In this document: positions 1-64,000 of the stretch, in pieces | Layout of the letters: each line of letters begins with the position of its first letter | Position numbering within the stretch: position 1 is the first letter of the stretch | Source: Pseudarthrobacter albicanus | GTDB lineage: Bacteria > Actinomycetota > Actinomycetes > Actinomycetales > Micrococcaceae | NCBI RefSeq assembly: GCF_018224015.1 | Contig: NZ_JAGPOT010000041.1 | Span: 1 to 64,000, forward strand | Length of the DNA stretch: 64,000 nucleotides | Direction: 5' to 3' | Position numbers and translations under genes: made by a program | The notes under the pieces: generated by a model | What the model was told of the DNA's origin: nothing | The model's input: the letters and a program-made list of their open reading frames with translations, nothing else | Database searches by the model: none

Positions 1-217
1 TGGGAGCATGGATACAAGACAAGTTAGGCGGAAACATTAAGCCGGGAAACAGGGACGCGACCCCCGAACCACAAGGGCAAACTCCCCACCCTCGGCTTAA
101 CGATTACCTCGGCTTAATCGGCGTGATGGATCAGCCCGTCGAGGCTTTGGTTTGCCTTAAGCCATCTGCGCCAGGCGTACTTTGGTCCGAAGCCGCGGGC
201 ACCAGTCGCGCTTGCCT

Positions 218-778
218 TCAGCCCTCTGCCTTAAGGTACTGGTAAAGGGTCTCGCGGCTGATGCCGAATTCCCGGGCCAGGCCGGTCTTCTGCTCCCCCG
301 CCCCGGCCCGCGTGCGCAGCTCGGCTGCCTTCTCCGGCGAGAGCGCCTTCCGGCGGCCGCGGTAGGCTCCGCGGGCCTTGGCCAGGGTGATCCCTTCGCG
401 CTGGCGTTCACCGATCAGGGCCCGTTCGAACTCGGCGAAGGCGCCCATGACCGAAAGCATCAGGTGCGCCATCGGGGAATCCTCCCCGGTGAAGACCAGA
501 TGTTCCTTGAGGAACTCGATCCGCACCCCCTTCTTCGTCAGCCTCTGGACCAGGGACCGCAGGTCATCCAGGTTCCGGGCCAGCCGGTCCATGCTGTGCA
601 CCACCAGGGTGTCCCCGTCCCGGAGGAAGCGCAGCAGCTCCTCGAGCTGCGGGCGTTTAATGTCCTTGCCCGAGGCCTTATCCGTAAAAATCCGGTCCAG
701 CTCGATCCCCTCGAGCTGGCGCTGGGTGTTCTGGTCCAGGCTGCTGACCCTGATGTACCCGATGCGCTGCCCGGCCAT
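218..778 (-). CDS. Serine recombinase (resolvase/invertase family)
   Basis: Small serine recombinase of 186 residues that would cut and rejoin DNA at a short res or inversion site. The N-terminal catalytic domain has IGYIRVSS with the likely nucleophile Ser12, then HSMDRLARNLDDL and an AEFERALIGERQREG segment typical of the Tn3-resolvase/Hin group. The C-terminus ends in a helix-turn-helix (AREFGISRETLYQYLK). The frame is open further upstream, but the ATG at 778 follows an AAGGAAGG ribosome site and gives the usual family length. No transposase lies beside it, so it is more likely a plasmid multimer resolvase or a transposon remnant than part of a complete Tn3 element. The catalytic motifs are seen; the biological role is inferred. 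Confidence 0.93.
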   Translation of the reverse strand: MAGQRIGYIRVSSLDQNTQRQLEGIELDRIFTDKASGKDIKRPQLEELLRFLRDGDTLVVHSMDRLARNLDDLRSLVQRLTKKGVRIEFLKEHLVFTGEDSPMAHLMLSVMGAFAEFERALIGERQREGITLAKARGAYRGRRKALSPEKAAELRTRAGAGEQKTGLAREFGISRETLYQYLKAEG

Positions 779-930
779 AATGCCTTCCTTACGAAGAGTG
801 TCAGGTTGAACCCTAAGACCCGCGACCCCGCGTGTCAAGAAACCAGAAAAGCGACCCTAGCCTGACATGTGCTATCCCGTGCCATCCTGACGTCCGGATA
901 GGGTATACCCCAACCTGACCTCGGCGTTCA
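779..930. promoter_or_regulatory. Upstream region of the recombinase; possible res/promoter site
   Basis: This non-coding stretch precedes the recombinase gene. It contains a short inverted motif (CTATCC ... GGATAG) and repeated CCTGAC words, the kind of spacing seen in resolvase subsites. No complete res architecture of three dyads could be recognised by eye, so this is only a location where a resolvase site would be expected. Confidence 0.25.
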
Positions 931-1128
931 TCTCGGAGGGCGTCGAAGTGGGTGGGTTTGGTGCCCTACAGCCCTCGTAGGGCACAACCTGACACTAAAC
1001 GCAGGGAATGTGACAAGAAGATGCGCCAGAGGTTTTGTGAACTGGTCGCAGGGCTTCCTTACTGGGAACGAAATCGCCTTCGCCCAGTAGTCTGAAGCGT
1101 TAAAGAACACATCACTAGGGGGAACCTC

Positions 1129-1218
1129 GTGACCGCAGCACCGACCTGCAAGCCTTGGTGCGATGACCATCAGTACGATGAACTCAACGAAGGGCCCTGG
1201 TCAATGACGATACGCTGA
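1129..1218 (+). CDS. Very short ORF with Cys-rich start, possibly a truncated DUF6907-like gene
   Basis: A 29-residue GTG-start reading frame follows a good AGGGGGAA ribosome site. The peptide has a C-x3-WC-x2-H arrangement (CKPWCDDH), recalling the zinc-binding start of small actinobacterial DUF6907-type proteins, but it stops soon after. It is either a remnant or a chance ORF. The 150 bases that follow, up to the next gene, contain nothing recognisable. Confidence 0.25.
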   Translation: MTAAPTCKPWCDDHQYDELNEGPWSMTIR

Positions 1219-1364
1219 CGCCTCTGAAACCGGTACACGTTTCGGACATGCCCCTCTTCACTCTTCGCAAACGATCGCATAGCATACGCATGATGTATCC
1301 TCTCCCTAGTCGGCCCTGCATCAGCCTCCGGGCTCTGCTCGCCTCTTAAGAAGGGGGAACCACA

Positions 1365-1736
1365 TTGAATTCGTATTCTTGGTGGTGGGCGAAAAGCGCC
1401 AAAGCAGAACGAAATGAATTCCTTAGATCTGCATCTGCTCCCCCAGAAGAAGTTCACGGACAGATGAAGGGCAACCTCCGATACATGGAGGTTTATGGCC
1501 GACATCAGGAAGAGCTTTCTGCAAAACTTGGCTTACGCGCTCTTCCACTATTTAATTATCAGGGCACAATTATGTACATCATCTTTGTGACTGAGGGCCG
1601 AAAGTTCCTGATCCTTCACGTCGCCGTGTTGCACTCTTCAACTTCACCTGAAACAAACCCATCCGCCCCGATACCGACGCTCCCCCAAGCTGCGTGGAAC
1701 TTAGCTCGAGCACGCCTCGATAATCAGACATATTGA
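1365..1736 (+). CDS. Small hypothetical protein, weakly RelE/HigB-like
   Basis: A 123-residue protein starting at TTG with a strong AAGAAGGGGG ribosome site about eight bases upstream. Residues 30-85 have the alternating basic and hydrophobic strand pattern of phage-derived RelE/HigB-type toxins (HGQMKGNLRYMEV, then a strand reading YIIFVTEGRKFLILHVAVL), but no catalytic residue set can be assigned. No antitoxin-like partner follows within the next few hundred bases. Codon use is less GC-rich than in the conjugation genes, which suggests a foreign origin. The function is not recognised; the toxin suggestion is a guess from general pattern. Confidence 0.45.
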   Translation: MNSYSWWWAKSAKAERNEFLRSASAPPEEVHGQMKGNLRYMEVYGRHQEELSAKLGLRALPLFNYQGTIMYIIFVTEGRKFLILHVAVLHSSTSPETNPSAPIPTLPQAAWNLARARLDNQTY

Positions 1737-1798
1737 ACGCTGTCACCGCAACAGAGAGGAACAGACGTTCTGGTTGGGAGAGGCGTCTATTGAGCGGG

Positions 1799-2620
1799 TC
1801 AACTTAGGCCGTCAAATCCAGTTGCGCCCGTCCTATCAGATCCGGAAAAATCTGCTGAATCCTTCGTAGCTTTGTAGAACACAGCTTTCCTTAGCACTGA
1901 ATCGGAAAAATCCACCGAAGTACAGTCGGCGTTGGAAAATATTGCATTTTCCAGGTTGCCGTGAGCGAAAACGCTGTACGTCAAGCGGGCGTCCGTAAAA
2001 TCAGCGCCGATTAGAGTAGCATGATCAAACCAAGCATTTTGTAGATTTGCCCCAACTAAATTGGCTTTAGGTAAATAAACACCGCGCAAATCAAGTGGCC
2101 GCCGGCTCACCCGTAATTTATCCGGGCGTTCGCCGATTGTCGTGAGCGCTGCTTGTACCTCGGCGCCGATCCGTCCGTCATCAGCGGCCCTCTCACGGAT
2201 TAGGCTACAAAGAGTCTGTTCAACGATCGGCCAGTATCCCGCGTCTTCTAGGGCAAGAAGCCTCAGACTGTGTACCCCGCCAGCCCGTACCGATTCGCTT
2301 TCCTGGTCGCCCATCTGACCGACAGCTTTCGTAAATCTTTCCGCCCGCTGGGTTGATCGTGCGAGTCCGAATGATCTGACTGTATAAATGAGACCTCCGA
2401 CTAACCCGGCACCGCCGAGCAACTGGATGATGGAAGTGCGCGCATCGTTGACAGACTTCGCGTGGTCGGAGGTGTCTCCTTCTACAATTTTGACAGCTGC
2501 GAACTGCACTAGGACAACTATCAAAATAAATACTGCGGCACCAAGGATGATGGAACCAACCCACCGCCAGGGGCTTCTGGTCTTCGTGAGTAACGGTCTC
2601 CTTGGGCGATGAGGGAGCAT
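1799..2620 (-). CDS. Pentapeptide-repeat membrane protein
   Basis: A protein of 273 residues with two predicted transmembrane segments near the N-terminus (around VGSIILGAAVFILIVVLVQF and TSIIQLLGGAGLVGGLIYTV). Residues 175-265 carry the A(D/N)LXX periodicity of pentapeptide repeats: LRGVYL, KANLVGANLQNAWF, HATLIGADFTDARL, NLENAIF, SVDFSDS. The frame is open further upstream, but the ATG at 2620 lies two bases after the stop of the HTH-ROK gene, so the two are translationally coupled. Pentapeptide proteins anchored by two helices are common in actinobacteria and often act as sensors or effectors beside regulators. No enzymatic domain is visible. The two-gene arrangement suggests the upstream protein regulates or senses together with this one. 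Confidence 0.8.
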   Translation of the reverse strand: MLPHRPRRPLLTKTRSPWRWVGSIILGAAVFILIVVLVQFAAVKIVEGDTSDHAKSVNDARTSIIQLLGGAGLVGGLIYTVRSFGLARSTQRAERFTKAVGQMGDQESESVRAGGVHSLRLLALEDAGYWPIVEQTLCSLIRERAADDGRIGAEVQAALTTIGERPDKLRVSRRPLDLRGVYLPKANLVGANLQNAWFDHATLIGADFTDARLTYSVFAHGNLENAIFSNADCTSVDFSDSVLRKAVFYKATKDSADFSGSDRTGATGFDGLS

Positions 2621-2622
2621 GG

Positions 2623-4245
2623 CTAGACCAAGGTGTAACCGGCCGACACAGCATCCGCCGCAAGAAGATCGGGGACCCAGTCTGCCGCGTCTTTGATAAA
2701 GACCCACAGCCCAGCTGCCCCTGCTGCCCGTGCCCTTACGGTTTTAGTCAACGAGTGCCATTCACCACGTGGCTCACTGGCGACGGCCAACCTGCTCGAA
2801 GACGCCTCTCGCTCCGCGGCCCGAACCCCATTCATAAACTCGCGTCCACACGCATACTTATTCTCTTCGGCCAGATAGGGGGAAGCATAAGTAACCATGC
2901 GTTGGGGATCTAGCAAATTTACAGTAGAAGCGAGAAAACACCCGTAGGTCTTTCCAGCCTCAGCAAATATCTTGGCGGCCTCCAAGTCTCCGTTTTCTAT
3001 CCTTCTATTCGCTACGGCAAGCCCATGCAAACGCTGCTCCGATGTTTCTGCAGGAATTCCTAGAGCAGTTAGCATGCCCTGAACACTGGTCATTGTCTCT
3101 AGGCACCCCTGATGGTCAAATCCTGCCCGACACTTTGGGCCTGCAGGATCTACGAGAACATGTCCGGATTCTCCCGCGGCGGAATTAGCTCCATGTATCA
3201 GCCTCCCTTCAAGGACGAGGCCAAGACCAAATCCAGTGCCGCTGAAGAGAGCCACAGCAACTGAATCATCATGGCGCTTCAAATATTCATACGCCGCTAA
3301 TGCATTCGCATCATTTTCGATCGCTATTCTAAGGTCTGCAGTTTCACCTCGGCTACGGATTTCAGCTTGCAGTTCCTGTCTAAACTCAACCCCGCGCCAA
3401 TTATCCTCAGCATCCTCAAGATCTGGAGCAAATTTGATGTTTCCGCTTTTCGAATCGACTACGCCAGCAACACAAACACCCACACCCAACACGGGTTTTC
3501 GTGTGGAGGCAAGCAGATCACTCACAATATCGGCAACTTTTGGTACAACTGTAGTCCGCTTTGAATCCTCCAACGTTTCGATGGTGCTGCGAATGTGATC
3601 GCCGTCAATTGTCATCAATTCAGCAACTATCCGATTCCGCTCGAGGGATACGCCGATGACACAGGCAAACTTGGGAACAAAGGAATACTTCCTCTCGTCA
3701 CCTTCTCCGACACTCCGTGTCCATCCTTCATCGTGAAGAAGATTGAGGAGAGGGCCAATCATGTCTGTTCGCAGATGACTGGAGTCAGCTAGTGCCTGAA
3801 GAGTTTGTGCCTCATTCTTCGGTTGTCGTACCAAAGCAGTCAGTAGCGGAGTTAGTGCTGTCGCTTGCACGATGGTTGGCTTCTCAGCGGAAATCGGCAG
3901 GTTTTGGGCGACAAACCCGAAGTCGAAGCGATGCCCCAAAGCGCGGGCATACCTCTGTAGGGTACGAAGTTGTGGCTCGACTCGTCCTGATTCAAGATCA
4001 GACACGGCAGATTGAGTCGTTCCCATCCTGGCCGCCAATTTTTTCTGGCTCAGCTTTTTACTCTTGCGGATCACTGGTCCGGTGGCCAGAAATTTTGCCC
4101 GCTGGAAAGTCTCCTCATACACCAGAAGGGCCGCAGGGTCGTTGTCAACGTCTGCCAGTAACTGGTCGAACTCTGGGTCAGGTTCAAATACCAAGTCAGG
4201 CTGCCCCGTGGAGGGTTTACTTACCACTTCATTCTCCTCTGACAT
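2623..4245 (-). CDS. HTH (XRE)-ROK family regulator
   Basis: A protein of 540 residues. Residues 60-110 form an XRE-type helix-turn-helix (KKLSQKKLAARMGTTQSAVS, then DLESGRVEPQLRTL). A winged-helix-like segment follows at about 130-190, then a ROK fold at 200-500. The ROK signature region is present (IENDANALAAYEYL and GTGFGLGLVLEGRL), and the zinc motif is degenerate (CRAGFDHQGCLE). The ATP-binding DxGGT motif is replaced (IGVSLERNRI), so it is probably a sugar-sensing repressor of the NagC/Mlc/XylR type and not a kinase. The double DNA-binding start (XRE plus ROK wing) is unusual. It lies two bases upstream of a pentapeptide membrane gene and has a palindrome (4315-4340) suitable for autoregulation. 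Confidence 0.85.
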   Translation of the reverse strand: MSEENEVVSKPSTGQPDLVFEPDPEFDQLLADVDNDPAALLVYEETFQRAKFLATGPVIRKSKKLSQKKLAARMGTTQSAVSDLESGRVEPQLRTLQRYARALGHRFDFGFVAQNLPISAEKPTIVQATALTPLLTALVRQPKNEAQTLQALADSSHLRTDMIGPLLNLLHDEGWTRSVGEGDERKYSFVPKFACVIGVSLERNRIVAELMTIDGDHIRSTIETLEDSKRTTVVPKVADIVSDLLASTRKPVLGVGVCVAGVVDSKSGNIKFAPDLEDAEDNWRGVEFRQELQAEIRSRGETADLRIAIENDANALAAYEYLKRHDDSVAVALFSGTGFGLGLVLEGRLIHGANSAAGESGHVLVDPAGPKCRAGFDHQGCLETMTSVQGMLTALGIPAETSEQRLHGLAVANRRIENGDLEAAKIFAEAGKTYGCFLASTVNLLDPQRMVTYASPYLAEENKYACGREFMNGVRAAEREASSSRLAVASEPRGEWHSLTKTVRARAAGAAGLWVFIKDAADWVPDLLAADAVSAGYTLV

Positions 4246-4314
4246 GAAACGGGCTTCCGTTCGACATGCGAGCCGCGCGTTCGCCGATACGGCACTAGGC
4301 GGTACGCTACTCCG

Positions 4315-4340
4315 AAAATATCGGTCTGAACAGATATTTT
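4315..4340. promoter_or_regulatory. Inverted repeat upstream of the HTH-ROK gene, candidate operator
   Basis: A perfect 8-bp inverted repeat (AAAATATC, ten-base spacer, GATATTTT) lies about 70 bases upstream of the HTH-ROK start, in an AT-rich patch within otherwise GC-rich DNA. The position and size fit an operator for the XRE-ROK protein. The assignment is inferred from position alone. Confidence 0.45.
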
Positions 4341-4635
4341 AGCATGTTCATGCCAGCGTTCCGCCTCGGCTACCGGTCCCCCGTCCCGGACGCCCTTGTT
4401 CTGAGATGAGGGGAAGCCAGCGACGGCAGCGACAAACAACTACGAACAGGGACCAACACCGCCGACTTTTACCTAGATCGCCGGGGCGATGGGTGTCGAC
4501 GTGGCCCGAGTGCAGACTACTTCGGGCATTCTGCGCAGACGACGGCGAAAAATGGCAGGCCCGGCGCTTGGGGTAATCTGCGTGTCTCAGAACCCGTTTC
4601 GAAGGCGACGTCTCATTGATCCCGTTGGAAATGAC

Positions 4636-5086
4636 CTAGGCAACGGTCCGAGCGATGGCCTCAGGTTCCGGGGCTACCTTGCCTGTTCGGGGTCCAAGAG
4701 CCTTGGTGAGGCTGGACATGCTCACGCTGAGGGTCTCTGCGATCTTTTGGAGTTTCTTGCCCTTAGGACGCAGGTCTCGGGCCGTCTCGAGTTTTGCCGG
4801 GGTCATCGCAGGCGGGCGGCCGCCGAGCCGGCCTCTAGCTTTCGCGGCCGCCACCCCGCCTTGGTGCGTTCGTACTCGGCCAGGAATGCGAACATGTCGA
4901 AGATCAGCTTCCCGTGCCCACTTGTCGTGTCCAGCCAAGGTTCGGCAAGAGACCGGAAGCCTATCCCCCCGCTGTTCAAGGCCGGTGACCATATCGGACA
5001 GATCCGCGGTGCTGCGCGGCGACCTGGGCATCAAGGGACTGACCCCGGGTGCTGACCCGTGCATAGCCAATGACGTTCCGACTCAT
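4636..5086 (-). pseudogene. Decayed serine resolvase
   Basis: Remnant of a Tn3-type resolvase. From the ATG at 5086 one frame reads MSRNVIGYARVSTRGQSL, the catalytic start of a resolvase. A second frame reads FRSLAEPWLDTTSGHGKL and then IFDMFAFLAEYERTKAG. A third frame supplies GVAAAKARGRLGGRPP and the C-terminal helix-turn-helix. The pieces are in order but in different frames, with the middle of the catalytic domain missing, so there is at least one internal deletion and at least one frameshift. It is not closely similar to the intact recombinase at 218-778. It marks an old transposon or cassette insertion next to the defence island. Confidence 0.85.
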
Positions 5087-5119
5087 GAGGCTGCCGTTCA
5101 TGAGGCTGCCGTTCATGAT
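5084..5119. repeat. 15-bp tandem repeat
   Basis: CATGAGGCTGCCGTT occurs twice in tandem, followed by a partial third copy (CATGATGCT), overlapping the start codon of the dead resolvase. It is probably replication slippage. Confidence 0.85.
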
Positions 5120-5203
5120 GCTCAGGGCGTCCCATGTGTGAAAACACGTCAAAAATCCTCTTTCCCGCGTCCCGACCGTCTTTGATACCGGGAACGGGTT
5201 CTG

Positions 5204-5290
5204 ACTAAAAACATCGGCTCAAACCGCCGATTTTCAGCACTCAAATTGGCAAGTCGAAAAGACTAGTCAGAAACGGTCGTTTTTGAACCG
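5204..5290. other. Recombination-site-like inverted repeat upstream of the dead resolvase
   Basis: Contains TTCTGACTA and its inverted partner TAGTCAGAA about 60 bases apart, followed by ACGGTCGTTT. The last word recurs at 7301-7310, on the far side of the HNH gene and its truncated neighbour. It could be an old res site, with the HNH segment inserted as a cassette between site halves. This is tentative because only ten bases are shared. Confidence 0.3.
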
Positions 5291-5467
5291 GATGTCTTTC
5301 GCTTGTACCGCAACCGGTATCACGAGCCCATCAAAGCGAAATCCGCACGGAATGTAAGGGCATGTTCCGACATCGCATCTCTATTTTGAGGCTGCGACGT
5401 CGACACGGCACTTCGCCCCGAGCCAGCCAAAACGCGAGATGGCAAGCTATACAAATAGTGTGGGGGT

Positions 5468-6808
5468 ATGACCAGCACTATCGAACTGCAGACCATCAGT
5501 CGCCACCCTGAGTACGGGGACTTTGTTACTGGCCTTTTCATAATGGAAGGTTCCAGTTCTGACGAATTCGGGGCAGGCAACTCGGCTATAACAGCCCCCG
5601 TTAGAGATGTGCTAGCCGCCGTTCCCGTTCTTCGCTGGATCCCGACGCCCAGCGAAGAGGACAACATCGTCGAGGCGACAACTATGCTCCAAGCGGCAGC
5701 CCTCGGTGCGATCAAGCTGGGTGATGCAACGCTGCCGATGACGCTCAGTCCCTCGTCGAAGGCAACGTTCCTAATGGACGAAGGGGGCCTCCGGATTCAG
5801 AGCATCGGTGGACGATCTCTCGGACTTTTTGGCGGCTGGACTTTTCAGATTGAGGATCGGCTGCGCTGGTTCCTAGAGAATGGCGAGACTCTTGGTATCC
5901 AAATTATGTCGCCCTCTGGCGACCCATGGGTTACGTCACTCACAATCGGCGGCAAGCCATCCCGACTGGCGGTGAAGAACGGCAACATCGCCTCTAAGGC
6001 TCTTTCCGGCCTCATCAACCACTCGACAAGTTGGACTTTCGCTCACCTCGGCAACGTAAGTTTGTTCCCAGATGCCAGAGAAGTCGCGGATCACCACTAC
6101 CGGACCTACGCTGCGACACCCCTGACGGCCGATATCCCAGACGTCACTTATCATGGCCCGTGCCTTGGTTGTGGCGCTCCAAAACTGACTCGCGAGCACT
6201 GCACGCCGGACTGGATCTCACGCGACCTAGGCGTCATGCCGGTGACCGCAGACATCTTCTGCGGTGGCTGCAATTCCTACTTTGGGCAGGAATTCGAGAA
6301 TCCTATTGCCAGTTCGTACCGCGCAGGCACCCTGCTACATCCCGGGACAAGAGCACTTTTCTCTAAGTGGGCCATCAAGACGGCACTTACCCTTGCTGCC
6401 GCCTCAGATGTGTCCATCCGGCAGCCATGGATGCGCGAACTCCGCAACAACACGATTCCTAAGGGCTTCGAAATTTTTGCAGAAATGGGAACCATCACTG
6501 ACCCTGGGTATACGTTTGCAGTCAGCCATTTTTCGGCGGAAGACCAGAAACGCGGCCAATTCCTCACATCATTCGTGCTCGGTGATGTCTCCGTCGTGGT
6601 CGCGCATGCTGCGTCGCAGCTAAACAAGATTCCCCAGTTGCCCAGGATCCACCCAAGCCCTCGTCCCGCCGACACACGCGCCAGCGGGCAGGACTCATCA
6701 GGTGGCTTACACCACAAGCTTCTAAGCCGGATGACCAATTCCCAGCTCGGGTTCACCCCCTCGAAGATGAAGGCTGTTACTCCACGTCAGCCCCGCGGTA
6801 CAAGATAG
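5468..6808 (+). CDS. HNH-domain protein with unknown N-terminal half
   Basis: A protein of 446 residues. The middle has a zinc-bound HNH-type nuclease motif: CxxC at 232-235, REH at 242-244 followed by TPDWIS, and CGGCN at 265-269 with the following NSYFGQEFENP. This is the C-x2-C ... EH ... C-x2-CN-x4-G pattern of HNH endonucleases of the HNH_5/McrA-like type. The N-terminal 220 residues are not recognised. The C-terminal 150 residues contain a hydrophobic stretch (around ALFSKWAIKTALTLAAAS) and a probable binding domain. The start codon follows GGGGGT. It sits at the left edge of a defence island between resolvase debris and a truncated gene, suggesting a restriction or mobile-element nuclease role; the substrate is unknown. 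Confidence 0.75.
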   Translation: MTSTIELQTISRHPEYGDFVTGLFIMEGSSSDEFGAGNSAITAPVRDVLAAVPVLRWIPTPSEEDNIVEATTMLQAAALGAIKLGDATLPMTLSPSSKATFLMDEGGLRIQSIGGRSLGLFGGWTFQIEDRLRWFLENGETLGIQIMSPSGDPWVTSLTIGGKPSRLAVKNGNIASKALSGLINHSTSWTFAHLGNVSLFPDAREVADHHYRTYAATPLTADIPDVTYHGPCLGCGAPKLTREHCTPDWISRDLGVMPVTADIFCGGCNSYFGQEFENPIASSYRAGTLLHPGTRALFSKWAIKTALTLAAASDVSIRQPWMRELRNNTIPKGFEIFAEMGTITDPGYTFAVSHFSAEDQKRGQFLTSFVLGDVSVVVAHAASQLNKIPQLPRIHPSPRPADTRASGQDSSGGLHHKLLSRMTNSQLGFTPSKMKAVTPRQPRGTR

Positions 6809-6817
6809 GTCTGTTAG

Positions 6818-7228
6818 CGCTACGAGGCCGAGCTTGAAGATGCCCTGGCGCGCATCGAGACGGCCAAAGTAGGCGTTCCGGCCCGTCGTGCCAAGCATGT
6901 TGCCGAGGCTCGGGAGCTGGATGTGCTCAACGCGGTGTTCGCCCTGCACTACTTTAGTCGGAGGTTCTCCGGGAACATCGCGGAATATGGGCTGGGACCG
7001 ATCGGCCTCAGCGAGGCCCTGGGCGACCTGTTCCCTCCGAAGCAGATTGATAAGGCTGTTGCCCAATCCGACGCCCTGACCGAAGAAGGTATCCGTCTGG
7101 GACAAGGTCCTTGGAACTGGGACTCCGACATGGACCACCTGCGCCAGGCCCACCCCGGTTTCAACGTCCGGCCCTCGGCGATGCTCTGGACTGGGGTCGC
7201 CTCCACGGGGACTGGTGAGTCCGCGTAG
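6818..7228 (+). pseudogene. 5'-truncated hypothetical gene
   Basis: An open frame runs from just after a TAG at 6815 to 7228. It encodes about 136 residues (starting YEAELEDALARIETAKVG) with helical, protein-like composition and natural codon use, but there is no start codon with a ribosome site near the beginning. The first in-frame GTG at 6923 lies inside an apparent coiled-coil region. It looks like a gene whose 5' end was replaced when the HNH gene arrived. No family was recognised. Confidence 0.5.
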
Positions 7229-7322
7229 TCCCGTTCCCTTTTCGACCAATGCAAGTCAAAACTCATCCCCAGGAAGTTTCGTAACACGCGAAATTCGATA
7301 ACGGTCGTTTCGGACTATTCCG

Positions 7323-8252
7323 TCAATCCTCGATCCTGTTTCCGTCGAGGTCTTCTTCATCAGATTCCGCTTCGCGTGCGTTAATCCGTTCAAACACCTC
7401 TCCCAGCTCCTCCTCGACAACGGCATCGTCGGAGATTCTGGCGATGTGATAGTTGAAGAAGTCCGCAGATGTGTGGATGAAGGTTGGAGAGACGACCTCG
7501 CCGAGGATCGGGAGATCCGGATCCGTGTAGTAGGTGGCCACATTAAGGATTGTCGACACCCACCGGACCTTCCGAAACAGGCTCAGCACCACGCCGACCG
7601 ATGGCTCGTACATCGGAAGCTCCAGGTCTTCCATCACCGTCCGCGCGGTCGATTCAAGCCCGTCGTCGGCCAGTTCTGATCCGATCGCGTGCGCCATAGC
7701 ATCCTTGAGTGAAATTAGCCGGCGCACTTCCTTGGAGACCGAAGCCCTCCCAGCAAGGGCAGACCACTCGTTGTAGGTATTGATCTCGGCGTCGTCTTTC
7801 CACAGCGCATCTAGGTGCTCGTACCGTCCAGCTCCGCTAGCGAACCGCTCGACCGTGCCCACGAGCTCGGGGTCGAGGTCATCCAACGGTCGGACGAGGT
7901 ACTCCGTTTCACGCTCCGAAGGGTCAGGGGCCGTCGTGGGCGGGGATAACGCTTCAACGGCGTCAATCAGTGCTCCAATCCTGTGCGAGTAGTCGCGGAG
8001 CCTGGGGAACTCTCCAGTGGTCGCGTACACGTTGCAGGCGATAGCCAGCTTGCACAGGCGCTCCAGGCCCGACGAATAGGAGTACATCCCGACGTGAAGT
8101 GCGTAGTTTAGGTCTCGGCTGCCCCATTTGACCAGTTCTGGGTCGGTAGGGACGGCGCACAACCTCCGGAGCCCGGTCAGTGTCAGCTCTGTGGCGAACT
8201 GGGTCTCGACGACAAGGCTCTCCCAGATGACCTGGGGCATGTTCCCATTCAT
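7323..8252 (-). CDS. Hypothetical protein, mostly helical
   Basis: A protein of 309 residues with an acidic C-terminal tail (EAESDEEDLDGNRIED). No signal peptide, transmembrane helix or metal motif is visible. The sequence is rich in predicted helices with conserved-looking aromatic patterns (HVGMYSYSSGLERLCKLAIA, SADFFNYHIARI). The segment ERLCKLAIACNVYATTGEFP resembles the start of HEPN-like or ApeA/abortive-infection helical proteins, but the RxxxxH catalytic motif was not found. It lies alone on the minus strand between a truncated gene and a broken gene, upstream in the same orientation of nothing else functional. A defence or plasmid-accessory role is only guessed from location. Confidence 0.6.
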   Translation of the reverse strand: MNGNMPQVIWESLVVETQFATELTLTGLRRLCAVPTDPELVKWGSRDLNYALHVGMYSYSSGLERLCKLAIACNVYATTGEFPRLRDYSHRIGALIDAVEALSPPTTAPDPSERETEYLVRPLDDLDPELVGTVERFASGAGRYEHLDALWKDDAEINTYNEWSALAGRASVSKEVRRLISLKDAMAHAIGSELADDGLESTARTVMEDLELPMYEPSVGVVLSLFRKVRWVSTILNVATYYTDPDLPILGEVVSPTFIHTSADFFNYHIARISDDAVVEEELGEVFERINAREAESDEEDLDGNRIED

Positions 8253-8612
8253 GCCGCACCGACCCGACTGTCCGGGTACACTTCGGTCGTATAGGAGCCT
8301 CTAGCCCAGGCCCGGAGTTCATCCATGTGTGTCATGAGATGTTTTGATCCTTACCTGCTGCGCTTTGAAGTGCTGATTTCGGTTCCATTGTCTGTGATTG
8401 CTGCGCCGAAGGGGTGGCGGTGGCACTGGGAGCTAGAAAAGTGCGTTAAGAGGCTGATGTCGGGATATCGCTGTAAGTGGGCTACTCGGCCCCTTTTCCG
8501 TCGGCAAGGAACCGCTTGGTTGGTCAACGGCTGATCGGCTTGCCCTCCTATTCCGGCCATAAACTGTCGCTTTTTAGGTCATTTACCCGGGCGTACTTGC
8601 CCACAAAGAAAA
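8253..8612. other. Intergenic region without recognised features
   Basis: This stretch of 360 bases lies upstream of the 309-residue hypothetical gene and downstream of the interrupted gene. Short open frames occur on both strands, but none has a ribosome site or protein-like composition. Promoter elements for the minus-strand gene must lie near 8255-8330 but could not be assigned with confidence. Confidence 0.5.
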
Positions 8613-9095
8613 TCAGCTCAGCCGGCGCGGAACCCGCCAGCTGCCCCCGACGAACGAACTGACCCGCTCGATCAGGTCAATCAGGGTGGCTATCAGCCCA
8701 ATAAGGTTTTCCGGGCTGGCATCATCCCACCCGACAAATACAGAGAGGGATGGCCGCTGGCCTTTCGACAAGGGTTTCCATCCTCCTCATCCGGTCAAAC
8801 CAGCGGTCGACCAGACTCTGTGTGCCAGGTCATTTCGCCGGAACAGCGCGGCGCGAACCTCCCCCATCAATACGATCCCTTGAGCTGCGAACTGTCGTTC
8901 AGCGTCGGTCGAGTCGTACAGCCTAAGTCGGTCAGTGGCGAGCGTCAGGTTCGCCCCAACGGCCGCACCGGCATGGACTTCCTGCGCCCGGTTGTCAACG
9001 GAAGAAACCACAGCCTCGACTCTAGTTTCGAGGAGTGCCGCGAGCATGACGATTCGGCCCAGGAGCGCAGGGAGCTCTGGAGGGGTCGGGATCAA
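8613..9095 (-). pseudogene. Hypothetical gene interrupted by an in-frame TGA
   Basis: From the ATG at 9095 the frame encodes 102 residues ending RNDLAHRVWSTAGLTG before a TGA at 8787-8789. The same frame stays open after that stop for a further 57 codons (GGWKPLSKGQRPSLSVF, VGWDDASPENLIGLIATL) to a TGA at 8613. The downstream part looks like genuine protein, with a Trp-rich start and an amphipathic helix, so the stop is probably a nonsense mutation in a gene of about 160 codons. RNDLAHRVW is the kind of motif seen in small HEPN-like or MAE_28990-like proteins. It ends 18 bases upstream of the stop codon of the ISP enzyme, which lies on the same strand. Confidence 0.6.
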
Positions 9096-9112
9096 TCATT
9101 CAGACCCGTCGT

Positions 9113-12100
9113 TCATTCGGCGATGTCCAGAACAGGAAGCTGGTCCACAATCTTCATCGACTCCACCGACACTGTGACGATGCGTTTGATGAGGTCCAGG
9201 ATGTAGCGGGGGTTGCCGACCTCGCGGCAGTAGTCATTGGGATCGTTGGTAATCTGTGAATCCTTGTGGGTGGTCACCTGGTAGCGTTCGAGGATCCATT
9301 CGAGTGCAGACTTGCCATTGACCTGGTAGTCGTAGGCGTCCTCAGGAATCCCGCTCAGTATGATCCGCTGGTTGTAGATGATGCTTGAGCGGTCCCTGCG
9401 GGCGCCGAAGGACATCTTGTTCACGTGGTAGAAGTCGTAGGCTTCATCGGTGACCGAGCCCGTCGAAATCACGTCCCCGACCACGATCTCCTCCAACGCG
9501 TACGGCTGAACAGTCTCGTAGTTCAGATGCAGATCGGCCAGCTCGCGGCCTGCTTTGCTGAATCCCTTGAAGTCTTTGACCTTGGGGATGCGTGGCAACA
9601 TCTTCATCAAGTCGGCTTTGTACTGCTCCTTATACGCGGGGCTGTGGAGCACACCGTACACGCAGTAGAAGATGTCCTCCTTGCCGATCTCAGGGTCTTC
9701 GTAAAAACCGCGGTAGGCGCTTAGCGTGGCATCTGTAATGTTGTCCCGGCGGACGTACCCATCGAGGGCGACGTTGGTCCCTATGTCCAGGGCGAGCTCA
9801 CCCTCGGGCGCGGGCTCGTAGGTGTACAGGCTGAAGCACTGAGTGTCGCCGATTGCGTGTAGATCTGGCAGATGATCAGTCAGGAGCACATCCGACGCCC
9901 TACGCTTGTCCGCGTTGACCAGAATGACAAGGTTCTGATGAGCCTCCGTGGGGAACAGCTTCGGCAGCTGATATTGGCGTTCGTTAAGTTTCGAATCGAA
10001 ATAGACAACTTGGCGAGTGAATGGGCGGTACATGGACGTAACCATTGCAGATTCCGAAAACTCGATATGCGAATTGCGCCTGTGATGGTCTTGCAGCCCG
10101 CCGCCCCACGCGATCTTGGTCGGATTCATGTCAAGGTTTTCTTCGCCAACCTGCGAATTGTAGAAGTCGATCATGCGGCGCATATTGGAGCCCACGGCAT
10201 CACGGGAGAAGTTATAACACCAGGAGTCGCGGTTCGTCTTCAGGCCTGAAGAATAGTTCTCGAAGATGGCGGGCGTGCCCGGCTTGCCTTTGGTTGCCTT
10301 GTCTCCGAGGGGCTGATAATTGTCATACTCTTCGTCGCGATGGTTGATCCAGTCCCCATGATGGTTTGGGGTGAGGGATTCCCATTCCGTCCCTTCGAGG
10401 GACTGTTCGATTGCGAGGATGTCGAGCTTCTGGTCTCGGGTGAGGTAGTCGCCAATGTCCCGATACTGTATGTCGGCGGGACCGGACCTCGCTGAGTTCT
10501 TGATCAGGATGCAGACGGCTATCTGTGTACGGGCGCCTTCGCCGAAGACATTCCCCGACTCTTTGCGACGCTGCTCGCCTGACGTGCGTGCGTTTCCCCG
10601 GAGGTTATAGACAAAGATCCGGCTGAACTCGTTCGCGAAGGTCTTGCGGATGCCGTCCGCAGTGTTGCCGTCGATGAAGTAACCGTTCGATACGAAGGCG
10701 ATGACTCCGTCGTGCTTGATGCGGTTGGCCGCCCAGCGGATGCCGCGTATGTAGGAATCGTAGAGGCTGTTCTTGTTCGTCGCCGTGGACAGCTTCGCGT
10801 AGCTGTCCGCGATCGATGCGTCCAACAGAGGATATTTCTGGTTCTGGTTATTGTCGTTCGCGCTGGTCTGTCCGGTTGAGTAGGGCGGGTTCATGACGAT
10901 GACGCGGATGTCCTGGTTCTTCTGCCGCTGCACCCGCTCGGAGTTTTCCGGGAAAACGACGGAGTCGAAGGCGCCGTCGGATTCGTTAAGCTGGAAGGTG
11001 TCGGTCAGGGCTATGCCGTCGAATGGGACATAGCCGTAGTCGAGGCCGTGCTTGGTGGATTCCTCGGCGAAGACTGTTTCGATGTTGATGGCGGCGATGT
11101 AGTAGCTGAGCAGGACTATCTCGTTGGCGTAGAGCTCCTGTGTGTACTTGCGGTGCAGGTCCTCAGGCTTGATCAGCCCGGACTGCAGCAAACGGGTCAC
11201 GAAGGTGCCGGTGCCGACGAAGGGTTCGAGGATGGATACTCCCTCATCCGATAGGGACTTGCCGAACTCCAGGCGCAGGGCTGCATCCGCGGACCGCAGG
11301 ATGTAGTCCACCACCGGAACCGGGGTGAAGACGATGCCGAGCCGGTCCGCGACACGGGGAAAGGCATTGCGGAAAAAGTTGTCGTACAGCTCCAGGATGA
11401 TTTTCTGTTTGGCGCCGGCGTTATCGATGGACTTCACGCGGGCCCGGACCGAGTCGTAGAACTTCTCCAGCCCGGCACGTTCCTTTTCGAATGCGGAGTT
11501 CTCATCCAGCTGGTTCAGGATGTTCTGCATGGCCAGCGAAACGGGGTTGTGTTCTGTGAAGTTTGAGTCGGCGAACATCGCGTCGAAGACGGGCTTGGTC
11601 ACCAAGTGCTGGGCGAGCATCTCGACGGCCTGGGCCTGGTCGATTTCCGGGTTCAGGTTCTCCTGCAGGCCCTGGATGAAGTCGTCAAAGGCTTTGCGGT
11701 GTTCCGGGTTCGCCCCGGCGAGGAGGTTGTTGATCAGGGCAATGTGCTTGTTCGCGATGTCCGCGATGTCCTTGGACCAGTCCTCCCAGTACATGCGGTT
11801 CCCGCACTTGTCCACGATTTTCGCGTACACGGAGTCCTTCCACTCCGCGGCCGGGAACTGGAGCTGCGGCTGGACATAACCCGGATCGGCCTGATCGCCG
11901 TCATCGCCATTGCCGCCACCTGTGTGGTCTCCCCCGCCGGCGTTTCCGCCCACGTTCGTTGGGGCTTTCTTCTTCGGTGACAGGTCCACGGTGTCGACCA
12001 GGATGGATTCGGGTGCTTTGGCGTTGAGTTCGATCTGGTTGATGGCGGCGTCCATGCGCTCATCATGGGCGCGCAGTGCCTGCAGGACCTGCCAGACGAC

Positions 12101-13975
12101 CTTGTAGCGGGTGTTGTCCCGGAGCGCTTCGGAGGTGGACATGCCTTCCGGGATAGCGATGGGCAGGATGATGTATCCGAATTGTTTTCCCTTGGCGATG
12201 CGCATGACCCGGCCGACGGCCTGGATGACGTCGACCATCGAGTTCCGTGGATTCAAAAAGAGGACGGCGTCCAGGGACGGGACGTCCACGCCCTCTGTGA
12301 GGCAGCGGGCGTTGGTGAGGATCCGGCAGACGGGCCGGTCCTCGGGGCCGTCGACGTCTTCCTTGAGCCAGTCGAGGCGTTCGGCACGGGTGATGGCGTT
12401 GAAGCCGCCGTCCACGTGCTTGACCTCGACCTTCAGGTCATCGGTGGGGTCATCGTTGTCCAGGTTGGTCAGGTGAACCCGGACCAGATCCGGGAACTCT
12501 GACTCGACGAGCTTGGAGGATTTGATGTCGCGGTTGAACGCCACCGCCCGTCGCATCGGGGCGAGGTCGTTCCCGAAGGACACCTCGTGGGTGCCGGAGC
12601 GGCGCTTGGCGAGGCCGTTCCAGCAGCCGATGAGCTTGGCGACGTCGTCGATCTGCAGTTCCATGTCCGAATCGGCCAGTTGGTCCTGGAAGCTGGAGAC
12701 GACCTGGGTTTCGTCCACACCCAGGACAAGGACCTTGTAGTCGGTCAGCAGTTTTTTCGTGACGGCTTCGCCGAAGCCGATCCGGTAGAACACCGGCCCG
12801 TACATGGTCTCGTCGTCCATCGAACACAGGATCGCGTCGCGTTCGAGTGCCTTGTTCTTGGTGTCGTCGTTGAACAGGCGGGGGGTGGCGGTCATATACA
12901 GGCGCTTGGCGCCGGCGATGACATCGTTACGGTGGACCTTTACGAAGTGGGATTCCTCAGTGCCGGCCAGGGTGGCGCCGGTCGTGCGGTGCGCCTCGTC
13001 GCAAATGATCAGGTCGAAGTCCGGCAGCCCGGCTTTCTGTGCCTGGGAGACCGCATCAATGGACTGGTACGTTGAAAACACCACCGTCATTCCTTCATCC
13101 AGCTCACGGGTCCCCATGGCCTCCAACAGGGTGGCCCCGTCCGTCGTGGCCGGGATCTGCAGGTCATGGATGGCCACATCAGTGAAGTCGGAATTCTTTT
13201 GCCGGCCCACCTTGTTGTCGGAGCAGACGGCGTAGGCGTGCATCGTCTGCATCGTCTCGTCCGACCATTCCTTCAGCGACTGGGACATCAGCGCCAGCGA
13301 GGGCACAAGGAAGAGCACCCTGATGTGGGTCTCCTGCTCTGCAAAACGCTCGGCAACCTTTAGTGCGGTGAAGGTTTTGCCTGTGCCGCACGCCATGATG
13401 AGCTTGCCGCGGTTGTTGGTTTCAAAGCCCGTCATGGCGGCGTTGACCGCTTCGTGCTGATGGGTCCGCAGCTGCTTCTTCTCATGCAGCCTGGGGGCCC
13501 TGGCAGGATCGGTCAGTTCGTACGTTGCCCAGTCGATGTTGGAGTTCCGGAAGTCAGAGAGCCCGATGCGCTGAATCGGCAGGTGCTGACCGTCCAGCAT
13601 CTCCTCCGCGTTCGGAGACCAGTCCCGGCCCGTGGTGTCCACGATCAGCCGGTGAGAGAAAGCCAGCTTCCCCGACGCGGAAATGAACGAATCAATATCC
13701 GATTTCTGGATCCGGTGACCCTCGGCATAGAACTTGCACTGGATCGCTGTGAGACCGCCATCCTGGCGCTCGGCCACGAGGTCAATGCCGTTGTCCTTCT
13801 TGCCGTCACGGGCCGGCCAGTCCCTCCACAACCACACGTTCCGGTACTGCGGAGCCTGAACGCCGTCCTTCTCCAAGTACCGGCCGACGAGCTGCTCGAA
13901 GTAGTTCCCCTTCATCCGCTCCGAGTCCGCGAGGGCACGGTAGGAATCGAGCAGTACATCGAACGTTGTTGCCAA
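9113..13975 (-). CDS. Type ISP-like single-polypeptide restriction-modification enzyme
   Basis: A giant enzyme of 1620 residues whose order and length match LlaGI/LlaBIII-type ISP enzymes. An Mrr-like PD-(D/E)xK nuclease sits at the N-terminus (NGIDLVAE with Asp65 and Glu69, then QCK with Lys81). An SF2 helicase/translocase follows, with ACGTGKT at about 195-201, the DEAH box CDEAH at about 325, and the arginine-finger region AVGRVMRIAKGKQFG. Next is an N6-adenine methyltransferase with FVGTGTF at about 915 and NPPYS at about 1027. The last 400 residues are the target-recognition region. Such proteins methylate one strand of an asymmetric site and cut DNA when two translocating enzymes converge, so no separate S or M subunit is needed. 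The frame is intact. The divergent neighbour is a Lamassu system. Confidence 0.93.
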   Translation of the reverse strand: MATTFDVLLDSYRALADSERMKGNYFEQLVGRYLEKDGVQAPQYRNVWLWRDWPARDGKKDNGIDLVAERQDGGLTAIQCKFYAEGHRIQKSDIDSFISASGKLAFSHRLIVDTTGRDWSPNAEEMLDGQHLPIQRIGLSDFRNSNIDWATYELTDPARAPRLHEKKQLRTHQHEAVNAAMTGFETNNRGKLIMACGTGKTFTALKVAERFAEQETHIRVLFLVPSLALMSQSLKEWSDETMQTMHAYAVCSDNKVGRQKNSDFTDVAIHDLQIPATTDGATLLEAMGTRELDEGMTVVFSTYQSIDAVSQAQKAGLPDFDLIICDEAHRTTGATLAGTEESHFVKVHRNDVIAGAKRLYMTATPRLFNDDTKNKALERDAILCSMDDETMYGPVFYRIGFGEAVTKKLLTDYKVLVLGVDETQVVSSFQDQLADSDMELQIDDVAKLIGCWNGLAKRRSGTHEVSFGNDLAPMRRAVAFNRDIKSSKLVESEFPDLVRVHLTNLDNDDPTDDLKVEVKHVDGGFNAITRAERLDWLKEDVDGPEDRPVCRILTNARCLTEGVDVPSLDAVLFLNPRNSMVDVIQAVGRVMRIAKGKQFGYIILPIAIPEGMSTSEALRDNTRYKVVWQVLQALRAHDERMDAAINQIELNAKAPESILVDTVDLSPKKKAPTNVGGNAGGGDHTGGGNGDDGDQADPGYVQPQLQFPAAEWKDSVYAKIVDKCGNRMYWEDWSKDIADIANKHIALINNLLAGANPEHRKAFDDFIQGLQENLNPEIDQAQAVEMLAQHLVTKPVFDAMFADSNFTEHNPVSLAMQNILNQLDENSAFEKERAGLEKFYDSVRARVKSIDNAGAKQKIILELYDNFFRNAFPRVADRLGIVFTPVPVVDYILRSADAALRLEFGKSLSDEGVSILEPFVGTGTFVTRLLQSGLIKPEDLHRKYTQELYANEIVLLSYYIAAINIETVFAEESTKHGLDYGYVPFDGIALTDTFQLNESDGAFDSVVFPENSERVQRQKNQDIRVIVMNPPYSTGQTSANDNNQNQKYPLLDASIADSYAKLSTATNKNSLYDSYIRGIRWAANRIKHDGVIAFVSNGYFIDGNTADGIRKTFANEFSRIFVYNLRGNARTSGEQRRKESGNVFGEGARTQIAVCILIKNSARSGPADIQYRDIGDYLTRDQKLDILAIEQSLEGTEWESLTPNHHGDWINHRDEEYDNYQPLGDKATKGKPGTPAIFENYSSGLKTNRDSWCYNFSRDAVGSNMRRMIDFYNSQVGEENLDMNPTKIAWGGGLQDHHRRNSHIEFSESAMVTSMYRPFTRQVVYFDSKLNERQYQLPKLFPTEAHQNLVILVNADKRRASDVLLTDHLPDLHAIGDTQCFSLYTYEPAPEGELALDIGTNVALDGYVRRDNITDATLSAYRGFYEDPEIGKEDIFYCVYGVLHSPAYKEQYKADLMKMLPRIPKVKDFKGFSKAGRELADLHLNYETVQPYALEEIVVGDVISTGSVTDEAYDFYHVNKMSFGARRDRSSIIYNQRIILSGIPEDAYDYQVNGKSALEWILERYQVTTHKDSQITNDPNDYCREVGNPRYILDLIKRIVTVSVESMKIVDQLPVLDIAE

Positions 13976-14404
13976 AGAGAAAACCCCCGGAGAAGAGAAG
14001 CATGCGGATCCGGCTTGAACCGGTGTCTCTGATCATATGATCTTCCACGCCGCTCCCGACGCCGTATGTGATGCGCAGCCATCGTTGTCGTCCGACGGTG
14101 GTGCTTTCGATCCTCACAATGGGTCGTTTTGACCTGTGAATAGGGCACCTTTACCGGGAAGTGTTGCGGGCGGGTTTACGGGAATCGGCGGGCCCGGAAG
14201 CTGGGCGTCTGTAAGAGTGCTGCATGTTGCCCTGCTGCCATCGGTGGAGGACCGGCTGACGGCACCACTTGGCAGCATCGGTTCATGACAGAAGGTATTT
14301 CGCGATGACTGCCTTTCGCTACAACGTGGGAGGATGACCCGAGAACCGCTGACGTGCTGACTGCCCGCCGGTCCGCGGGAACTGACGGCTCTAGAGGGGG
14401 ACCC
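13976..14404. promoter_or_regulatory. Divergent promoter region between the ISP enzyme and the Lamassu operon
   Basis: This gap of about 430 bases separates two divergent defence units. A perfect 12-bp palindrome, GATCATATGATC, lies at 14031-14042, about 55 bases upstream of the ISP start, in a locally AT-rich patch. It could be an operator or a methylation-sensitive site. The remainder, toward the Lamassu start, contains no obvious gene. Confidence 0.4.
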
Positions 14405-16165
14405 ATGATGACAGCTGAACCACTGAGGACTGTGCCTGCCGTCCTCGCGCGGTTCGACACGACGTTGTCGCAGTTCGCCGCAGCGTTTGAAGATGGCCAG
14501 TACGTCTTGTGGCTTGGTTCAGGCATTTCCCGCGACAGGGTGCCAAACGTTTACTCGCTCCTGGAGCGTGTCATTGAATCCTTGCGTGTCAGCATCAACC
14601 CAGACGACGAGTCGTGCGCGTATCGCCCTGCGTTCGATACCGTGCTTGAGTTGGCAAGCCTGACAGCGAAAGAGCGAGCGACCATAGACAGCACCATTCC
14701 GTTCGCAGAGTGGGCGCTCCGCGAGCGAATTACTGGAGTTCTCGCCAATCGCTATGCCGAGGTTCTGGACGTCGAGGTTGAAGGGGAGGCGAAGGATTAC
14801 CTCGTGTGGGAGGTCCTTGACGTCCCGCAGACCTATGGGTCGCCCGATATTGAACCCGATGTTGAGCACTACTGCATCGCGCTTCTGATGCTTGAAGGGC
14901 TCGTCGACTCAGCAGTGACCGCGAACTGGGACGGGCTCGTAGAGAAGGCATTGAGTGAACTCATGCCCGCATTCGACGCAGTTACTCGTGTCATCATCAA
15001 ACCTGAGGACTTTCAACTCCCCAAACGGCATGTTGAGTTCGTCAAATTCCACGGCTGCGCTGTCCGAGCTCACGGTGACGCCAGTTACCGACCCTTACTC
15101 ATTGCGCGTCATTCACAGATATCCATATGGGCAACCGAAAAGCAGCATCGACCGATGCGGAAGCGATTGGAGTCGCTCTACTCGGAGCGTCCGACACTCA
15201 TGTTGGGTCTGTCAGCTCAAGATGCCAACCTGCACCACATGTTTGGCACGGCTGTCGAAGACTTGACTCGCCCATGGTCCCCGACGACCGCACCGGCGAT
15301 CGTGCTAAGCGAAGAGAGCCTGCTCCCACATCACGCGCACCTTCTGAAAATTACCTACGGCGAGGACTACGACAAGAGTGCCTCCGCGATCGCTGAATCA
15401 GCCATCCTCGGCTCATTCGGAAAGCCCACGCTGCTCGCGTTGGTCCTGTCGTCGCCAACCCAAAAGCTGGCGTTTCTTCTGGAAAAGGTACTGCAGCCAG
15501 CGTGGGCTGAGGGAGAGATCCAGCGCCTGACCGCGAACCTCGTTGATCTGCGCGACTACGCCGCCAGCAATGCCAACCCCTGCAAGTCAGAGGAACTCCA
15601 GCCCTCGGAGATTTCTCAATTCCAACGGGAGTTCCTCGCCCGTCTCATCGACATGACACACCTGGTGTTGACGGTGTTTCGCACCGGCCGCGTGCCGTCA
15701 GCGGACGGACCTCGCTACGAGCCCTTGTCGGACAGACCCGTCAATCAGGCAATTCTCAACCCGGACTTCCCAGCGAAGGAGTTCGGCTTGCTGGGTGTAG
15801 CGCTTGCTTTGGTCGGTCGCGGTCACGCGTCGGGGCATTGGGCGGCCGCCCCGGGTGACAGCACATCACCCTCGAACGGGGTACTTCGTCTCGTGACAGA
15901 CCAGCGCGACGCGCCTGTGTTCTTCGTAAAAGACGCTGCAACGTTGACGGAACTTGAGTTGGACGAGGCATTCGACGACAGCAACGGAAGTGCCTTCGTC
16001 GTCATCGCCAATGAGGAACCCACGGCATCGACTCGGTCGCCGCGGCCGCGTTTCGGTCGCGACGGCAAGACGCGGGCTGGGCGGTTTAGTGTGGCGTCGA
16101 ACGTTGCCGATACGGCTTCTGCTGATGATCTGTTTGAGGCGTTCAAACTGGCGGGAGGATTCTGA
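14405..16165 (+). CDS. lmuA: Lamassu effector with SIR2-like domain (LmuA, Sir2 type)
   Basis: A protein of 586 residues. The N-terminal half is a SIR2-like fold. LGSGIS (38-42) is the nucleotide-binding glycine motif, followed by RDRVPN; TANWD (172-176) holds the conserved Asn and Asp; KFHG (214-217) supplies the catalytic His; GLSAQD (268-273) binds the adenosine end. Sir2 effectors in phage defence typically destroy NAD+ and stop growth. The rest, to 586, is unfamiliar and would contact the partner subunits. The ATG at 14405 follows AGAGGGGGA and is preferred over an earlier GTG. The gene overlaps the next by one base, in the order effector, small subunit, SMC ATPase that defines Lamassu. 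The Sir2 residues are seen; NADase activity is inferred. Confidence 0.87.
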   Translation: MMTAEPLRTVPAVLARFDTTLSQFAAAFEDGQYVLWLGSGISRDRVPNVYSLLERVIESLRVSINPDDESCAYRPAFDTVLELASLTAKERATIDSTIPFAEWALRERITGVLANRYAEVLDVEVEGEAKDYLVWEVLDVPQTYGSPDIEPDVEHYCIALLMLEGLVDSAVTANWDGLVEKALSELMPAFDAVTRVIIKPEDFQLPKRHVEFVKFHGCAVRAHGDASYRPLLIARHSQISIWATEKQHRPMRKRLESLYSERPTLMLGLSAQDANLHHMFGTAVEDLTRPWSPTTAPAIVLSEESLLPHHAHLLKITYGEDYDKSASAIAESAILGSFGKPTLLALVLSSPTQKLAFLLEKVLQPAWAEGEIQRLTANLVDLRDYAASNANPCKSEELQPSEISQFQREFLARLIDMTHLVLTVFRTGRVPSADGPRYEPLSDRPVNQAILNPDFPAKEFGLLGVALALVGRGHASGHWAAAPGDSTSPSNGVLRLVTDQRDAPVFFVKDAATLTELELDEAFDDSNGSAFVVIANEEPTASTRSPRPRFGRDGKTRAGRFSVASNVADTASADDLFEAFKLAGGF

Positions 16166-16737
16166 TGAAGAGTGTCCAGGATGTTCTGTCTGTCCTTGAG
16201 GCCTCTGGTTTCGAACGGCTCCCGAAGCCGTTGACCGTCGCCGGCACAGAATTTGACTTTGACGCCACAGCTCGCGGAAGGCACCCTTCGCATGACTTGG
16301 TTCTCGTCGCGACCGACCAATTTCCCCGTCTGCGTCTCCAGCGCCTCATTGCCGGCCTGGCCCGTTCTCTTGACCTCGCGGCGTCGCGCCGACCCATGAG
16401 TTTGGTACTCATGGGCGAAATCGCCGCCTCTGACCGGATTGAATTGGAACGCTATGCCCGTGTTCTACCTATCGGCTCCGTCACACCCGATGTTGCCGAA
16501 ATCGAGGAGGCAGTCGCTGTCCTGCTTCCCCTCAAACTGCCGGCAGCTGAATTGGTGCATGGCAGCGACCCCGTTAACGAAGTGATGGCTGCGCTCGGCC
16601 CCGTCAACGCGACGACTGCCCACATCGCGCTCGTAAAGGCCGCATTTGATGGGCCTGACGCGGTCCGGGAAGCATTGCGTCGGTACGTTAACGAAGGTGC
16701 GGGTTGGGCTGATGACGTGGAGGACGACGATGAATGA
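16165..16737 (+). CDS. lmuC: Lamassu small subunit (LmuC)
   Basis: A protein of 190 residues with no recognised catalytic motif. It is mostly alpha/beta with basic patches in the first half (RGRHPSHDLVLVATDQFPRL) and an acidic C-terminus (DDVEDDDE). The length and the position between a Sir2 effector and an SMC-type ATPase match LmuC, the small bridging subunit of Lamassu complexes. The start ATG shares a base with the stop of the upstream gene, and its own end overlaps the ATPase start by eight bases, so the three are translated as one coupled unit. Identity rests on gene order, not on motifs. Confidence 0.75.
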   Translation: MKSVQDVLSVLEASGFERLPKPLTVAGTEFDFDATARGRHPSHDLVLVATDQFPRLRLQRLIAGLARSLDLAASRRPMSLVLMGEIAASDRIELERYARVLPIGSVTPDVAEIEEAVAVLLPLKLPAAELVHGSDPVNEVMAALGPVNATTAHIALVKAAFDGPDAVREALRRYVNEGAGWADDVEDDDE

Positions 16738-19144
16738 CGTGCCAATTCGAACGCTGACGGTGTCCGACTTCCGCCGCATAAAGGGCACCCGGGTGCTGCC
16801 GTTCGACGCACCCGTCGTCCTCATCCACGGCCCGAACGGTACAGGGAAAACGAGCGTTCTGTCCGCCTTGGAGCTTGCCCTGACCGGCGGCGTGCGAAGC
16901 ATGGAACGGCAGGATGACCGCTATATATCGCACCTACCGTTCCTCGGGCAGGCGTACGCGACAGTTCGAGCCGACGTCGCCGAGTACCTGCAGGCGGAAA
17001 CGCCCGGTGTCCCATTGACCGTCGGCGGAGCCCGCATCGAAGGCGCCCCAGCGCTCACCGACAAAGCCGCACAGTTCTACGCCGAACGCTGCTATCTGGA
17101 CCAAGCATCCCTGGGACGACTCCTTGAGTTCTACCAGGCCCGGGTGGGTAACGAAGAGTCAGCCCTAGCGAAGTTCGTCAGTGAACTGCTCGGCCTTGAG
17201 AAGTTGGATGCCCTTCGTTCTGGGCTCAGCGAAGCAAACGACCTTCGGCTTCTCAAAAAACTCGCGGTAGGTGTCGAGGATGCCACAACCAAAGCGAAAA
17301 CGGCGGCGGCTCATCTCAAGGATCAGAGCGACCTCCTCGCGAAAACACGGTCAGAGCTCGCTCAGGCGCGGGCTGCGACGCGTGAAGCTGTCGAGGCGCT
17401 ATACCCTGACGTGGCCGACGACATGACGGACTCCGACATTTTGGGGTTCGTCCGGTCGACACTCAGTGACGACCACAGTCGTGTTGTGTCAACCAACGCG
17501 GCGGCACTCCACCAGGAACTCGTCGCGCTGGGCGGTCGCATCTCGGCGCTGTCAGAGCGTCCGTCGACCCAACGAATCCAGGAGATACGTACGGCCTTGG
17601 CGGCCATAATCGCCGAGCAGCAGATTTGGGACGCCACCGAAGGTGTCACCGTCCGCGTCTGGGAGGCAGCTGCGCAGACCGCTGGCGTCAGGCTGCCGAG
17701 CGAACCGCGATTTGCTCTCGAGCGGGCCGCAAACCTCGTCCTTGACGACTTGGATAACGCCTCGAAGGTTCGCGCCAAGGTCGACTCAGTCCGCGCGCAA
17801 TTGGACACCCACCGAAGTCACTTGGACGGCCTTGAAGCCCGTCTCGCGGACGCTCACGAACATTCAAGTGCTCTCGTGGAGGGCCTCACTGCACTCCGCA
17901 CGATCATCGACGACAGCAACGCATGCCCGGTCTGCGACCGTAACTATACCGAAACCGGCGCCCACAGCCTCCCTGCCCACATCGATGCGAAGCTCGCTGA
18001 GCTGACGACACATGGGCAGCAACTCGTAGATCTGCGAACCGAGCGTGACCATGTAGCGGCACGTGTCGCCCGTACCGAAATTGAATACACCCAACTACTC
18101 GACCGCGTTCTGACTGCCGACGAACAGGAGGCCCTCGAACACCACCACGCGAGACTCGTCGAACTTGCCGCGCAGGCTGATGACGTCGAACTAGCCATAT
18201 CTCGTGGCGCAGACCTCACCCGACGGGTGCGCGAGTTTCAACAAGACCTCGATAACCTCGAAACCGCTTCGTCGGAGGACCGTCACATCAGGGGTGAACT
18301 CACCCGATACGCAGCACTTCTCCACGTCGATCTGCCTCCTACGGCCGAATCGCTCCAAACCCCATGGCGTCACCTCCTTGCCCAGGCCGAATCCGAAGTC
18401 GACCGTATTAGGGAAGAGGCCGACCACTACCGGGCAGCGGCCGACGAATCGGACCGACTCGCCACCGCGCTGGAACGCGAGGCAGTCGTGGTTCAGAGTG
18501 TCGCCGAACTCGTCTACCAGAAGAACCAATGGGAAGGCCGGGTATCTGAAGCGAAGCGCCGACAAGCAGTCGCGAAGGAAGTACACGACGCCGCTACGCG
18601 TGCTCGCACCACTATCGTCCAACGCGTCTTCACCGAATCCCTTAACGAAGTGTGGAAGAGCGTGTTTACCAGGCTCGCCCCGAGCGAGGGGTTTATTCCG
18701 AGATTCGGCGTCCCGACAGCCACGAAAACTGCGCTCGACATCAAGTTGGAGACGACTCACCGCACCGGCGCAGCCGGCGGCCCACCCCAAATGATGCTGT
18801 CGGCTGGCAACCTCAACACCGCAGCGTTGTCGCTATTCCTCGCACTCCATCTCGCCGTGCAACCCGTTGTGCCCTGCTTAGTGTTCGACGACCCCGTTCA
18901 AGCCATGGACGAAGTGCATGTTGCACAGTTCGCTGGACTCATCCGCATCCTGGCGAAGCAACACCACCGACAAGTCATTATCGCCGTCCACGAACGGGAA
19001 CTATTCGACTACCTAACCCTTGAACTCAGCCCCGCCTTTGATGGCGACGAGCTCATAACCATCGAGCTCGGCGAACGCGCGACCGACGAGGACGAAGGCA
19101 TAACCCGTCACACATGGAAGCCCGACGCCGCAATTGCCAGCTAG
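16730..19144 (+). CDS. lmuB: Lamassu SMC-like ATPase (LmuB)
   Basis: A protein of 804 residues in the Rad50/SMC superfamily. Walker A is GPNGTGKT (34-41). Long coiled-coil arms flank a CPVC zinc hook (399-402). The ABC signature region lies near 687-700 (LSAGNLNTAALSLFLALHLA), and Walker B is LVFDDP with the adjacent DE (718-727), then a terminal VHE switch histidine. This protein dimerises at the hook and binds DNA ends or unusual plasmid or phage structures, releasing the effector on activation. The start at 16730 (MNDVPIRTLTV) is chosen because it overlaps the LmuC stop and gives a standard N-terminus; the frame is open further upstream inside lmuC. All motifs look intact. Confidence 0.88.
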   Translation: MNDVPIRTLTVSDFRRIKGTRVLPFDAPVVLIHGPNGTGKTSVLSALELALTGGVRSMERQDDRYISHLPFLGQAYATVRADVAEYLQAETPGVPLTVGGARIEGAPALTDKAAQFYAERCYLDQASLGRLLEFYQARVGNEESALAKFVSELLGLEKLDALRSGLSEANDLRLLKKLAVGVEDATTKAKTAAAHLKDQSDLLAKTRSELAQARAATREAVEALYPDVADDMTDSDILGFVRSTLSDDHSRVVSTNAAALHQELVALGGRISALSERPSTQRIQEIRTALAAIIAEQQIWDATEGVTVRVWEAAAQTAGVRLPSEPRFALERAANLVLDDLDNASKVRAKVDSVRAQLDTHRSHLDGLEARLADAHEHSSALVEGLTALRTIIDDSNACPVCDRNYTETGAHSLPAHIDAKLAELTTHGQQLVDLRTERDHVAARVARTEIEYTQLLDRVLTADEQEALEHHHARLVELAAQADDVELAISRGADLTRRVREFQQDLDNLETASSEDRHIRGELTRYAALLHVDLPPTAESLQTPWRHLLAQAESEVDRIREEADHYRAAADESDRLATALEREAVVVQSVAELVYQKNQWEGRVSEAKRRQAVAKEVHDAATRARTTIVQRVFTESLNEVWKSVFTRLAPSEGFIPRFGVPTATKTALDIKLETTHRTGAAGGPPQMMLSAGNLNTAALSLFLALHLAVQPVVPCLVFDDPVQAMDEVHVAQFAGLIRILAKQHHRQVIIAVHERELFDYLTLELSPAFDGDELITIELGERATDEDEGITRHTWKPDAAIAS

Positions 19145-19307
19145 TCAGCACCACGTCCATATCTGGCACCGCCGAGTACGTCCGTGACGGTCCGTGATTA
19201 AAAGGCACCAGATCGGCAAACGCACCAGAGACGTTAGTCCGCCGCTGGATGCGCGAGACGTTGTTGTTCAGCGCGGAGTAGCACGTTTCCTTGACCCTTG
19301 AGTTAAA

Positions 19308-19342
19308 GAGGAGGGGTCGGCACTGATGTGCCTGCCCCTCCT
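19308..19342. terminator. Hairpin between convergent units
   Basis: A two-part stem (AGGAGGGG with CCCCTCCT and GGCAC with GTGCC) around a TGAT loop lies between the end of the Lamassu operon and the end of the ParB-domain gene. No long T-run follows on either side. The region to 19611 also holds palindromic GGCGG(T/A)CCGCC words (near 19438 and 19513) of the kind found again at 24222-24276. No gene is visible in 19145-19611. Confidence 0.6.
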
Positions 19343-19611
19343 GTGCTTTCCCTCTGCAAAGGAAATCTGTGGTTCAGCTTAGCTGAACTGGTTGTGCTGC
19401 TGCCGCGCGCTGGTACCTCGTTGTTCCTGGTCCCGCGGGCGGTGGTCCGCCAGCCGCTTTGTCGCGGTTGATGGCGGTCCGTCGCTGGTGAGTCGCTGCT
19501 GTGGTTCGCCCTGGGCGGCGGACCGCCCGACATCTGGGAGGTTCCTGGCCCTTGCGGGGTGGGTGGCCGGGCGGCTGCCTCTGGGGTACAGCCGCCTGGC
19601 TCAGGGTCCGG

Positions 19612-20955
19612 TTACTCGGTGTCTGCGGTGTGCTTGTCGAGGATGATCTGCTCCACGGCGCTTGCCGTGTAGCCCCAGGTGGTGAGCTGGTGCAGGTAGT
19701 GGAAGTGCCGCTTCTCGGCGGACCGCCATGAGTCTTTCTGGATGGTCTTTTCATACCCTGCGCAGATCAGGGCGATGAGGGAGAACTCGGGCCGGGCGGT
19801 GGTTTTGGCGGTGTGGTCCCGCAGCGGGTTCCAGCCCCACCGGTCGGTGTCCTCCGCGGTCTTGGCCCCGATCATCTCGGTGGCGACTTTGCCGTCGTAG
19901 CCGCTGGCGGTTTCGGGGTCGTGGGTGATGGCGTGGACGGTGAAGTACTGCCAGCCCTTCGGCGCGGTCTTCCGCGACAGCAGGGTCTTCACGAATTCCC
20001 GCCTCACCTTCGTAGCGGATTCCATCTCGCGGTTATTGGCTATCAGGGTCTTCCGCTCGGCTTTCTGTTCCTCGGTCATCGGGCCTTTCTGGGCCGGGGT
20101 GCCGCCGTCGTAGCGTTCGTACTTCGGGGTGAATCCCAGGTCCTTCCAGCCGGTGATGACGGGGTTGGCGTTGTGCTGGCCCCGGTAGTCGGTGCTGATC
20201 AGGCAGGCGTTGGCGTCTTCGTCGGTGGCCGGTGCCCCGTCTGCCCGCTTGGCGGCCGAGACGTACAGGTTCTCTTCGTCGGAGTAGTGTCCGGCGTCCT
20301 CCACGACGGTCTTGCCTTGGGCTTCCAGTTCCGCGATGAGCGTGGCGAGGGCGGCGGCGCTGTCGCGGCGGTCCCGCAGAAGCTGCGCGACGTGTAGGAG
20401 CTGATCGGGTTCGTCCGCGATGACGGACTCCAGTTCCTCGGTCGCGTCCTGGTTCCCTTCAAACTCGGCCATGATGAGGGCTTCGTCGATGGTGTATCCC
20501 TTGCCCAGGGCGGCGGCTCCGGCGTCGGAGGATTTGGCTTTCAGTGCCCCTTCCACGGTGGTCTTGGTGCGTCCGGTCTTCCTGGCGATCGCGGCGGCCG
20601 AGACGCCGATCAGGGACAGCTGGTGGTAGGCGTCGGCTTCGTCCGCTTCGGTCAGTTCGGCGCGCTGGATGTTCTCCACGACCTGGGTCACGATGCGTTC
20701 GGCTTCCTCGGGGGACTCGATGATCATCACCGGGATGCTGGTGCGTCCGGCTTCGACGGCGGCGCGGGTGCGGCGTTGGCCCATCAGCACGTGCACGGTG
20801 CCGTCGTCCTTGCGGTGGGCGATCACGGGTTCCATCACGCCGTGTTCGGCAATGCTGGCGATGAAGTCGGCGGTCAGGGCGGCGTCTTTGCGGACGTTGA
20901 TGTCCACGGTCAGGGTGGCCGGGTCGAGCATTTCAAGGGTCGGTGTGGTGTTCAT
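19612..20955 (-). CDS. ParB/RepB/Spo0J-domain protein, long version
   Basis: A protein of 447 residues. Residues 5-110 are a ParB N-terminal domain, with the GQRRTRA box at 59-65 and ENIQRAELTEADEA at 94-107, the parts that bind CTP in canonical ParB. A helix-turn-helix follows (SAAAIARKTGRTKTTVEGAL, about 119-138). The C-terminal 270 residues are unlike chromosomal ParB and lack the usual dimerisation leucine pattern. The ATG at 20955 follows AAAAGGAG. Chromosome-like partition is unlikely, since a ParA-RHH pair exists at 31.9-33.1 kb; it is probably a plasmid-specific regulator of the KorB/nucleoid type. Its transcript carries the repeated leader element described at 21027-21345. Confidence 0.88.
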   Translation of the reverse strand: MNTTPTLEMLDPATLTVDINVRKDAALTADFIASIAEHGVMEPVIAHRKDDGTVHVLMGQRRTRAAVEAGRTSIPVMIIESPEEAERIVTQVVENIQRAELTEADEADAYHQLSLIGVSAAAIARKTGRTKTTVEGALKAKSSDAGAAALGKGYTIDEALIMAEFEGNQDATEELESVIADEPDQLLHVAQLLRDRRDSAAALATLIAELEAQGKTVVEDAGHYSDEENLYVSAAKRADGAPATDEDANACLISTDYRGQHNANPVITGWKDLGFTPKYERYDGGTPAQKGPMTEEQKAERKTLIANNREMESATKVRREFVKTLLSRKTAPKGWQYFTVHAITHDPETASGYDGKVATEMIGAKTAEDTDRWGWNPLRDHTAKTTARPEFSLIALICAGYEKTIQKDSWRSAEKRHFHYLHQLTTWGYTASAVEQIILDKHTADTE

Positions 20956-21026
20956 GGTGTTGCTCCTTTTGCAGAGGATTTGGTGGGTGGGGCGGCTCAG
21001 GTGACCGGCCAGCTTCCCCTCTCCCC

Positions 21027-21345
21027 CCGTTGTTTTTGGTTGCTGGCAAGCTTGCTTGCTCGGCGGCCGACGGAGCCCTGTCCACCCGCAGGGCAAGGTG
21101 GAGGAAATTCCCGGAGGAAATCAGCGACGCAGGAGCGCCGGAGGGACATTTCCTGCACCGCAGGCCCCGACGAAGGAGGGGCTGGACGGGGTGGAGCGGA
21201 CGCCTAGAATCCGGAGGACAGCAACCAAAAAACGTCGCAGACGTCAACAGGGCCAGGGGGTCCGGAGCTCTGCGACGGCGCGCCCTGGACCCCATAGCCG
21301 GCCGCGCAGCGGACGCCCTTATGGGTGCGAGCCCTGCGAGCATGC
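21027..21345 (-). ncRNA. Leader element copy A (repeated structured RNA candidate)
   Basis: First of three related elements of about 300 nt, each beginning 74 nt upstream of a start codon. A long-range inverted repeat (GTTTTTGGTTGCTG at 21031-21045 against CAGCAACCAAAAAAC near 21219-21233) closes a domain. Inside it, a second helix pairs 21098-21112 with 21143-21158 (GTG, AGGAAAT and CCC on one side against CAC, ATTTCCT and GGG on the other). The sequence of this inner helix differs in the other two copies but pairing is kept. There is no protein-coding capacity. It is probably a transcribed 5' leader or a processed RNA of the ParB-domain gene. Confidence 0.7.
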
Positions 21346-21417
21346 CGTTTGCGCAACAGAGGGGTGCGCAAGGTCTGACCCCAATCGGCGGGTGGGTTGG
21401 GTCGTTAGAGTTGGGGC

Positions 21418-21675
21418 ATGAGGGAGGCGGATCCTGCCGCGCGGGACGGAAACGGAGCGGCCGGAGGCTTGCCGCCGAAGGCTTTGTTGGTCCTGGCCGG
21501 TGTCTTCTCGGCCGCCGCGTTGGGCTGCCTTGTTCTGATCGGTGTGGACCTGTCCATAGGCAGGCCGGCGTCCGGGGACCTGTTCATCGGGGGGCTGAAC
21601 GGGGTCCTGGCTGCCGTCTTCTGGGCGTGGTTCGTTCGATCCCGGCCCCGCGGAGCGGGAGCCGATCTCCGGTAG
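21418..21675 (+). CDS. Small membrane protein
   Basis: An 85-residue protein with a charged N-terminus, two hydrophobic helices (ALLVLAGVFSAAALGCLVLI and FIGGLNGVLAAVFWAWF) and a short basic tail ending in SRPRGAGADLR. No family was recognised. The start follows a weak GGGG-rich site. It runs opposite to the neighbouring ParB-domain gene, in the same direction as the small gene that follows. Confidence 0.55.
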   Translation: MREADPAARDGNGAAGGLPPKALLVLAGVFSAAALGCLVLIGVDLSIGRPASGDLFIGGLNGVLAAVFWAWFVRSRPRGAGADLR

Positions 21676-21792
21676 CCCGTCTGTCCTGTGTCCCGCCTCT
21701 TGCCGAAGACACGCTCCCCGTCCCCCACGCCCTGCCGGGACGGAGGGACGTTCGAAGCGCAAGCACCCGGGAACGCGAAGGAGAGCAATCCC

Positions 21793-21993
21793 ATGGATCC
21801 CGTGCAGCAGGACATCAAGAACATGGACCGTCGTATCCGCGCCGGGTACACAGGTTCGTCCCGGCCGGTCATCATCCCGGCGCTTCGGCGGGAAATGAAG
21901 GCCGTAGGGTTCCCAGACCCTTCTGATCAGCTTGTCCGCAGCTATGCCGCTGCCGTGGAGCACGACGAGGCGTTCACCTTCACGCTGCGATGA
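21793..21993 (+). CDS. Small hypothetical protein
   Basis: A 66-residue protein (MDPVQQDIKNMDRRIRAGYT, ending EHDEAFTFTLR). The frame is open further upstream, but this ATG follows GAAGGAGAG with proper spacing and is taken as the start. It is composed of two short helices with basic and acidic halves; no family was recognised. A strong terminator hairpin lies 69 bases downstream. Confidence 0.6.
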   Translation: MDPVQQDIKNMDRRIRAGYTGSSRPVIIPALRREMKAVGFPDPSDQLVRSYAAAVEHDEAFTFTLR

Positions 21994-22061
21994 GCAGGCA
22001 GGGAAGTTTTCCAGGCAAGGACGGAAGGACGGCCGTGCGCCGGGCCACCCGGCGGACACGG

Positions 22062-22087
22062 GAAAGCCCCTCGGAGGAGGGGCTTTC
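22062..22087 (+). terminator. Rho-independent-type terminator
   Basis: An 11-bp perfect stem (GAAAGCCCCTC with GAGGGGCTTTC) around a GGAG loop, placed downstream of the 66-residue plus-strand gene. Few T residues follow, as is common in high-GC actinobacteria. Confidence 0.75.
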
Positions 22088-22245
22088 AACGGATAGATCA
22101 GTAGTTGGGTCATGTTGGTCAGCGGTGATGTGCTCCCCCTTCCCGGGCGCCGGAGGCGCCCCTGCCGGACTGTGTACTGCAAGACAGTAATAGGCGGACC
22201 GGCGCCCTGTCCAGCAACAGGGCACAGCGTTTTGTGCCGGACGGC

Positions 22246-22278
22246 GAAAGAACCGGCACGTGATGTGCCGGTTCTTTC
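22246..22278. terminator. Strong hairpin terminator
   Basis: A perfect 14-bp stem (GAAAGAACCGGCAC with GTGCCGGTTCTTTC) around GTGAT, followed on the plus strand by TGTTTT. It lies downstream of the minus-strand 49-residue gene and could also end plus-strand transcription. The loop and following bases match those of the hairpin at 19308-19342. Confidence 0.75.
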
Positions 22279-22333
22279 TGTTTTCCCTCTGCATAGGAAA
22301 TCTGTGGGCGCAGCCGGTGTTGCTGGGGGCCGC

Positions 22334-22483
22334 TCACTCATCGAGCGGGTGCTCGTCCTGCGATACGTCCGCCGGCCCGGTCCCGGGCGCGGCTGTGAGC
22401 AGGCGCAGCTCGAGGGTGTCCTCGGCGGCGCTGGGGTTTTCGGGCCTTTGGTCGTCCTCGGTCATGATGAATGCTGATCCCAT
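22334..22483 (-). CDS. Small acidic protein
   Basis: A 49-residue frame starting MGSAFIMTEDDQRPENPSA and ending DVSQDEHPLDE. A GGAG ribosome site lies about ten bases upstream of the ATG at 22483, with a second in-frame ATG at 22465, and a strong hairpin terminator follows the stop. The peptide is acidic and disordered-looking. No family was recognised. The combination of ribosome site and terminator supports a real small gene. Confidence 0.45.
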   Translation of the reverse strand: MGSAFIMTEDDQRPENPSAAEDTLELRLLTAAPGTGPADVSQDEHPLDE

Positions 22484-22668
22484 GGCAGGGTGCTCCAGTG
22501 CTGGTGTGTGGGGCGGCGTTGTCCTTTCACCCTAGCGGCGGATCCTGGCCGTTGGCTGTCAGGTGGCTGCGCCCGCGTCAGCGTTGCCGGCGGCCGGAGG
22601 AGCGAAGCGGGGGAGGCCGCCGGCGCACCGCCTGAAAAACCTGGCGGCACCGGGCCGGACCCCTGATG

Positions 22669-22693
22669 CCGGGCCCCGTGGTGCGGGGCCCGG
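22669..22693 (-). terminator. Terminator hairpin after the DUF4192 gene
   Basis: A 9-bp all-GC stem (CCGGGCCCC with GGGGCCCGG) around GTGGTGC, 16 bases beyond the stop of the minus-strand DUF4192 gene. The 170 bases to the left (22484-22660) are GC-rich with more short inverted repeats and no gene. Confidence 0.7.
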
Positions 22694-22708
22694 CCGGGCC
22701 GGTGCGGG

Positions 22709-23737
22709 TTACTGTCCCCGGGTGGGGCGGTAGGCGGTGTCCTTGTTCGCCGCTACCGGGGCGATGAGTCCGCGGTTGACCAGCTCGGCAAGCAGGACAG
22801 CGAGCCGGAACCCGGTCACGTCCTCGGTGGCGAGCTTGAAGTACCGGGCGGCGAAGCTGGCCTTGCCTTTGAGCCAGTCCAGCCAGCCGATCAGGGACAG
22901 CAGCGGGGCGCGCTGGCCTTCCGGGGTGGCCTTCATCAGCTCGAAGCCCAGTTCCTGGGCGCGGTCCACGCGTGCCCAGTCGGGGCGTGCGGGGAGGTGT
23001 CCGAGCAGGATGTCATCGAATCTGGGGGTGCCGGTGAAATCCCGGGCGGGGGTGATGACGTCGGCCATGAGGTAGTCCCGGATCATCTTGTGCTGGAAGG
23101 CGGCCGCGAGCTGCCGGGCCGTGGGACCGGTCAGGGCTGCCGGGTTGTCCAGGATCTGCGCCCACAGGGCGCGGGCGCGGGCCAGGTCGTCGGGGTGGCC
23201 CTGCGGGATTTGGGCGTCGATGGCGGTCCGGGTGTCCCGGTCCCCGGTGAACGGGGCCGGGGCGGTGAATCCGGTGACGAGGCTTCCGGTGTAGATCAGG
23301 GCGGCGTTTGCGTTGCTGGTGGTGATGGCGTCCAGCGGCCGGGCGGGGCAGCAGGTGCTGTCCTCGCACAGGTAGTTGCGCCAGTTCTCGGCGGTGATGA
23401 TCCATGCGTCTTTCAGGGGCATGCCCGCCAGGTCAAGTGCGGCGGTGAGGGCTTGGACGTGCGCGGCGTAGGGGCGGGCGCCGTCGGGGCCGGTTTCGTT
23501 GGTGTAGATGGCCAGCACGGTGGCGGTCGCGGCGTCGTCGGCGGCGAGGTAGGTCACCAGTGCCTGCGCGTAGTCCTTGGGGGCGGCGTTGGACGGGGCG
23601 TCCACGCGGAGGGTCGCGCCGAGCTTTTTTCCCTGCAGGGTGAGCAGGACGAAGGATTCTTCCGGCTGGTAGCCGAGGCTGTGCGGGATGAACGCGAGGA
23701 TGTCGGCGGGGCCGGTGAACTTCAGTGATTCAGTCAT
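22709..23737 (-). CDS. DUF4192 family protein
   Basis: A protein of 342 residues beginning MTESLKFTGPADILAFIPHS, then LGYQPEESFVLLTLQGKKLG, which is the recognisable opening of DUF4192 proteins (phage and plasmid genes of actinobacteria with unknown activity). Two Cys pairs occur in the middle (LCEDSTCCPARPLD). The C-terminal third is helical. It is led by the second copy of the repeated leader (start codon 74 nt from the element edge), and a conserved CCTCTGCAAAGGA segment supplies the ribosome site. Its sharing of a leader with the ParB-domain protein and the two-gene unit at 24.3-25.2 kb suggests co-regulation as plasmid functions. Confidence 0.85.
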   Translation of the reverse strand: MTESLKFTGPADILAFIPHSLGYQPEESFVLLTLQGKKLGATLRVDAPSNAAPKDYAQALVTYLAADDAATATVLAIYTNETGPDGARPYAAHVQALTAALDLAGMPLKDAWIITAENWRNYLCEDSTCCPARPLDAITTSNANAALIYTGSLVTGFTAPAPFTGDRDTRTAIDAQIPQGHPDDLARARALWAQILDNPAALTGPTARQLAAAFQHKMIRDYLMADVITPARDFTGTPRFDDILLGHLPARPDWARVDRAQELGFELMKATPEGQRAPLLSLIGWLDWLKGKASFAARYFKLATEDVTGFRLAVLLAELVNRGLIAPVAANKDTAYRPTRGQ

Positions 23738-23810
23738 GATGTGGTGTCCTTTGCAGAGGAATCGGTGAGGGAGCGGTGTGACCTAAGCCAGCTGCGGATC
23801 TTCTCTCCCC

Positions 23811-24127
23811 CGTTGTTTTTTGGTTGCTGGCGGAGCTTGCGGAGCTGTGGCCGACGCAGGCCTGTCCACCCGCAGGGCAAGGGACGGGAAATTCCCGGAG
23901 GAAATCAGCGACGAAGGAGCGCCGAAGGGAAATTCCCGGGCCGCAGGCCCCGACGAAGGAGGGGCTGGACGGGCCGGAGCGGACACGTATGATCCGGAGG
24001 ACAGCAACCAAAAAACGTCGTAGACAAGGCAGGGCCAGGGGGTCCGGAGCTCTGCGACGGCGCGCCCTGGCCCCACAGCCGGCCGCGCAGCGGACGCCCT
24101 TAGGGGTGCGAGCCCTGCGAGCATGCT
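23811..24127 (-). ncRNA. Leader element copy B
   Basis: Second copy. The outer inverted repeat GTTTTTTGGTTGCTG (23815-23829) pairs perfectly with CAGCAACCAAAAAAC (24002-24016). The inner helix pairs CGGGAAATTCCC (23885-23896) with GGGAAATTCCCG (23927-23938) at 11 of 12 positions, different bases from copy A. The right half, up to GAGCATGC, is nearly identical to copy A. It precedes the DUF4192 start by 74 nt. Confidence 0.7.
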
Positions 24128-24313
24128 CTTTTTTCCTGGTTCCCACGGGCCGCCCCTGCCGGCCCCGTGTCCTGGGCGGGGCCGGCGCACCGGCTAAGCT
24201 ACCGGCGGCACTTGCCGGAAACGGCGGTCCGCCGCCGGGGACCACAGCGCCACCTGGCCAGGGGCGGCGGACCGCCAGCGGTGACCGGCCCGATGGACCG
24301 GCCACCCGTTTCC

Positions 24314-24661
24314 TTATTCGCGGCGGTCGTGCAGCGGTACGGCTCCGTAGAAGTCGATGCCGGCGCGGAACCGTGAGTCGGAACTGAAGATGAACGCGCC
24401 GCCGAACATGTACCACGGGGATTCTTCGTCCTCCGTGTGGAGGGGTTCGGCGTGGTAGGTCGCGCCGTTCGCGTTGTCCCGCTTGATGATGTGGACGGCG
24501 GGACGTTCGGCGGTGGCTTCAAAGATGGGGTCGATGCCGGGGCCGATGACGGTGACTTCGGTGGCCGTGGCTGAGATGCCCCGGTTGGAAAAATCGATAC
24601 CCAGGGCGTCGCGGTAGATCAGGGCGGGCAGGCCCTTCAAGGGTGTGCGGTTCTCGTTCAT
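24314..24661 (-). CDS. Hypothetical plasmid protein, downstream member of a pair
   Basis: A protein of 115 residues starting MNENRTPLKGLPALIYRDAL. It is beta-rich with a YMFGGAFIFSSDSRFRAGIDFY segment in which aromatic and charged residues alternate. No domain was recognised and no signal or membrane segment is present. It follows the 142-residue gene after a 77-base gap on the same strand, so both probably share the transcript that begins with leader copy C. After its stop (24128-24313) come GC-rich palindromic words (CGGCGGTCCGCCG at 24222-24234, GGCGGACCGCC near 24267) like those after the ParB-domain gene. Confidence 0.7.
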   Translation of the reverse strand: MNENRTPLKGLPALIYRDALGIDFSNRGISATATEVTVIGPGIDPIFEATAERPAVHIIKRDNANGATYHAEPLHTEDEESPWYMFGGAFIFSSDSRFRAGIDFYGAVPLHDRRE

Positions 24662-24738
24662 GGTCGTATCTCCTTGTCGGGGGTGTGGGTGCCGGTGCGG
24701 CTCACGGGGTCCATGAGCCGCACCGGCTAAGTGCTGGC

Positions 24739-25167
24739 TTAGGCGGTCCAGCCGGGGTAGGGGGCGCGGTCGCGGCCGGGCAGTTCGGCGGCGGCCGCCG
24801 GGAGGTTGTCCGGGCCGTGGGCCTGTCCGTTGGCCCAGGAGAAGAAGGCGTGTTCGGTGATGGCCTCCCACTGGGCCCGCTGGGTGCGGTAGTAGGTGCA
24901 GGTCACGTCGCCCTCGCAGTAGGTGGCGACGCCGAACAGGTTCCCGGTCCTGTCGGCGGTGCGGGTCGCGGCGACGATGACGTAGGGCCATTGGCCCAGG
25001 TCCCAGCCCTCACTCCCCCAGTTCGGGATGGCGGCCCAGCCGTCTTCGCCGATGGCGTCGATCCATTCGTAGCCGTCGCCGTGGTGGAAGTCCCCGAAGA
25101 CCAGTGCGCCGGGGATCACCTCGCCGGTGTCGGCGGTGATGACGGCGGGGGTGGTGGTGTCGTTCAT
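24739..25167 (-). CDS. Hypothetical plasmid protein, first gene after leader C
   Basis: A protein of 142 residues (MNDTTTPAVITADTGEVIPG) rich in Trp and Gly (DAIGEDGWAAIPNWGSEGWD), with two Cys in CEGDVTCTYYRTQRAQW and a Pro-rich end. No catalytic motif was recognised. The same frame is open far upstream, but the ATG at 25167 is preceded by the conserved CTGCAAAGGA ribosome site used by the other leader-bearing genes. It is probably a small plasmid-specific protein of the same regulon as DUF4192. Confidence 0.75.
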   Translation of the reverse strand: MNDTTTPAVITADTGEVIPGALVFGDFHHGDGYEWIDAIGEDGWAAIPNWGSEGWDLGQWPYVIVAATRTADRTGNLFGVATYCEGDVTCTYYRTQRAQWEAITEHAFFSWANGQAHGPDNLPAAAAELPGRDRAPYPGWTA

Positions 25168-25240
25168 GGTGGTGTGTCCTTTGCAGAGGAATCCGGTGGG
25201 CGGGGAGCGGTGGGTGACCGGCCAGCTTCCCCTCTTTCCC

Positions 25241-25530
25241 CGTTGTTTTTTGGTTGCTGGCGGAGCTTGCGGAGCTGTGGCCGGCGGAGGCCTGTCCACC
25301 CGCAGGGCAAGGGTTGTGCAATCTGCGCAGGGAATAAGCGACGAAGGAGCGCCGGAGCCGATTGTGCGCACCCGCAGGCCCCGACGAAGGAGGGGCTGGA
25401 CGGGCCGGAGCGGACACGTATGATCCGGAGGACAGCAACCAAAAAACGTCGTGGACAAACAGGGCCGGGGCCGGCGGAGCCCTGCGACAGAGGCACCGGG
25501 CCCCACAGCCGGCCGCGCAGCGGACGCCCG
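25241..25530 (-). ncRNA. Leader element copy C
   Basis: Third copy. The outer repeat GTTTTTTGGTTGCTGG (25245-25260) pairs with CAGCAACCAAAAAAC (25433-25447). The inner helix has changed entirely. GGGT and CAATC (25311-25323) face GATTG and ACCC (25360-25373), so both ends pair, with an internal loop between. Flanking blocks CTGTCCACCCGCAGGGCAAG and CGACGAAGGAG are unchanged among copies. It starts 74 nt upstream of the 142-residue gene. The element's distal end is shorter than in A and B, running into the divergent HA-domain gene. Confidence 0.68.
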
Positions 25531-25599
25531 AAGGCTTTGTCTCTGGACCGGCCGTGTCCCCCCACATTGCGGGGCACCGGTGGCAGGATGGGGTCCATC

Positions 25600-26271
25600 A
25601 TGGACAGGCGGTTGCGGCGCGCTCCGGACGCGGAATGGGTGCTGATGTACCGGCTCGGACTGGGCCGGGCCCGCATCGCTGCCCTCGTACGGGTCCCGCC
25701 CGCGGCCGTCGGCTACCACCTGGGCATCGCCCGCCGCCGGGACCCCGGGCTCGAGGCCGAACACCAGGCCGCCGCCGGCACCGCAAAAAGCCCCGGCCCC
25801 TCCCCCAGAAACCTTGCCCGCATGGGCCTTGCCCGCATGGAAGAGGTCATCGCCTGGGCCTCGGCCCGGGGCCGGCTGCCCGAGGGCCGTTCCGGCGACC
25901 GGGGCGAACGGTCCATGGCGCGGTGGCTGTCCGCACGCCGGCGCGAAGCAGCCGCCGGCACCCTGGATCCGGCCTACAGTGACGGGCTGGTCCGGGTGCC
26001 CGGGTGGCTGGAGAACCGCAGGGAAGCCGCGGACGAAGCCCGCTGGCACCACCGGCTCGCCCGGCTCGTCGCCTTCCGGCAGGAAGGCAACGACTGGCCC
26101 CGCCACCATCACTGTGACTCGGACCTGGAACACGAGCTGGGGGTCTGGATCCACGTCCAGCGGGACAAACGCCGCCGCGGAAAACTCGACCCCGTCAAGG
26201 CCAAGCTGCTGGATGACGCGGTTCCCGGATGGCGGGCCGGCAGGACCCGGGGCCGCCCTCCCCGGCAGTGA
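25600..26271 (+). CDS. Helicase-associated (HA) domain protein
   Basis: A protein of 223 residues. Residues 10-45 look like a helix-turn-helix (MYRLGLGRARIAALVRVPPA). Residues 145-215 form an HA domain: WHHRLARLVAFRQEGNDWPR, an H-rich linker, LEHELGVWIHVQRDKRRRGK, and the end PGWRAGR. HA domains bind DNA and occur as tandem copies in actinobacterial plasmid helicases; here there is no helicase. The start at 25600 has a GGATGGGG site. A second, frameshifted paralogue lies at 29195-30111, including the same 3' flanking sequence, so a segment of about 0.75 kb was duplicated. Confidence 0.8.
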   Translation: MDRRLRRAPDAEWVLMYRLGLGRARIAALVRVPPAAVGYHLGIARRRDPGLEAEHQAAAGTAKSPGPSPRNLARMGLARMEEVIAWASARGRLPEGRSGDRGERSMARWLSARRREAAAGTLDPAYSDGLVRVPGWLENRREAADEARWHHRLARLVAFRQEGNDWPRHHHCDSDLEHELGVWIHVQRDKRRRGKLDPVKAKLLDDAVPGWRAGRTRGRPPRQ

Positions 26272-26418
26272 CGCAGCGGTTGGTTGTGCCCGCTGTGGGC
26301 AGGCGGAGCCCCGCGCAGCTCAAGGCTGTCCACACCGGGTGCAACCGGCTGTAATGTCGGTCCCTGCCTGCAGAGTGGTCCACGGCGGCCTTCGGGCCGC
26401 TTTTTACGGCCCACTTAT

Positions 26419-26466
26419 CCGAATACATCTTCTAGGCTGGAAATATTAACCCGAATACCTGTTCTA
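26419..26466 (+). promoter_or_regulatory. Two tandem LexA-box-like sequences
   Basis: CCGAATACATCTTCTA (26419-26434) and CCGAATACCTGTTCTA (26451-26466) are 32 bases apart, about three helical turns, just before the start of the next gene. Each matches the actinobacterial SOS box TCGAACACATGTTCGA at 12 of 16 positions. Their place before an operon containing DUF6504 supports DNA-damage control. Confidence 0.55.
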
Positions 26467-26476
26467 GACTGATGCT

Positions 26477-26809
26477 ATGAACCCGGAGCAGGCAGCCCGG
26501 TTGCAGGCCTGCTATGCCCGGCGTGCCGGCCCGATCGGGCTCACCGTGGAGGAGCTGGACTTCGGGCACTACCCGGCGAACAACGGGTTCCCCGGGATCC
26601 CGGTGAAGGCGTGGATCCGGTTCCCGGACTGCGCCGAACTGGTCGACGGGGAGGTCTACGCCTGGACGGCCAGGGCGGTCGAAGTGACGTGGAAGGACGG
26701 GCCCATGACCTACCGGACCTGGGTGTGGAGTTCGGCGGTCACCCGCCGCGACGACATGATGACAAGGAACTTAGGAGAACGCTCTACCCGTGACAGCAAC
26801 AGCACGTGA
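26477..26809 (+). CDS. Hypothetical protein upstream of DUF6504
   Basis: A protein of 110 residues (MNPEQAARLQACYARRAGPI). The centre is a compact beta-rich domain with Trp-rich ends (WIRFPDCAELVDGEVYAWTA, TYRTWVWSSAVTRRDD). The C-terminus overlaps the start of the DUF6504 gene by 20 bases, which implies coupling. It is preceded by two LexA-like boxes. No domain was recognised. A role in the same damage response as its neighbour is plausible. Confidence 0.65.
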   Translation: MNPEQAARLQACYARRAGPIGLTVEELDFGHYPANNGFPGIPVKAWIRFPDCAELVDGEVYAWTARAVEVTWKDGPMTYRTWVWSSAVTRRDDMMTRNLGERSTRDSNST

Positions 26810-27116
26810 AGTAACCCTGGACGTCCCCGTCGAGCTGCGGTTCACGGCCGCCGGCTCTCCCCTGGCCGTCCGCCACGACGGACGGATCTGGGCCGTGGCC
26901 GCCGATCCGGTGCACTGGTTCGACCGGGACGCCTGGTGGGAGACCCGGGGCACGGCGGCCGTGGGCAGCGGGGACCTGGTGAGCGTCGAATACTGGCGCA
27001 TCCAGGTCCGCCCCGGTTCCTCGAACTCCGCGCTGCGGACCTTCACGCTGCGCCGGGACCCGCTGGCCACCCGGTGGCTCCTGGAGTCCATCAGCGACGG
27101 CGGCCCGGCACGGTGA
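26790..27116 (+). CDS. DUF6504 family protein
   Basis: A protein of 108 residues whose plan fits DUF6504: PVELRFTAAGSPLAVRHDGR, IWAVAADPVHWFDRDAWWET, a central EYWRIQV and an end of RWLLESISDGG. DUF6504 proteins usually sit next to Y-family polymerase/ImuB genes in actinobacteria, so a link to translesion synthesis is suggested, although no polymerase gene is present here. The GTG start follows TTAGGAG. The stop overlaps the next gene's start (GTGA). Confidence 0.75.
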   Translation: MTATAREVTLDVPVELRFTAAGSPLAVRHDGRIWAVAADPVHWFDRDAWWETRGTAAVGSGDLVSVEYWRIQVRPGSSNSALRTFTLRRDPLATRWLLESISDGGPAR

Positions 27117-27493
27117 CACTGAGCCCCCGGCCGGTCAGCGATTCAATCTGGGAAGGGATCAGGGCGGAATTCACGCTGCCGGCCCTGGAGCAGGTGCGCC
27201 GCCGCCTCGCCGAACTGATGGAAGACCCCGAACCGGTCATGCAGCAGCTCGTCCGTGTCTTCATCGGCGCCGGGACCTTCTGCCCCGGATTCCAGTTCCT
27301 CCCCGGCGGCCGGCTCCACCCGACGGTGATGATGCTTTTCCAGCGGGCGCTGGAGCTGCAGATCCCGCACAACTGCTTCACCGCCTGGATGGTCACCCCA
27401 TCACACCTTCTCACCGGTTCCCGTCCCGTTGACCTGCTCAAGAGCAGCCCCGCTCCCTTGCTGCGCGCCCTGGAATCCTTCGGCCGCGGATAG
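27113..27493 (+). CDS. DUF2384/MbcA-ParS-Xre-like antitoxin-type protein
   Basis: A 126-residue protein with a GTG start overlapping the DUF6504 stop by four bases. The C-terminal 45 residues (FTAWMVTPSHLLTGSRPVDL, then ALESFGRG) match the pattern of the toxin-binding DUF2384 domain of Xre/MbcA/ParS antitoxins, in which a Trp, a Gly-x-Arg-Pro and a hydrophobic tail are conserved. The N-terminal part is helical. No RES-domain or MbcT-type toxin gene lies next to it, so it may act as a regulator, or it may be an orphan antitoxin recruited into a damage-response operon. Confidence 0.6.
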   Translation: MTLSPRPVSDSIWEGIRAEFTLPALEQVRRRLAELMEDPEPVMQQLVRVFIGAGTFCPGFQFLPGGRLHPTVMMLFQRALELQIPHNCFTAWMVTPSHLLTGSRPVDLLKSSPAPLLRALESFGRG

Positions 27494-27535
27494 ACCTGCC
27501 CTTGACCGGACCGGTTACCTGCGGGGCGTTGGCCC

Positions 27536-27926
27536 ATGGGACTCATGGACGACAATCCGGACCTGGCAGCCCTGAGCCTGACGCGGCCCGCCAAAGAGTC
27601 CGAAGGACCCGGCGGCCTTGACGGGCGCCTGCACGACTACCTGGGCGGACTGGAACACCGCAACGGCACAACCTGCCATCACCCCCGCCCGGGTCGCGGC
27701 CATCACCCCCGCCCGGGTCCATGTCAAAGCCCTGGACGATCCTGCCAAGACCGCCGGCGCAGACGCTGCGGCCCTGCTCGACGCCGCCGGGGCAGAGGCA
27801 CTGGAAGGCCTGTGGACGCCGGCGGGCAAGGGGTGTTCGGGTGTTCTTCAGGGCGGCGCCGTGCGGCTCATGGCCCGCCGGGTACCGGGCGGGCAGGGTG
27901 CGGTGATGGAACGTATCTCCGGATAA
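27536..27926 (+). pseudogene. Degenerate reading frame with a 24-bp internal duplication
   Basis: One frame begins MGLMDDNPDLAALSLTRPAK and looks protein-like for about 40 codons. A second frame (27618-27926) then takes over with ITPARVHVKALDDPAKTAGA and AALLDAAGAEALEGLW. A tandem near-duplication (CATCACCCCCGCCCGGGTC, twice, 24 bases apart, near 27678-27720) sits at the junction. This suggests a frameshifted small gene, though the GC-rich context also gives spurious frames. No family was recognised. Confidence 0.35.
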
Positions 27927-27989
27927 GACCGCTGAAGGTTCCCCCGGGCGGGCGCGCGTACGTCGCCGGGGTTATAGGCAGGGCGGGCG

Positions 27990-29087
27990 TTATGGGCCGG
28001 CGGGGTGCGGGTCTTCTCCGTCTGCCTTGGTTTGCGGGCGCGGGGTCCGGCGTTCCCTGGCCGCCGGCTGGCGGGCTTGGGCCAGTTCGTCGCGGAGTTG
28101 CTCGACCTGGCGGCCGTAGGTGTCGTGGAGGTCCTTGACGCGCTGCTCGGCGTGGACGTGTTCACGCTCGACGTCGGCCCGGGCCGCCTCACGTTCGGCG
28201 GTCAGCGTTGCCACGGTGCCGCGCAGCTCGGCCGCCGCCTCACGGGTGCGCTCCAGGTCGGTCCGGGCACCCTCGAGCTGGCCCCGCAGCTCCCCGGCCG
28301 CGGCCTCGGCCCGGCCGGCGCGCGCCTCTTCCGCGTCGGCGCGGCTTTCGGCCGCGGCCGCACGCTGCTCTGCCCCGGCACGGGCCCGCCCCTCCGCCTC
28401 GGCCTGTCCGGCGACGGCGTCACGTTCCTGCTCGGCCGCTCTGAGCTGCGCGCGTGCGGTGTCGAGGGCGGCCCGCAGCGCTGTGGCTTGGGCCTGGGCC
28501 TGCTCCCGGTCGGCGGCGGCCGCGGCGCGGTTCTGGGCGAGGTCTGCAGCAAGCTGCTCAGCCCGGTCGTGCGCGGCGGCCAGCTCGGCCTGGACGCCCG
28601 CGAGGTCCCCCGTCAGTTCCTCGTTCTTCCGGGTGGCTTCCTCGGCCGCGGCGTCTGCCTCGGCCTTGTCGGCCTCGGCCCGGCGCTGGGCCTGCTCGGC
28701 ACGGGTGGCGCGCGCGTTCGCGCCGGCGACCTGCTCGGCGGCCTCGCTGGCCGCCGCCTCGATCTGCGCCTCGGTTGCCTCGGGGTCCCCCACCGTGCGC
28801 AGCTCCTCGAGAAGCGCCGTCAGCTGCTGCCCGAGGTGCTCCATCATCCCGGCCACCTGCCCGGTGATCTCGCTTGCCCGCTGGCGCGCGGAATCCACGG
28901 GGCGGGTGTCGGCGGCACGGGCGGTGTCCTCGGTGAGTTTCTGCCGCGCCCGCCAGGCGGAGGCCCGGTTGTGCGTCGGGTCCTCACAGTACTCCGGCGG
29001 CCGGCCGGCGCCGGCCTCCGAGGCCATCGCGGGGCGCCGGCACCCCGGGTACCGGCAGGTGCGTTCTTCAACCAGGTTCTCGCTCAT
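27990..29087 (-). CDS. KfrA-like coiled-coil plasmid protein with N-terminal Cys motif
   Basis: A protein of 365 residues. The first 50 residues contain a zinc-ribbon-like cluster (CRYPGCRRPA, then GRPPEYCEDPTHN) found in actinobacterial DNA-binding proteins. From about 60 to 345 the sequence is almost pure Ala/Glu/Arg/Gln heptads, a long coiled coil with no proline breaks. The tail is basic (RRTPRPQTKADGEDPHPAGP). KfrA-type proteins bind near plasmid partition regions and form filaments. The ATG at 29087 is preferred over more upstream starts because an AT-rich dyad region (29101-29150) precedes it. The gene is divergent from the HA pseudogene and precedes the partition region. Confidence 0.75.
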   Translation of the reverse strand: MSENLVEERTCRYPGCRRPAMASEAGAGRPPEYCEDPTHNRASAWRARQKLTEDTARAADTRPVDSARQRASEITGQVAGMMEHLGQQLTALLEELRTVGDPEATEAQIEAAASEAAEQVAGANARATRAEQAQRRAEADKAEADAAAEEATRKNEELTGDLAGVQAELAAAHDRAEQLAADLAQNRAAAAADREQAQAQATALRAALDTARAQLRAAEQERDAVAGQAEAEGRARAGAEQRAAAAESRADAEEARAGRAEAAAGELRGQLEGARTDLERTREAAAELRGTVATLTAEREAARADVEREHVHAEQRVKDLHDTYGRQVEQLRDELAQARQPAARERRTPRPQTKADGEDPHPAGP

Positions 29088-29100
29088 CCTGAAACTATAT

Positions 29101-29150
29101 CGTTTTTCGTTATGCAACGGAATACTAAACATAACGAAATACAAAACGTT
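29101..29150. promoter_or_regulatory. AT-rich dyad upstream of the coiled-coil gene
   Basis: CGTTATG (29108-29114) and its inverted copy CATAACG (29130-29136) lie in an AT-rich tract, with further CGTT and AACG words up to 29150. This fits promoter and autoregulatory sites of a KfrA-like protein. No protein-coding explanation exists for this AT-rich island. Confidence 0.5.
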
Positions 29151-29194
29151 ACCGAATACGGAAAACGCAAATATTTTGGTTCCGGAGACCCGCC

Positions 29195-30111
29195 GTGTCC
29201 CGCCGGGGGTGGGAAGGCAGGAGGGGCTGCACCGGGGACGGACGGACACGGCGGGCCCCTGACCGAAGAATGTGGGCTGATGTACCGGCGCGGGCTGAGC
29301 CGGGGCCGGATCGCGGACCTAGTCCGGGCACCGGCCCGGACCGTGGCCTATCAACTCACCGCCGCTCGTGCCCGGGACCCGGGGGCTAAAAGACAAGCAC
29401 GCCGCGGCCGCCGGAAATCCCGGTTCCGCCACGGTCACGCCCGGTGGCCGTGAGCGCATGGACCAGCTCATCGCGATGGTCCGGTCCCAGGGCCGGTACC
29501 CTTCCTCGAGATCCCCGGACCCCGCGGAACGGACGCTGGCGGCCCGGCTGGGCCGCCGGCACCGCGAGGCCGCCCACGGAACCCTGGCCCCGGCGTTCCG
29601 GGACGGCCTGGCCTCCCTTCCCGACTGGCAGGAGCCCGCCCCGGCCACCGCCGTCCAGGCCCGCTGGCAGCGCCGGCTGGCGGAACTGGCCGCGTACCGG
29701 GCCGCGGGGAACGACTGGCCACGGCACAAGAACACCGGCACCGGCACCGGCACCGGGCTGGAGCATACCCTCGGGGTGCCGTTGCCTTACCAGCGGATTA
29801 ATCTACGGTGCGACGCCATGGATGCAGCAAAAGTGCAGGCATTGGACGCCGCGCTGCCTGGCTGGCGGACCGGCCGGACCCCAGGCAAAAAACGCGCCAG
29901 TTGGACAGCCGGGGACCTGGACATTCCGAAGCGTGGCCGTGCTGGTCCCCACGTCGGCCATCCAACCGGACCGGTCAACCATCCCCCACCCGCGAAGGCG
30001 GGGAACCCTGTCGCCGACACGCTGAGTGCCGCTCCAAAGCTTCGCTGGGCCTGGCTGTTTCGGTGGTGCCTGAGTCGTGCCCCTTATGGGCAGGTGGAGC
30101 CCGGAGGTTGA
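29195..30111 (+). pseudogene. Frameshifted paralogue of the HA-domain gene
   Basis: The same protein as the 25.6-kb HA gene can be read only by changing frame twice. RTRRAPD reads from one frame. One extra base near 29271 then shifts to EECGLMYRRGLSRGRIADLV. An extra G in the run at 29381-29385 shifts to LKDKHAAAAGNPGSATV. From there RWQRRLAELAAYRAAGNDWP and PGWRTGR finish the HA domain. The stop codon of the paralogue is lost, so the frame runs on to 30111. The flank after it also matches the flank of the first copy. Either a decayed duplicate or sequencing error at G-runs; the first shift is not in a homopolymer, which favours decay. Confidence 0.75.
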
Positions 30112-30394
30112 GCTCACGGCTGTCCCCAGGGGGTGCAAGCTCAGCACCCTCGCTCCCCCGTGCCCAGGTCTCGGCCACCGCATCCGCCGCAGCGCCGGGA
30201 CTCGAAGGCAGGCCGGACCGGGGGGACAGGTGCGGTGGCTGGGCTGAGCTGCGCCGGACCTCCTACAGCGCGATGACGTCAAAGCGGGAAACCACAGCCG
30301 CAATGCAGGCCACGGCAGGTCAGTCCCACTTGGACAAACCGTCCGGGCCGGCAACCGCGCCGCTTCGGAACCACGGAAGTCTGCCACTCTGTCA

Positions 30395-31440
30395 CACCGT
30401 GAGTCCGTTACTACGGAGCATCCGGACTCCGTCAGTCTGGGAGTCTGTGAGCCCACCGCAATGTTGCCGACCAGACAACCCATACAACCCGGTCCGGCAG
30501 CCTCGCCGCTTCGGAAACTACGGAACTACGGAACTACGGAACTCTGTCACTCTGTCGTACCCCGAGTCCGTGAGTCCGTTACTACCGAACATCCAGACTC
30601 CGTCAGTCTGGGAGTCAGGGAGTCTGTGAGCCCACCGCAATGTTGCCGACCAGACATCCCATACAACCCGGTCCGGCAGCCTCGCCGCTTCGGAAACTAC
30701 GGAACTACGGAACTACGCAACTCTGTCACTCTGTCGTACCCCGAGTCCGTGAGTCCGTTACTACCGAACATCCAGACTCCGTCAGTCTGGGAGTCAGGGA
30801 GTCTGTGAGCCCACCGCAATGTGCCGACCAGACATCCCATACAACCCGGTCCGGCAGCCTCGCCGCTTCGGAAACTACGGAACTACGGAACTACGCAACT
30901 CTGTCACTCTGTCGTACCCCGAGTCCGTGAGTCCGTTACTACCGAACATCCAGACTCCGTCAGTCTGGGAGTCAGGGAGTCTGTGAGCCCACCGCAATGT
31001 GCCGACCAGACATCCCATACAACCCGGTCCGGCAGCCTCGCCGCTTCGGAAACTACGGAACTACGGAACTACGCAACTCTGTGACTCTGTCACACCGTGA
31101 GTCCGTTACTACCGAACATCCAGACTCCGTCAGTCTGGGAGTCAGGGAGTCTGTGAGCCCACCGCAATGTGCCGACCAGGCATCCCATACAACCGGTCCC
31201 GCAGCCTCGCCGCTACGGAACTACGGAACTACGGAACTCTGTGACTCTGTCACACCGTGAGTCCGTTACTACCGAACATCCAGACTCCGTCAGTCTGTGA
31301 GTCAGGGAGTCTGTGAGCCCACCGCAATGTTGCCCGACCAGACATCCCATACAACCAGTCCGGCAGCCTTGCCGCTGCGGAAAGTACGGAAGTCTGCCAC
31401 TCTGTCACGCCGCCAGTCCGTAACCCTGTTACCTCTGCAC
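30395..31440. repeat. Tandem repeats of about 160-179 bp, candidate centromere or origin iterons
   Basis: The segment beginning GAGTCCGTTACTAC recurs at 30401, 30572, 30751, 30929, 31099 and 31259, with a degenerate seventh near 31414, giving periods of 171, 179, 178, 170, 160 and about 155 bases. Each unit is itself built of short words: GGAACTAC in runs, CTCTGTCACTCTGTC, GAGTCCGT, GGGAGTC and a conserved CCACCGCAATGTTGCCGACC. ACAGAG/CTCTGT words continue through 31590-31750 and flank rep. The position directly before parA makes this the likely partition site for the RHH protein. Short ORFs that appear inside are by-products of the repeat. No gene exists between 30112 and 31932. Confidence 0.85.
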
Positions 31441-31932
31441 GCAGAAGCCTGTCAGCCACCGACGCCGACTCCACTGCAAGGTTGCCCGACCAAGCACTCC
31501 GGAGGTCCGTGCTGCGCAACCAGAGAGATGCAGATTGGGTGTTTCAGCGCGCATTTCTTCACCAGCACCTCGCTGGGAGTCTGTGACTAACAGAGTTCGG
31601 TAGTCCGGGAGTCATGGCAAGGAGTCGATTGGGCATCCATCCGGAGGACGCATGTGCGGAGCCCGGAAAAGAGGGGAAACTGGGCCATTTACCTCATGCC
31701 GTAGTAACAGACTTACAGAGACACGAAGTCACGGACTCTGTGCATCTACGGCGATTCTTCCCGCCATTAGGGGGGCGCAGCTGGTATTTTTGGCGTAGCG
31801 CTTGCCGGCGACTGGATACAGATATTCTCTAACCTTCATCAAGCCGACCCCTTTTCATGGTCGTCCAGCTTTGCTGAAGTCCTTACCTGCCGCCGGTCCG
31901 AGTGCTATCGAAACCAACAGAAAGAAGCACTC

Positions 31933-32592
31933 ATGAGGGTCGTAGCTGTCGTCAACCAAAAAGGCGGCGCAGGGAAAACCACCACGGTGATGAACCTTGC
32001 CGCCGTTGCTGCGCAGAGTTCGAAAGTGCTCGTGGTCGACGCAGACCCGCAAGGATCAGTCACCATGTGGGCCACGAATGCAGAGGAACTCCCGGAAAAG
32101 GAACAACTTCAGTTCGATGTAGCGACCGAAACAGACCCCGAAGCGCTCAAGCAAATGCGCGACCTCGACTACGACACGGTCTTCGTCGATACCCCGGGTA
32201 ACTTGGAAAATACCAAGGTGCTCCAGGCAATCGTTGGCCAGTGCGACTTCATCGTGATGCCCACAGAGGCAACCCCGTTGGCCCTCCTGCCCTTGGTTTA
32301 TACGTTCGAGAAGATCGTCCAGCCCTTCGGCCTGGACTACAGAGTTGTAATCACAAAGGCCGATTCACGTTCCCCGCAAGATGCGCTAGACGCCCAGGAG
32401 ATGCTGCGGGAGCAAGGGATCCTTGTATGCAACTCACTTGTCCGCGCCTACAAAGCTCATGAGCGGGCGCCAATGTACGGGACAGTAGTCACGTCCTACG
32501 AAAAAACACGGAATTCCGAGAAAGCAACCATGGATTACAAGGACGTCGCCCTGGAGCTGTTTAGTCTCTGGGCCAACACAGGGAAGGGCTGA
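31933..32592 (+). CDS. parA: ParA-family partition ATPase
   Basis: A protein of 219 residues. The deviant Walker A is KGGAGKTT (10-17), with signature Lys10 and Lys15. The second motif is DADPQGS at about 36-42, followed by FVDTPGN at about 77. Its length places it with small type Ib ParA/ParF/MipZ proteins, which pair with ribbon-helix-helix ParG-type partners. It polymerises or patterns on the nucleoid to segregate plasmid copies. The gene is preceded by 1.2 kb of tandem repeats and followed five bases later by the RHH gene, a classical partition cassette. Confidence 0.93.
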
Positions 32593-32597
32593 CCTCG

Positions 32598-33140
32598 ATG
32601 GCGCTCAAAGGTGGATTCAAGAACTTTGCTAACCAAACGCGGGAGATCAAGGAAGCCCCTCCGATCGATTTGGGCGCCGACGCCCCTGCCCTGCACATAG
32701 TCCACGAAGCGGTAGCTCTGCATGGGGACACGAAGTCGCAGCCAACAACGCCGATGGCCGCGACTGTGCCAGCTGCCGAGCTTGCACGGGGAGAGACAGA
32801 TGGGGGAGCGGAACCTGCGGCTGCTTCCAAGCTTGAGAAAGCGCGCGAGAACCCCGCAGCCCCCAGGACCGGATCTGAGGCCAGCGAGCCCGCAGTTTCA
32901 AACCACACCCATTACACGCAACTGGTTCGCAAGGAACTTCGGCTGCACGCCGACCAGGCAGACGAGCTGACCGTGCTGGCTTCCAAGGTCCAGCGCTCCC
33001 GTAAGGAGAAGGGCGAGCGGATTACTGATAACACCTTGATCCGTGTGGCTGTTGATCTGCTGCTCCAGCGCCAGAAAGAGCTCGTCGGTTCCACAGAAGA
33101 TGAACTCCGGGTTGCCCTGGGCCTAGCGCCGCGCGCCTGA
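32598..33140 (+). CDS. RHH-type centromere-binding protein (ParG/ParB-like)
   Basis: A protein of 180 residues in the position of ParB/ParG after parA. Residues 1-25 (MALKGGFKNFANQTREI) are a basic extension like the flexible arm of ParG that stimulates ParA. The middle is Ala/Glu-rich and probably disordered. Residues 110-165 look like a ribbon-helix-helix (YTQLVRKELRLHADQADELT, then NTLIRVAVDLLLQRQ). This protein should bind the repeats at 30.4-31.4 kb and possibly the ACAGAG words around rep, repressing the operon. Confidence 0.8.
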   Translation: MALKGGFKNFANQTREIKEAPPIDLGADAPALHIVHEAVALHGDTKSQPTTPMAATVPAAELARGETDGGAEPAAASKLEKARENPAAPRTGSEASEPAVSNHTHYTQLVRKELRLHADQADELTVLASKVQRSRKEKGERITDNTLIRVAVDLLLQRQKELVGSTEDELRVALGLAPRA

Positions 33141-33185
33141 ATTGTTGGTATGAAGCCCCGGTCCCGGTTCATGCAACTGCCAGCC

Positions 33186-33630
33186 TTTGCCGTACCTCGT
33201 CGCGGACAAGTGGGGGAGTAGTGAGCTCACGGATTCGGAAACTGACAGAGTTACGAATAACAATTGCCTGTTAGTAACAGAGTGCCGGACTAACAGAGTT
33301 AACTACGGTCTATTCCTCCTGCTCACGCGAAGGAAAGGTCTTAGAGGGCCTACTCATCCGGCGGGGCCTCGGAGTCCTCACCTGGGATGCCCCTCACCGG
33401 GAGGGGGAATTCAGCGACGGTATTATCGTTCCTCGACAGCCGTTCTTTCTATAAATCCGCTCAATGCGGCAGCGGTACCGGCCAGGCTTTACCGTACCTT
33501 GCCACAGAGGACTGGGGGAGTAGTGGACTTGTGAACTCACAGAGTCCGAAACTGCCAGAGTTAGGGAAATTAATATCCGTCAGTAACAGAGTGCCGGACT
33601 AACAGAGTTAATGCTGAATGCTCATTCTTC
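33186..33630. repeat. Direct duplication of about 305 bp containing a rep 3'-end fragment
   Basis: A block of about 305 bases is present twice, offset by 302-309 bases. The first copy is 33186-33480 and the second begins near 33490, running into the 3' end of rep. Both contain TGGGGGAGTAGTG and a 30-bp identical core (33273-33302 and 33582-33611) made of ACAGAG words. In copy 1 the part after the core (33330-33480) is a diverged, stop-riddled copy of the last 50 codons of rep. No functional gene lies in 33141-33630. The ACAGAG words suggest partition-protein binding or origin iterons. Confidence 0.75.
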
Positions 33631-35481
33631 TCACGTAAAGGCAATGTCCGCGAGGGCCCACTCATCCGGTGGGCCCTCGAAAGCCTCCCAGGGATAGTCC
33701 TCGCCGGGGGAGAGGAGTTCGGCGACGGTGTTGACGTTCCTGGACAGCCATTCCTTCCACAGGATCCGCTCGATCCGGTATTTGTGCAGCTGTGCCGCGA
33801 CGGCTTCCATGACGCCGAAGTGCTCGGCGAGTTCCTTCAGTGAGGTCGTGGCCACCACTGACCAGGCCCGTGTCCTGTCCCGGGTCACCATGTTCCAGGC
33901 AGCCAGCACCTCCAGGCTTTCACTGACTGCGGTGCGGGAGAGCCTCGTCAGGTGCACAAGTTCGGTGGTAGTCAGCCCGGGGGAGTGCTCCAGTGCTTCG
34001 TAGACGAAGGCCGCCGGCAGGCCAAGTTCCCTGAACACCGGCCGCAGGGCGTGGATTTTCCCCTTGCGCCACGTCAGATCTTCTGCAGCGGTTTTCACCC
34101 CTTCGGGCACGGTCAGCATATAGAGATCCCCTTTCGTTCCCCGGCCGGCCTCGACCAGGGTCACCAGCGGATCATTCTCGGCACGCAGAGCGCGCAGGTG
34201 TGCACCGACCGTTGTGTGGTCCAGGCCTGTCGCCACCGCAATGGACCGGTCGCCGAATTCAATGAACCGGGACCCCGTTTTGTGGGCTGCCTCCCCGAGC
34301 GCCCGCAAAACCATCCTCCGGGCCAGCCCTGTCCTGGACTCTGCGTACTCGTATTCCTTCAGCCTGAGCGCGTTTCTCCAGGTCCGGATGAACCGGTGTT
34401 CGGCGTGAGGATTTGACGAGATCGGATTCCCTTGGATACCGGGGGGCTGTGTATTTGGCTGGCTTGTGGGGGATATACGGGCATTGTTCTTTCCTGCCCT
34501 GAATCCGGGGTTTTGGCGCAGGTAGTCGACCGCCTTGGCCCAGTCCCGCCTGAGGGCCGGAATGCGGTGGCGGGAGGCGTAGCGGGAGTAGAAGGACGCC
34601 AGTCCGGGCCAGGTTCCCTGCAGCATCCGGCGTTCCACATCGGTCAGCTCCAGGCCGGCGGCGGCAGCCCCGGTGAGGATTGCCTGGCGTGCCTCCGACT
34701 CGGAGGCATACCGGTTGGCGTCGTAGAGTCCGGTCAGGGCCATCTGCGCCATGGCCCGGGACATCCGCCCGGTGGGCCGGAGTCCTTCCGGTGCTTCGGC
34801 GGTCGAGGGCGTGGGCGTGGGCGTGTAGGACTGTTCCAGGCGCAGGGCCCGGACGGCGGCGATCTCCCCGGCCAGGTCAGCGTTCATGGCGGCCCACACT
34901 CCGGCGCTGTTGGGCCGGCGGGCAATGTCGTAGGCCATGTTCAGGCTCATCGCCAGTTCCTGGTGACCGCCGTGCTTGTGCGGGGAACCGGGTGTGCGCA
35001 TGCACCCGTGCAGAAGGTTCTGGTGCGGGGTCTTGTCCAGGCTCCGGTGGCGGTTGCCCAGAGCCTCGACGAGATCACGCGCTTCAGAGAAGGTGACCCG
35101 CTTCTCCAGCGGGACGTAGACGTGACGGCCGCCGTTGGGGGAGTAGTCCTCGATCCACCGGGCCCCGCAGTGGTGCAGCCAGGTCTGGACGGCCCTCACA
35201 TCGGCTTCCACCCGGTCAACACCGGCAACAGAGGAGTCAAAGTCCAGGAAGATCGCCGCGCAGGTGCCGTCCTTTCCGAAGATCCGGACCGCCGCCGGAA
35301 AGGAGGGAAGTGCGCCAGTCAGGGTTCGCTCGTGTTTTTGCGGGTACGTCTTTCCGGCGTCCCGGGATAGGCGGACCCGGGGCTGACCGGCAAGAAGCGG
35401 CGCCAAGGCAGCCCACGCCTCGGCTGCACAGCCTGATGCACGCGGCACGCCCGGACTCTGTGAGTCTGTGCATGCGCGCAC
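33631..35481 (-). CDS. rep: Plasmid replication initiator with primase-like domain
   Basis: A protein of 616 residues. Residues 70-165 resemble an archaeo-eukaryotic-type primase/polymerase domain: FLDFD (78-82) with two metal-binding aspartates, then SPNGGRHVYVPL (114-125) and RTPGSPHKHGG (162-172). A central helical region follows (260-330). The C-terminal part has two winged-helix-like segments, ATGLDHTTVGAHLRAL near 430 and TTTELVHLTRLSRTAVSESL near 510. This plan occurs in replication proteins of actinobacterial plasmids, where the AEP domain primes replication. The GTG at 35481 is taken as the start but its ribosome site is weak; ACAGAG-type words overlap it, so the partition protein may regulate it. 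Confidence 0.85.
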   Translation of the reverse strand: MRACTDSQSPGVPRASGCAAEAWAALAPLLAGQPRVRLSRDAGKTYPQKHERTLTGALPSFPAAVRIFGKDGTCAAIFLDFDSSVAGVDRVEADVRAVQTWLHHCGARWIEDYSPNGGRHVYVPLEKRVTFSEARDLVEALGNRHRSLDKTPHQNLLHGCMRTPGSPHKHGGHQELAMSLNMAYDIARRPNSAGVWAAMNADLAGEIAAVRALRLEQSYTPTPTPSTAEAPEGLRPTGRMSRAMAQMALTGLYDANRYASESEARQAILTGAAAAGLELTDVERRMLQGTWPGLASFYSRYASRHRIPALRRDWAKAVDYLRQNPGFRAGKNNARISPTSQPNTQPPGIQGNPISSNPHAEHRFIRTWRNALRLKEYEYAESRTGLARRMVLRALGEAAHKTGSRFIEFGDRSIAVATGLDHTTVGAHLRALRAENDPLVTLVEAGRGTKGDLYMLTVPEGVKTAAEDLTWRKGKIHALRPVFRELGLPAAFVYEALEHSPGLTTTELVHLTRLSRTAVSESLEVLAAWNMVTRDRTRAWSVVATTSLKELAEHFGVMEAVAAQLHKYRIERILWKEWLSRNVNTVAELLSPGEDYPWEAFEGPPDEWALADIAFT

Positions 35482-35612
35482 CTTGTGGGGTACGATGATG
35501 CTATTCCTTTCGAGGGATAGGAAAAGGCCCGGACCGTAAGGCCCGAGTTGATTCTCAAGGGACTCTCTACCCGGTCGCCGGCAAGCAAAAAGGGTAGTGA
35601 GTCAAGTGCTTA
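35482..35612. promoter_or_regulatory. Structured region upstream of rep
   Basis: Contains several overlapping dyads: TATTCC ... GGATAG near 35505-35521 and GGCCCGGACCGTAAGGCCC near 35527-35545. No gene is visible. Such structured leaders upstream of rep often carry copy-number control (antisense RNA or attenuation), but the sequence alone does not show which. Confidence 0.4.
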
Positions 35613-35637
35613 GAAGGCCCGCCTCGTGCGGGCCTTC
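35613..35637 (-). terminator. Terminator after the small RHH gene
   Basis: A perfect 10-bp stem (GAAGGCCCGC with GCGGGCCTTC) around CTCGT, six bases after the stop of the RHH gene on the minus strand. Confidence 0.8.
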
Positions 35638-35642
35638 GTCAT

Positions 35643-35876
35643 TTAAGAGGCAATGCGGCCAATCGGCAGCTCCTCCTGGTATTTGTGGACATGACGGTTC
35701 AGATCGACCTGGAGTTGCTTGGCGACAACGGAGGCCACGTAGTCCGTGATCGTGACGCCTTCTGCTTCTGCTACCTGCGCGACCTGATCGGCCATCTCGG
35801 CAGGCACACGAAAGCCGATGTACTTGCGGAGACCCTTGCTCGGGCGTCCGCCTCCCCGATGTGCAACAGCAGTCAT
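35643..35876 (-). CDS. Small ribbon-helix-helix protein
   Basis: A protein of 77 residues. RKYIGFRVPAEMADQVAQVA followed by TITDYVASVVAKQL is a standard ribbon-helix-helix (CopG/Arc-type, DUF-like 'plasmid' RHH) with a basic N-terminal strand. It is probably an autoregulated repressor. The position next to rep suggests control of replication or copy number. The start ATG at 35876 follows AAAGGA. There is no toxin partner. Confidence 0.8.
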   Translation of the reverse strand: MTAVAHRGGGRPSKGLRKYIGFRVPAEMADQVAQVAEAEGVTITDYVASVVAKQLQVDLNRHVHKYQEELPIGRIAS

Positions 35877-35961
35877 GTGTCATGTCCTTTGAATCTCGTA
35901 CAGACTGATTTCATCTGTAGTGGCTTCAGTGCTGTAGATCGCTCTTGGTCCTCAACAGGTT

Positions 35962-36276
35962 TTAGTTACTGTTTTCGGCTGCTCTGAACGTAGCACCCAA
36001 CGGTTCCCAAGCAGTGGATTTGTTTACTGTAACTACCCGGCGTGTCGCCTTCGTTACATTGGCACGTCTTCGAGCCGTAAGACGACACATGATTCGCCCT
36101 TCAAAACCTTGGGCCAAGACTGCCGCCGCGGCGGGCCACGGCCGATGGGCAACCAGCTGTGGCCCGTTGATGTTTTGGATCATGCGCCCCCAGTTTGCGC
36201 CCCGTGCGGTGCTGCCCTCGGGGCCGCTGATGAGCGCTCCTTGCATGAGGCCCATGACACTCGGGGTTCGATCCAT
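35962..36276 (-). CDS. Hypothetical protein with strong ribosome site
   Basis: A protein of 104 residues (MDRTPSVMGLMQGALISGPE), basic in the second half (MCRLTARRRANVTKATRRVV). The ATG at 36276 is preceded by AGAAGGAGGAGGGATCACCG, one of the best ribosome sites in the window, so translation is likely. No family was recognised; the basic region might bind nucleic acid. It lies 85 bases upstream of the RHH gene in the same orientation and may be in an operon with it. The same stretch also gives a plus-strand frame, which lacks a ribosome site. Confidence 0.45.
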   Translation of the reverse strand: MDRTPSVMGLMQGALISGPEGSTARGANWGRMIQNINGPQLVAHRPWPAAAAVLAQGFEGRIMCRLTARRRANVTKATRRVVTVNKSTAWEPLGATFRAAENSN

Positions 36277-36364
36277 CGGTGATCCCTCCTCCTTCTATCC
36301 ATGACAGGCTCATCTACCGAAGCTTGGTAAGGTTGCCCCTGCTGAGGCGCGTCTAGCGCTGGTT

Positions 36365-36400
36365 TCTATAGTACACATTACTGAAATTTTTTCAGTTGAA
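36365..36400 (+). promoter_or_regulatory. Palindromic operator upstream of the ImmA/IrrE operon
   Basis: CTGAAATTTTTTCAG (36381-36395) is a perfect dyad 21 bases upstream of the protease gene, with AT-rich surroundings. Two related dyads occur at 39113-39145 and 39298-39330, immediately after the XRE regulator of the same operon, which suggests it is that regulator's operator. Confidence 0.55.
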
Positions 36401-36416
36401 TACCGGAGTCTAGAGA

Positions 36417-36893
36417 ATGGAACAGTCCAAACTGACCGTGGATGTCATCGAGTCGCTGAACCTGCCGCCGTACCCAGACTTGAGCGATCTGGTGGCCGGA
36501 GTGGAAAAAAGGTATGGCAAGAGCCTGGTCTTCGAAGAGGGCACGGTGGACAGCCTTGGGGAAGGCGTCACAGGTCACTGGATCGACACTCCCACCCATG
36601 GCATCGTCCGTTATCTGCATGGTGCCAAGGCCTGGAGCGTTCACGTTGTGCTGCACGAACTTAGTCACATCCTTTTGGGCCACAAGGGAAAGCCTCTCGA
36701 CGGGCTGATCGCAGGCTCCTTCTTTTCCAGTATTGGTAAGCGGCACGGCGTCAGCTGGATGTGCCGTGCAGTGGACGTTCCTCTCGATGAGGCTGAGGCC
36801 GCAGCGGAGAATTTGGCCTTCGGATTGGCGCAGGTTCTGCATGCCACCCCTGCGAAGGAGGCCACGAAGGCCGAAAGGGTATTTGGCCTATGA
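36417..36893 (+). CDS. ImmA/IrrE family metallo-endopeptidase
   Basis: A protein of 158 residues with the zinc-protease motif HELSH (80-84) in VVLHELSHILLGHKGKPL, followed by a helix with EAEAAAENLAFGLAQ that would carry the third zinc ligand. ImmA/IrrE proteases cleave repressors of mobile elements or XRE-type regulators. The operon here ends with an XRE protein, a possible substrate. The stop overlaps the next gene by four bases (ATGA). The compact size matches family members found in actinobacterial operons with MAB_1171c-like membrane proteins. Confidence 0.9.
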   Translation: MEQSKLTVDVIESLNLPPYPDLSDLVAGVEKRYGKSLVFEEGTVDSLGEGVTGHWIDTPTHGIVRYLHGAKAWSVHVVLHELSHILLGHKGKPLDGLIAGSFFSSIGKRHGVSWMCRAVDVPLDEAEAAAENLAFGLAQVLHATPAKEATKAERVFGL

Positions 36894-37891
36894 TCGCTGC
36901 AGCCTTCTGGATCCTGACATTGGTATTCGCCGTTCGCCTCTATTGCGTCGCCCGTTGGGGATCCTCAACAGCGTTTGTGGGGGCGATAGGAATTGGTGTC
37001 CTCGGCCTCTTTACTACGGGCGTCGTCGTGCCCGAAACAACCATTGATGCTGCTCTTGGTGGAGTCAACTTCCTGCACCTGATTCGGAATCTGTGTGTCA
37101 CAAGCGCCATATGGCTGGTGCGTGAGGGAATCTTCGCTGCCTACTCTCCGGATGAGAGCTACCGCTGCCGCTTCAGCCACCGCCCCGTTGCTGCCGGCCT
37201 CGGCGCGGTCGCCATCACCGTCCCTTTCTTGTTTCAGCATTTTGTTCCGACTTCCTCCAAGTTCGTGCCGGAAAATGTCCAGCAGCTGCCGATCTTCATC
37301 TATGCCGGCGTCTACATGGGCCTTTTGGCGTTATTGGCCGTATCTGTCCTGCGGATTTGCCTCCGTCCTCAGGAAAGCCTGCCCGTCCGCGTAAGCTCGC
37401 GGGTGGTCGCAGCCGGCATGGCGCTGGTTGCCCTCGCCTCTGTCGAAGAGATCGCATACATGACCGCCTTGCACAACGACGTGGGCAGTTCTTCTCTCCA
37501 TCAGGTTTTATACATCCTGTTCACTCCGCTGTTTTACGGTGGAGTTTTGCTCACGTCCCTAGGTCTGGGCATCCCGCCAGCAGTTAAAGCGTGGCGTCGG
37601 CTGCAGCTCTGGGACCGAGCCGCCTTGGCATTTCTCACTGCCACATTGGGAAGGGCTTACTGGAGCATGTCGTTTGTAGCCTGGTTAGTGAGCATAGCGA
37701 GCAGCTTCTTTGCCGAGCGCCCCTCTTCGCGTCTGTACGAATACGTTATCCGCTCCAGCGACCATAAGGTCGCGCTGTCCGGGCGATCCACACCCATGCT
37801 CGCTGGTCGCGTCCTTGAAGCGGTCCAAGCACGATTTGATGGCGGCATTGGTTCGCTGGAATCGGTCCTCCCAGTGAAGGAAGTACGTTGA
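36890..37891 (+). CDS. MAB_1171c-like polytopic membrane protein
   Basis: A protein of 333 residues with about seven predicted helices, e.g. MIAAAFWILTLVFAVRLYCV, GAIGIGVLGLFTTGVVV, PVAAGLGAVAITVPFLFQ and YAGVYMGLLALLAVSVLRIC. A soluble C-terminal domain has PSSRLYEYVIRSSDHKVA. The layout (7-8 helices, then a cytosolic domain of about 100 residues) and the context behind an ImmA/IrrE protease match MAB_1171c-like proteins of mycobacteria and relatives, whose function (transport or signalling) is not known. It starts inside the previous stop (ATGA) and is followed by a TTG start overlapping its own stop, so the genes are co-translated. Confidence 0.8.
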   Translation: MIAAAFWILTLVFAVRLYCVARWGSSTAFVGAIGIGVLGLFTTGVVVPETTIDAALGGVNFLHLIRNLCVTSAIWLVREGIFAAYSPDESYRCRFSHRPVAAGLGAVAITVPFLFQHFVPTSSKFVPENVQQLPIFIYAGVYMGLLALLAVSVLRICLRPQESLPVRVSSRVVAAGMALVALASVEEIAYMTALHNDVGSSSLHQVLYILFTPLFYGGVLLTSLGLGIPPAVKAWRRLQLWDRAALAFLTATLGRAYWSMSFVAWLVSIASSFFAERPSSRLYEYVIRSSDHKVALSGRSTPMLAGRVLEAVQARFDGGIGSLESVLPVKEVR

Positions 37892-38511
37892 CAGCAGCAA
37901 CCACAACTCTGACTGCAGAGAGGTCATCCACAGCAGTCGGCCGTCTCGCGAGGACCGCGACCGAGATCGCGCAGCCGCCCCTCGTGCTGTCCCTTCTGTT
38001 GATTCTGGCTTCGCTTCTCGGTGACCAGTGGTTGGTCTCCATCTGGTCCGGCGTTATTGCGGCCCTCTTCATCTGTCTGGTGCCGTTCGCCGCCGTATTG
38101 GTCCTGGCCAAGAGGGGCCGGCTCACTGATCATCATGTTGGAGACAAAAAACAGCGGCGCCCTGTCATGCTCTGGACCTTGGGCTCGTCCCTGCTTGGCT
38201 GCGGAATCCTCGCGGTCGTCGGTGCCCCACCGTCCGTGTGGGGGCTCATTGGCGGGATCCTGTGCGGCATCGTCGCCCTCATCCTCATCAGTCCGATCTG
38301 GAAGTTATCGGGTCATGCCTTGACGTTGGGGGGCGCAACCGTATCAGCTGTGCTGATGTTCGGCTGGTTGGGGCTTCCGTTCGTTGTGGCAGCTCCGCTT
38401 GTCTGCTGGTCCCGGGTCTATCTCCGGGATCACTCAGCTCCCCAGGTCATTGTCGGGTTCATAACCGGCATAGTCGTATTTGGTGCCTCCTATACTTTCA
38501 TTATTGGCTGA
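37888..38511 (+). CDS. PAP2-like membrane protein
   Basis: A protein of 207 residues starting at a TTG that overlaps the upstream stop. Five or six hydrophobic helices are present. WKLSGHALTLGG (near 138-149) and SRVYLRDHSAPQVIVG near the end match the PAP2 phosphatase motifs SGH and SRxxxxxHxxxD in spirit (Ser-Gly-His, then Ser-Arg ... His), but the final aspartate is a glutamine-valine pair and the KxxxxxxRP motif is not clear. It is either a divergent lipid-phosphate phosphatase or a catalytically dead relative. It is next to the XRE regulator in the same operon. Confidence 0.65.
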   Translation: MTAATTTLTAERSSTAVGRLARTATEIAQPPLVLSLLLILASLLGDQWLVSIWSGVIAALFICLVPFAAVLVLAKRGRLTDHHVGDKKQRRPVMLWTLGSSLLGCGILAVVGAPPSVWGLIGGILCGIVALILISPIWKLSGHALTLGGATVSAVLMFGWLGLPFVVAAPLVCWSRVYLRDHSAPQVIVGFITGIVVFGASYTFIIG

Positions 38512-38661
38512 CTACTCACTTGGTACTCCGCAAAGCCGCCCAGGCCCGGCAAATGGTCTCAACAATGACGGAAACAAAAGGAGGGCTGTGAATTCGTTAC
38601 CATCGGCAGAACCCTGCCTACGGAACGTTGCCGCCCTCGTCGGCCGAGAGCAGGATCAAGC

Positions 38662-39117
38662 GTGAATTCAAACGACGACCCCATAGATCCGCGAAGCGAT
38701 AAAGAGGTTCTTGCCTCGAAACTCCAGCTTCTTTTGGATATCGTCCACGCCAAAGACGCTGCCAGCTTTACCTACGAAGATGTTCGCCAGGGCCTGGCGG
38801 AGCAGGGAATCAACCTCACGAGAACCCGGTGGCATCGGCTGCTCGCCGGCTCTCCGGATAACCGCTGGGATCCGGAACTGTTGAGGGCGTTGGCATACTT
38901 TTTCGACGTGGACGAGAACTATCTGCTTCAGCGCAGCGGTCCGATTCCGGAACGAGTCGAGGCTGAACTCCGACTAATAGAGGCATACCGCATTGCCGAG
39001 GTCGAGCACTTCGCAGCCCGGGTCCTGGGAGAAGTTAACGTGGACGCTCTGCGGGCAGTAACTCAAGCCCTGCGAAACCTTCCGCCCCGAGCAGACAAGC
39101 AACGTCCGCCCAGCTGA
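38662..39117 (+). CDS. XRE-type regulator (EspR-like layout)
   Basis: A protein of 151 residues starting at GTG. Residues 40-85 form the helix-turn-helix (FTYEDVRQGLAEQGINLTRT, WHRLLAGSPDNRWDPELL), then an ALAYFFDVDENYLL segment. A C-terminal helical dimerisation region follows, with VEAELRLIEAYRIAEVEHFA. The layout resembles mycobacterial EspR-type regulators that act as dimers of dimers. Flanking palindromes CTGAAAA...TTTTCAG are plausible binding sites. It is preceded by a possible 25-codon ORF (38588-38665) that is not supported. Confidence 0.82.
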   Translation: MNSNDDPIDPRSDKEVLASKLQLLLDIVHAKDAASFTYEDVRQGLAEQGINLTRTRWHRLLAGSPDNRWDPELLRALAYFFDVDENYLLQRSGPIPERVEAELRLIEAYRIAEVEHFAARVLGEVNVDALRAVTQALRNLPPRADKQRPPS

Positions 39118-39330
39118 AAAATGTTCATTTCTGAATACTTTTCAGCAGACTCTGGAGCGTGACGTACGTCCGGTGCCTACTACGGCCTGACCGCGCACAT
39201 GGTGTGGCGTTACGGGCTTGTAGCCCCTACAGCAGTTTGTTGGGGGGGTTGTGGGGGCTACAGATCCCTGCCAAGGCTGACTCGCGACATGCGGAGAACT
39301 GAAAAATTTTCACTAGTGAAATATTTTCAG
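39113..39330 (+). promoter_or_regulatory. Two related operator/promoter modules after the XRE gene
   Basis: GCTGAAAAATGTTCA...TTTTCAG (39113-39145) and ACTGAAAAATTTTCA...TTTTCAG (39298-39330) are followed by the same CTCTGGAGC(G/A)TGAC. The same kind of dyad lies at 36381-36395. Between them is a hairpin GTAGCCCC ... GGGGCTAC (39218-39263) of terminator type. No protein gene of any length lies between 39118 and 39379 on either strand, so the second module appears to control nothing now. Confidence 0.55.
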
Positions 39331-39379
39331 TACACTCTGGAGCATGACATGGTGCAGGTGGAACTCTAAACAGCGGGAA

Positions 39380-39694
39380 TCAGCTGCCCTGGACGTAGCT
39401 GAGGTACCCGTGTGCCAGTTCCCGGATCCGGGCCGGCTGGACGGTGTAGGTGGTTTCTTTGCCGTGGCGCATGCCGGCCGGAGGGTCGGTCTGCACCAGG
39501 CCTGCCGTGGCGAGGGCGTCCAGGTGCCGGTTCAGACTCGGGCGGCTGATCGCCATCACGGACTGCAGCCGGCCGATGACGGACGGGCCGAGAAGCGACA
39601 GGTGGCGCAGGATGTCGGCCTGGGCCCTGTTGCCCATAAAGCTGATGGCAGCCTCGACCTCCGGCGGGAGTTCTGGTCGGATGAGGCTTGGCAT
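39380..39694 (-). CDS. ArsR-like winged-helix regulator
   Basis: A protein of 104 residues (MPSLIRPELPPEVEAAISFM). The helix-turn-helix is in the first half (ILRHLSLLGPSVIGRLQSVM, then ISRPSLNRHLDALATAGLV), with a wing of HGKETTYTVQPARI. This fits an ArsR/MarR-type winged helix. No metal-binding cysteines are present, so it probably senses a ligand or a protein. It is divergent from the conjugation operon, about 100 bases from its first gene, and may be its repressor. The start at 39694 is the ATG with the most regular spacing. Confidence 0.8.
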   Translation of the reverse strand: MPSLIRPELPPEVEAAISFMGNRAQADILRHLSLLGPSVIGRLQSVMAISRPSLNRHLDALATAGLVQTDPPAGMRHGKETTYTVQPARIRELAHGYLSYVQGS

Positions 39695-39792
39695 GGGTCT
39701 ATCCTGCCTGATGCCGGGGGAAAACAAAGCCTCTCCTCTTTTCCGCCTCTATTCCTACCCAATAGAGTTTCCGGGATGAATACAGGGCCGGT

Positions 39793-40851
39793 GTGAAGCC
39801 GAACGGACTTCTGGCCGGCGCGGCCGTTCTGGTCCCGGCGGTATTGTGCGGGCTGGTCTTTCCCATCGTCCTGCTCCTCGGTCCACCTCCGAAAGCGGCG
39901 GCCGGCTGCGGCCCCGGCGGAGGCTCTGTCGAGGTCACGGACCTCCCGGAGGTTCCGGGTTATTCCACGGAACAGCTCACCAATGCCGCCGCCATCATCA
40001 ATGCCGGGAAGACCCTGAACCTGTCGGCCAAGGGCCAGATGATCAGCGTGATGGTGGCCCTGGGGGAGTCGGGTCTGCGGGTCCTGGATATCGGTGACGG
40101 TTCCGGGCCGGATTCCCGGGGCCTGTTTCAGCAGCGGGATAACGGTGTCTGGGGTTCCTATGCGGACCGCATGAACGCGTCCATCAGCGCGGCCAACTTC
40201 ATCCAGGCCCTGCAGAAGGTGGATGGGTGGGAGCTGTTGGAGCCGACGATCGCCGCCAACCGCGTTCAACGCAATGCTGACCCGTATCACTATCAGCGGT
40301 ACTGGGACCCGGCAGCGAAGATCGTCCAGGCGCTCTCGGGCGTGAAGTTTTCCCTCAGCCGCACCGGGTGTGGGGTTCCCGGCGCTTCCGGCGCGGGCGA
40401 TGACCTGCCGTGGGCCAGCGCCGCCGTCTATCAGCCGAGCGCTTTGGGGATGTTCAACCGGGAGTGTGTGGACTTCGCCCTGTGGCGGGTCAACCAGCAG
40501 CTGGGCAGCACGACGGCCCCGTACAAGGTCCTGAACAGCACCTTCCGCCCCGACGGGGTCAACCTGGGCTCGGCGCTGTCCTGGCGGGATGGCTGGAACG
40601 CCCGCGGCTGGCCCACCGGGTCGGTTCCCCGCGTCGGGGCTGTTGTCTGGTACGCCCCCGGCGCCGGGGGAGCGGACCCCACCTACGGCCACGTGGCCGT
40701 GGTGAAGGCCGTCAACGCCGACGGCAGCTATCTGGAGGAGGGCTACAACGGCAACCCCGCCCCGGAAGACCACCGGTACTACACCCGGACCGTGACCAAC
40801 GATGTGCCCAGCGCGTTCCTGTACGTGCCGGGCGGAGACGAGAAGAAGTGA
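39793..40851 (+). CDS. Transglycosylase-CHAP cell-wall hydrolase of the T4SS
   Basis: A protein of 352 residues starting at GTG. An N-terminal transmembrane helix (GLLAGAAVLVPAVLCGLVFP) exports the rest. Residues 60-185 are lytic-transglycosylase-like with catalytic Glu92 in ALGESGLRVLDIGDGSGPDS and RGLFQQ. Residues 205-350 are a CHAP amidase domain with Cys225 in NRECVDFALW and His300 in PTYGHVAVV. Such two-domain enzymes are VirB1/TcpG counterparts that open the peptidoglycan for the conjugation channel. The first gene of a tightly packed conjugation operon; its stop overlaps the next start. Confidence 0.92.
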   Translation: MKPNGLLAGAAVLVPAVLCGLVFPIVLLLGPPPKAAAGCGPGGGSVEVTDLPEVPGYSTEQLTNAAAIINAGKTLNLSAKGQMISVMVALGESGLRVLDIGDGSGPDSRGLFQQRDNGVWGSYADRMNASISAANFIQALQKVDGWELLEPTIAANRVQRNADPYHYQRYWDPAAKIVQALSGVKFSLSRTGCGVPGASGAGDDLPWASAAVYQPSALGMFNRECVDFALWRVNQQLGSTTAPYKVLNSTFRPDGVNLGSALSWRDGWNARGWPTGSVPRVGAVVWYAPGAGGADPTYGHVAVVKAVNADGSYLEEGYNGNPAPEDHRYYTRTVTNDVPSAFLYVPGGDEKK

Positions 40852-41366
40852 AACGCACCCTGGCAGCCCTGGCCGCCGTGCTCCTGTGCACCGCATGCGC
40901 CCCGGCAGCCAGCACCGGCCCGGCGGCCACCGCGGTGCCGACGGCGGCCGGCGCGTCGGCGCCGGCCTCGCTGAGCGCCGGCGGCAGGTCCCAGGCACCG
41001 GGCGGGACCGTCCCGCCCACCATGGGCATTGCCTGGGATGACGAGAGCAGAAAAGAGGCGGCAGAGGTTGCGGCCCGGGCCATGGCTGACTACGCCCGCC
41101 CCGGGGCAGAGGCCGCCCGGTGGGCGAACGACTTCGCCCGCTGGCTCACCCCGCAGGCCACGGCCGACTACTCCACCGTGGATCCGGCCAACATCCCCGT
41201 CTCCCGGGTCACCGGGCCGGCGGTGCTGGCCGTGGATGAAGCCAACGGCTACGGCGTCACCGTGACGGTGCCGACCGATATCGGCCCCTACGCCCTCCAG
41301 CTGCTGCGCGCCTCCGCTGACTCCATCTGGAAGGTCAACCGGCTGACCCCGCCGGCTGACCGCTAA
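40848..41366 (+). CDS. Small lipoprotein of the conjugation operon
   Basis: A protein of 172 residues. GTG start in GTGA overlap with the hydrolase gene. The signal peptide MKRTLAALAAVLLCTACAP ends in a lipobox-like CTAC (slightly off the LASC consensus). An Ala/Thr-rich linker follows, and then a mature domain with MADYARPGAEAARWANDFAR and VTVTVPTDIGPYALQLLRAS. No known family was named. The position between a VirB1-type hydrolase and a MinD-like ATPase suggests an outer component of the T4SS. Confidence 0.75.
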   Translation: MKRTLAALAAVLLCTACAPAASTGPAATAVPTAAGASAPASLSAGGRSQAPGGTVPPTMGIAWDDESRKEAAEVAARAMADYARPGAEAARWANDFARWLTPQATADYSTVDPANIPVSRVTGPAVLAVDEANGYGVTVTVPTDIGPYALQLLRASADSIWKVNRLTPPADR

Positions 41367-41402
41367 GACATCTGACATCTACCCGAGAAAAGGAAGAAGC
41401 CC

Positions 41403-42833
41403 ATGGGACTCAACCCGACAGAGGTACTGGCTTTCCCCAGGATCCAGGCCATCGTCCGTGATAACGGCACCGCAGACGTCGTTGTTGCGGGGAACTCCCG
41501 CACCGTGGCACCGGCAAGGTCCCTGCAGCAGCTCCGCGAGAATGCCCTGGCCCTCGTGGTCGGGGAAGCCCGGACGCTGAACCGGCCCGTCCGGGTGGCC
41601 ATTGATGACCCCGAGGGTCACGGCGAACTCATCGTCAGTCCCGACGGGTCCACGGAGTCCGTGAGCTACACGCCCAAACCGGCCCGCCGCCGGGCCGAGG
41701 CCCCCACGGCCACCGCCGCACCCGTGGCGGCGGCCGTCATCGAGACCGTCCCTGTCGAACCGGCCCAGTCGCAGGCGGCCCCGGCCGACACCACGGCCGA
41801 TCGTGAAGCCACAGCAACGACAGGAACGACGATGACGCCCGCCCCCGCAGCGGCACCGGCAGGGGAGGAAGCCCCGGCCGGGCGGAGCCTGAAGGAAACC
41901 TCGTTCCTGGTCAGCGCCCCGGTGCTGGAACCTGCCACGCAGGGGTGGCGCGGAGCCCTGACGCGGCTGGGTTTCCGGATGGATCCTTCGCCCGGGGAGA
42001 TGGCCGAGCGTGAGGACATCCGCACGGTCAGCCAGCACTGGCCGGGCCCGCGCACCGTCGCGGTGGTGAACCGCAAGGGAGGGGCGAACAAGACCCCCAC
42101 CGTGGTGATGCTCTCGGCCATCCTCGCCCGCTACAGCGGCGCCGCCACCGTCGCGTGGGACAACAACGAATCCCAAGGCACCCTGGGCTGGCGGACCGAG
42201 AAGGGCGCCCACGACAACAGCGTCCTGGACCTGATCGATGCCTCCCGGACCCTGCTCTCCCCGGGCACGAACGCGGCGGAAATCGCCCGGTTCGTCCACC
42301 ACCAGAGCTCCGACAAGTTCGATGTCCTGCGTTCGGATGAAAACGAGGAAGGCGACCACGAAGTCACCGCCGAGGAAGTCGACATCGCCCACCAGGTCCT
42401 CACCCGCTATTACCGCCTCGTGGTCATGGATTCGGGCAACACGGCCCGGGCCGCGAACTGGCGCCGGATGATCGACCACACCGACCAGCTCGTCGTCCCC
42501 GTCACCGCCATTGAGGACCGTGCCGAGGCCGCACGCTTGACCCTGCAGACGCTGGAATCCCGGGGCGGGCACGACGCGGACCTGGCCCGGGGCGCCGTCG
42601 TCATCGTCTCCGAATCCACCGACGCCAGACGCAGCATGAGCGGGGACGCCCTCAAACGCGCCCGCGATGAAGCGCAGCGGATCGCCGACGGCTTCACTCC
42701 CTACGTCCGGGCGGTCGTGCGGATCCCGTACGATCCGGCCCTGGTCAACGGCCCCATCCGTTACGAGGCCCTGCAGCCGGCCACCCGGCGGGCCTGGCTC
42801 GCGGCCGCGGCCGCCGTCGCCACCGGCTTCTAA
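41403..42833 (+). CDS. MinD/ParA-like ATPase of the T4SS with a substituted Walker A
   Basis: A protein of 476 residues. The N-terminal 100 residues are a separate beta-rich domain (MGLNPTEVLAFPRIQAIVRD), followed by an Ala/Pro linker of about 100 residues. Residues 218-470 are a MinD/ParA fold: VVNRKGGANKT (221-231), in which the usual Gly of KGGxGKT is Asn, then DNNESQGTL and VVMDSGN. It is known in actinobacterial conjugation clusters as a membrane-associated ATPase of unknown role. Loss of the P-loop glycine may weaken hydrolysis, with the signature Lys (225) and catalytic Lys (230) kept. Starts at ATG after GAAAAGGAAG. Confidence 0.85.
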   Translation: MGLNPTEVLAFPRIQAIVRDNGTADVVVAGNSRTVAPARSLQQLRENALALVVGEARTLNRPVRVAIDDPEGHGELIVSPDGSTESVSYTPKPARRRAEAPTATAAPVAAAVIETVPVEPAQSQAAPADTTADREATATTGTTMTPAPAAAPAGEEAPAGRSLKETSFLVSAPVLEPATQGWRGALTRLGFRMDPSPGEMAEREDIRTVSQHWPGPRTVAVVNRKGGANKTPTVVMLSAILARYSGAATVAWDNNESQGTLGWRTEKGAHDNSVLDLIDASRTLLSPGTNAAEIARFVHHQSSDKFDVLRSDENEEGDHEVTAEEVDIAHQVLTRYYRLVVMDSGNTARAANWRRMIDHTDQLVVPVTAIEDRAEAARLTLQTLESRGGHDADLARGAVVIVSESTDARRSMSGDALKRARDEAQRIADGFTPYVRAVVRIPYDPALVNGPIRYEALQPATRRAWLAAAAAVATGF

Positions 42834-42868
42834 CCACGCCAGACACCAACGTCCGAAAGGAGGAAAAC

Positions 42869-43462
42869 GTGAACCAGTCCCCGAACCCGTGGATCACTGC
42901 ACCGGCCACCGGCACCGGACCCGACGACGTCCCCGTGGATCTCCAGCTGCCGCCCGAACCGAGGATCACCGCACCGTTGCTGGGAATGGTCGAACCGGAC
43001 GCGGCAGACCGTCTCGGCAGCCGCACCATGACCGGCACCGCCACGCTGTGGGTCACCGGCGCTCACGGGGGAGCGGGCGAGAGCCGCCTGGCCGGAATCC
43101 TGGACGGGGCACGCGCCACCGACCACGCCTGGCCCGTCCCCGACGACGCCTCCGGCAAACCCGCCGTACTGCTGGTGTGCCGATCGGACCTGCGGGGCCT
43201 GACAGCCGCCCGGGGAGCCCTGATTCAGTGGGCCTCCGGCGTAGCCCCGGCCGTTGACCTGCTCGGCCTCGCGGTCCTGGCCGACGCCCCCGGCAAACTC
43301 CCCAAGTCTTTGCGGGACTTCGCCGCCTTGGTCGGCGGGGGAGCACCCCGGCTGTGGATGCTCCCGTGGGTCGAATCCTGGCGGCTCGGCGACACCACCG
43401 CCGGGCCGCCGGGACGGGACTACCAGCGCTTCGTCATCGACATCGCGGCCCTCACCACCTGA
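42869..43462 (+). CDS. DUF6668-like protein
   Basis: A protein of 197 residues (MNQSPNPWITAPATG). Contains TLWVTGAHGGAGESRLAG, a P-loop-like glycine-rich turn that lacks the lysine, followed by LLVCRSDLRGLTAARGAL and a WMLPWVESWRLGD end. DUF6668 proteins occur in actinobacterial conjugation clusters between the MinD-like ATPase and the pilin-like gene. It is predicted to be a nucleotide-binding-derived scaffold; activity is not known. Ribosome site AAAGGAGG. Confidence 0.72.
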   Translation: MNQSPNPWITAPATGTGPDDVPVDLQLPPEPRITAPLLGMVEPDAADRLGSRTMTGTATLWVTGAHGGAGESRLAGILDGARATDHAWPVPDDASGKPAVLLVCRSDLRGLTAARGALIQWASGVAPAVDLLGLAVLADAPGKLPKSLRDFAALVGGGAPRLWMLPWVESWRLGDTTAGPPGRDYQRFVIDIAALTT

Positions 43463-43505
43463 CCACCAGCCCCACAACAAGCTTTATCTACCGAAAGGTC
43501 TCATC

Positions 43506-43778
43506 ATGCAGAACATCCTCGCCCGGCTTCCGCTGAGCGTCATCCCGAACCCGACCCCCGTCGTCCCGGAACAGGCCAAGGGCCTGCTGACCGTCCTGAA
43601 CTGGGCCTCCGGCATCGGCCTGGTCCTGGGCGTGTTGGGCGTGATCATCGTCGGCATCGGCATGGTCATCCAGCTGCGCCGCGGCGAAGGCGGCGAGTCC
43701 ATCGGCAAGCTCGGCTGGGTCCTGGCCGGCTGCATCATCATCACCGGCGCCTCCGGCATCGTCCGCGCCTTCGTCTAA
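43506..43778 (+). CDS. Small two-helix membrane protein, pilin-like (VirB2 position)
   Basis: A protein of 90 residues (MQNILARLPLSVIPNPTPVV) with two hydrophobic helices (ASGIGLVLGVLGVIIVGIGM and LGWVLAGCIIITGASGIVRA) joined by a charged loop (QLRRGEGGESIG). Size and layout match VirB2/TrbC-like pilins of actinobacterial T4SS, although no cleavage site is clear. AAAGG ribosome site. Confidence 0.75.
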   Translation: MQNILARLPLSVIPNPTPVVPEQAKGLLTVLNWASGIGLVLGVLGVIIVGIGMVIQLRRGEGGESIGKLGWVLAGCIIITGASGIVRAFV

Positions 43779-43801
43779 CCCGACTACCGGAGAGGTTCAT
43801 C

Positions 43802-44557
43802 ATGAGCGAATCCACCCACAGCGATACCGAACGCAGCCCGTTCACCAAGCCCGGATTCATCATCTCGGCCGCCCTCGTCATCGCACTCCTTGCCGCCGTC
43901 GTCGTAATCTTCTTCCTTCCGAAGACAGACGGCACCGCCCAGCCGGGCCCCGTCCCCTCCCACGGCAGCGCCTCCGCGGCCCCCACCACGTCAGCCGACG
44001 CCGCAGGGAAAAGCGTCTGCGGCCTCCCCTCCACGCCGGACACAGCGCTCGGGTCAGCTCCGAAGTCGACGTGGACGCTGATCGGCAAAATGGCCGCACC
44101 CACCGATCCCAAGACCTTCGGGCCGGGGGTCACCGACGGGGACGGGTTCCGGTCCTGCTTCGCACACTCGCCAACAGGTGCCCTCTACGCGGCTGCCAAC
44201 ATCGTTGCCCTTGGCTCCGCCAAGTCACAACCGCTCAACGCAAAATTGACGGACCGGCTGCTCGTACATGGACCGGGCCGGGACATTGCGATGAAGGACG
44301 CGGCGACCATGGCTCCCTCCACGGGAGCCGATACCACTGTCCAAATCCGCGGCTTCGTGGTCAAGTCCTACATCTCGGCCGAAGCCGACGTGGATTTGGC
44401 GTTCGAAACCAAGAACGGGGCACTGGTGCACACTGTGCTTCCGCTCCGGTGGATTGACGGGGACTGGAAGGCAAAGGTTTCCGATGACGGGCAGCTGATT
44501 AATGACATCACCCAGCTCAGTGACTTGAGCGCCTTCATCGCGTGGTCAGGGGTCTGA
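43802..44557 (+). CDS. Single-pass membrane protein, VirB8/TcpC position
   Basis: A protein of 251 residues with one N-terminal transmembrane helix (PGFIISAALVIALLAAVVVI), then a Pro/Ser/Ala linker and an extracytoplasmic domain from about 75 to 250. The domain has the alpha-beta pattern of VirB8/TcpC (FGPGVTDGDGFRSCFAHSPT, LVHTVLPLRWIDGDWKAK). NTF2-like folds end in the same kind of DGDWKAKVSDDG strand. This would be the bridging subunit of the T4SS channel. Confidence 0.75.
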   Translation: MSESTHSDTERSPFTKPGFIISAALVIALLAAVVVIFFLPKTDGTAQPGPVPSHGSASAAPTTSADAAGKSVCGLPSTPDTALGSAPKSTWTLIGKMAAPTDPKTFGPGVTDGDGFRSCFAHSPTGALYAAANIVALGSAKSQPLNAKLTDRLLVHGPGRDIAMKDAATMAPSTGADTTVQIRGFVVKSYISAEADVDLAFETKNGALVHTVLPLRWIDGDWKAKVSDDGQLINDITQLSDLSAFIAWSGV

Positions 44558-44558
44558 C

Positions 44559-45866
44559 ATGCCCGAGTGCAACATCGTCGACGTGGGGTGCCACACCGGA
44601 AACGCTCTTTCCGGGGTGGTCAATGACGCCATCACGAACCTGTCGAAATCCATCATGGAGGGCATGAGCCAGATGGTGACCACGTTGTCCACGTTCTGGG
44701 TGAGCATGCCGACAGCGAACCTTGCTACCCGAGACGGGATGACGCCCAGTCCTGTCGTGGGCTTCGTTAATTCCGAGCTCGGTTACTGGACGCTGGCGCT
44801 GGCGGTGCTGTCCGTCATTCTCGGCGGGACGCGGATGATCTGGGAGCAGCGCGGGGCGCCGTTGAAGGACCTGCTCCGGTCCCTGCTGACTTTGACGCTG
44901 GTGTCGGGTCTGGGGCTGGCGGTGATTTCCATTCTGGTGATCGCGGCCGATGCGTTCTCCGCCTCGATCATTGACCGCGCCACGGACGGGAAGGGCTTCG
45001 CGGCAGCGATGGGCATCCTGGTGATGACGAACCAGACCGGAGTGGGGGTGTTCATCCTGATCATCCTGGGTCTGGTGGGCTTGCTTGCCTCGCTGGTGCA
45101 GATCGTCCTCATGATCGTCCGCGGCGGGATGCTGGTGATCCTGGCCGGCATCCTGCCGACCACGGCGGCGTTCACCAACACGGAGATGGGACGGCAGTGG
45201 TTCCAGAAAGCCGTCGGTTGGACCATCGCGTTCATCCTCTACAAGCCCGCCGCGGCCGTCGTCTACGCCGTGGCATTCAAACTCATGGACTCCACCGGCG
45301 GCGGCAACGTGCTGTTGGGATCCATCACGGGTTTCGCGCTGATGCTCGTGGCGCTGCTCGCGCTTCCGGCGCTGATGCGCTTCGTCACCCCGATGGTCGG
45401 GGCTGTCGCTTCCGGCTCCGGCGGGGGAGCAGGGGCGATGGTGGGGGCGATGGCCACCGGTGCGGTCTCGCTGGGCCGTTCGGGGAGCGGGCGCGGCAAC
45501 GCATCCCCCACCCCGGCCAGCCAGCCCGGCCAGGCCGGCGCGGCCGCCCAGGGCAGCAAGGGCGCCGGCGAGAACAGCGGCGGCAACGCCAAACCCTCCC
45601 CGGCCTCGACAGGACCATCCGGGCCGGGGGGAGCGCCGGGCAAGGGCACCACCGGAAGCGCCGGCACGGCAGCATCAGCCGGGGCCGGTGCGGGCACCGC
45701 CGGGGCGGGGGCAGCGTCGGGTGCGGCGAAAGCCGCTGGCCCGGCCGGGCTCGTCGTCGCCGCAGGAGCACAGGCAGCATCACGGGTCTCCCGGGCCGCA
45801 CAACAGACCGCGCAGGATTCAACCGGGCACGATTCACCCCAGGAGGGCCCCAGTGGCAGCAATTAA
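44559..45866 (+). CDS. VirB6/TrbL-like polytopic membrane protein
   Basis: A protein of 435 residues with about six transmembrane helices in residues 60-285 (e.g. YWTLALAVLSVILGGTRMIW, GVGVFILIILGLVGLLASLV). A long Gly/Ala/Pro/Ser-rich cytoplasmic or extracellular tail follows, from about 295 to 435. This is the TrbL/VirB6 role, the inner-membrane pore of the secretion channel. A start one base after the stop of the previous gene and 14-base overlap with the next confirm the operon. The tail is low complexity, so many false frames arise on the opposite strand. Confidence 0.87.
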   Translation: MPECNIVDVGCHTGNALSGVVNDAITNLSKSIMEGMSQMVTTLSTFWVSMPTANLATRDGMTPSPVVGFVNSELGYWTLALAVLSVILGGTRMIWEQRGAPLKDLLRSLLTLTLVSGLGLAVISILVIAADAFSASIIDRATDGKGFAAAMGILVMTNQTGVGVFILIILGLVGLLASLVQIVLMIVRGGMLVILAGILPTTAAFTNTEMGRQWFQKAVGWTIAFILYKPAAAVVYAVAFKLMDSTGGGNVLLGSITGFALMLVALLALPALMRFVTPMVGAVASGSGGGAGAMVGAMATGAVSLGRSGSGRGNASPTPASQPGQAGAAAQGSKGAGENSGGNAKPSPASTGPSGPGGAPGKGTTGSAGTAASAGAGAGTAGAGAASGAAKAAGPAGLVVAAGAQAASRVSRAAQQTAQDSTGHDSPQEGPSGSN

Positions 45867-47361
45867 TACCGAGTATAAGGAACCGTCCTACGGCAACTGG
45901 CGCGTCCCGCGTTCTGCCGGTCTGGGCAGCCTGGGCGCGATCGGCACCGGCATCACCATGACCGGCCTGCTGGCCGGCATCATCACCTTCGCCATCGCAG
46001 GGCTGCTGCCCGGCCTCACGGTCCTGGCCGTCGCCGGACTGCTCGTACTGCTGCTGACGGTGAAGGACAAGCACGGCCAGTCCGTGGTCGACCGCTTCGC
46101 CACCCGCACAAACTTCCGGCTCGCCCGCTCCGCAGGCACCAACCTCTATCGCTCCGGCCCGCTCGGAGTGACGCAGCGGGGGATGTACCAGCTGCCCGGC
46201 CTGGCGGCGAAGTCCCGGCTGTATGAGTTCAATGACTCCTACAACCGCCCCTTTGCCATGCTCCACGTCCCCACCACGAACCACTTCACCGTGGTCTTCT
46301 CCACCGAACCTGACGGCGCCTCCCTGGTAGACCCGGAACAGGTCGATGCGTGGGTGGCGAACTGGGGCGGTTGGATCGCCGGCCTGGGAGATGAAGCAGG
46401 GCTGGAGGCCGCGGCGGTGACGGTGGAGACCGCGCCGGACTCCGGTTACCGGCTGCGCAACGAAGTGGAAATGAACATCCACCCCGACGCACCCGAGGCC
46501 GCGAAGGCGATCCTGCGTGAGGTCGTCCGGACCTATCCGGAAGGCTCGGCCACGGTCCGGGCCTGGGTGTCTTTGACCTTCACTGCCTCCCTGCGGTCCG
46601 GGTCCCGGAAGCGCGAGCCGGAGGACGTCGCCCGCGACGTCGCCTCCCGGCTCCCGGGCCTGGGGGCCCGGCTGCAGTCCACCGGCGCCGGTATTGCCCG
46701 TCCCATGTCGGCGCAGGAACTCTGTGAAGCCGTCCGGATCGCCTACGACCCGCCGGCCGCCCTGATCATTGATGAGGCCCGCGCCGCCGGCACACCCGTG
46801 GCCCTGACCTGGGGCGAGGCCGGCCCCACCGCGGCCCAGGCCGGCTGGGAGACCTACCGCCACGACAGCGCGTTCTCCGTCTCCTGGACCATGACCGGTG
46901 CCCCGCGCGGGTCGGTGAACTCCTCGGTCCTGTCGAGGCTGCTGGCCCCGCACGGGGACATTGACCGCAAGCGCGTGTCGCTGCTGTACCGTCCGATGGA
47001 TTCGGCCCGGGCCGCCGCCGTGGTCGAACGGGACCAGAACAACGCCAACGTCCGCATCAGCTCCGGGAACCGGCCCTCCGCCCGGGCCCTGGTCGATGCC
47101 CGCTCCGCCGCCCAGACAGCCGCCGAAGAAGCCCAGGGCGCCGGGCTGGTGAACTTCGGCCTCGTCGTCACCGCCACCGTCACCGACGCCGCCCGGCTCC
47201 CTGACGCGGTCGCCGCCGTCGAACAAACCTCCGGCACCGCCCGGGTCCTGCTGCGCCGCGCCTACGGCTCCCAGGACACCGCCTTCGCAGCGTCCCTGCC
47301 CCTGGGCCTGGTGCTGCCCAGGCACATCCTGCTGCCCACCGAGATCAGGGAGGCCCTCTAA
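45853..47361 (+). CDS. SCO6880 family protein (PrgI/VirB3-like plus VirB4 N-terminal part)
   Basis: A protein of 502 residues starting at GTG with AGGAGG twelve bases upstream, overlapping the TrbL-like gene. Two transmembrane helices occur at 25-75 (GLLAGIITFAIAGLLPGLTV, LAVAGLLVLLLTV), the PrgI/VirB3 position. A soluble region follows that resembles the N-terminal domain of VirB4 (RLYEFNDSYNRPFAMLHVPT, a conserved part of SCO6880 proteins). In this family the VirB4 ATPase is split into this protein and the next gene, encoded directly after. It acts at the membrane with the ATPase as the energy module. Confidence 0.9.
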   Translation: MAAINTEYKEPSYGNWRVPRSAGLGSLGAIGTGITMTGLLAGIITFAIAGLLPGLTVLAVAGLLVLLLTVKDKHGQSVVDRFATRTNFRLARSAGTNLYRSGPLGVTQRGMYQLPGLAAKSRLYEFNDSYNRPFAMLHVPTTNHFTVVFSTEPDGASLVDPEQVDAWVANWGGWIAGLGDEAGLEAAAVTVETAPDSGYRLRNEVEMNIHPDAPEAAKAILREVVRTYPEGSATVRAWVSLTFTASLRSGSRKREPEDVARDVASRLPGLGARLQSTGAGIARPMSAQELCEAVRIAYDPPAALIIDEARAAGTPVALTWGEAGPTAAQAGWETYRHDSAFSVSWTMTGAPRGSVNSSVLSRLLAPHGDIDRKRVSLLYRPMDSARAAAVVERDQNNANVRISSGNRPSARALVDARSAAQTAAEEAQGAGLVNFGLVVTATVTDAARLPDAVAAVEQTSGTARVLLRRAYGSQDTAFAASLPLGLVLPRHILLPTEIREAL

Positions 47362-48936
47362 ATGGCACCCATGTTGTTCTTCCCCACCAGGAAATCGAAG
47401 GTGACAGCTCCGGCGAAGGCCCAGGCCGCTCCGGCTGCGCGTGAGCGCGGGCCGGGTCCGCGCGGCTGGGGCGGGCGCGGGGGAGGGGCCGCGGCCCTGG
47501 TCCCGTCCGTGCGCGAATACCGGGGCACCACGGTGCAGGTCTGCGGCCTGTGGCCGTTCAGCTCGGGCACGTCCTCGCCCATGATCGGTGTCCCGCTGGG
47601 ACGGCACGAGGAAACCCAGGCCACGGTCTGCTGTGACCCGATCAGCTGGTTCCAGCGGGCCCGCCTGATCTCCAACCCGTCCGCGTTCATCCTCGGCAAA
47701 CCGGGACTGGGAAAGTCCACGCTCGTGCGCCGCATGATGCTGGGCCTCTCCGGGCAGGGCGTGCACCCGCTGGTCCTGGGGGATTTGAAGGGCGAGCATG
47801 TGGACGCCGTAGCCGCGCTCGGCGGGCAGGTCATCGAGCTGGGCCGGGGACGGGGATACCTGAACATCCTGGACCCCGGCCAGGCCGTGGAGGCCGCCGG
47901 GCTCCTGGAGGAACAGGGCCACCACGACGCAGCCGTGCGGGTCCGGGCGGACGCCCACGGCCGCCGCCTGACCATGGTCGTCTCCCTGATCACGATCAGC
48001 CGTAATTCGCCTCCTACGGATCAGGAGCAGACCATCCTGGACCGGGCCCTGCGGGTGCTGGATGAGACCTTCGACGGTGTTCCGGTCCTGAAGGACCTGC
48101 TGGACGTCATCACAGCCGCCCCGGCTGAGCTGCGCCAGGTCGCCCTGGACCGCGGAGACAAGTCTGTCTACCTGAAGGAGACCCGGGCGCTGGAGGCCAC
48201 CCTGCTGGGACTCACCGGGGGCGGGAAGCTGGGCGAAATCTTCTCCCGGCAGACCACGAACCCGATGAGGCGGGACCGGGCGGTCGTCTTCGATGTCTCC
48301 AGCATCGACGAGACCGAAACCGATCTGCAGGCAGCGGTGCTGCTGGCCTGCTGGTCCTACGGCTTCGGCACCGTCAACGTCGCGAACGCCCTCGCGGACG
48401 CCGGGCTGGAGTCGCGCCGGAACTACTTCGTGGTCCTGGATGAGCTGTGGCGGGCACTGCGGGCCGGCAAGGGCATGGTGGACCGGGTCGACGCCCTGAC
48501 CCGCCTCAACCGCTCCGTCGGCGTCGGGCAGGTCATGATCTCGCACACCATGTCGGACCTGTTGGCCCTCCCTGCCGAGGAGGACAGGATGAAGGCCCGG
48601 GGCTTCGTGGAACGCTCCGGCATGGTCATCTGCGGCGGCCTCCCGGCTTCGGAGATGCCGCTGCTGACCGCAGCGATCCCGCTGTCCCGTCAGGAGCAGC
48701 AAAAACTCATCTCCTGGCAGGACCCGCCCGCGTGGGACTCCCGCGGCGGCGACGTCGAACCCCCCGGACGCGGGAAGTTCCTGATCAAGGTCGGCGGCCG
48801 CCCCGGCATCCCCGTAAAGATCGGCCTGACCTCCATCGAAGCCTCTTTGAACGATACAAATATGCGTTGGAATGCACTGGCTGAAACGCTCCTGGAGCCG
48901 GGAACGTCCGGACTGGCCGGGGACGGTGCACTGTGA
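47362..48936 (+). CDS. VirB4/TraC-like T4SS ATPase
   Basis: A protein of 524 residues that starts right after the stop of SCO6880 (TAAATG). Walker A is GKPGLGKST (112-120) and Walker B is YFVVLDELW (355-363), preceded by SRQTTNPMRRDRAVVFDVSS. Together with SCO6880 it makes up a split VirB4: that protein supplies the membrane and N-terminal part and this one the motor. It powers channel assembly and transfer. The last residues (EASLNDTNMRWNALAETLLE) and the GTG overlap with the coupling-protein gene follow. Confidence 0.92.
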   Translation: MAPMLFFPTRKSKVTAPAKAQAAPAARERGPGPRGWGGRGGGAAALVPSVREYRGTTVQVCGLWPFSSGTSSPMIGVPLGRHEETQATVCCDPISWFQRARLISNPSAFILGKPGLGKSTLVRRMMLGLSGQGVHPLVLGDLKGEHVDAVAALGGQVIELGRGRGYLNILDPGQAVEAAGLLEEQGHHDAAVRVRADAHGRRLTMVVSLITISRNSPPTDQEQTILDRALRVLDETFDGVPVLKDLLDVITAAPAELRQVALDRGDKSVYLKETRALEATLLGLTGGGKLGEIFSRQTTNPMRRDRAVVFDVSSIDETETDLQAAVLLACWSYGFGTVNVANALADAGLESRRNYFVVLDELWRALRAGKGMVDRVDALTRLNRSVGVGQVMISHTMSDLLALPAEEDRMKARGFVERSGMVICGGLPASEMPLLTAAIPLSRQEQQKLISWQDPPAWDSRGGDVEPPGRGKFLIKVGGRPGIPVKIGLTSIEASLNDTNMRWNALAETLLEPGTSGLAGDGAL

Positions 48937-50702
48937 GCGCCCCGAACCGCAAGGGAACGGGCCTGGGTGACGGGCTGGGGATCTGGCTCGCCATCGGTGC
49001 CGTCGTGATCTTTGGCGGCGGGAGCTGGGTCGCCGCGCACGTCGGGTCGTGGCTGGCCGGCATCGCCGCGCCGCCGGCTCACCCGATTGACCTGGTCGCC
49101 GGGCTGGCGAAGGGCCGGGTGCCCTGGCCGGTCCAGTCCACCGTTGTGGCATGTGTGCTGTCCGGTGTGTTGGTCGCGCTGACGGTGACCGTGGTGGTGG
49201 TCTGCTCCCGCAGTGCGCACAGGCGCACGCGCGTGGATAAGGCCGCCGTGCACATGGGCCGCGGCAAGGACCTGGACCACCTGGGCACCAAAGGGGCCAC
49301 CGCCACCGCTGTGCGCCTCGGAGTGGAAAACTCCACGGGCGTGCGGCTTGGCCGCAGTGTCGCCGGGAAACGTCCCCTGTGGGCGTCCTGGGAGGACATG
49401 CTGATCCTCATCGCCGGGCCCCGGACCATGAAAACCACCTCCTACGCGGTCCCGGCGATCCTGGACGCACCCGGCGCGGTGATCGCCACCTCGAACAAGC
49501 GCGACATCGTGGACGTGACCCGCCCGATCCGTTCCGAGGCCGGCGAGGTGTGGGTCTTTGACCCGCAGGCCGTCGCGGAAGAGGCGCCCACCTGGTGGTG
49601 GAACCCACTGTCCTACGTGAAGAACGAAGCGACCGCCGGGAACCTGGCCCAGCACTTCGCCAACGGCTCCCGCGAACCCGGGACAAAGCCCGATGCCTAC
49701 TTCGATCCGGCAGGGCAGAACCTGCTCAAAGCCTTCCTGCTCGCCGCCTCCCTTGACTCGGCCCCGGTCACGCAGGTCTACACCTGGCTGACGCGCCCGC
49801 ACGACGAAGCCCCTGCCGAACTTCTGCGGGCTGCCGGCTATGACCTGCTCTCGGACATGGTGATGGGCCACATCCGGGAACCGGAGAAGCAACGTGCCGG
49901 CGTCTACGGCACCGCCCGGCAGATGGTCTCCTGCCTGACCGACCGGGACGTCAGCCAATGGGTCACCCCCATCCGCGGCACCACGGTGGCCACCGATCCC
50001 CGGCCGCAGTTTGTTCCGGAAGAGTTCGTGCGCGGCAAGGGCACGCTCTACAGCCTCTCCCGCGAAGGCGTGGGAACCGCCGGGCCCCTGGTGACTGCCC
50101 TGACGGTCGCCGTCGTGGAAGCGGCGGAAAAGTACGCCACATCCCAGCCCGGCGGCCGGCTCGCCATCCCGCTGCTGGGCATCCTGGATGAGGCGGCGAA
50201 CGTGTGCCGGTGGAAGGCGCTGCCGGACCAGTACAGTCACTACGGCTCCCGCGGGATCATCCTCATGACCATCCTGCAGTCCTGGTCCCAGGGCGTGGAA
50301 GTCTGGTCCCTGGAAGGCATGCGGAAGCTCTGGTCCGCGTCGAACGTGAAAATCTACGGCGGCGGCGTCTCCGAAGTCGGCTACCTCGATGAACTCTCCC
50401 GGCTGATCGGGCAGTACAGCTACATCAACGTCTCCCGCAGCCACAGCAAACACGGATCCTCCTCCTCCCGGCAGGAGAGCAAGGACGAGATCCTGTCCGT
50501 CGCCGACCTGACCGCGCTGCCCCGGTTCCGGGCCATCCTGCTCGCCTCCGGGGCACCGGCCACCATGATCGAAACCATCCCGTGGATGAACGGACCCCAC
50601 GCCCAAAAGGTCAAAGACTCCCTCACCACCATGGTGAAAGTAGATCGCGAGCCCGTGGCTGTTGCGGCGCCCAACCCCTGGACAGACGGTGACAAGGCAT
50701 GA
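48933..50702 (+). CDS. VirD4/TraG-type coupling protein
   Basis: A protein of 589 residues starting at GTG inside the previous stop. Two N-terminal transmembrane helices (WLAIGAVVIFGGGSWVAA, VVACVLSGVLVALTVTVVVV). Walker A GPRTMKTT (162-169) has the lysine and threonine but not the typical central Gly. Walker B LLGILDEAANV (414-424). C-terminal TraG/TraD signature YSHYGSRGIILMTILQSWSQ. It brings relaxase-bound DNA to the channel. Since no relaxase is visible in this window, it must lie outside or be provided in trans. Confidence 0.92.
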   Translation: MSAPNRKGTGLGDGLGIWLAIGAVVIFGGGSWVAAHVGSWLAGIAAPPAHPIDLVAGLAKGRVPWPVQSTVVACVLSGVLVALTVTVVVVCSRSAHRRTRVDKAAVHMGRGKDLDHLGTKGATATAVRLGVENSTGVRLGRSVAGKRPLWASWEDMLILIAGPRTMKTTSYAVPAILDAPGAVIATSNKRDIVDVTRPIRSEAGEVWVFDPQAVAEEAPTWWWNPLSYVKNEATAGNLAQHFANGSREPGTKPDAYFDPAGQNLLKAFLLAASLDSAPVTQVYTWLTRPHDEAPAELLRAAGYDLLSDMVMGHIREPEKQRAGVYGTARQMVSCLTDRDVSQWVTPIRGTTVATDPRPQFVPEEFVRGKGTLYSLSREGVGTAGPLVTALTVAVVEAAEKYATSQPGGRLAIPLLGILDEAANVCRWKALPDQYSHYGSRGIILMTILQSWSQGVEVWSLEGMRKLWSASNVKIYGGGVSEVGYLDELSRLIGQYSYINVSRSHSKHGSSSSRQESKDEILSVADLTALPRFRAILLASGAPATMIETIPWMNGPHAQKVKDSLTTMVKVDREPVAVAAPNPWTDGDKA

Positions 50703-51127
50703 GTGAAGAGTTCGGGGCCGCGTTCGATGACGAAGGAGTTCCGTCCTCAAGCGGCGGGCACAGCCATGCCGGGCCTGAGCCGGAGCTGGTGTACTCCAGT
50801 GCCGTCGAGTTCTTCGTCGAGCTCCTGGCCCAGTCCTACGTCCGGGAAGTCAACGAAGGCGCGGCCTTCGCCTGGTGCCCGGAATGGTACAAACACCCCG
50901 AAGCCCTCATCCGCATGGAAAGCATCTGGCGGGCTTGGGAACACCTCCGTCTGGAACCCGCCCTCGGCATCAGCACCTGGTGGCTGAACCACGCAGACCC
51001 CCACATGCGCATCCTCATGGACAAAGAAGGCCCCTTCAAGAAATGCGCCTACGACGGGCATAAGCCCCCAAGCCCGGAGAAGGCAGTCCTGCCTCACGTC
51101 GTACCCGAGGCAGGGATCTTCGACTAG
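50699..51127 (+). CDS. DUF4913 family protein
   Basis: A protein of 142 residues. After a disordered acidic start, residues 30-120 are DUF4913: YSSAVEFFVELLAQSYVREV, WCPEWYKHPEALIRMESIWR, and ALGISTWWLNHADPHMRIL, with several conserved Trp. DUF4913 genes are found at the end of actinobacterial conjugation operons, after the coupling protein. The start overlaps the previous stop (ATGA). Its role is unknown. A 58-base gap separates it from the next unit. Confidence 0.87.
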   Translation: MSEEFGAAFDDEGVPSSSGGHSHAGPEPELVYSSAVEFFVELLAQSYVREVNEGAAFAWCPEWYKHPEALIRMESIWRAWEHLRLEPALGISTWWLNHADPHMRILMDKEGPFKKCAYDGHKPPSPEKAVLPHVVPEAGIFD

Positions 51128-51185
51128 AGGCCACCGGCAGCCACCCCGTACAGGGCTCGTCCGTTCGCTCTTTAGGATGGAACCT

Positions 51186-52217
51186 ATGACCCCACCGCGT
51201 GACGTCGCCCTCCCCAACGGCTACACCGATCTCCTCGGCGACCTGAAGGACCGGGTCCGGGCAGCGCGCACCACGGCGTTGCGGACAGTGAACACCCAGC
51301 TGATCGAGCTGTACTGGTCCATCGGCCACACCATCCTTCAACGCCAGGAGGTCGAGAACTGGGGGAGTGGTGTCATGGGCCGGCTGGCTGATGACCTCCG
51401 GGCAGAGTTCCCGGAGATGAAAGGCCTGTCCCGGTCCAACCTGTTCTACATGCGCGGATTCGCCGCGGCCTGGCCGGACCCAATTGTCCAACAGCCTGTT
51501 GGACAATTGCCGTGGGGCCACATCACCGTGCTGCTGGACAAACTCGACACCCCTGACCAGCGCCTGTGGTACGCCGCAGCCGCCGTGGAGTACGGCTGGT
51601 CCCGGAACGTGCTCATGAACATGATCATGAACAAGTCCCTGGAACGGACCGGGGCTGCGCCCTCGAACTTCGCGCAACGGCTTGTTGAACCGGATTCAGA
51701 GTTGGCCCAGCAGGTCGCCAAAGACCCGTACACCTTCGAGTTCCTCGGCCTGTCCGGGGAGGTCGCCGAACGCGACCTCGAACAGGCCCTCATGGACCGC
51801 ATCACCGACACCCTCCGCGAAATGGGACCGGGCTTCGCGTTCGTCGGCCGTCAGGTGCACTTCGACGTCGGCGGCGACGACTTCTACATCGATTTACTCT
51901 TCTTCCACGTAGAGCAGCTCCGCTATTTCGTCATCGAACTTAAGACCGGAAAGTTCCAGCCCGAATACGCCGGCAAGCTCAACTTCTACATCGCCCTGGT
52001 CGACGACAGGCTCCGCCGCGAAGCCCACGCCGACACGGTCGGGATCCTGATCTGCGGCAGCAAGAACGACCACACCGTCAAGTACAGCTTGGGACGCTCC
52101 AGCTCACCCATGGCCGTAGCCGCCTACACCTACGACGCATTGCCGGCCGACGTCCGCAAGGAACTCCCAGATGCCGAGCGGCTCACTGCCGCACTGGATT
52201 GGCCGGAGCAGGCATGA
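51186..52217 (+). CDS. YhcG/DUF1016-type PD-(D/E)xK nuclease
   Basis: A protein of 343 residues (MTPPRDVALPNGYTDLLGDL). The N-terminal half is the DUF1016 helical region with the typical RTVNTQLIELYWSIGHTILQ and the QQPVGQLPWGHITVLL stretch. The C-terminal half is the PD-(D/E)xK nuclease: FYIDLLFFH (the Asp), VIELKTGKFQPEYAGKLNFY with ELK as the catalytic Glu-Lys, and GILICGSKND near the end. YhcG proteins are often linked with restriction or defence. The ATG at 51186 is preferred because AGGATGGA lies just upstream; an ATG at 51177 is also possible. Its stop overlaps the start of the STAND gene (ATGA), placing it in that operon. Confidence 0.9.
   Translation: MTPPRDVALPNGYTDLLGDLKDRVRAARTTALRTVNTQLIELYWSIGHTILQRQEVENWGSGVMGRLADDLRAEFPEMKGLSRSNLFYMRGFAAAWPDPIVQQPVGQLPWGHITVLLDKLDTPDQRLWYAAAAVEYGWSRNVLMNMIMNKSLERTGAAPSNFAQRLVEPDSELAQQVAKDPYTFEFLGLSGEVAERDLEQALMDRITDTLREMGPGFAFVGRQVHFDVGGDDFYIDLLFFHVEQLRYFVIELKTGKFQPEYAGKLNFYIALVDDRLRREAHADTVGILICGSKNDHTVKYSLGRSSSPMAVAAYTYDALPADVRKELPDAERLTAALDWPEQA
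51481..51509. repeat. 14-bp perfect inverted repeat inside the nuclease gene
   Basis: CAATTGTCCAACAG and CTGTTGGACAATTG lie one base apart inside the coding region, so this 29-base stretch is a near-perfect palindrome. It encodes IVQQPVGQL, part of a motif conserved in the YhcG family, so protein selection may explain the sequence. It could also form a strong hairpin in mRNA or act as a binding site. Confidence 0.9.
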
Positions 52218-55200
52218 CAACCGCGGATTTAGTACGAACTAGCAGGGACGGCGACCAGTTTCACTACTACTGGGCTGCGCAGCGATGTCTGGAGCTCCTC
52301 CGCCCCGGTACCAATACCGTGTCAATCGCGATAGAAGGCCCTTCCAGATACGAGCTCGAGGGCCAAGGCGCGGTGACCGCCGGAGCGCACGTCGTGGACG
52401 TCGCGGAGTACCTAATTTCGGAAGACCTCGCTGCCGGGGGACGGGTCATTTATCGGCAACTGAAGCACTCGACCGCTCGGGCACACGAGCCTTGGACTAT
52501 GTCCGGTCTCAGCAAGACCCTCGAAGGCTTCGCTGCCCGTTTTAAGAAACTCCGCGCGCTTCAACCCTCACAGCACACATCGGCCACATTTGAATTTATT
52601 TCCAACCGGAGCGCACACACCCGAGTATTGCAGGCGCTCAACGACGTCGCATCAAGAAATCAAAATCCTGATGACCCCGACGAAGTCGCCCTCCTTCGTA
52701 GATACCTCGCCCTGGGCGACGCCGACTTGGAGGCTGAATTCTGTAGCGCATTCGTCGTCGACACCACCGCTCCTTCCCTCCTGCCGCTGATGGCAGATTT
52801 CGAACACGATGTTGCATCCTATCTGCCCGGAAGCGATCCCGAGGCCGTCCTCAAACTAAAAGAAGCCATCACCAAACGCGCCACAACCTTGGATAAGTCC
52901 ACCATCACCAGAGCCGACGTACTCGTCGCTCTAGGAACAACCGAAGATGCATTTCTTCCAGCACTTTCACGGTTGCTAACCCCTGCGACGGTCTTCAGCA
53001 GGGCGCAGTACGCAGAGCTGGCCGAAAAGATCAGCGAGGCGCCCCAACCCGTCATAGTCCACGCTTCCGGCGGGGTCGGGAAATCTGTCTTTGCGCAGCA
53101 GCTTGGCAACTATCTTCCTCACGGCTCAGTCAAACTCACCTACGACTGCTATGGCCTGGGCGCCTACCGCAAATCCAGCGAGCTACGCCACGAACATCGC
53201 CAGGGGTTAGTCCAGATGGCTAATGAACTGGCAACTCTCGGGCTCTGCCAACCTCTGTTCCAGAGTGCCAGAGCGACCGCCAGCGATTACTCTCGCGCGT
53301 TTCTGGCTCGTGTCGGTACAGCCGCAAACCTTTTGGCCAAGACAACTTCCTCGGGCCTTCTCGTACTCGTCGTCGACGCGGCCGACAACGCAGTGATGGC
53401 CGCGGACGATTTCAACTCCGGACGCCCGTTTCCAGTCGATCTCCTGCGGGAAGACCTGCCGCCAAACGTTCGGCTGGTCATGCTGTGCCGGACGGAACGG
53501 ATTCATCTGCTGAACCCTCCGTCCACCACAATCAAGCTGCCGATATCCGGCCTGAATGAAGAGGAGTCCAAGTCCCACCTCGAATTGAAGTTTGGCCCTG
53601 CCCCGGCGGTCGACGCCCAGGAATTCCACAAGCGGACCTCGGGAAATCCCCGAGTCCAGGCCCAAGTCCTGAGCGACGCCCAGACCATCGCGGACTCACT
53701 TTCGATCCTTGGCGAGCGTTACCTATCACCTGAATCCGCCTTTGAAGACCTTCTCGATAAATGGTTTGCCCACATTCGTGACGACGCCGGGCAGGACGCG
53801 GGAACCTTGGACCTAATGTCTCAAGTCCTCGCGACCCTACGTCCGCGCATACCGACATCGGTAATTGCTGCGCTCAGCGGAGCTTCCGTACCGCTCGTCG
53901 CGAGTTTTGTGAGCGACATAGGCAGGCCCTTATTGCTGCTGGGCGATGCTGTGCAATTCAGAGATGAACCAACTGAAACATGGTTCCGCAACAACTTCCG
54001 GGCGACTGGCGAAGCGCTCACCTCACTAGTCGCAGGGCTCCGCTTGCTGGCGGAAAAGAACGCCTATGCCGCAACCTCCCTTCCCCAATTGCTATGGGAG
54101 GCGGGAAGCTTCGAGGAACTCGTCAATCTCGCTCTCTCGGAGGAGGCTCTTCCAAATTCGAATGACATAGAACGCCAAGAGATCCAGCAGCAACGCGTGC
54201 AGTTTGCCCTGAAGGCCGCCCTTCGAACTGAACGGGCGCTAGAGGCAGCCAGACTCGCACTAAAAGCCGGCACCCTGGCAGCAGGCCATTCCCGCCGTCT
54301 CAAGCTGATCAGGGAGAACACCGATCTCGCAGGAGCGTTCCTAGATCCACAAACCATCGAGGACCTGGTGGCCAGCCGATCGCTAGGCTCAGGCTGGCCG
54401 GGGTCCAATCTGGCCTATGAGGGCGCTCTCATGTCGGTATCTGAGTCCAGCCGTCTCGATGCCCGCAACAGGCTAAGAAGTGCCTTCGAATGGATGTCTG
54501 GATGGAGCCGCCTCCCGTCTGACAGACAGCGAGACCACAGGATTGGCCATGAAGACATAGCCGAACTGGCTATGGGGCGGCTGAACGTCGATGGCCCTGA
54601 GGCCTGCGCCGAATTCCTGAGCCGATGGCGTCCACCCACGATTGCTTTTGACGTGGGGACATTGGTCGCAGACCGACTCATCGCCCGTGGCGAGCTCGTA
54701 CGACTCAACGATCTGCTTAAAGCTTCGGGTTCCAGCAAGTATCTACAATTGGCGATCACAGCCCAGGCCGCTCGCCAGAATGCCCTGCTCGATAGGGACG
54801 CATCCCTAGTGGTTATGAAGACTCTCCGCCATCACCGAAACAAAATTGAGCTCAGCCAGAAATCGCGATGGGACCAGGAAGAAGACGGGCTCGCTGCCAT
54901 CTGTGGCGCCATTGCTACCTGTCTCAGGCACGGCCTGATTTCAAAGGACAGAGCATCTGCAATCCTTTCCAAATACCTGCCGGCCGATCCACCCAGGGCG
55001 CTCGGTTCACGGTTTCATCAGTCTTCAGATCTCACACTCAAGGCTTGGGCAATGAGGACTTACCTGACGGGTGAAGCCCTGACAGATGCCCACCTTGCGG
55101 ATCCCGAACTCCTTAAAGAACTGGAAGGAAAGAACCACGTCTCCACTCAGGAAGGACGCGGATATCGACAGAATATAGCTCCCCTGATCCCCTGGATGAT

Positions 55201-58200
55201 GGCGTGGGCGCGAGTCTCCTGTGACCCCGGAGCCGACGCCAATGCTGAACTTCAGCAGCTCCTACGAACGCTGCCCAAACCGCAAAGGAGGGACGACGAG
55301 GAACCCAAGGTGTTCCTGAACGTGGCAGCTAAGTTATCTGCCTGGCTTCTCGGCCTGTCCACCAACTCAGCCGGCAGCCATAAGACGCTCCAAACCTGGT
55401 ATGAGAGTGTCGCCACGGAGCTTTGGTGGCCAACAACTAATGCCGTGATCCGTCTAATGGCATCAATCCCCGAGATGGATCAGGTTGCGTTCTCACTAGG
55501 GCATTCAGCCCATGAGCAAATCGCGGCGACTCGGGAGGATGCCCAAGACCGAACTGACGCCTTGATCCAACTAACCCGGGCACTTCATTCCATAAGCCCG
55601 GAAGAGTCGCAGCACTACTTTGACGCAGCGTTGGCGCTTGCCGACAAGGCAGGTGACGAAATTAGAGACCGCTGGGATGCGATGTTGGCGGTCGTTCATC
55701 ATGCGGGTCCAGGCGGAGACGATGACGAACGCGCGTACAAGGTGGCGCAGCTCGCTGAAGCAGTCGAGCCCTACATGGGTGATGGTTTCGGCTATCAAGA
55801 AACAATCAAAGCCGTTGCTGCCCTCAGTGCCCGTTCGTCTATCGCCATCGCATCCCGATGGCGAGACCGACGTTTTGGCGTGTTCTCAGAAGTTATTAGG
55901 GGACTCCTCGATCCAGAAGCGGGAGGGATGAAGCAAGCGCCCCTGCCATCTCTCGCGTTCGGCCCATTCCACGATCGAATTACAGTTTCACCTCTGGTCG
56001 AGCGCGCAGTCCTCTCCGAGAAGGAGTCGACCGACACAATTCTTGGCGTGGCGTTTGACCTCTGCAGAATGCGAGGAAATCGCCCTGAGCAGAACGAACA
56101 ACTTGTTGCTGCAGCAAAGAGAAACGGCTTCCCTTGCGGCGAATACGAAGCTCCAAACGCCCAGTCGCCATCCGTGAACGCCTCACGGGACTGGTTTGGC
56201 GGAACTCTCAAAGACAAGGCAACTTTCGAGTCCGTTGAAGATTCCCTTGCTTCCCTGGACTTCACCTTGGCCGCAGACATGGACGCCGGGCGACAGATAC
56301 TGCGATCCGTACCCTACGACCAACGTCATGCCCTTCTTCGCATGGCCTTCAAACAACCTCGTCGAAACTGGTCCAAGATCGCCAAGGCCTTCAGCGAAAC
56401 TACCGGATTCAGCATCTCGGACTACGAGTCCTTCTTTGAATTCGCGGCACAGCTGGAATCCCTGCCAGCCGGCTTTCGCAACGCCTGCGGCGATCTTGCA
56501 AGGCATGCGACCGTCCGGTTCAGTGAAGAAATAGCCACACGACGATGGCAGGAGCTCCCGTGGGAGTCGATTGAAAGTGTTGCCGGGCTGGCGTCGCCTG
56601 TCCTGCTGAACCTGGCGTTCAAGGAGCTGGGCTCAAGAGGGGACTTTCTCGATTCGTCCGCCTGCTTCGCTCTGTTGGCCAAGCTAGTTCGCCAGTTATC
56701 GAAGGAAGACTCAAGATTAGTCCTGGACGACGCGATCGATCACATCCAATACCTCGTGGAGCCCCAAACAGCTGACGGGCCATGGACTGAAGGCCTTACC
56801 CCTCCAACTCCATTCAGTGAATGTATAGCCGGGTACGTCTGGGCGGCGCTAGGCGATCCCGACGAAGATATGCGCTGGCGGGCCGCGCATGTCGTCCGAA
56901 TGCTCTGTGAACTGCAAGCGCATAGCGAACTCACCGCCCTTGCGAAATTTGCGGTATCAGGGCAAGCCGGTGCGTTCGTAGACAAAGGTCTCGTCTTCTA
57001 CGCCGATGACGCACTCCTCTGGCTTGTGATGGCTCTCGACCGCGCAGCCACTACGGATGCAAGACAAGTCATGGATTTCGTCCCGTTGCTGTCTTACATC
57101 GTTGAAAGCGAGAGACCCCACATCCTGATACGAGACCGAGTCGATGCCATCGTCAAAAAGGTGCACGCAGAACAGTTGCCGGCTTTGGGCGTGCAGGACA
57201 GACAGCGCCTAGACCCGACAGGGACCCTCCGACCGGAACCATTAGTGCTCGAGTACCACGAGCGGACCCGCTCCAAGAGATCACGGTACGAGAAGAATGA
57301 TGTCGGCTACGATTTTGACTTTGATTTCCGAGACTACTGGATAGCACCACTCGCAGACTGCTTTGGCCTTGACGCTCTGGACATCGAACAAAAGACGGCT
57401 GCAGTAATCCGGGAGCAGTGGGAGGGACAGTTCCAAGGAACGTTCGAGGAAGACGAACGTTGGATGCGAAAAATCTTCAGCCCCGGTGAGACTCACACCT
57501 ATAAAGGGGAGCGTCCCAAAATACGGGACCTCAATTCTTATCTCTCCTTTCACTCCCTATTTGAGGTAGCGGGCGAGCTCGCTACGAGCCGGCCCGCGTA
57601 CCAGGATCCGTCAAGTGACCGCGACGAATTTTTGTTGTGGCTTGAACCAAGCACCATGACCAGAACTGACGGCCGGTGGCTTTCGGACCGCCGCGATCCG
57701 GAGCCCAAAATGGCTGGTCCCGATTTCCCGACAACCGACAATCCAATTTGGCGGTGGAACGTAGCCCCTAGTGACTTCGTCCGCCATTTCACTCCGGACG
57801 AGAGCGGACTCTTCACGGTCTGGGAGGACTCATCCCGGGAGAACAGCCGCCGGCGGCAGGAAGTTACGGTCAGAACCGCACTGGTCGACCCTAGTCACTC
57901 GTTTGCTCTTATGGCTGCTCTTCAGACAGCAAGCAGCCCCCATGACTTCCGAATCCCGGCTGCTGGAGATGAGCTCGAGATTGACATGGCGGGGTACATG
58001 CTCCGGGGGTGGATCGAGGTCGACTCAGGAAGGAATGGAATCGACGAGGGGGATCCCTTTGGATCGGGAATGCGGTACCCACCCCCAAGGCCATCGGCAC
58101 AGGTCCAGAAAGTACTCAATCTGAAACCTGATCCTGACATGCGGTTTTGGCTGCCGTCAGCCGCGCGGAGCGAGCCTGTGTTCGGCGTGTCGGCGTGGGA

Positions 58201-58471
58201 CGATCTGCATCCGCAGGGGCATGGACGCAGCGTAGGCAGCCAAGGAGTTCGTGTACAAATAAGGCCGGAGTCCCTCGATGTCGTTCTCGACGAACTGAAG
58301 ACGGATCTCATCGCCGAAGTCACCATTGATCGAAAAACGTTCGATTACTCTGGGAGACGGACGGATGTCGTCGAGCAAGGAATGGGCTATCTGGATGAGT
58401 ACTTCAAGATATTTGTCTACCGACCCCGCTTCGGATGGGCCGAATTACGTCCAAACAGTCGCGCTTGGTAA
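52214..58471 (+). CDS. Giant STAND-type NTPase with DUF4297/Cap4-like nuclease start (Avs-like)
   Basis: A protein of 2085 residues. The first 90 residues (DGDQFHYYWAAQRCLELL, with E41, D62 and QLK at 82-84 in a PD-(D/E)xK-like arrangement) fit a DUF4297/Cap4-type DNA-cleaving effector domain. Walker A follows (ASGGVGKS, 284-291), then Walker B LLVLVVDAADNA with Asp388 and Asp391, and a helical STAND lid up to about 700. The remaining 1400 residues are helical repeats that would sense the trigger, with a beta-rich C-terminus. Avs proteins of this design bind phage terminase or portal and then degrade DNA. The start at 52214 overlaps the stop of the nuclease gene (ATGA). No frameshifts. What it senses is unknown. 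Confidence 0.85.
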   Translation: MTTADLVRTSRDGDQFHYYWAAQRCLELLRPGTNTVSIAIEGPSRYELEGQGAVTAGAHVVDVAEYLISEDLAAGGRVIYRQLKHSTARAHEPWTMSGLSKTLEGFAARFKKLRALQPSQHTSATFEFISNRSAHTRVLQALNDVASRNQNPDDPDEVALLRRYLALGDADLEAEFCSAFVVDTTAPSLLPLMADFEHDVASYLPGSDPEAVLKLKEAITKRATTLDKSTITRADVLVALGTTEDAFLPALSRLLTPATVFSRAQYAELAEKISEAPQPVIVHASGGVGKSVFAQQLGNYLPHGSVKLTYDCYGLGAYRKSSELRHEHRQGLVQMANELATLGLCQPLFQSARATASDYSRAFLARVGTAANLLAKTTSSGLLVLVVDAADNAVMAADDFNSGRPFPVDLLREDLPPNVRLVMLCRTERIHLLNPPSTTIKLPISGLNEEESKSHLELKFGPAPAVDAQEFHKRTSGNPRVQAQVLSDAQTIADSLSILGERYLSPESAFEDLLDKWFAHIRDDAGQDAGTLDLMSQVLATLRPRIPTSVIAALSGASVPLVASFVSDIGRPLLLLGDAVQFRDEPTETWFRNNFRATGEALTSLVAGLRLLAEKNAYAATSLPQLLWEAGSFEELVNLALSEEALPNSNDIERQEIQQQRVQFALKAALRTERALEAARLALKAGTLAAGHSRRLKLIRENTDLAGAFLDPQTIEDLVASRSLGSGWPGSNLAYEGALMSVSESSRLDARNRLRSAFEWMSGWSRLPSDRQRDHRIGHEDIAELAMGRLNVDGPEACAEFLSRWRPPTIAFDVGTLVADRLIARGELVRLNDLLKASGSSKYLQLAITAQAARQNALLDRDASLVVMKTLRHHRNKIELSQKSRWDQEEDGLAAICGAIATCLRHGLISKDRASAILSKYLPADPPRALGSRFHQSSDLTLKAWAMRTYLTGEALTDAHLADPELLKELEGKNHVSTQEGRGYRQNIAPLIPWMMAWARVSCDPGADANAELQQLLRTLPKPQRRDDEEPKVFLNVAAKLSAWLLGLSTNSAGSHKTLQTWYESVATELWWPTTNAVIRLMASIPEMDQVAFSLGHSAHEQIAATREDAQDRTDALIQLTRALHSISPEESQHYFDAALALADKAGDEIRDRWDAMLAVVHHAGPGGDDDERAYKVAQLAEAVEPYMGDGFGYQETIKAVAALSARSSIAIASRWRDRRFGVFSEVIRGLLDPEAGGMKQAPLPSLAFGPFHDRITVSPLVERAVLSEKESTDTILGVAFDLCRMRGNRPEQNEQLVAAAKRNGFPCGEYEAPNAQSPSVNASRDWFGGTLKDKATFESVEDSLASLDFTLAADMDAGRQILRSVPYDQRHALLRMAFKQPRRNWSKIAKAFSETTGFSISDYESFFEFAAQLESLPAGFRNACGDLARHATVRFSEEIATRRWQELPWESIESVAGLASPVLLNLAFKELGSRGDFLDSSACFALLAKLVRQLSKEDSRLVLDDAIDHIQYLVEPQTADGPWTEGLTPPTPFSECIAGYVWAALGDPDEDMRWRAAHVVRMLCELQAHSELTALAKFAVSGQAGAFVDKGLVFYADDALLWLVMALDRAATTDARQVMDFVPLLSYIVESERPHILIRDRVDAIVKKVHAEQLPALGVQDRQRLDPTGTLRPEPLVLEYHERTRSKRSRYEKNDVGYDFDFDFRDYWIAPLADCFGLDALDIEQKTAAVIREQWEGQFQGTFEEDERWMRKIFSPGETHTYKGERPKIRDLNSYLSFHSLFEVAGELATSRPAYQDPSSDRDEFLLWLEPSTMTRTDGRWLSDRRDPEPKMAGPDFPTTDNPIWRWNVAPSDFVRHFTPDESGLFTVWEDSSRENSRRRQEVTVRTALVDPSHSFALMAALQTASSPHDFRIPAAGDELEIDMAGYMLRGWIEVDSGRNGIDEGDPFGSGMRYPPPRPSAQVQKVLNLKPDPDMRFWLPSAARSEPVFGVSAWDDLHPQGHGRSVGSQGVRVQIRPESLDVVLDELKTDLIAEVTIDRKTFDYSGRRTDVVEQGMGYLDEYFKIFVYRPRFGWAELRPNSRAW

Positions 58472-59168
58472 GAAGCTTGCCGCAGGCCTCGAAAATACCG
58501 ACACCCTCGGCCGATGGATGGCTCACTATGTGGCGGAACTTATAGCGGGGGTTGAGGCAGCCGAAAATTCAGATAAACGAGAGGCGCAAGACCGCTGTGC
58601 CCGCGAGATCCTAAACCTCTGGGCTCACCGCCGCGAATACCCGGGTAGCAATCGTCCCTTCGAAGGATTCGAACCGCTTCGCCGGGCATTGGAAAGACTC
58701 GACCCTGAGCAACCAGAATGGTCATTTTTCCGAAACTTCCGCGGTGCGGAGCCAACGATCGAAGATGCGACGAGCGACGTCAAGGCCCTTCTCACGGCTG
58801 CCTTGGAGCTTGAACGTGAGGCGGCCCGGACAACCCGAGCTTTGATCCAGAAAGCAGCCGCCCTGACAATCGGAGACGAAGCGGCGTGGTTTACTGCGGC
58901 CAGTCACATCATCGATGATGACAGTCAGTTCCTGGAGTCCTTGCTGCAGCAGCTCGACCTGGACCCAGGCGAACAACGAGAAGACGAGTCGCTATCTCCT
59001 GAGAATCACCTCGCCACAGCGGTCAAAGCCATCCAGAACGCCGCCAAGGATTGCCAAACCGCGCGAGAGATCCTTCAGCCGAATGGGAGGGCTCACTTTC
59101 GAGAGGTCACAAGGAGCTTCCCTGAAGAGGCCTCGATATATAGCGATGACGAGGGTGAGGAGTCCTAA
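58365..59168 (+). CDS. Unrecognised partner gene overlapping the STAND gene
   Basis: A protein of 267 residues beginning inside the STAND coding region (107-base overlap) at the ATG at 58365 after GGGAGACGG; an ATG at 58395 after AAGGAAT is an alternative. It is almost all helical (LGRWMAHYVAELIAGVEAAE, ALELEREAARTTRALIQKAA) with an acidic C-terminus (YSDDEGEES). No known domain was identified. A regulatory or inhibitory partner is possible, as STAND systems often have small accessory proteins. Unusually long overlap and matching strand suggest tight co-expression; nothing follows for 1.6 kb. Confidence 0.72.
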   Translation: MSSSKEWAIWMSTSRYLSTDPASDGPNYVQTVALGKKLAAGLENTDTLGRWMAHYVAELIAGVEAAENSDKREAQDRCAREILNLWAHRREYPGSNRPFEGFEPLRRALERLDPEQPEWSFFRNFRGAEPTIEDATSDVKALLTAALELEREAARTTRALIQKAAALTIGDEAAWFTAASHIIDDDSQFLESLLQQLDLDPGEQREDESLSPENHLATAVKAIQNAAKDCQTAREILQPNGRAHFREVTRSFPEEASIYSDDEGEES

Positions 59169-59267
59169 GGCCGCCGTTTGGTGCTTGAGATTTTCGTGCA
59201 ATTCCGTTGCAAGATCCTCTGGCGTGGCGGCGCTCGATAGCCACGATCTGTCCGCTGTCAGTTGATT

Positions 59268-59986
59268 TGGCAACGCCGACGTGGGGTTTGCCAACTTGAG
59301 TGAGACGGATCGTGCCGTTGCCGTGTCACTCGATCTGGCAGTTTCGTATGTGGCTCGGCGGTCGCGGGGCAGCTACCTGCCCCAGATCATCCAGGCTGGG
59401 TTCAGTGGCGTGCCGGAGCGGGATCCGGCACGCGTGCGGGAGGGGATTTCTCGATTTCCCGGGCGATGGTGAAACCCCGACAACCCCGCCGACAGTGCCC
59501 CGTCCAGCAACCCTTCACCGACGCGCGCCAGAACGCGAGCCGAATCCGTCAGATTCACCGGCAACGCCCTGAGACCACCACGACCCCTCACGCTGCCACA
59601 TTAACTGACACCAACGCGCAGATCCCGCAGGCTGCAGGGTTGTGTCAAAAATGCCAACTCGACTGTCACTGGACATGTCCGGTCTCAATTTAGTTGGCCA
59701 CGCTGACGTGGGAAAATGCCAACTAAATTGAGACAAAGCGGGTCTTGATCGTCTCAGTTTTGTTGGCCATTCCGTAACAGGGCGGGGCAGTCGGTTCGTC
59801 TCCGACGTTCTATCGCTGGCCGGGCTGCGATGCTTCAGGCCGCCAGAACACGCGTCTCGTTGGTCATGTTCGAATGCATCGGCTCATGCTGCCGAGCAGC
59901 ATCATGGTGGCCACCTTGACTGAGACAAGCGCTCGAAGCCCGTAGATGGCCAACTAAATTGCGAAAGTGGCCAACTATGTTGAGAC
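59268..59986. repeat. Scattered short repeats resembling insertion-sequence ends
   Basis: The word GCCAACT(N)nTTGAGAC recurs in both directions: 59682-59698 and 59718-59734 are perfect inverted 17-mers (GTCTCAATTTAGTTGGC and GCCAACTAAATTGAGAC). Variants lie at 59751-59769, 59907-59926 and 59969-59986. A 40-bp pair is centred on TTGGC(A/C)ACGC(C/T)GACGTGG at 59268-59306 and 59694-59734. Such multiple terminal copies are typical of IS21-type ends. No transposase is left, so this is probably debris from several insertions. No gene is supported in 59169-60812. Confidence 0.6.
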
Positions 59987-60010
59987 CGGACAACAAGGGC
60001 CGAACCATAA

Positions 60011-60070
60011 GTGATAGCTTACTGTCGTTTTTACCTTACATAATATCCATTATCGGTAGTTAACTATCAG
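60011..60070. repeat. AT-rich imperfect inverted repeat
   Basis: GTGATAGCTTACTGTCG (60011-60027) faces CGGTAGTTAACTATCAG (60054-60070). The arms match at 12 of 17 positions across an AT-rich spacer, inside GC-rich DNA. It is a candidate recombination or insertion site, or the end of a lost mobile element. Confidence 0.45.
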
Positions 60071-60354
60071 TTGGGGGAGTCACTGCAGATGCCCGTTGCC
60101 TGTGGCTTGCCAGCGTTGTTGGCGAATTTCCAAACGATCTGGCGAATCCCGCCAGCGAGTTGGCGAATCGCCGGTGCAGATCGGTCACGAGGGCCGCGAA
60201 TGCGACGCGTGGACCGCGGTCGCGGGCACGCCGACCAATCCTGAACGCCGCTGGAATCGAACTTTTCGCCAATTCCCGTGGCAACCCGAGCCGTTCGAGA
60301 TCTGCTCTGACAGGCGCGTTATTCTGGTCAGCTGCCCCCACCGTTGCCCAACAA

Positions 60355-60403
60355 GGGTTCATAAGGATCCCCGCTTCCAAGGGTTCATAAGGATCCCCGC
60401 TTC
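60355..60403. repeat. 23-bp direct repeat
   Basis: GGGTTCATAAGGATCCCCGC followed by TTC occurs at 60355-60377 and again at 60381-60403 with a three-base gap. It lies among IS-end-like debris. It is perhaps a target-site relic or slippage product. Confidence 0.85.
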
Positions 60404-60812
60404 GGCCACGCTCCTAGGCTCGCCAACTGGGTTGTCATTCTCGCCAACTAGGCTGGCAAGCCACATTGCCCGTGGCTGGAGATATGCGCGACTGGGTTGC
60501 CAAGGTACTAACGAGGGCGTTGTTGCGCTCCTGACGTCGTCGCCTGACCGGTCCGGGTGCACGGCTTCTGCAACGATCTCTTACGTCAGAGACCCTGAGG
60601 GTCCGACGAATTGCCGATCCGTAGCTCGTCCTGCCGCCACGCCGAAGCCCGGGTCTGCCGGTACCTCCACCAGAGGGGTTTTCGACGAGTCGAAAGCTCT
60701 GGCGTCGGGGAGTAAGCGAGAGTAGCGTCGGTTGGAGAATTTGAGGGCGATGGGCAGCAGCGTGGCCTGAGGGGCCAGGGCGTGCTGGTGGTGGTTTCTT
60801 GAAGGAGCCGGG

Positions 60813-62972
60813 ATGGCTGGATGGAATGCTGACACGGCGGCCGGGCCCCTGGGGGCCGGGACGGTCACGTTGGTTGAGGGATCGTCGTTTTGCATCTCCT
60901 TGCCGAACGGGGACATCCATCCCGAGCATCCCCATGGTCTTTTCGTCCTCGACACCCGCATCCTCTCGGGCTGGAGCCTGACCGTTAACGGCCAGCCGCT
61001 GGAGCCCCTCGCCGCGGAGACGAAGGAGCCGTACCGGGCGCTGTTTGCCGGCCGCGTTCCCCGCGCGGACGGGTATGCGGACAGCCCGCTGATCGTGGAG
61101 CGGCTGCGCGAAGTGGGGGCCGGCATCCAGGAGCAGGTCACCGTCCGCAATTACTCCCTGAAGCCGGCCGAATGCGTGATCTCCCTGAAGATTGAGGCGG
61201 ATTTCGCGGATCTTTTCGAGGTGAAGGAAGCACGGATCCAGCGGCGCTGGGACGAAACCCGACACGCGGAGGCCGGGGCGCTGACCATCCGGGCGCGCTG
61301 GCAGGAGGTCCGGAAGGGCGTCGTGATCCAGGCCCCCGGAGCAGACATTTCGCCGGAGGCCCTCACGTACCGGGTGTCCGTCGCGCCGCACGGCCACTGG
61401 AGCACGGTCCTGACCGTGATGCCCGGCGTCGGGGAAGCCCTCCCCGAAGCGCCATTCGGCCAATCTGGCGGGGAGGGATTGTCCCCGCGGGACCGGCGCC
61501 GGCAGGAATGGGTGGCCAGGATCCCGGTGCTGCAGATGGGAAACCGGTCCATCGAACGGACCCTGCGGCGCAGCTACGACGACCTGGGCGCCCTCCGCAT
61601 CGAGGACCCGGATCATCCGGAACGTGTGGTGGTCGCCGCGGGCGCGCCGTGGTTCATGACCCTGTTCGGCCGGGACTCGCTCTGGGCCTCGGAAATGGCA
61701 CTGCCGGTGGACCCCTCGCTGGCCCTGGGCACGCTGCAGACGCTGGCGGACCGCCAGGGCACCGTGGTGGATCCGATGACGGAGGAGGAACCGGGCAAGA
61801 TCCTGCACGAGGTCAGGCTCGATGTCTCCAGCGGCCTGGCCCTGGGCGGCAAGTCCGCCTACTACGGCAGCGTCGACGCCACCCCGCTGTTCGTGGACGT
61901 GCTCGGGGCAGTCAGCCGCTGGGGATTCGCCAAGGACACCATCGCCGCGCTGCTGCCCCACGCGGACCGGGCGCTGGCGTGGATCCGGGACTACGGGGAC
62001 AAGGACGGCGACGGGTTCGTCGAGTACGAGCGCCTCAACGACCGGGGGCTGATCAACCAGGGCTGGAAGGACTCCTGGGACGGGATCAACTTCGCCGACG
62101 GCCGGCTGGCCGAGCCGCCGATCGCGCTCTGCGAGGTGCAGGCCTACGTCTACGCCGCGTACCTGGCCCGCGCCTGGATGGCGTACGACGCCGGCGACAC
62201 GGCTCTCGCGGACGAGCTCGCCGACCGCGCGGCGCAGCTGAAGAAACACTTCAACGAGCAGTTCTGGATGCCAGACCGCGGATACTACGCCATCGCCCTG
62301 GACCGCCACAAACGGCAGGTCGACGCGTGCGCGTCCAACATGGGCCACTGCCTGTGGCTGGGCCTCATGGATGAGGACAAGGCCCCGCAGGTGGCCGAAC
62401 GGCTGATGTCCCCGGAAATGTTCAGCGGCTGGGGCGTGCGGACCCTGGCGGCCGACATGGGCGCCTACAATCCCGCCAGCTACCACAACGGCTCCGTCTG
62501 GCCGCACGACAACGCGATCATCGCGGCCGGCCTGCTGCGCTACGGCTTTGTGGCGGAGGCACAGCGGATCTCCACGGCGCTGCTGGAGGCGGCCGAGTAC
62601 TCCGGCGGCCGGCTGCCGGAGCTGTTCTGCGGCTTCAGCCGGGACCAGTTCGCGGCACCCGTGCCCTATCCGACGGCCTGCTCGCCGCAGGCCTGGGCTG
62701 CGACCACACCGATCCTCCTGGTGACGAGCCTGATGCGCTACGACACCCATGTTTCCCGCGGCAGCCTCTGGATGGACCCCGTACTCCCGGAATCCTATGG
62801 CGACCTGCACATCACCAACGCGCCCATGGCCGGCGGCCGGATCACCATCGACATCGCCAATTCCGTCCCGACCGTCCAGGGGCTGCCCGAAGGGATGGTG
62901 TTCCACCGCGGGCACCGGCCGTGGATTACGGAACTCGTGGAGCAGGCGGCCCGCCGCCCAACGGCTCAATAA
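60813..62972 (+). CDS. Amylo-alpha-1,6-glucosidase/glycogen-debranching-type glycoside hydrolase
   Basis: A protein of 719 residues. Residues 20-215 are the GDE_N_bis-type N-terminal domain (GLFVLDTRILSGWSLTVNGQ, and PRADGYADSPLIVERLREVG). Residues 260-700 are an (alpha/alpha)6 barrel of the GH15/debranching type: APWFMTLFGRDSLWASEMAL, then QGWKDSWDGINF, EVQAYVYAAYLA and NGSVWPHDNAIIAAGLLRYG, with the acidic residues expected at the active site. It would hydrolyse alpha-1,6 or related glucan or glycoside bonds; substrate is not clear. AAGGAG ribosome site. It is convergent with the IclR regulator gene on the opposite strand. It is unrelated to plasmid functions, so it is probably cargo or the edge of adjacent DNA. 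Confidence 0.9.
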   Translation: MAGWNADTAAGPLGAGTVTLVEGSSFCISLPNGDIHPEHPHGLFVLDTRILSGWSLTVNGQPLEPLAAETKEPYRALFAGRVPRADGYADSPLIVERLREVGAGIQEQVTVRNYSLKPAECVISLKIEADFADLFEVKEARIQRRWDETRHAEAGALTIRARWQEVRKGVVIQAPGADISPEALTYRVSVAPHGHWSTVLTVMPGVGEALPEAPFGQSGGEGLSPRDRRRQEWVARIPVLQMGNRSIERTLRRSYDDLGALRIEDPDHPERVVVAAGAPWFMTLFGRDSLWASEMALPVDPSLALGTLQTLADRQGTVVDPMTEEEPGKILHEVRLDVSSGLALGGKSAYYGSVDATPLFVDVLGAVSRWGFAKDTIAALLPHADRALAWIRDYGDKDGDGFVEYERLNDRGLINQGWKDSWDGINFADGRLAEPPIALCEVQAYVYAAYLARAWMAYDAGDTALADELADRAAQLKKHFNEQFWMPDRGYYAIALDRHKRQVDACASNMGHCLWLGLMDEDKAPQVAERLMSPEMFSGWGVRTLAADMGAYNPASYHNGSVWPHDNAIIAAGLLRYGFVAEAQRISTALLEAAEYSGGRLPELFCGFSRDQFAAPVPYPTACSPQAWAATTPILLVTSLMRYDTHVSRGSLWMDPVLPESYGDLHITNAPMAGGRITIDIANSVPTVQGLPEGMVFHRGHRPWITELVEQAARRPTAQ

Positions 62973-63095
62973 CGGGCACAGCCGGGCAGGCTACCTTCCG
63001 GTTGATTCTTTCTCGGCGCTGCAGAGGGCCGCCTGGGCGACGACGGAGGCGGCCCGGGGGTTGGCTCCGTCAAAGAAGACAATGGTTCGGCAAAT

Positions 63096-63923
63096 CTAGA
63101 TTTGGCTGCGGTTTTCGGTGCTCGCGGGCGGACGTCCGCCCAGGCGTGTGGTGACCCGGTGTGCCGCGGCTGCGCATGCTTCGCCCAGGCTTTGCAGTCT
63201 TTCCCTTGAGACGCGGAACCGGGGGGCCGGGATCAGGACGGCGGCCACGACGTCGCCGCGGTGATCATAGACGGGTGCTGCCACGCCCACTTCGTCGATG
63301 GAGGATTCGCCGTAGTTGATGGCCCAGCCCCGGCGCGACACGTCCTTGAGCCTGATCTGGTAGGCCTCGACGCTTGTGTCGTCCAGTCCCGGATAGGTGA
63401 TGGCTCCGCTGCGGAGCAGGGCATTGACGCGTTCGGCGGTTTGGGCTGCGAGGAAGACCTGCACGGAGGAGCTCATGGCGTCCTTGTAGCGCGCGCCGAG
63501 CGGGGTGGTGTGTCTGATCTGGTGATGGCTGGCGATCTGTTCCACGCACATCGATTCGGTGCCGTTCCACACCATGAGGGCGCTCGTCTCTCCTGTCTGT
63601 TCGGCAAGTTCACGCAGGACCGGATACGCCACGCGCCGTTCTTCCAGTTCGGCCAGCAGCGGCCCGGCGACGGCGATCAGCCCCAGGCCCAGGCGGAAAC
63701 GGCGCGTTTCCGGGTCCCGTTCCACCAGGTGTTCCTGTTCGAAGGTGGACAGGATCCGGGACACGGTGCTTTTGTGCAGGCCGACCCGGTTGGCGATCTC
63801 GGTGACGCCGAGCAGCGGCTCGTCCGCGGTGAAGGTCCGCAGGACGGCGATGGCGTTGACGATGACGGAGGTGCCCTTGGTGTCGCCGTTTCCGTGGGTG
63901 TCAGGAGATTCTGCTGGAGTCAT
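63096..63923 (-). CDS. IclR family transcriptional regulator
   Basis: A protein of 275 residues. The N-terminal winged helix (about 18-80) has GVTEIANRVGLHKSTVSRIL followed by STFEQEHLVERDPETRRFRL. The C-terminal effector-binding domain (90-265) has the usual VAYPVLRELAEQTGETSALM, YKDAMSSSVQVFLAA and RGWAINYGESSIDEVGVAAP. IclR proteins control carbon catabolism genes on binding small metabolites. Its gene ends 123 bases from the end of the glucosidase gene (convergent), so it more likely regulates genes beyond the window's right edge. Confidence 0.93.
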   Translation of the reverse strand: MTPAESPDTHGNGDTKGTSVIVNAIAVLRTFTADEPLLGVTEIANRVGLHKSTVSRILSTFEQEHLVERDPETRRFRLGLGLIAVAGPLLAELEERRVAYPVLRELAEQTGETSALMVWNGTESMCVEQIASHHQIRHTTPLGARYKDAMSSSVQVFLAAQTAERVNALLRSGAITYPGLDDTSVEAYQIRLKDVSRRGWAINYGESSIDEVGVAAPVYDHRGDVVAAVLIPAPRFRVSRERLQSLGEACAAAAHRVTTRLGGRPPASTENRSQI

Positions 63924-64000
63924 GATGAGACCATCATTCCGTATGAGAGCCGAAAAGCGGCGCCACGTCCGACGCGGCGCCGCTTCCTTGCGGGCTATGG

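Follow-up and report, generated by a model that had tools for sequence, protein, structure and literature searches.

The window, by which we mean the whole stretch of 64,000 nucleotides of Pseudarthrobacter albicanus DNA that was analyzed (contig NZ_JAGPOT010000041.1), carries on its minus strand three putative leading-region genes with a copy of one repeated element before each. They encode a protein with a ParB N-terminal domain (19612–20955; Pfam PF02195, 4.6e-11), a DUF4192 protein (22709–23737; Pfam PF13830, 6.4e-34), and a conserved protein of 142 amino acids (24739–25167), which has 12 homologues that are 55–69% identical and no match in Pfam, PHROGs, or NCBIfam. The last of these is followed by a gene for a 115-aa protein (24314–24661, minus strand; PHROG 6045, 9e-12), probably the second gene of the operon behind copy C. 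Profile matching places copies A, B, and C at 21022–21343, 23805–24124, and 25235–25534, all on the plus strand, and BLAST with copy B as the query finds copies A and C on the same strand at 89% and 87% identity (E 1.4e-109 and 2.0e-95), respectively. The three homologous elements that the first-pass annotation had described before these genes are confirmed. The distance of 74 nt that it gave from the edge of each element to the ATG holds for the DUF4192 and 142-aa genes (starts at 23737 and 25167), whereas for the ParB gene (start at 20955) it is 72 nt.

Each copy consists of a core and, 3′ of it, a second domain. The core, a candidate single-stranded DNA (ssDNA) promoter in the sense of the putative transferred strand, occupies 21019–21238 in copy A, 23803–24021 in copy B, and 25233–25452 in copy C (240.9, 250.0, and 234.4 bits, respectively, with the covariance model R1), and is closed by the long-range inverted repeat already noted from the sequence, which we recover at 21032–21045/21219–21233, 23815–23829/24002–24016, and 25245–25259/25433–25447. 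These arms form the base helix, helix 1 of the family alignment A3 (98.2% paired), and the 5′ arm is the putative template for the first transcribed bases. The promoter scan puts a −35 hexamer TGGACG at 21183–21188, 23966–23971, and 25397–25402, and a −10 hexamer, TAGAAT in copy A and TATGAT in copies B and C, at 21205–21210, 23988–23993, and 25419–25424; in the DNA fold of copy A, the former is paired in a stem and the latter lies largely in an internal loop, and the DNA fold also includes both hexamers of copy B. When copy C is folded singly, its minimum-energy fold departs from the family fold in the interior. Domain 2 (21239–21345, 24022–24127, and, shorter, 25453–25534, all on the plus strand) is conserved in the profile matches; it was tested for a strand preference and shows none, and four profile-matched copies stop short of it.

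The family comprises 187 places in 63 plasmid records of Arthrobacter and its relatives, with one to six copies per plasmid in the fetched stretches, and within the window's family the element is present in 77 of 245 genomes. R1 was built from the 48 distinct sequences provided by the 53 of 58 profile hits that were full enough, and A3, drawn from 81 sources, aligns the 150 best of the 167 matches with E ≤ 1e-12. Divergent copies, a term under which we also count the three loci L149, L150, and L153 from the window's own family, are rare elsewhere and occur in other families and in one other order; at the level of the class, R1 matches seven of 394 genomes and a strict inner-core pattern matches four of 394. 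On five plasmids with ArdC the R1 matches are weak or lacking (E 1.1e-6 and 3.7e-6 in L139, 2.4e-4 in L135, 0.0028 in L138), the best E in L137 is 0.24, and L136 is absent among the matches listed. Other weak matches are L107 (22 bits), around which no leading-type gene was seen, and G635 (E 8e-4). The 3′-arm pattern gave no match in viral contigs, and a search of the whole window against Rfam gave none at the gathering thresholds, which bears out the suggestion that the element belongs to no known Rfam family.

The fold is under selection. In A3, which was fitted to a plus-strand model and whose covariation should be read with that in mind, 39 of the 53 pairs vary on both sides, compared with 22.1 ± 2.1 in shuffles and 13–21 in slid controls. 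The inner helix that was reported to differ in letters but to keep its pairing in each copy corresponds to helices 9 and 10 of A3, which are 96.4% and 96.2% paired, with all eight pairs varying on both sides somewhere. As to which strand folds, we set aside the A3 counts (G–T 547 vs. A–C 25), since they come from the same fitted alignment, and rely on the unfitted ones: the first alignment set gives G–T 91 vs. A–C 23, and a MAFFT alignment of 135 copies, with pairs predicted for both strands, gives 235 vs. 87 cells and 32 vs. 10 columns, all in favor of the plus strand. The folding energy of the 135-copy alignment (−124.7 for plus vs. −101.9 for minus) points the same way, and of the 48 copies folded singly, all 48 do better as the plus strand with DNA parameters and 46 with RNA parameters. 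Since the minus strand carries the genes and it is the plus strand that folds, the selected fold is that of the antisense, i.e., template, strand; thus, of the proposed RNA fold under selection, the selection stands, whereas the strand selected is antisense to the mRNA. The structure is better explained by folded single-stranded DNA than by a new class of RNA.

A promoter pattern of the sigma-A type is found within the 3′ arm of the plus strand, with a paired −35, a 16-nt spacer, and a mostly unpaired −10, and it points at the base of the hairpin. A scan of both strands over 20900–25700 finds three sites only, one per element and all on the plus strand, where 0.1 would be expected. TANNNT occurs at one plus-strand column in 52 of 52 copies; other plus-strand columns of the leader and core reach at most 11 of 52 and columns of the gene-sense strand at most two of 52; over the leader and the adjoining 225 nt of the element, the latter strand has no conserved −10. 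The consensus from 135 of 139 distinct rows is TANAAT for the −10, anchored on the bases that follow, which makes its last T nearly fixed, and T[A/T]GACG for the −35, with a spacer of 16; the hexamers TAGACG and TGGACG match the general −35 consensus of the sigma-A type at four of six positions. In the 133 of 135 copies whose −10 has A as its second and T as its sixth base, the mean pairing probability is 0.86 for the −35, 0.34 for the −10, and 0.91 for the base helix. In other genera the −35 is of the TTG type (TTGNNN), the −10 outside the home family is frequently unlike TANNAT (L105, L106, L109, L135, L145), and inspection of L139 revealed no clear −35. In double-stranded DNA the −35 and −10 of the element would face away from the genes; the hairpin of the transferred strand is predicted to reconstitute both.

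The polarity of the elements was compared with that of the relaxase genes and of oriT-like sites. Of the 16 plasmid loci fetched for the element, 11 have an annotated relaxase; in all of these, every copy has the same direction relative to the relaxase, and in all 11 loci with an inverted repeat and YAGCTTGCTCCG the elements are on the same strand, 3′ of the motif. Three lone matches to the 12-base motif, lacking the inverted repeat and lying on the complement of the element strand (L012:35506, which sits inside an annotated gene, L067:1771, and L076:5253), were dropped. We take the nick position from the resemblance of the oriT-like site to the RP4-type consensus. Since the elements are 3′ of this presumed nick on the oriT-like strand, the plus strand would be the one transferred and would also serve as template for the genes, and the elements would lie on it ahead of leading genes. 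The window contains no oriT motif and no relaxase among the 27 reading frames scanned, and hence its polarity is assigned by homology. Four relaxase-adjacent regions of MOBF plasmids were aligned, and no nick site was identified in them.

The genes behind the elements are of leading-region types, namely, ParB, SSB, ArdC, glutaredoxin, DprA, and DUF4192, in a survey of gene content covering the loci other than L110–L124 and most of L025–L094; divergent copies, too, precede an SSB operon and ArdC, DUF4192, ParB, and glutaredoxin genes. The initial idea of one regulon with a set of plasmid genes holds. The element-to-start distance is 63–76 nt in 47 of 55 copies; in the other eight the automatic start is outside this range or missing (two each in L009 and L012, one each in L011, L014, L015, and L018), with the L011 case behind a tandem partial copy and those in L015 and L018 at the record end. 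In the window this interval corresponds to the 5′ leaders of the ParB, DUF4192, and 142-aa mRNAs (20956–21021, 23738–23804, and 25168–25234, respectively, minus strand), the first with a conserved block and a Shine–Dalgarno hairpin. As the leader is also conserved and has this hairpin, control at the RNA level may be added on top.

Taking these observations together, we consider each element to be, with a probability of about 85%, a leading-region ssDNA promoter of a conjugative plasmid, a reading built on sequence and structure models. During conjugation, the plus strand would enter the recipient single-stranded, with its 5′ end leading, and each core of ~220 nt would form one long imperfect hairpin, whose 5′ arm would pair with the −35 and make the 15-bp base helix, leaving the −10 mostly free, as in a bubble that is already open. 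RNA polymerase of the recipient, carrying the housekeeping sigma factor, could then bind the hairpin and begin transcription just inside the base helix, using the 5′ arm as the template; it would next exit the hairpin and follow the transferred strand through the leader of ~65–75 nt into the gene. Synthesis of the complementary strand would remove the hairpin, and the genes behind it would fall silent; because of this, their expression should be early and transient, and they would presumably serve to establish and protect the incoming DNA. The large regulatory or processed RNA proposed in the first-pass annotation is disfavored by these data: a leader RNA would have the minus-strand sequence, whereas wobble asymmetry and folding energy favor the plus strand, the only conserved promoter is on the plus strand, and the oriT-like sites would make that strand the transferred and template one.

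Four further readings were considered and ranked below the ssDNA promoter. The strongest of them, though itself unlikely, is a single-strand initiation or primer site of the ssi or sso type acting mainly in second-strand synthesis and not in expression; the expected fold and strand are identical, and Frpo of plasmid F, to go by the title of a 1997 paper by Masai and Arai, reportedly serves primer RNA synthesis as well as transcription, but the number of copies per plasmid and their regular placement before gene starts are more than priming needs. Ranked next, and improbable as well, is a structured 5′ leader RNA from the minus strand, working by attenuation, antitermination, or binding of a ligand or protein, as might be supposed for EGeRS1 of pLS20. 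The near-constant distance to start codons, the conserved leader with its Shine–Dalgarno hairpin, and the good folding of the minus strand as RNA (z −2.2) speak for it, as does EGeRS1 itself, published structured sequences before establishment genes that the authors, in the sections of their report available to us, judge not to be ssDNA promoters (PMC8708921). However, wobble asymmetry and folding energy favor the other strand, the gene-sense strand has no conserved −10, and the main argument given in those sections for pLS20 (PMC8708921), that the transferred strand is the non-template one, would apply in reverse here.

It is very unlikely that double-stranded DNA gives rise to a small structured RNA from its plus strand, antisense to the leaders. 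Such an RNA would agree with the strand of the selected fold, and the plus-strand promoter could start an RNA through domain 2; yet the position of this promoter, at the 3′ end of the core, would leave most of the folded part outside its RNA, no other plus-strand TANNNT column is comparably conserved, and domain 2, which four copies do not reach, shows no preference for either strand. Least probable of all is a partition site (parS) in double-stranded DNA, to which the ParB-domain protein among the controlled genes and the literature on Arthrobacter repeats, where the parts available call them shared partition and conjugation markers, might point. Pairing kept through sequence change and strand asymmetry are unlike the evolution of double-stranded sites, and a tandem array of 5.8 units of 178 bp, 0.5 kb before the ParA-like gene of the window, is a more natural centromere candidate.

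The closest functional parallel to the proposed ssDNA promoters is provided by the Frpo/ssi sequences (Frpo1 and Frpo2 of F; ColIb-P9), which likewise lie in the leading region as multiple copies that each stand ahead of leading genes, form a transferred-strand stem-loop with a −35 and −10, and precede genes transcribed toward oriT whose types overlap with those seen here (SSB, ParB-like, antirestriction). In F, too, a single long hairpin makes up most of the DNA fold of the strand ahead of ssb. The inner core and the hosts differ, and function has been shown for Frpo and is predicted here. In positions 48000–68000 of F (L144, 20 kb around the leading region), the best R1 match has E 0.078 and is not upstream of ssb, which gives no homology, and the promoter scan finds no site in 5000–11000 of this stretch; the scan is thus not a general detector of ssDNA promoters. 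On the best reading, by analogy, the actinobacterial elements would work like Frpo without detectable homology to it. EGeRS1 of pLS20 from Bacillus, a plasmid that also encodes an ArdC, resembles the family as repeated structured sequences with ~325 nt conserved right before the ribosome-binding sites of establishment genes, according to the consulted sections (PMC8708921); there, the transferred strand is the non-template one and the fold contains no promoter, whereas our elements have the opposite inferred polarity and a promoter pattern in the fold.

The window elements are very probably the same objects as the Arthrobacter DNA repeats reported 5′ of DUF4192, DprA, and ParB genes on T4SS plasmids (Mihasan and Brandsch, 2016), as matched through the description in citing papers; copies precede these three gene types, e.g., in L019 and L023, which fits this description. 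In the text available of two citing papers, the repeats are markers of partition and conjugation, with no mention of a fold, a promoter, or a single strand. Predicted ssDNA promoters in leading-region anti-defence islands, many of them flanked by umu-like genes, were obtained by Frpo similarity or, where it was lacking, by a search for structure and consensus (Samuel et al., 2024); as far as the main text goes, those candidates come from single islands, and Actinobacteria, Arthrobacter, DprA, and DUF4192 are not mentioned.

Copies on either side of the order boundary share the inner core ACCCGNAGGG...GGAAATNAGCGA...AGCGCCG, while the surrounding stems and the letters of the −35 and −10 change, and this conservation exceeds what a promoter needs. 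For this reason we tentatively suggest, as a possibility we hold to be rather doubtful, that the core is folded ssDNA with a recognition module of its own, through which a dedicated plasmid or host protein might recruit or license RNA polymerase. We know of no precedent in conjugation for a conserved regulatory element resembling an ssDNA aptamer.

If the ssDNA-promoter reading is true, such promoters extend beyond Frpo-like sequences to Actinobacteria, with a family lacking detectable homology and occurring on plasmids with both MobP-type and MobF-type relaxases, and the Arthrobacter repeats in print since 2016 acquire a function. The alignments would also supply comparative evidence for the ssDNA-promoter fold itself, including the promoter bases and the strand. 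The covariance model flags genes whose expression may accompany the entry of an actinobacterial plasmid, among which the 142-aa protein, DUF4192, and the DprA-like protein are candidates for a part in establishment or anti-defence. R1 has no match in the regions preceding the ssb/glutaredoxin operons of L019 and L021; the L019 operon is preceded by a different inverted repeat of 33 nt and may therefore use another signal.

Profile matching finds three plus-strand copies of one element at 20.9–25.6 kb of the window: copy A (21022–21343) before the gene for a ParB-domain protein (19612–20955, minus strand), copy B (23805–24124) before that for a DUF4192 protein (22709–23737, minus strand), and copy C (25235–25534) before that for a 142-aa protein (24739–25167, minus strand), which is followed by a 115-aa gene. 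The coordinates proposed in the first-pass annotation are borne out by sequence, BLAST and profile matches, the long-range inverted repeat that it described is present in the sequence, and the inner helix, said to differ in letters between copies while keeping its pairing, does so in the family alignment; Rfam, against which the idea of a previously undescribed RNA class was checked, returned zero matches across the whole window. The element edge lies 63–76 nt from the ATG in 47 of 55 copies, and the leader between them is conserved, the mRNA leaders of the window (20956–21021, 23738–23804, 25168–25234) having a common block, GCTGGCCGGTCACC..., together with a small hairpin in which the Shine–Dalgarno sequence is included and, judged by eye, pairing is maintained with differing letters. 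A second structured stretch, domain 2, lies 3′ of the core (21239–21345, 24022–24127, 25453–25534) and is found in most Arthrobacter-group plasmid copies, while four copies do not reach into it, their profile match ending near position 213; domain 2 showed no strand preference when tested.

The fold of the element is under selection. The covariation alignment comprises 150 matches, 139 of them distinct, and 53 pairs. Of its cells, 96.1% are pairing, compared to 85.0% in shuffles, 39 of the 53 pairs change on both sides (22.1 ± 2.1 in shuffles, 13–21 in slid controls), and both-side changes occupy 782 cells vs. 204 in shuffles. The shuffle counts are not probabilities, since this alignment was made by fitting to the model and its copies are related to one another. 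Unfitted alignments agree in direction with the fitted one.

Since a G–T pair on one strand is an A–C mismatch on the other, the folding strand can be distinguished in unfitted MAFFT alignments by counting only those pairs that are predicted on the plus and the minus strand alike. On the plus strand, 91 G–T and 23 A–C cells were observed among 48 copies, and 235 vs. 87 (RNA parameters) or 229 vs. 72 (DNA parameters) among 135 copies, where 32 columns favour G–T and 10 or 11 favour A–C. Consensus folding of the 48 copies yields −152.1 for the plus and −132.5 for the minus strand, a difference of −19.5 against −4.4 ± 4.2 in 30 column shuffles; for the 135 copies, the values are −124.7 and −101.9. 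Taken singly, the plus strand folds better in 48 of 48 copies with DNA parameters and in 46 of 48 with RNA parameters. As the mRNA of the genes would be minus-strand sequence, it is the template strand whose fold is selected.

A neutral scan of both strands at 20900–25700 identified three sigma-70-like sites, one per element and all on the plus strand (0.1 in shuffles). TANNNT occupies a single plus-strand column in all 52 copies, compared to no column above two out of 52 on the gene-sense strand. In the 135 copies, the −10 box reads TANAAT, its third base being free, the −35 box reads T[A/T]GACG, and the spacer is 16 nt; in other genera, TTGTGC, TTGACG, TTGAAC or TTGCGT serves as the −35 box and the spacer letters vary, the −10 box being less regular in the most divergent copies. 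Mean pairing probabilities in predicted single-strand DNA folds are 0.86 for the −35 box, 0.34 for the −10 box and 0.91 for the helix closing the hairpin base, the −35 box exceeding the −10 box in 131 of 133 copies. The promoter is directed at the hairpin base, and past that base the same strand carries the template onward into the gene. This predicted arrangement of a promoter within a hairpin has the geometry expected of an ssDNA promoter. What the promoter model leaves unexplained is the conservation of the inner core ACCCGNAGGG...GGAAATNAGCGA...AGCGCCG, retained where the outer stem is replaced: in L106:8622–8740, L109:7103–7316, L149:5470–5683 and other retrieved loci, it is kept with small changes across an order boundary, the outer stem having changed.

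All 58 profile matches share one orientation within each locus. In 11 out of 11 loci with an annotated relaxase (of 16 retrieved plasmid loci; MobF in L009, L014, L017, L019, MOBP-type in L010, L011, L012, L016, L021, L022, L023), the genes that the elements precede are directed toward it. Upstream of mobC or the relaxase, seven regions have in common an inverted repeat that keeps its pairing with arms varying from plasmid to plasmid, followed by YAGCTTGCTCCG; repeat and motif also occur in four further element loci (L061, L075, L115, L124). Examples upstream of mobC are L021:6070–6122, L011:6370–6408 and L124:5284–5329. The RP4-type oriT consensus is YATCYTG/Y, and we take this site to resemble it. 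In 11 out of 11 loci, the elements share the strand of the oriT-like site and are placed 3′ of it, so that this strand is predicted to be the first into the recipient and to serve as template. The count excludes three opposite-strand matches to the 12-base motif without an adjoining repeat (one in L067, one in L076 and one at L012:35506, which falls within an annotated gene). The 12-base motif is absent from the window, and no relaxase was found among the 27 window frames scanned; elsewhere in the same genome, two MOBP-type relaxase matches of nearly full length lie on contigs C37 and C194, that on C37 being adjoined by the oriT-like repeat and motif. The site may be of use for orienting actinobacterial MOBP plasmids.

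By prediction from fold, promoter and polarity, the element family would act like Frpo. Frpo1 and Frpo2 of plasmid F are described as ssDNA promoters on which leading genes depend for being expressed early and transiently (PMC9849209), and the F leading region also has SSB, antirestriction and ParB-like genes, as do the regions behind the elements. Frpo-homologous promoters are reported to be widespread in leading regions (Samuel et al., 2024; PMC11541004), and the portion of that main text covered here does not mention Actinobacteria, Arthrobacter, DprA or DUF4192. However, according to an R1 search of the F leading region (R1 being the covariance model of the core, built from 48 distinct copies), our family lies outside the Frpo sequence family. 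The nearest Gram-positive precedent found is EGeRS1 of pLS20, for which the sections covered of PMC8708921 reject an ssDNA-promoter role, chiefly on the ground that the non-template strand is the one transferred in pLS20; the polarity we infer for the element is opposite, its transferred strand being the template. The Arthrobacter plasmid repeats themselves are already published, as far as citing passages tell: Mihasan and Brandsch (2016) is cited for conserved DNA repeats on these plasmids (PMC10494377, PMC6305408), one of the two citing papers locating them 5′ of DUF4192, DprA and ParB. A literature search by titles and abstract openings, covering few subscription papers, returned no claim of ssDNA promoters on actinobacterial plasmids.

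Genes behind Arthrobacter copies encode ParB, DUF4192, DprA-like proteins and the 142-aa family; some retrieved plasmids (L014, L019, L021) have ssb and glutaredoxin genes within the same block, and in some, umuDC or DNA ligase genes lie past the block, on the opposite strand. Among divergent loci, one element of L106 stands ahead of a 90-aa gene and, after it, an SSB gene, and a second element of L106 ahead of an ArdC anti-restriction gene; elements precede DUF4192 in L109 and L153, ParB in L145, glutaredoxin in L146, L147 and L148, and, in L105, a 129-aa gene without family followed by a peptidase-M78-like gene. The gene behind the element has no Pfam match in L151 and L152, and no convincing start lies within 330 nt in L149 and L150. 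In L019 and L021, the R1 search finds no element at the ssb/glutaredoxin operons; in L019 (13815–14028), a different 33-nt inverted repeat, with no R1 match, lies ~175 nt upstream of the glutaredoxin–ssb operon. A Tomitella plasmid carries a different long hairpin in two nearly identical copies (L139:2743–2926 and 10476–10659), which begin ~78 nt before genes, the first with a 15-bp perfect base helix; they may represent another family of ssDNA promoters, in Mycobacteriales.

BLAST locates the element at 187 places in 63 plasmid records (44 typed as conjugative, 10 as mobilizable, nine as non-mobilizable) of Arthrobacter, Paenarthrobacter, Pseudarthrobacter and Citricoccus. A 3′-arm pattern scan of 84,980 genomes returned 70 stretches: 69 have Arthrobacter, Paenarthrobacter or Pseudarthrobacter in their titles, and the remaining one, from Rhodococcus sp. 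KRD162, lies before a reading frame that is ParB-like by eye. In overlapping genome samples, R1 has matches in 77 of the 245 genomes from the family of the window, presumably Micrococcaceae (17 of 32 genera), in 16 of 297 from its order and in seven of 394 from its class; the order and class matches include divergent copies in other families, and those beyond the order come from three genomes of one genus of another order. Directly before the full copy upstream of ParB in L011 lies a partial copy (20055–20159, 5′ part only), which suggests recombination between copies. Copies in L038, L084, L087, L114, L117, L119, L124, L147 and L153 are on contigs of 1.4–4.8 Mb and perhaps belong to integrated conjugative elements.

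Elsewhere in the window, a 178-bp tandem array of 5.8 copies (30397–31391), ~0.5 kb before a ParA-like gene (31933–32592), is a candidate partition site. Defence-like genes at 9113–19144 and 51177–58471 include type ISP restriction-modification, SIR2-like, SMC/AAA ATPase and DUF1016/YhcG nuclease genes, with a weak NACHT match among them.
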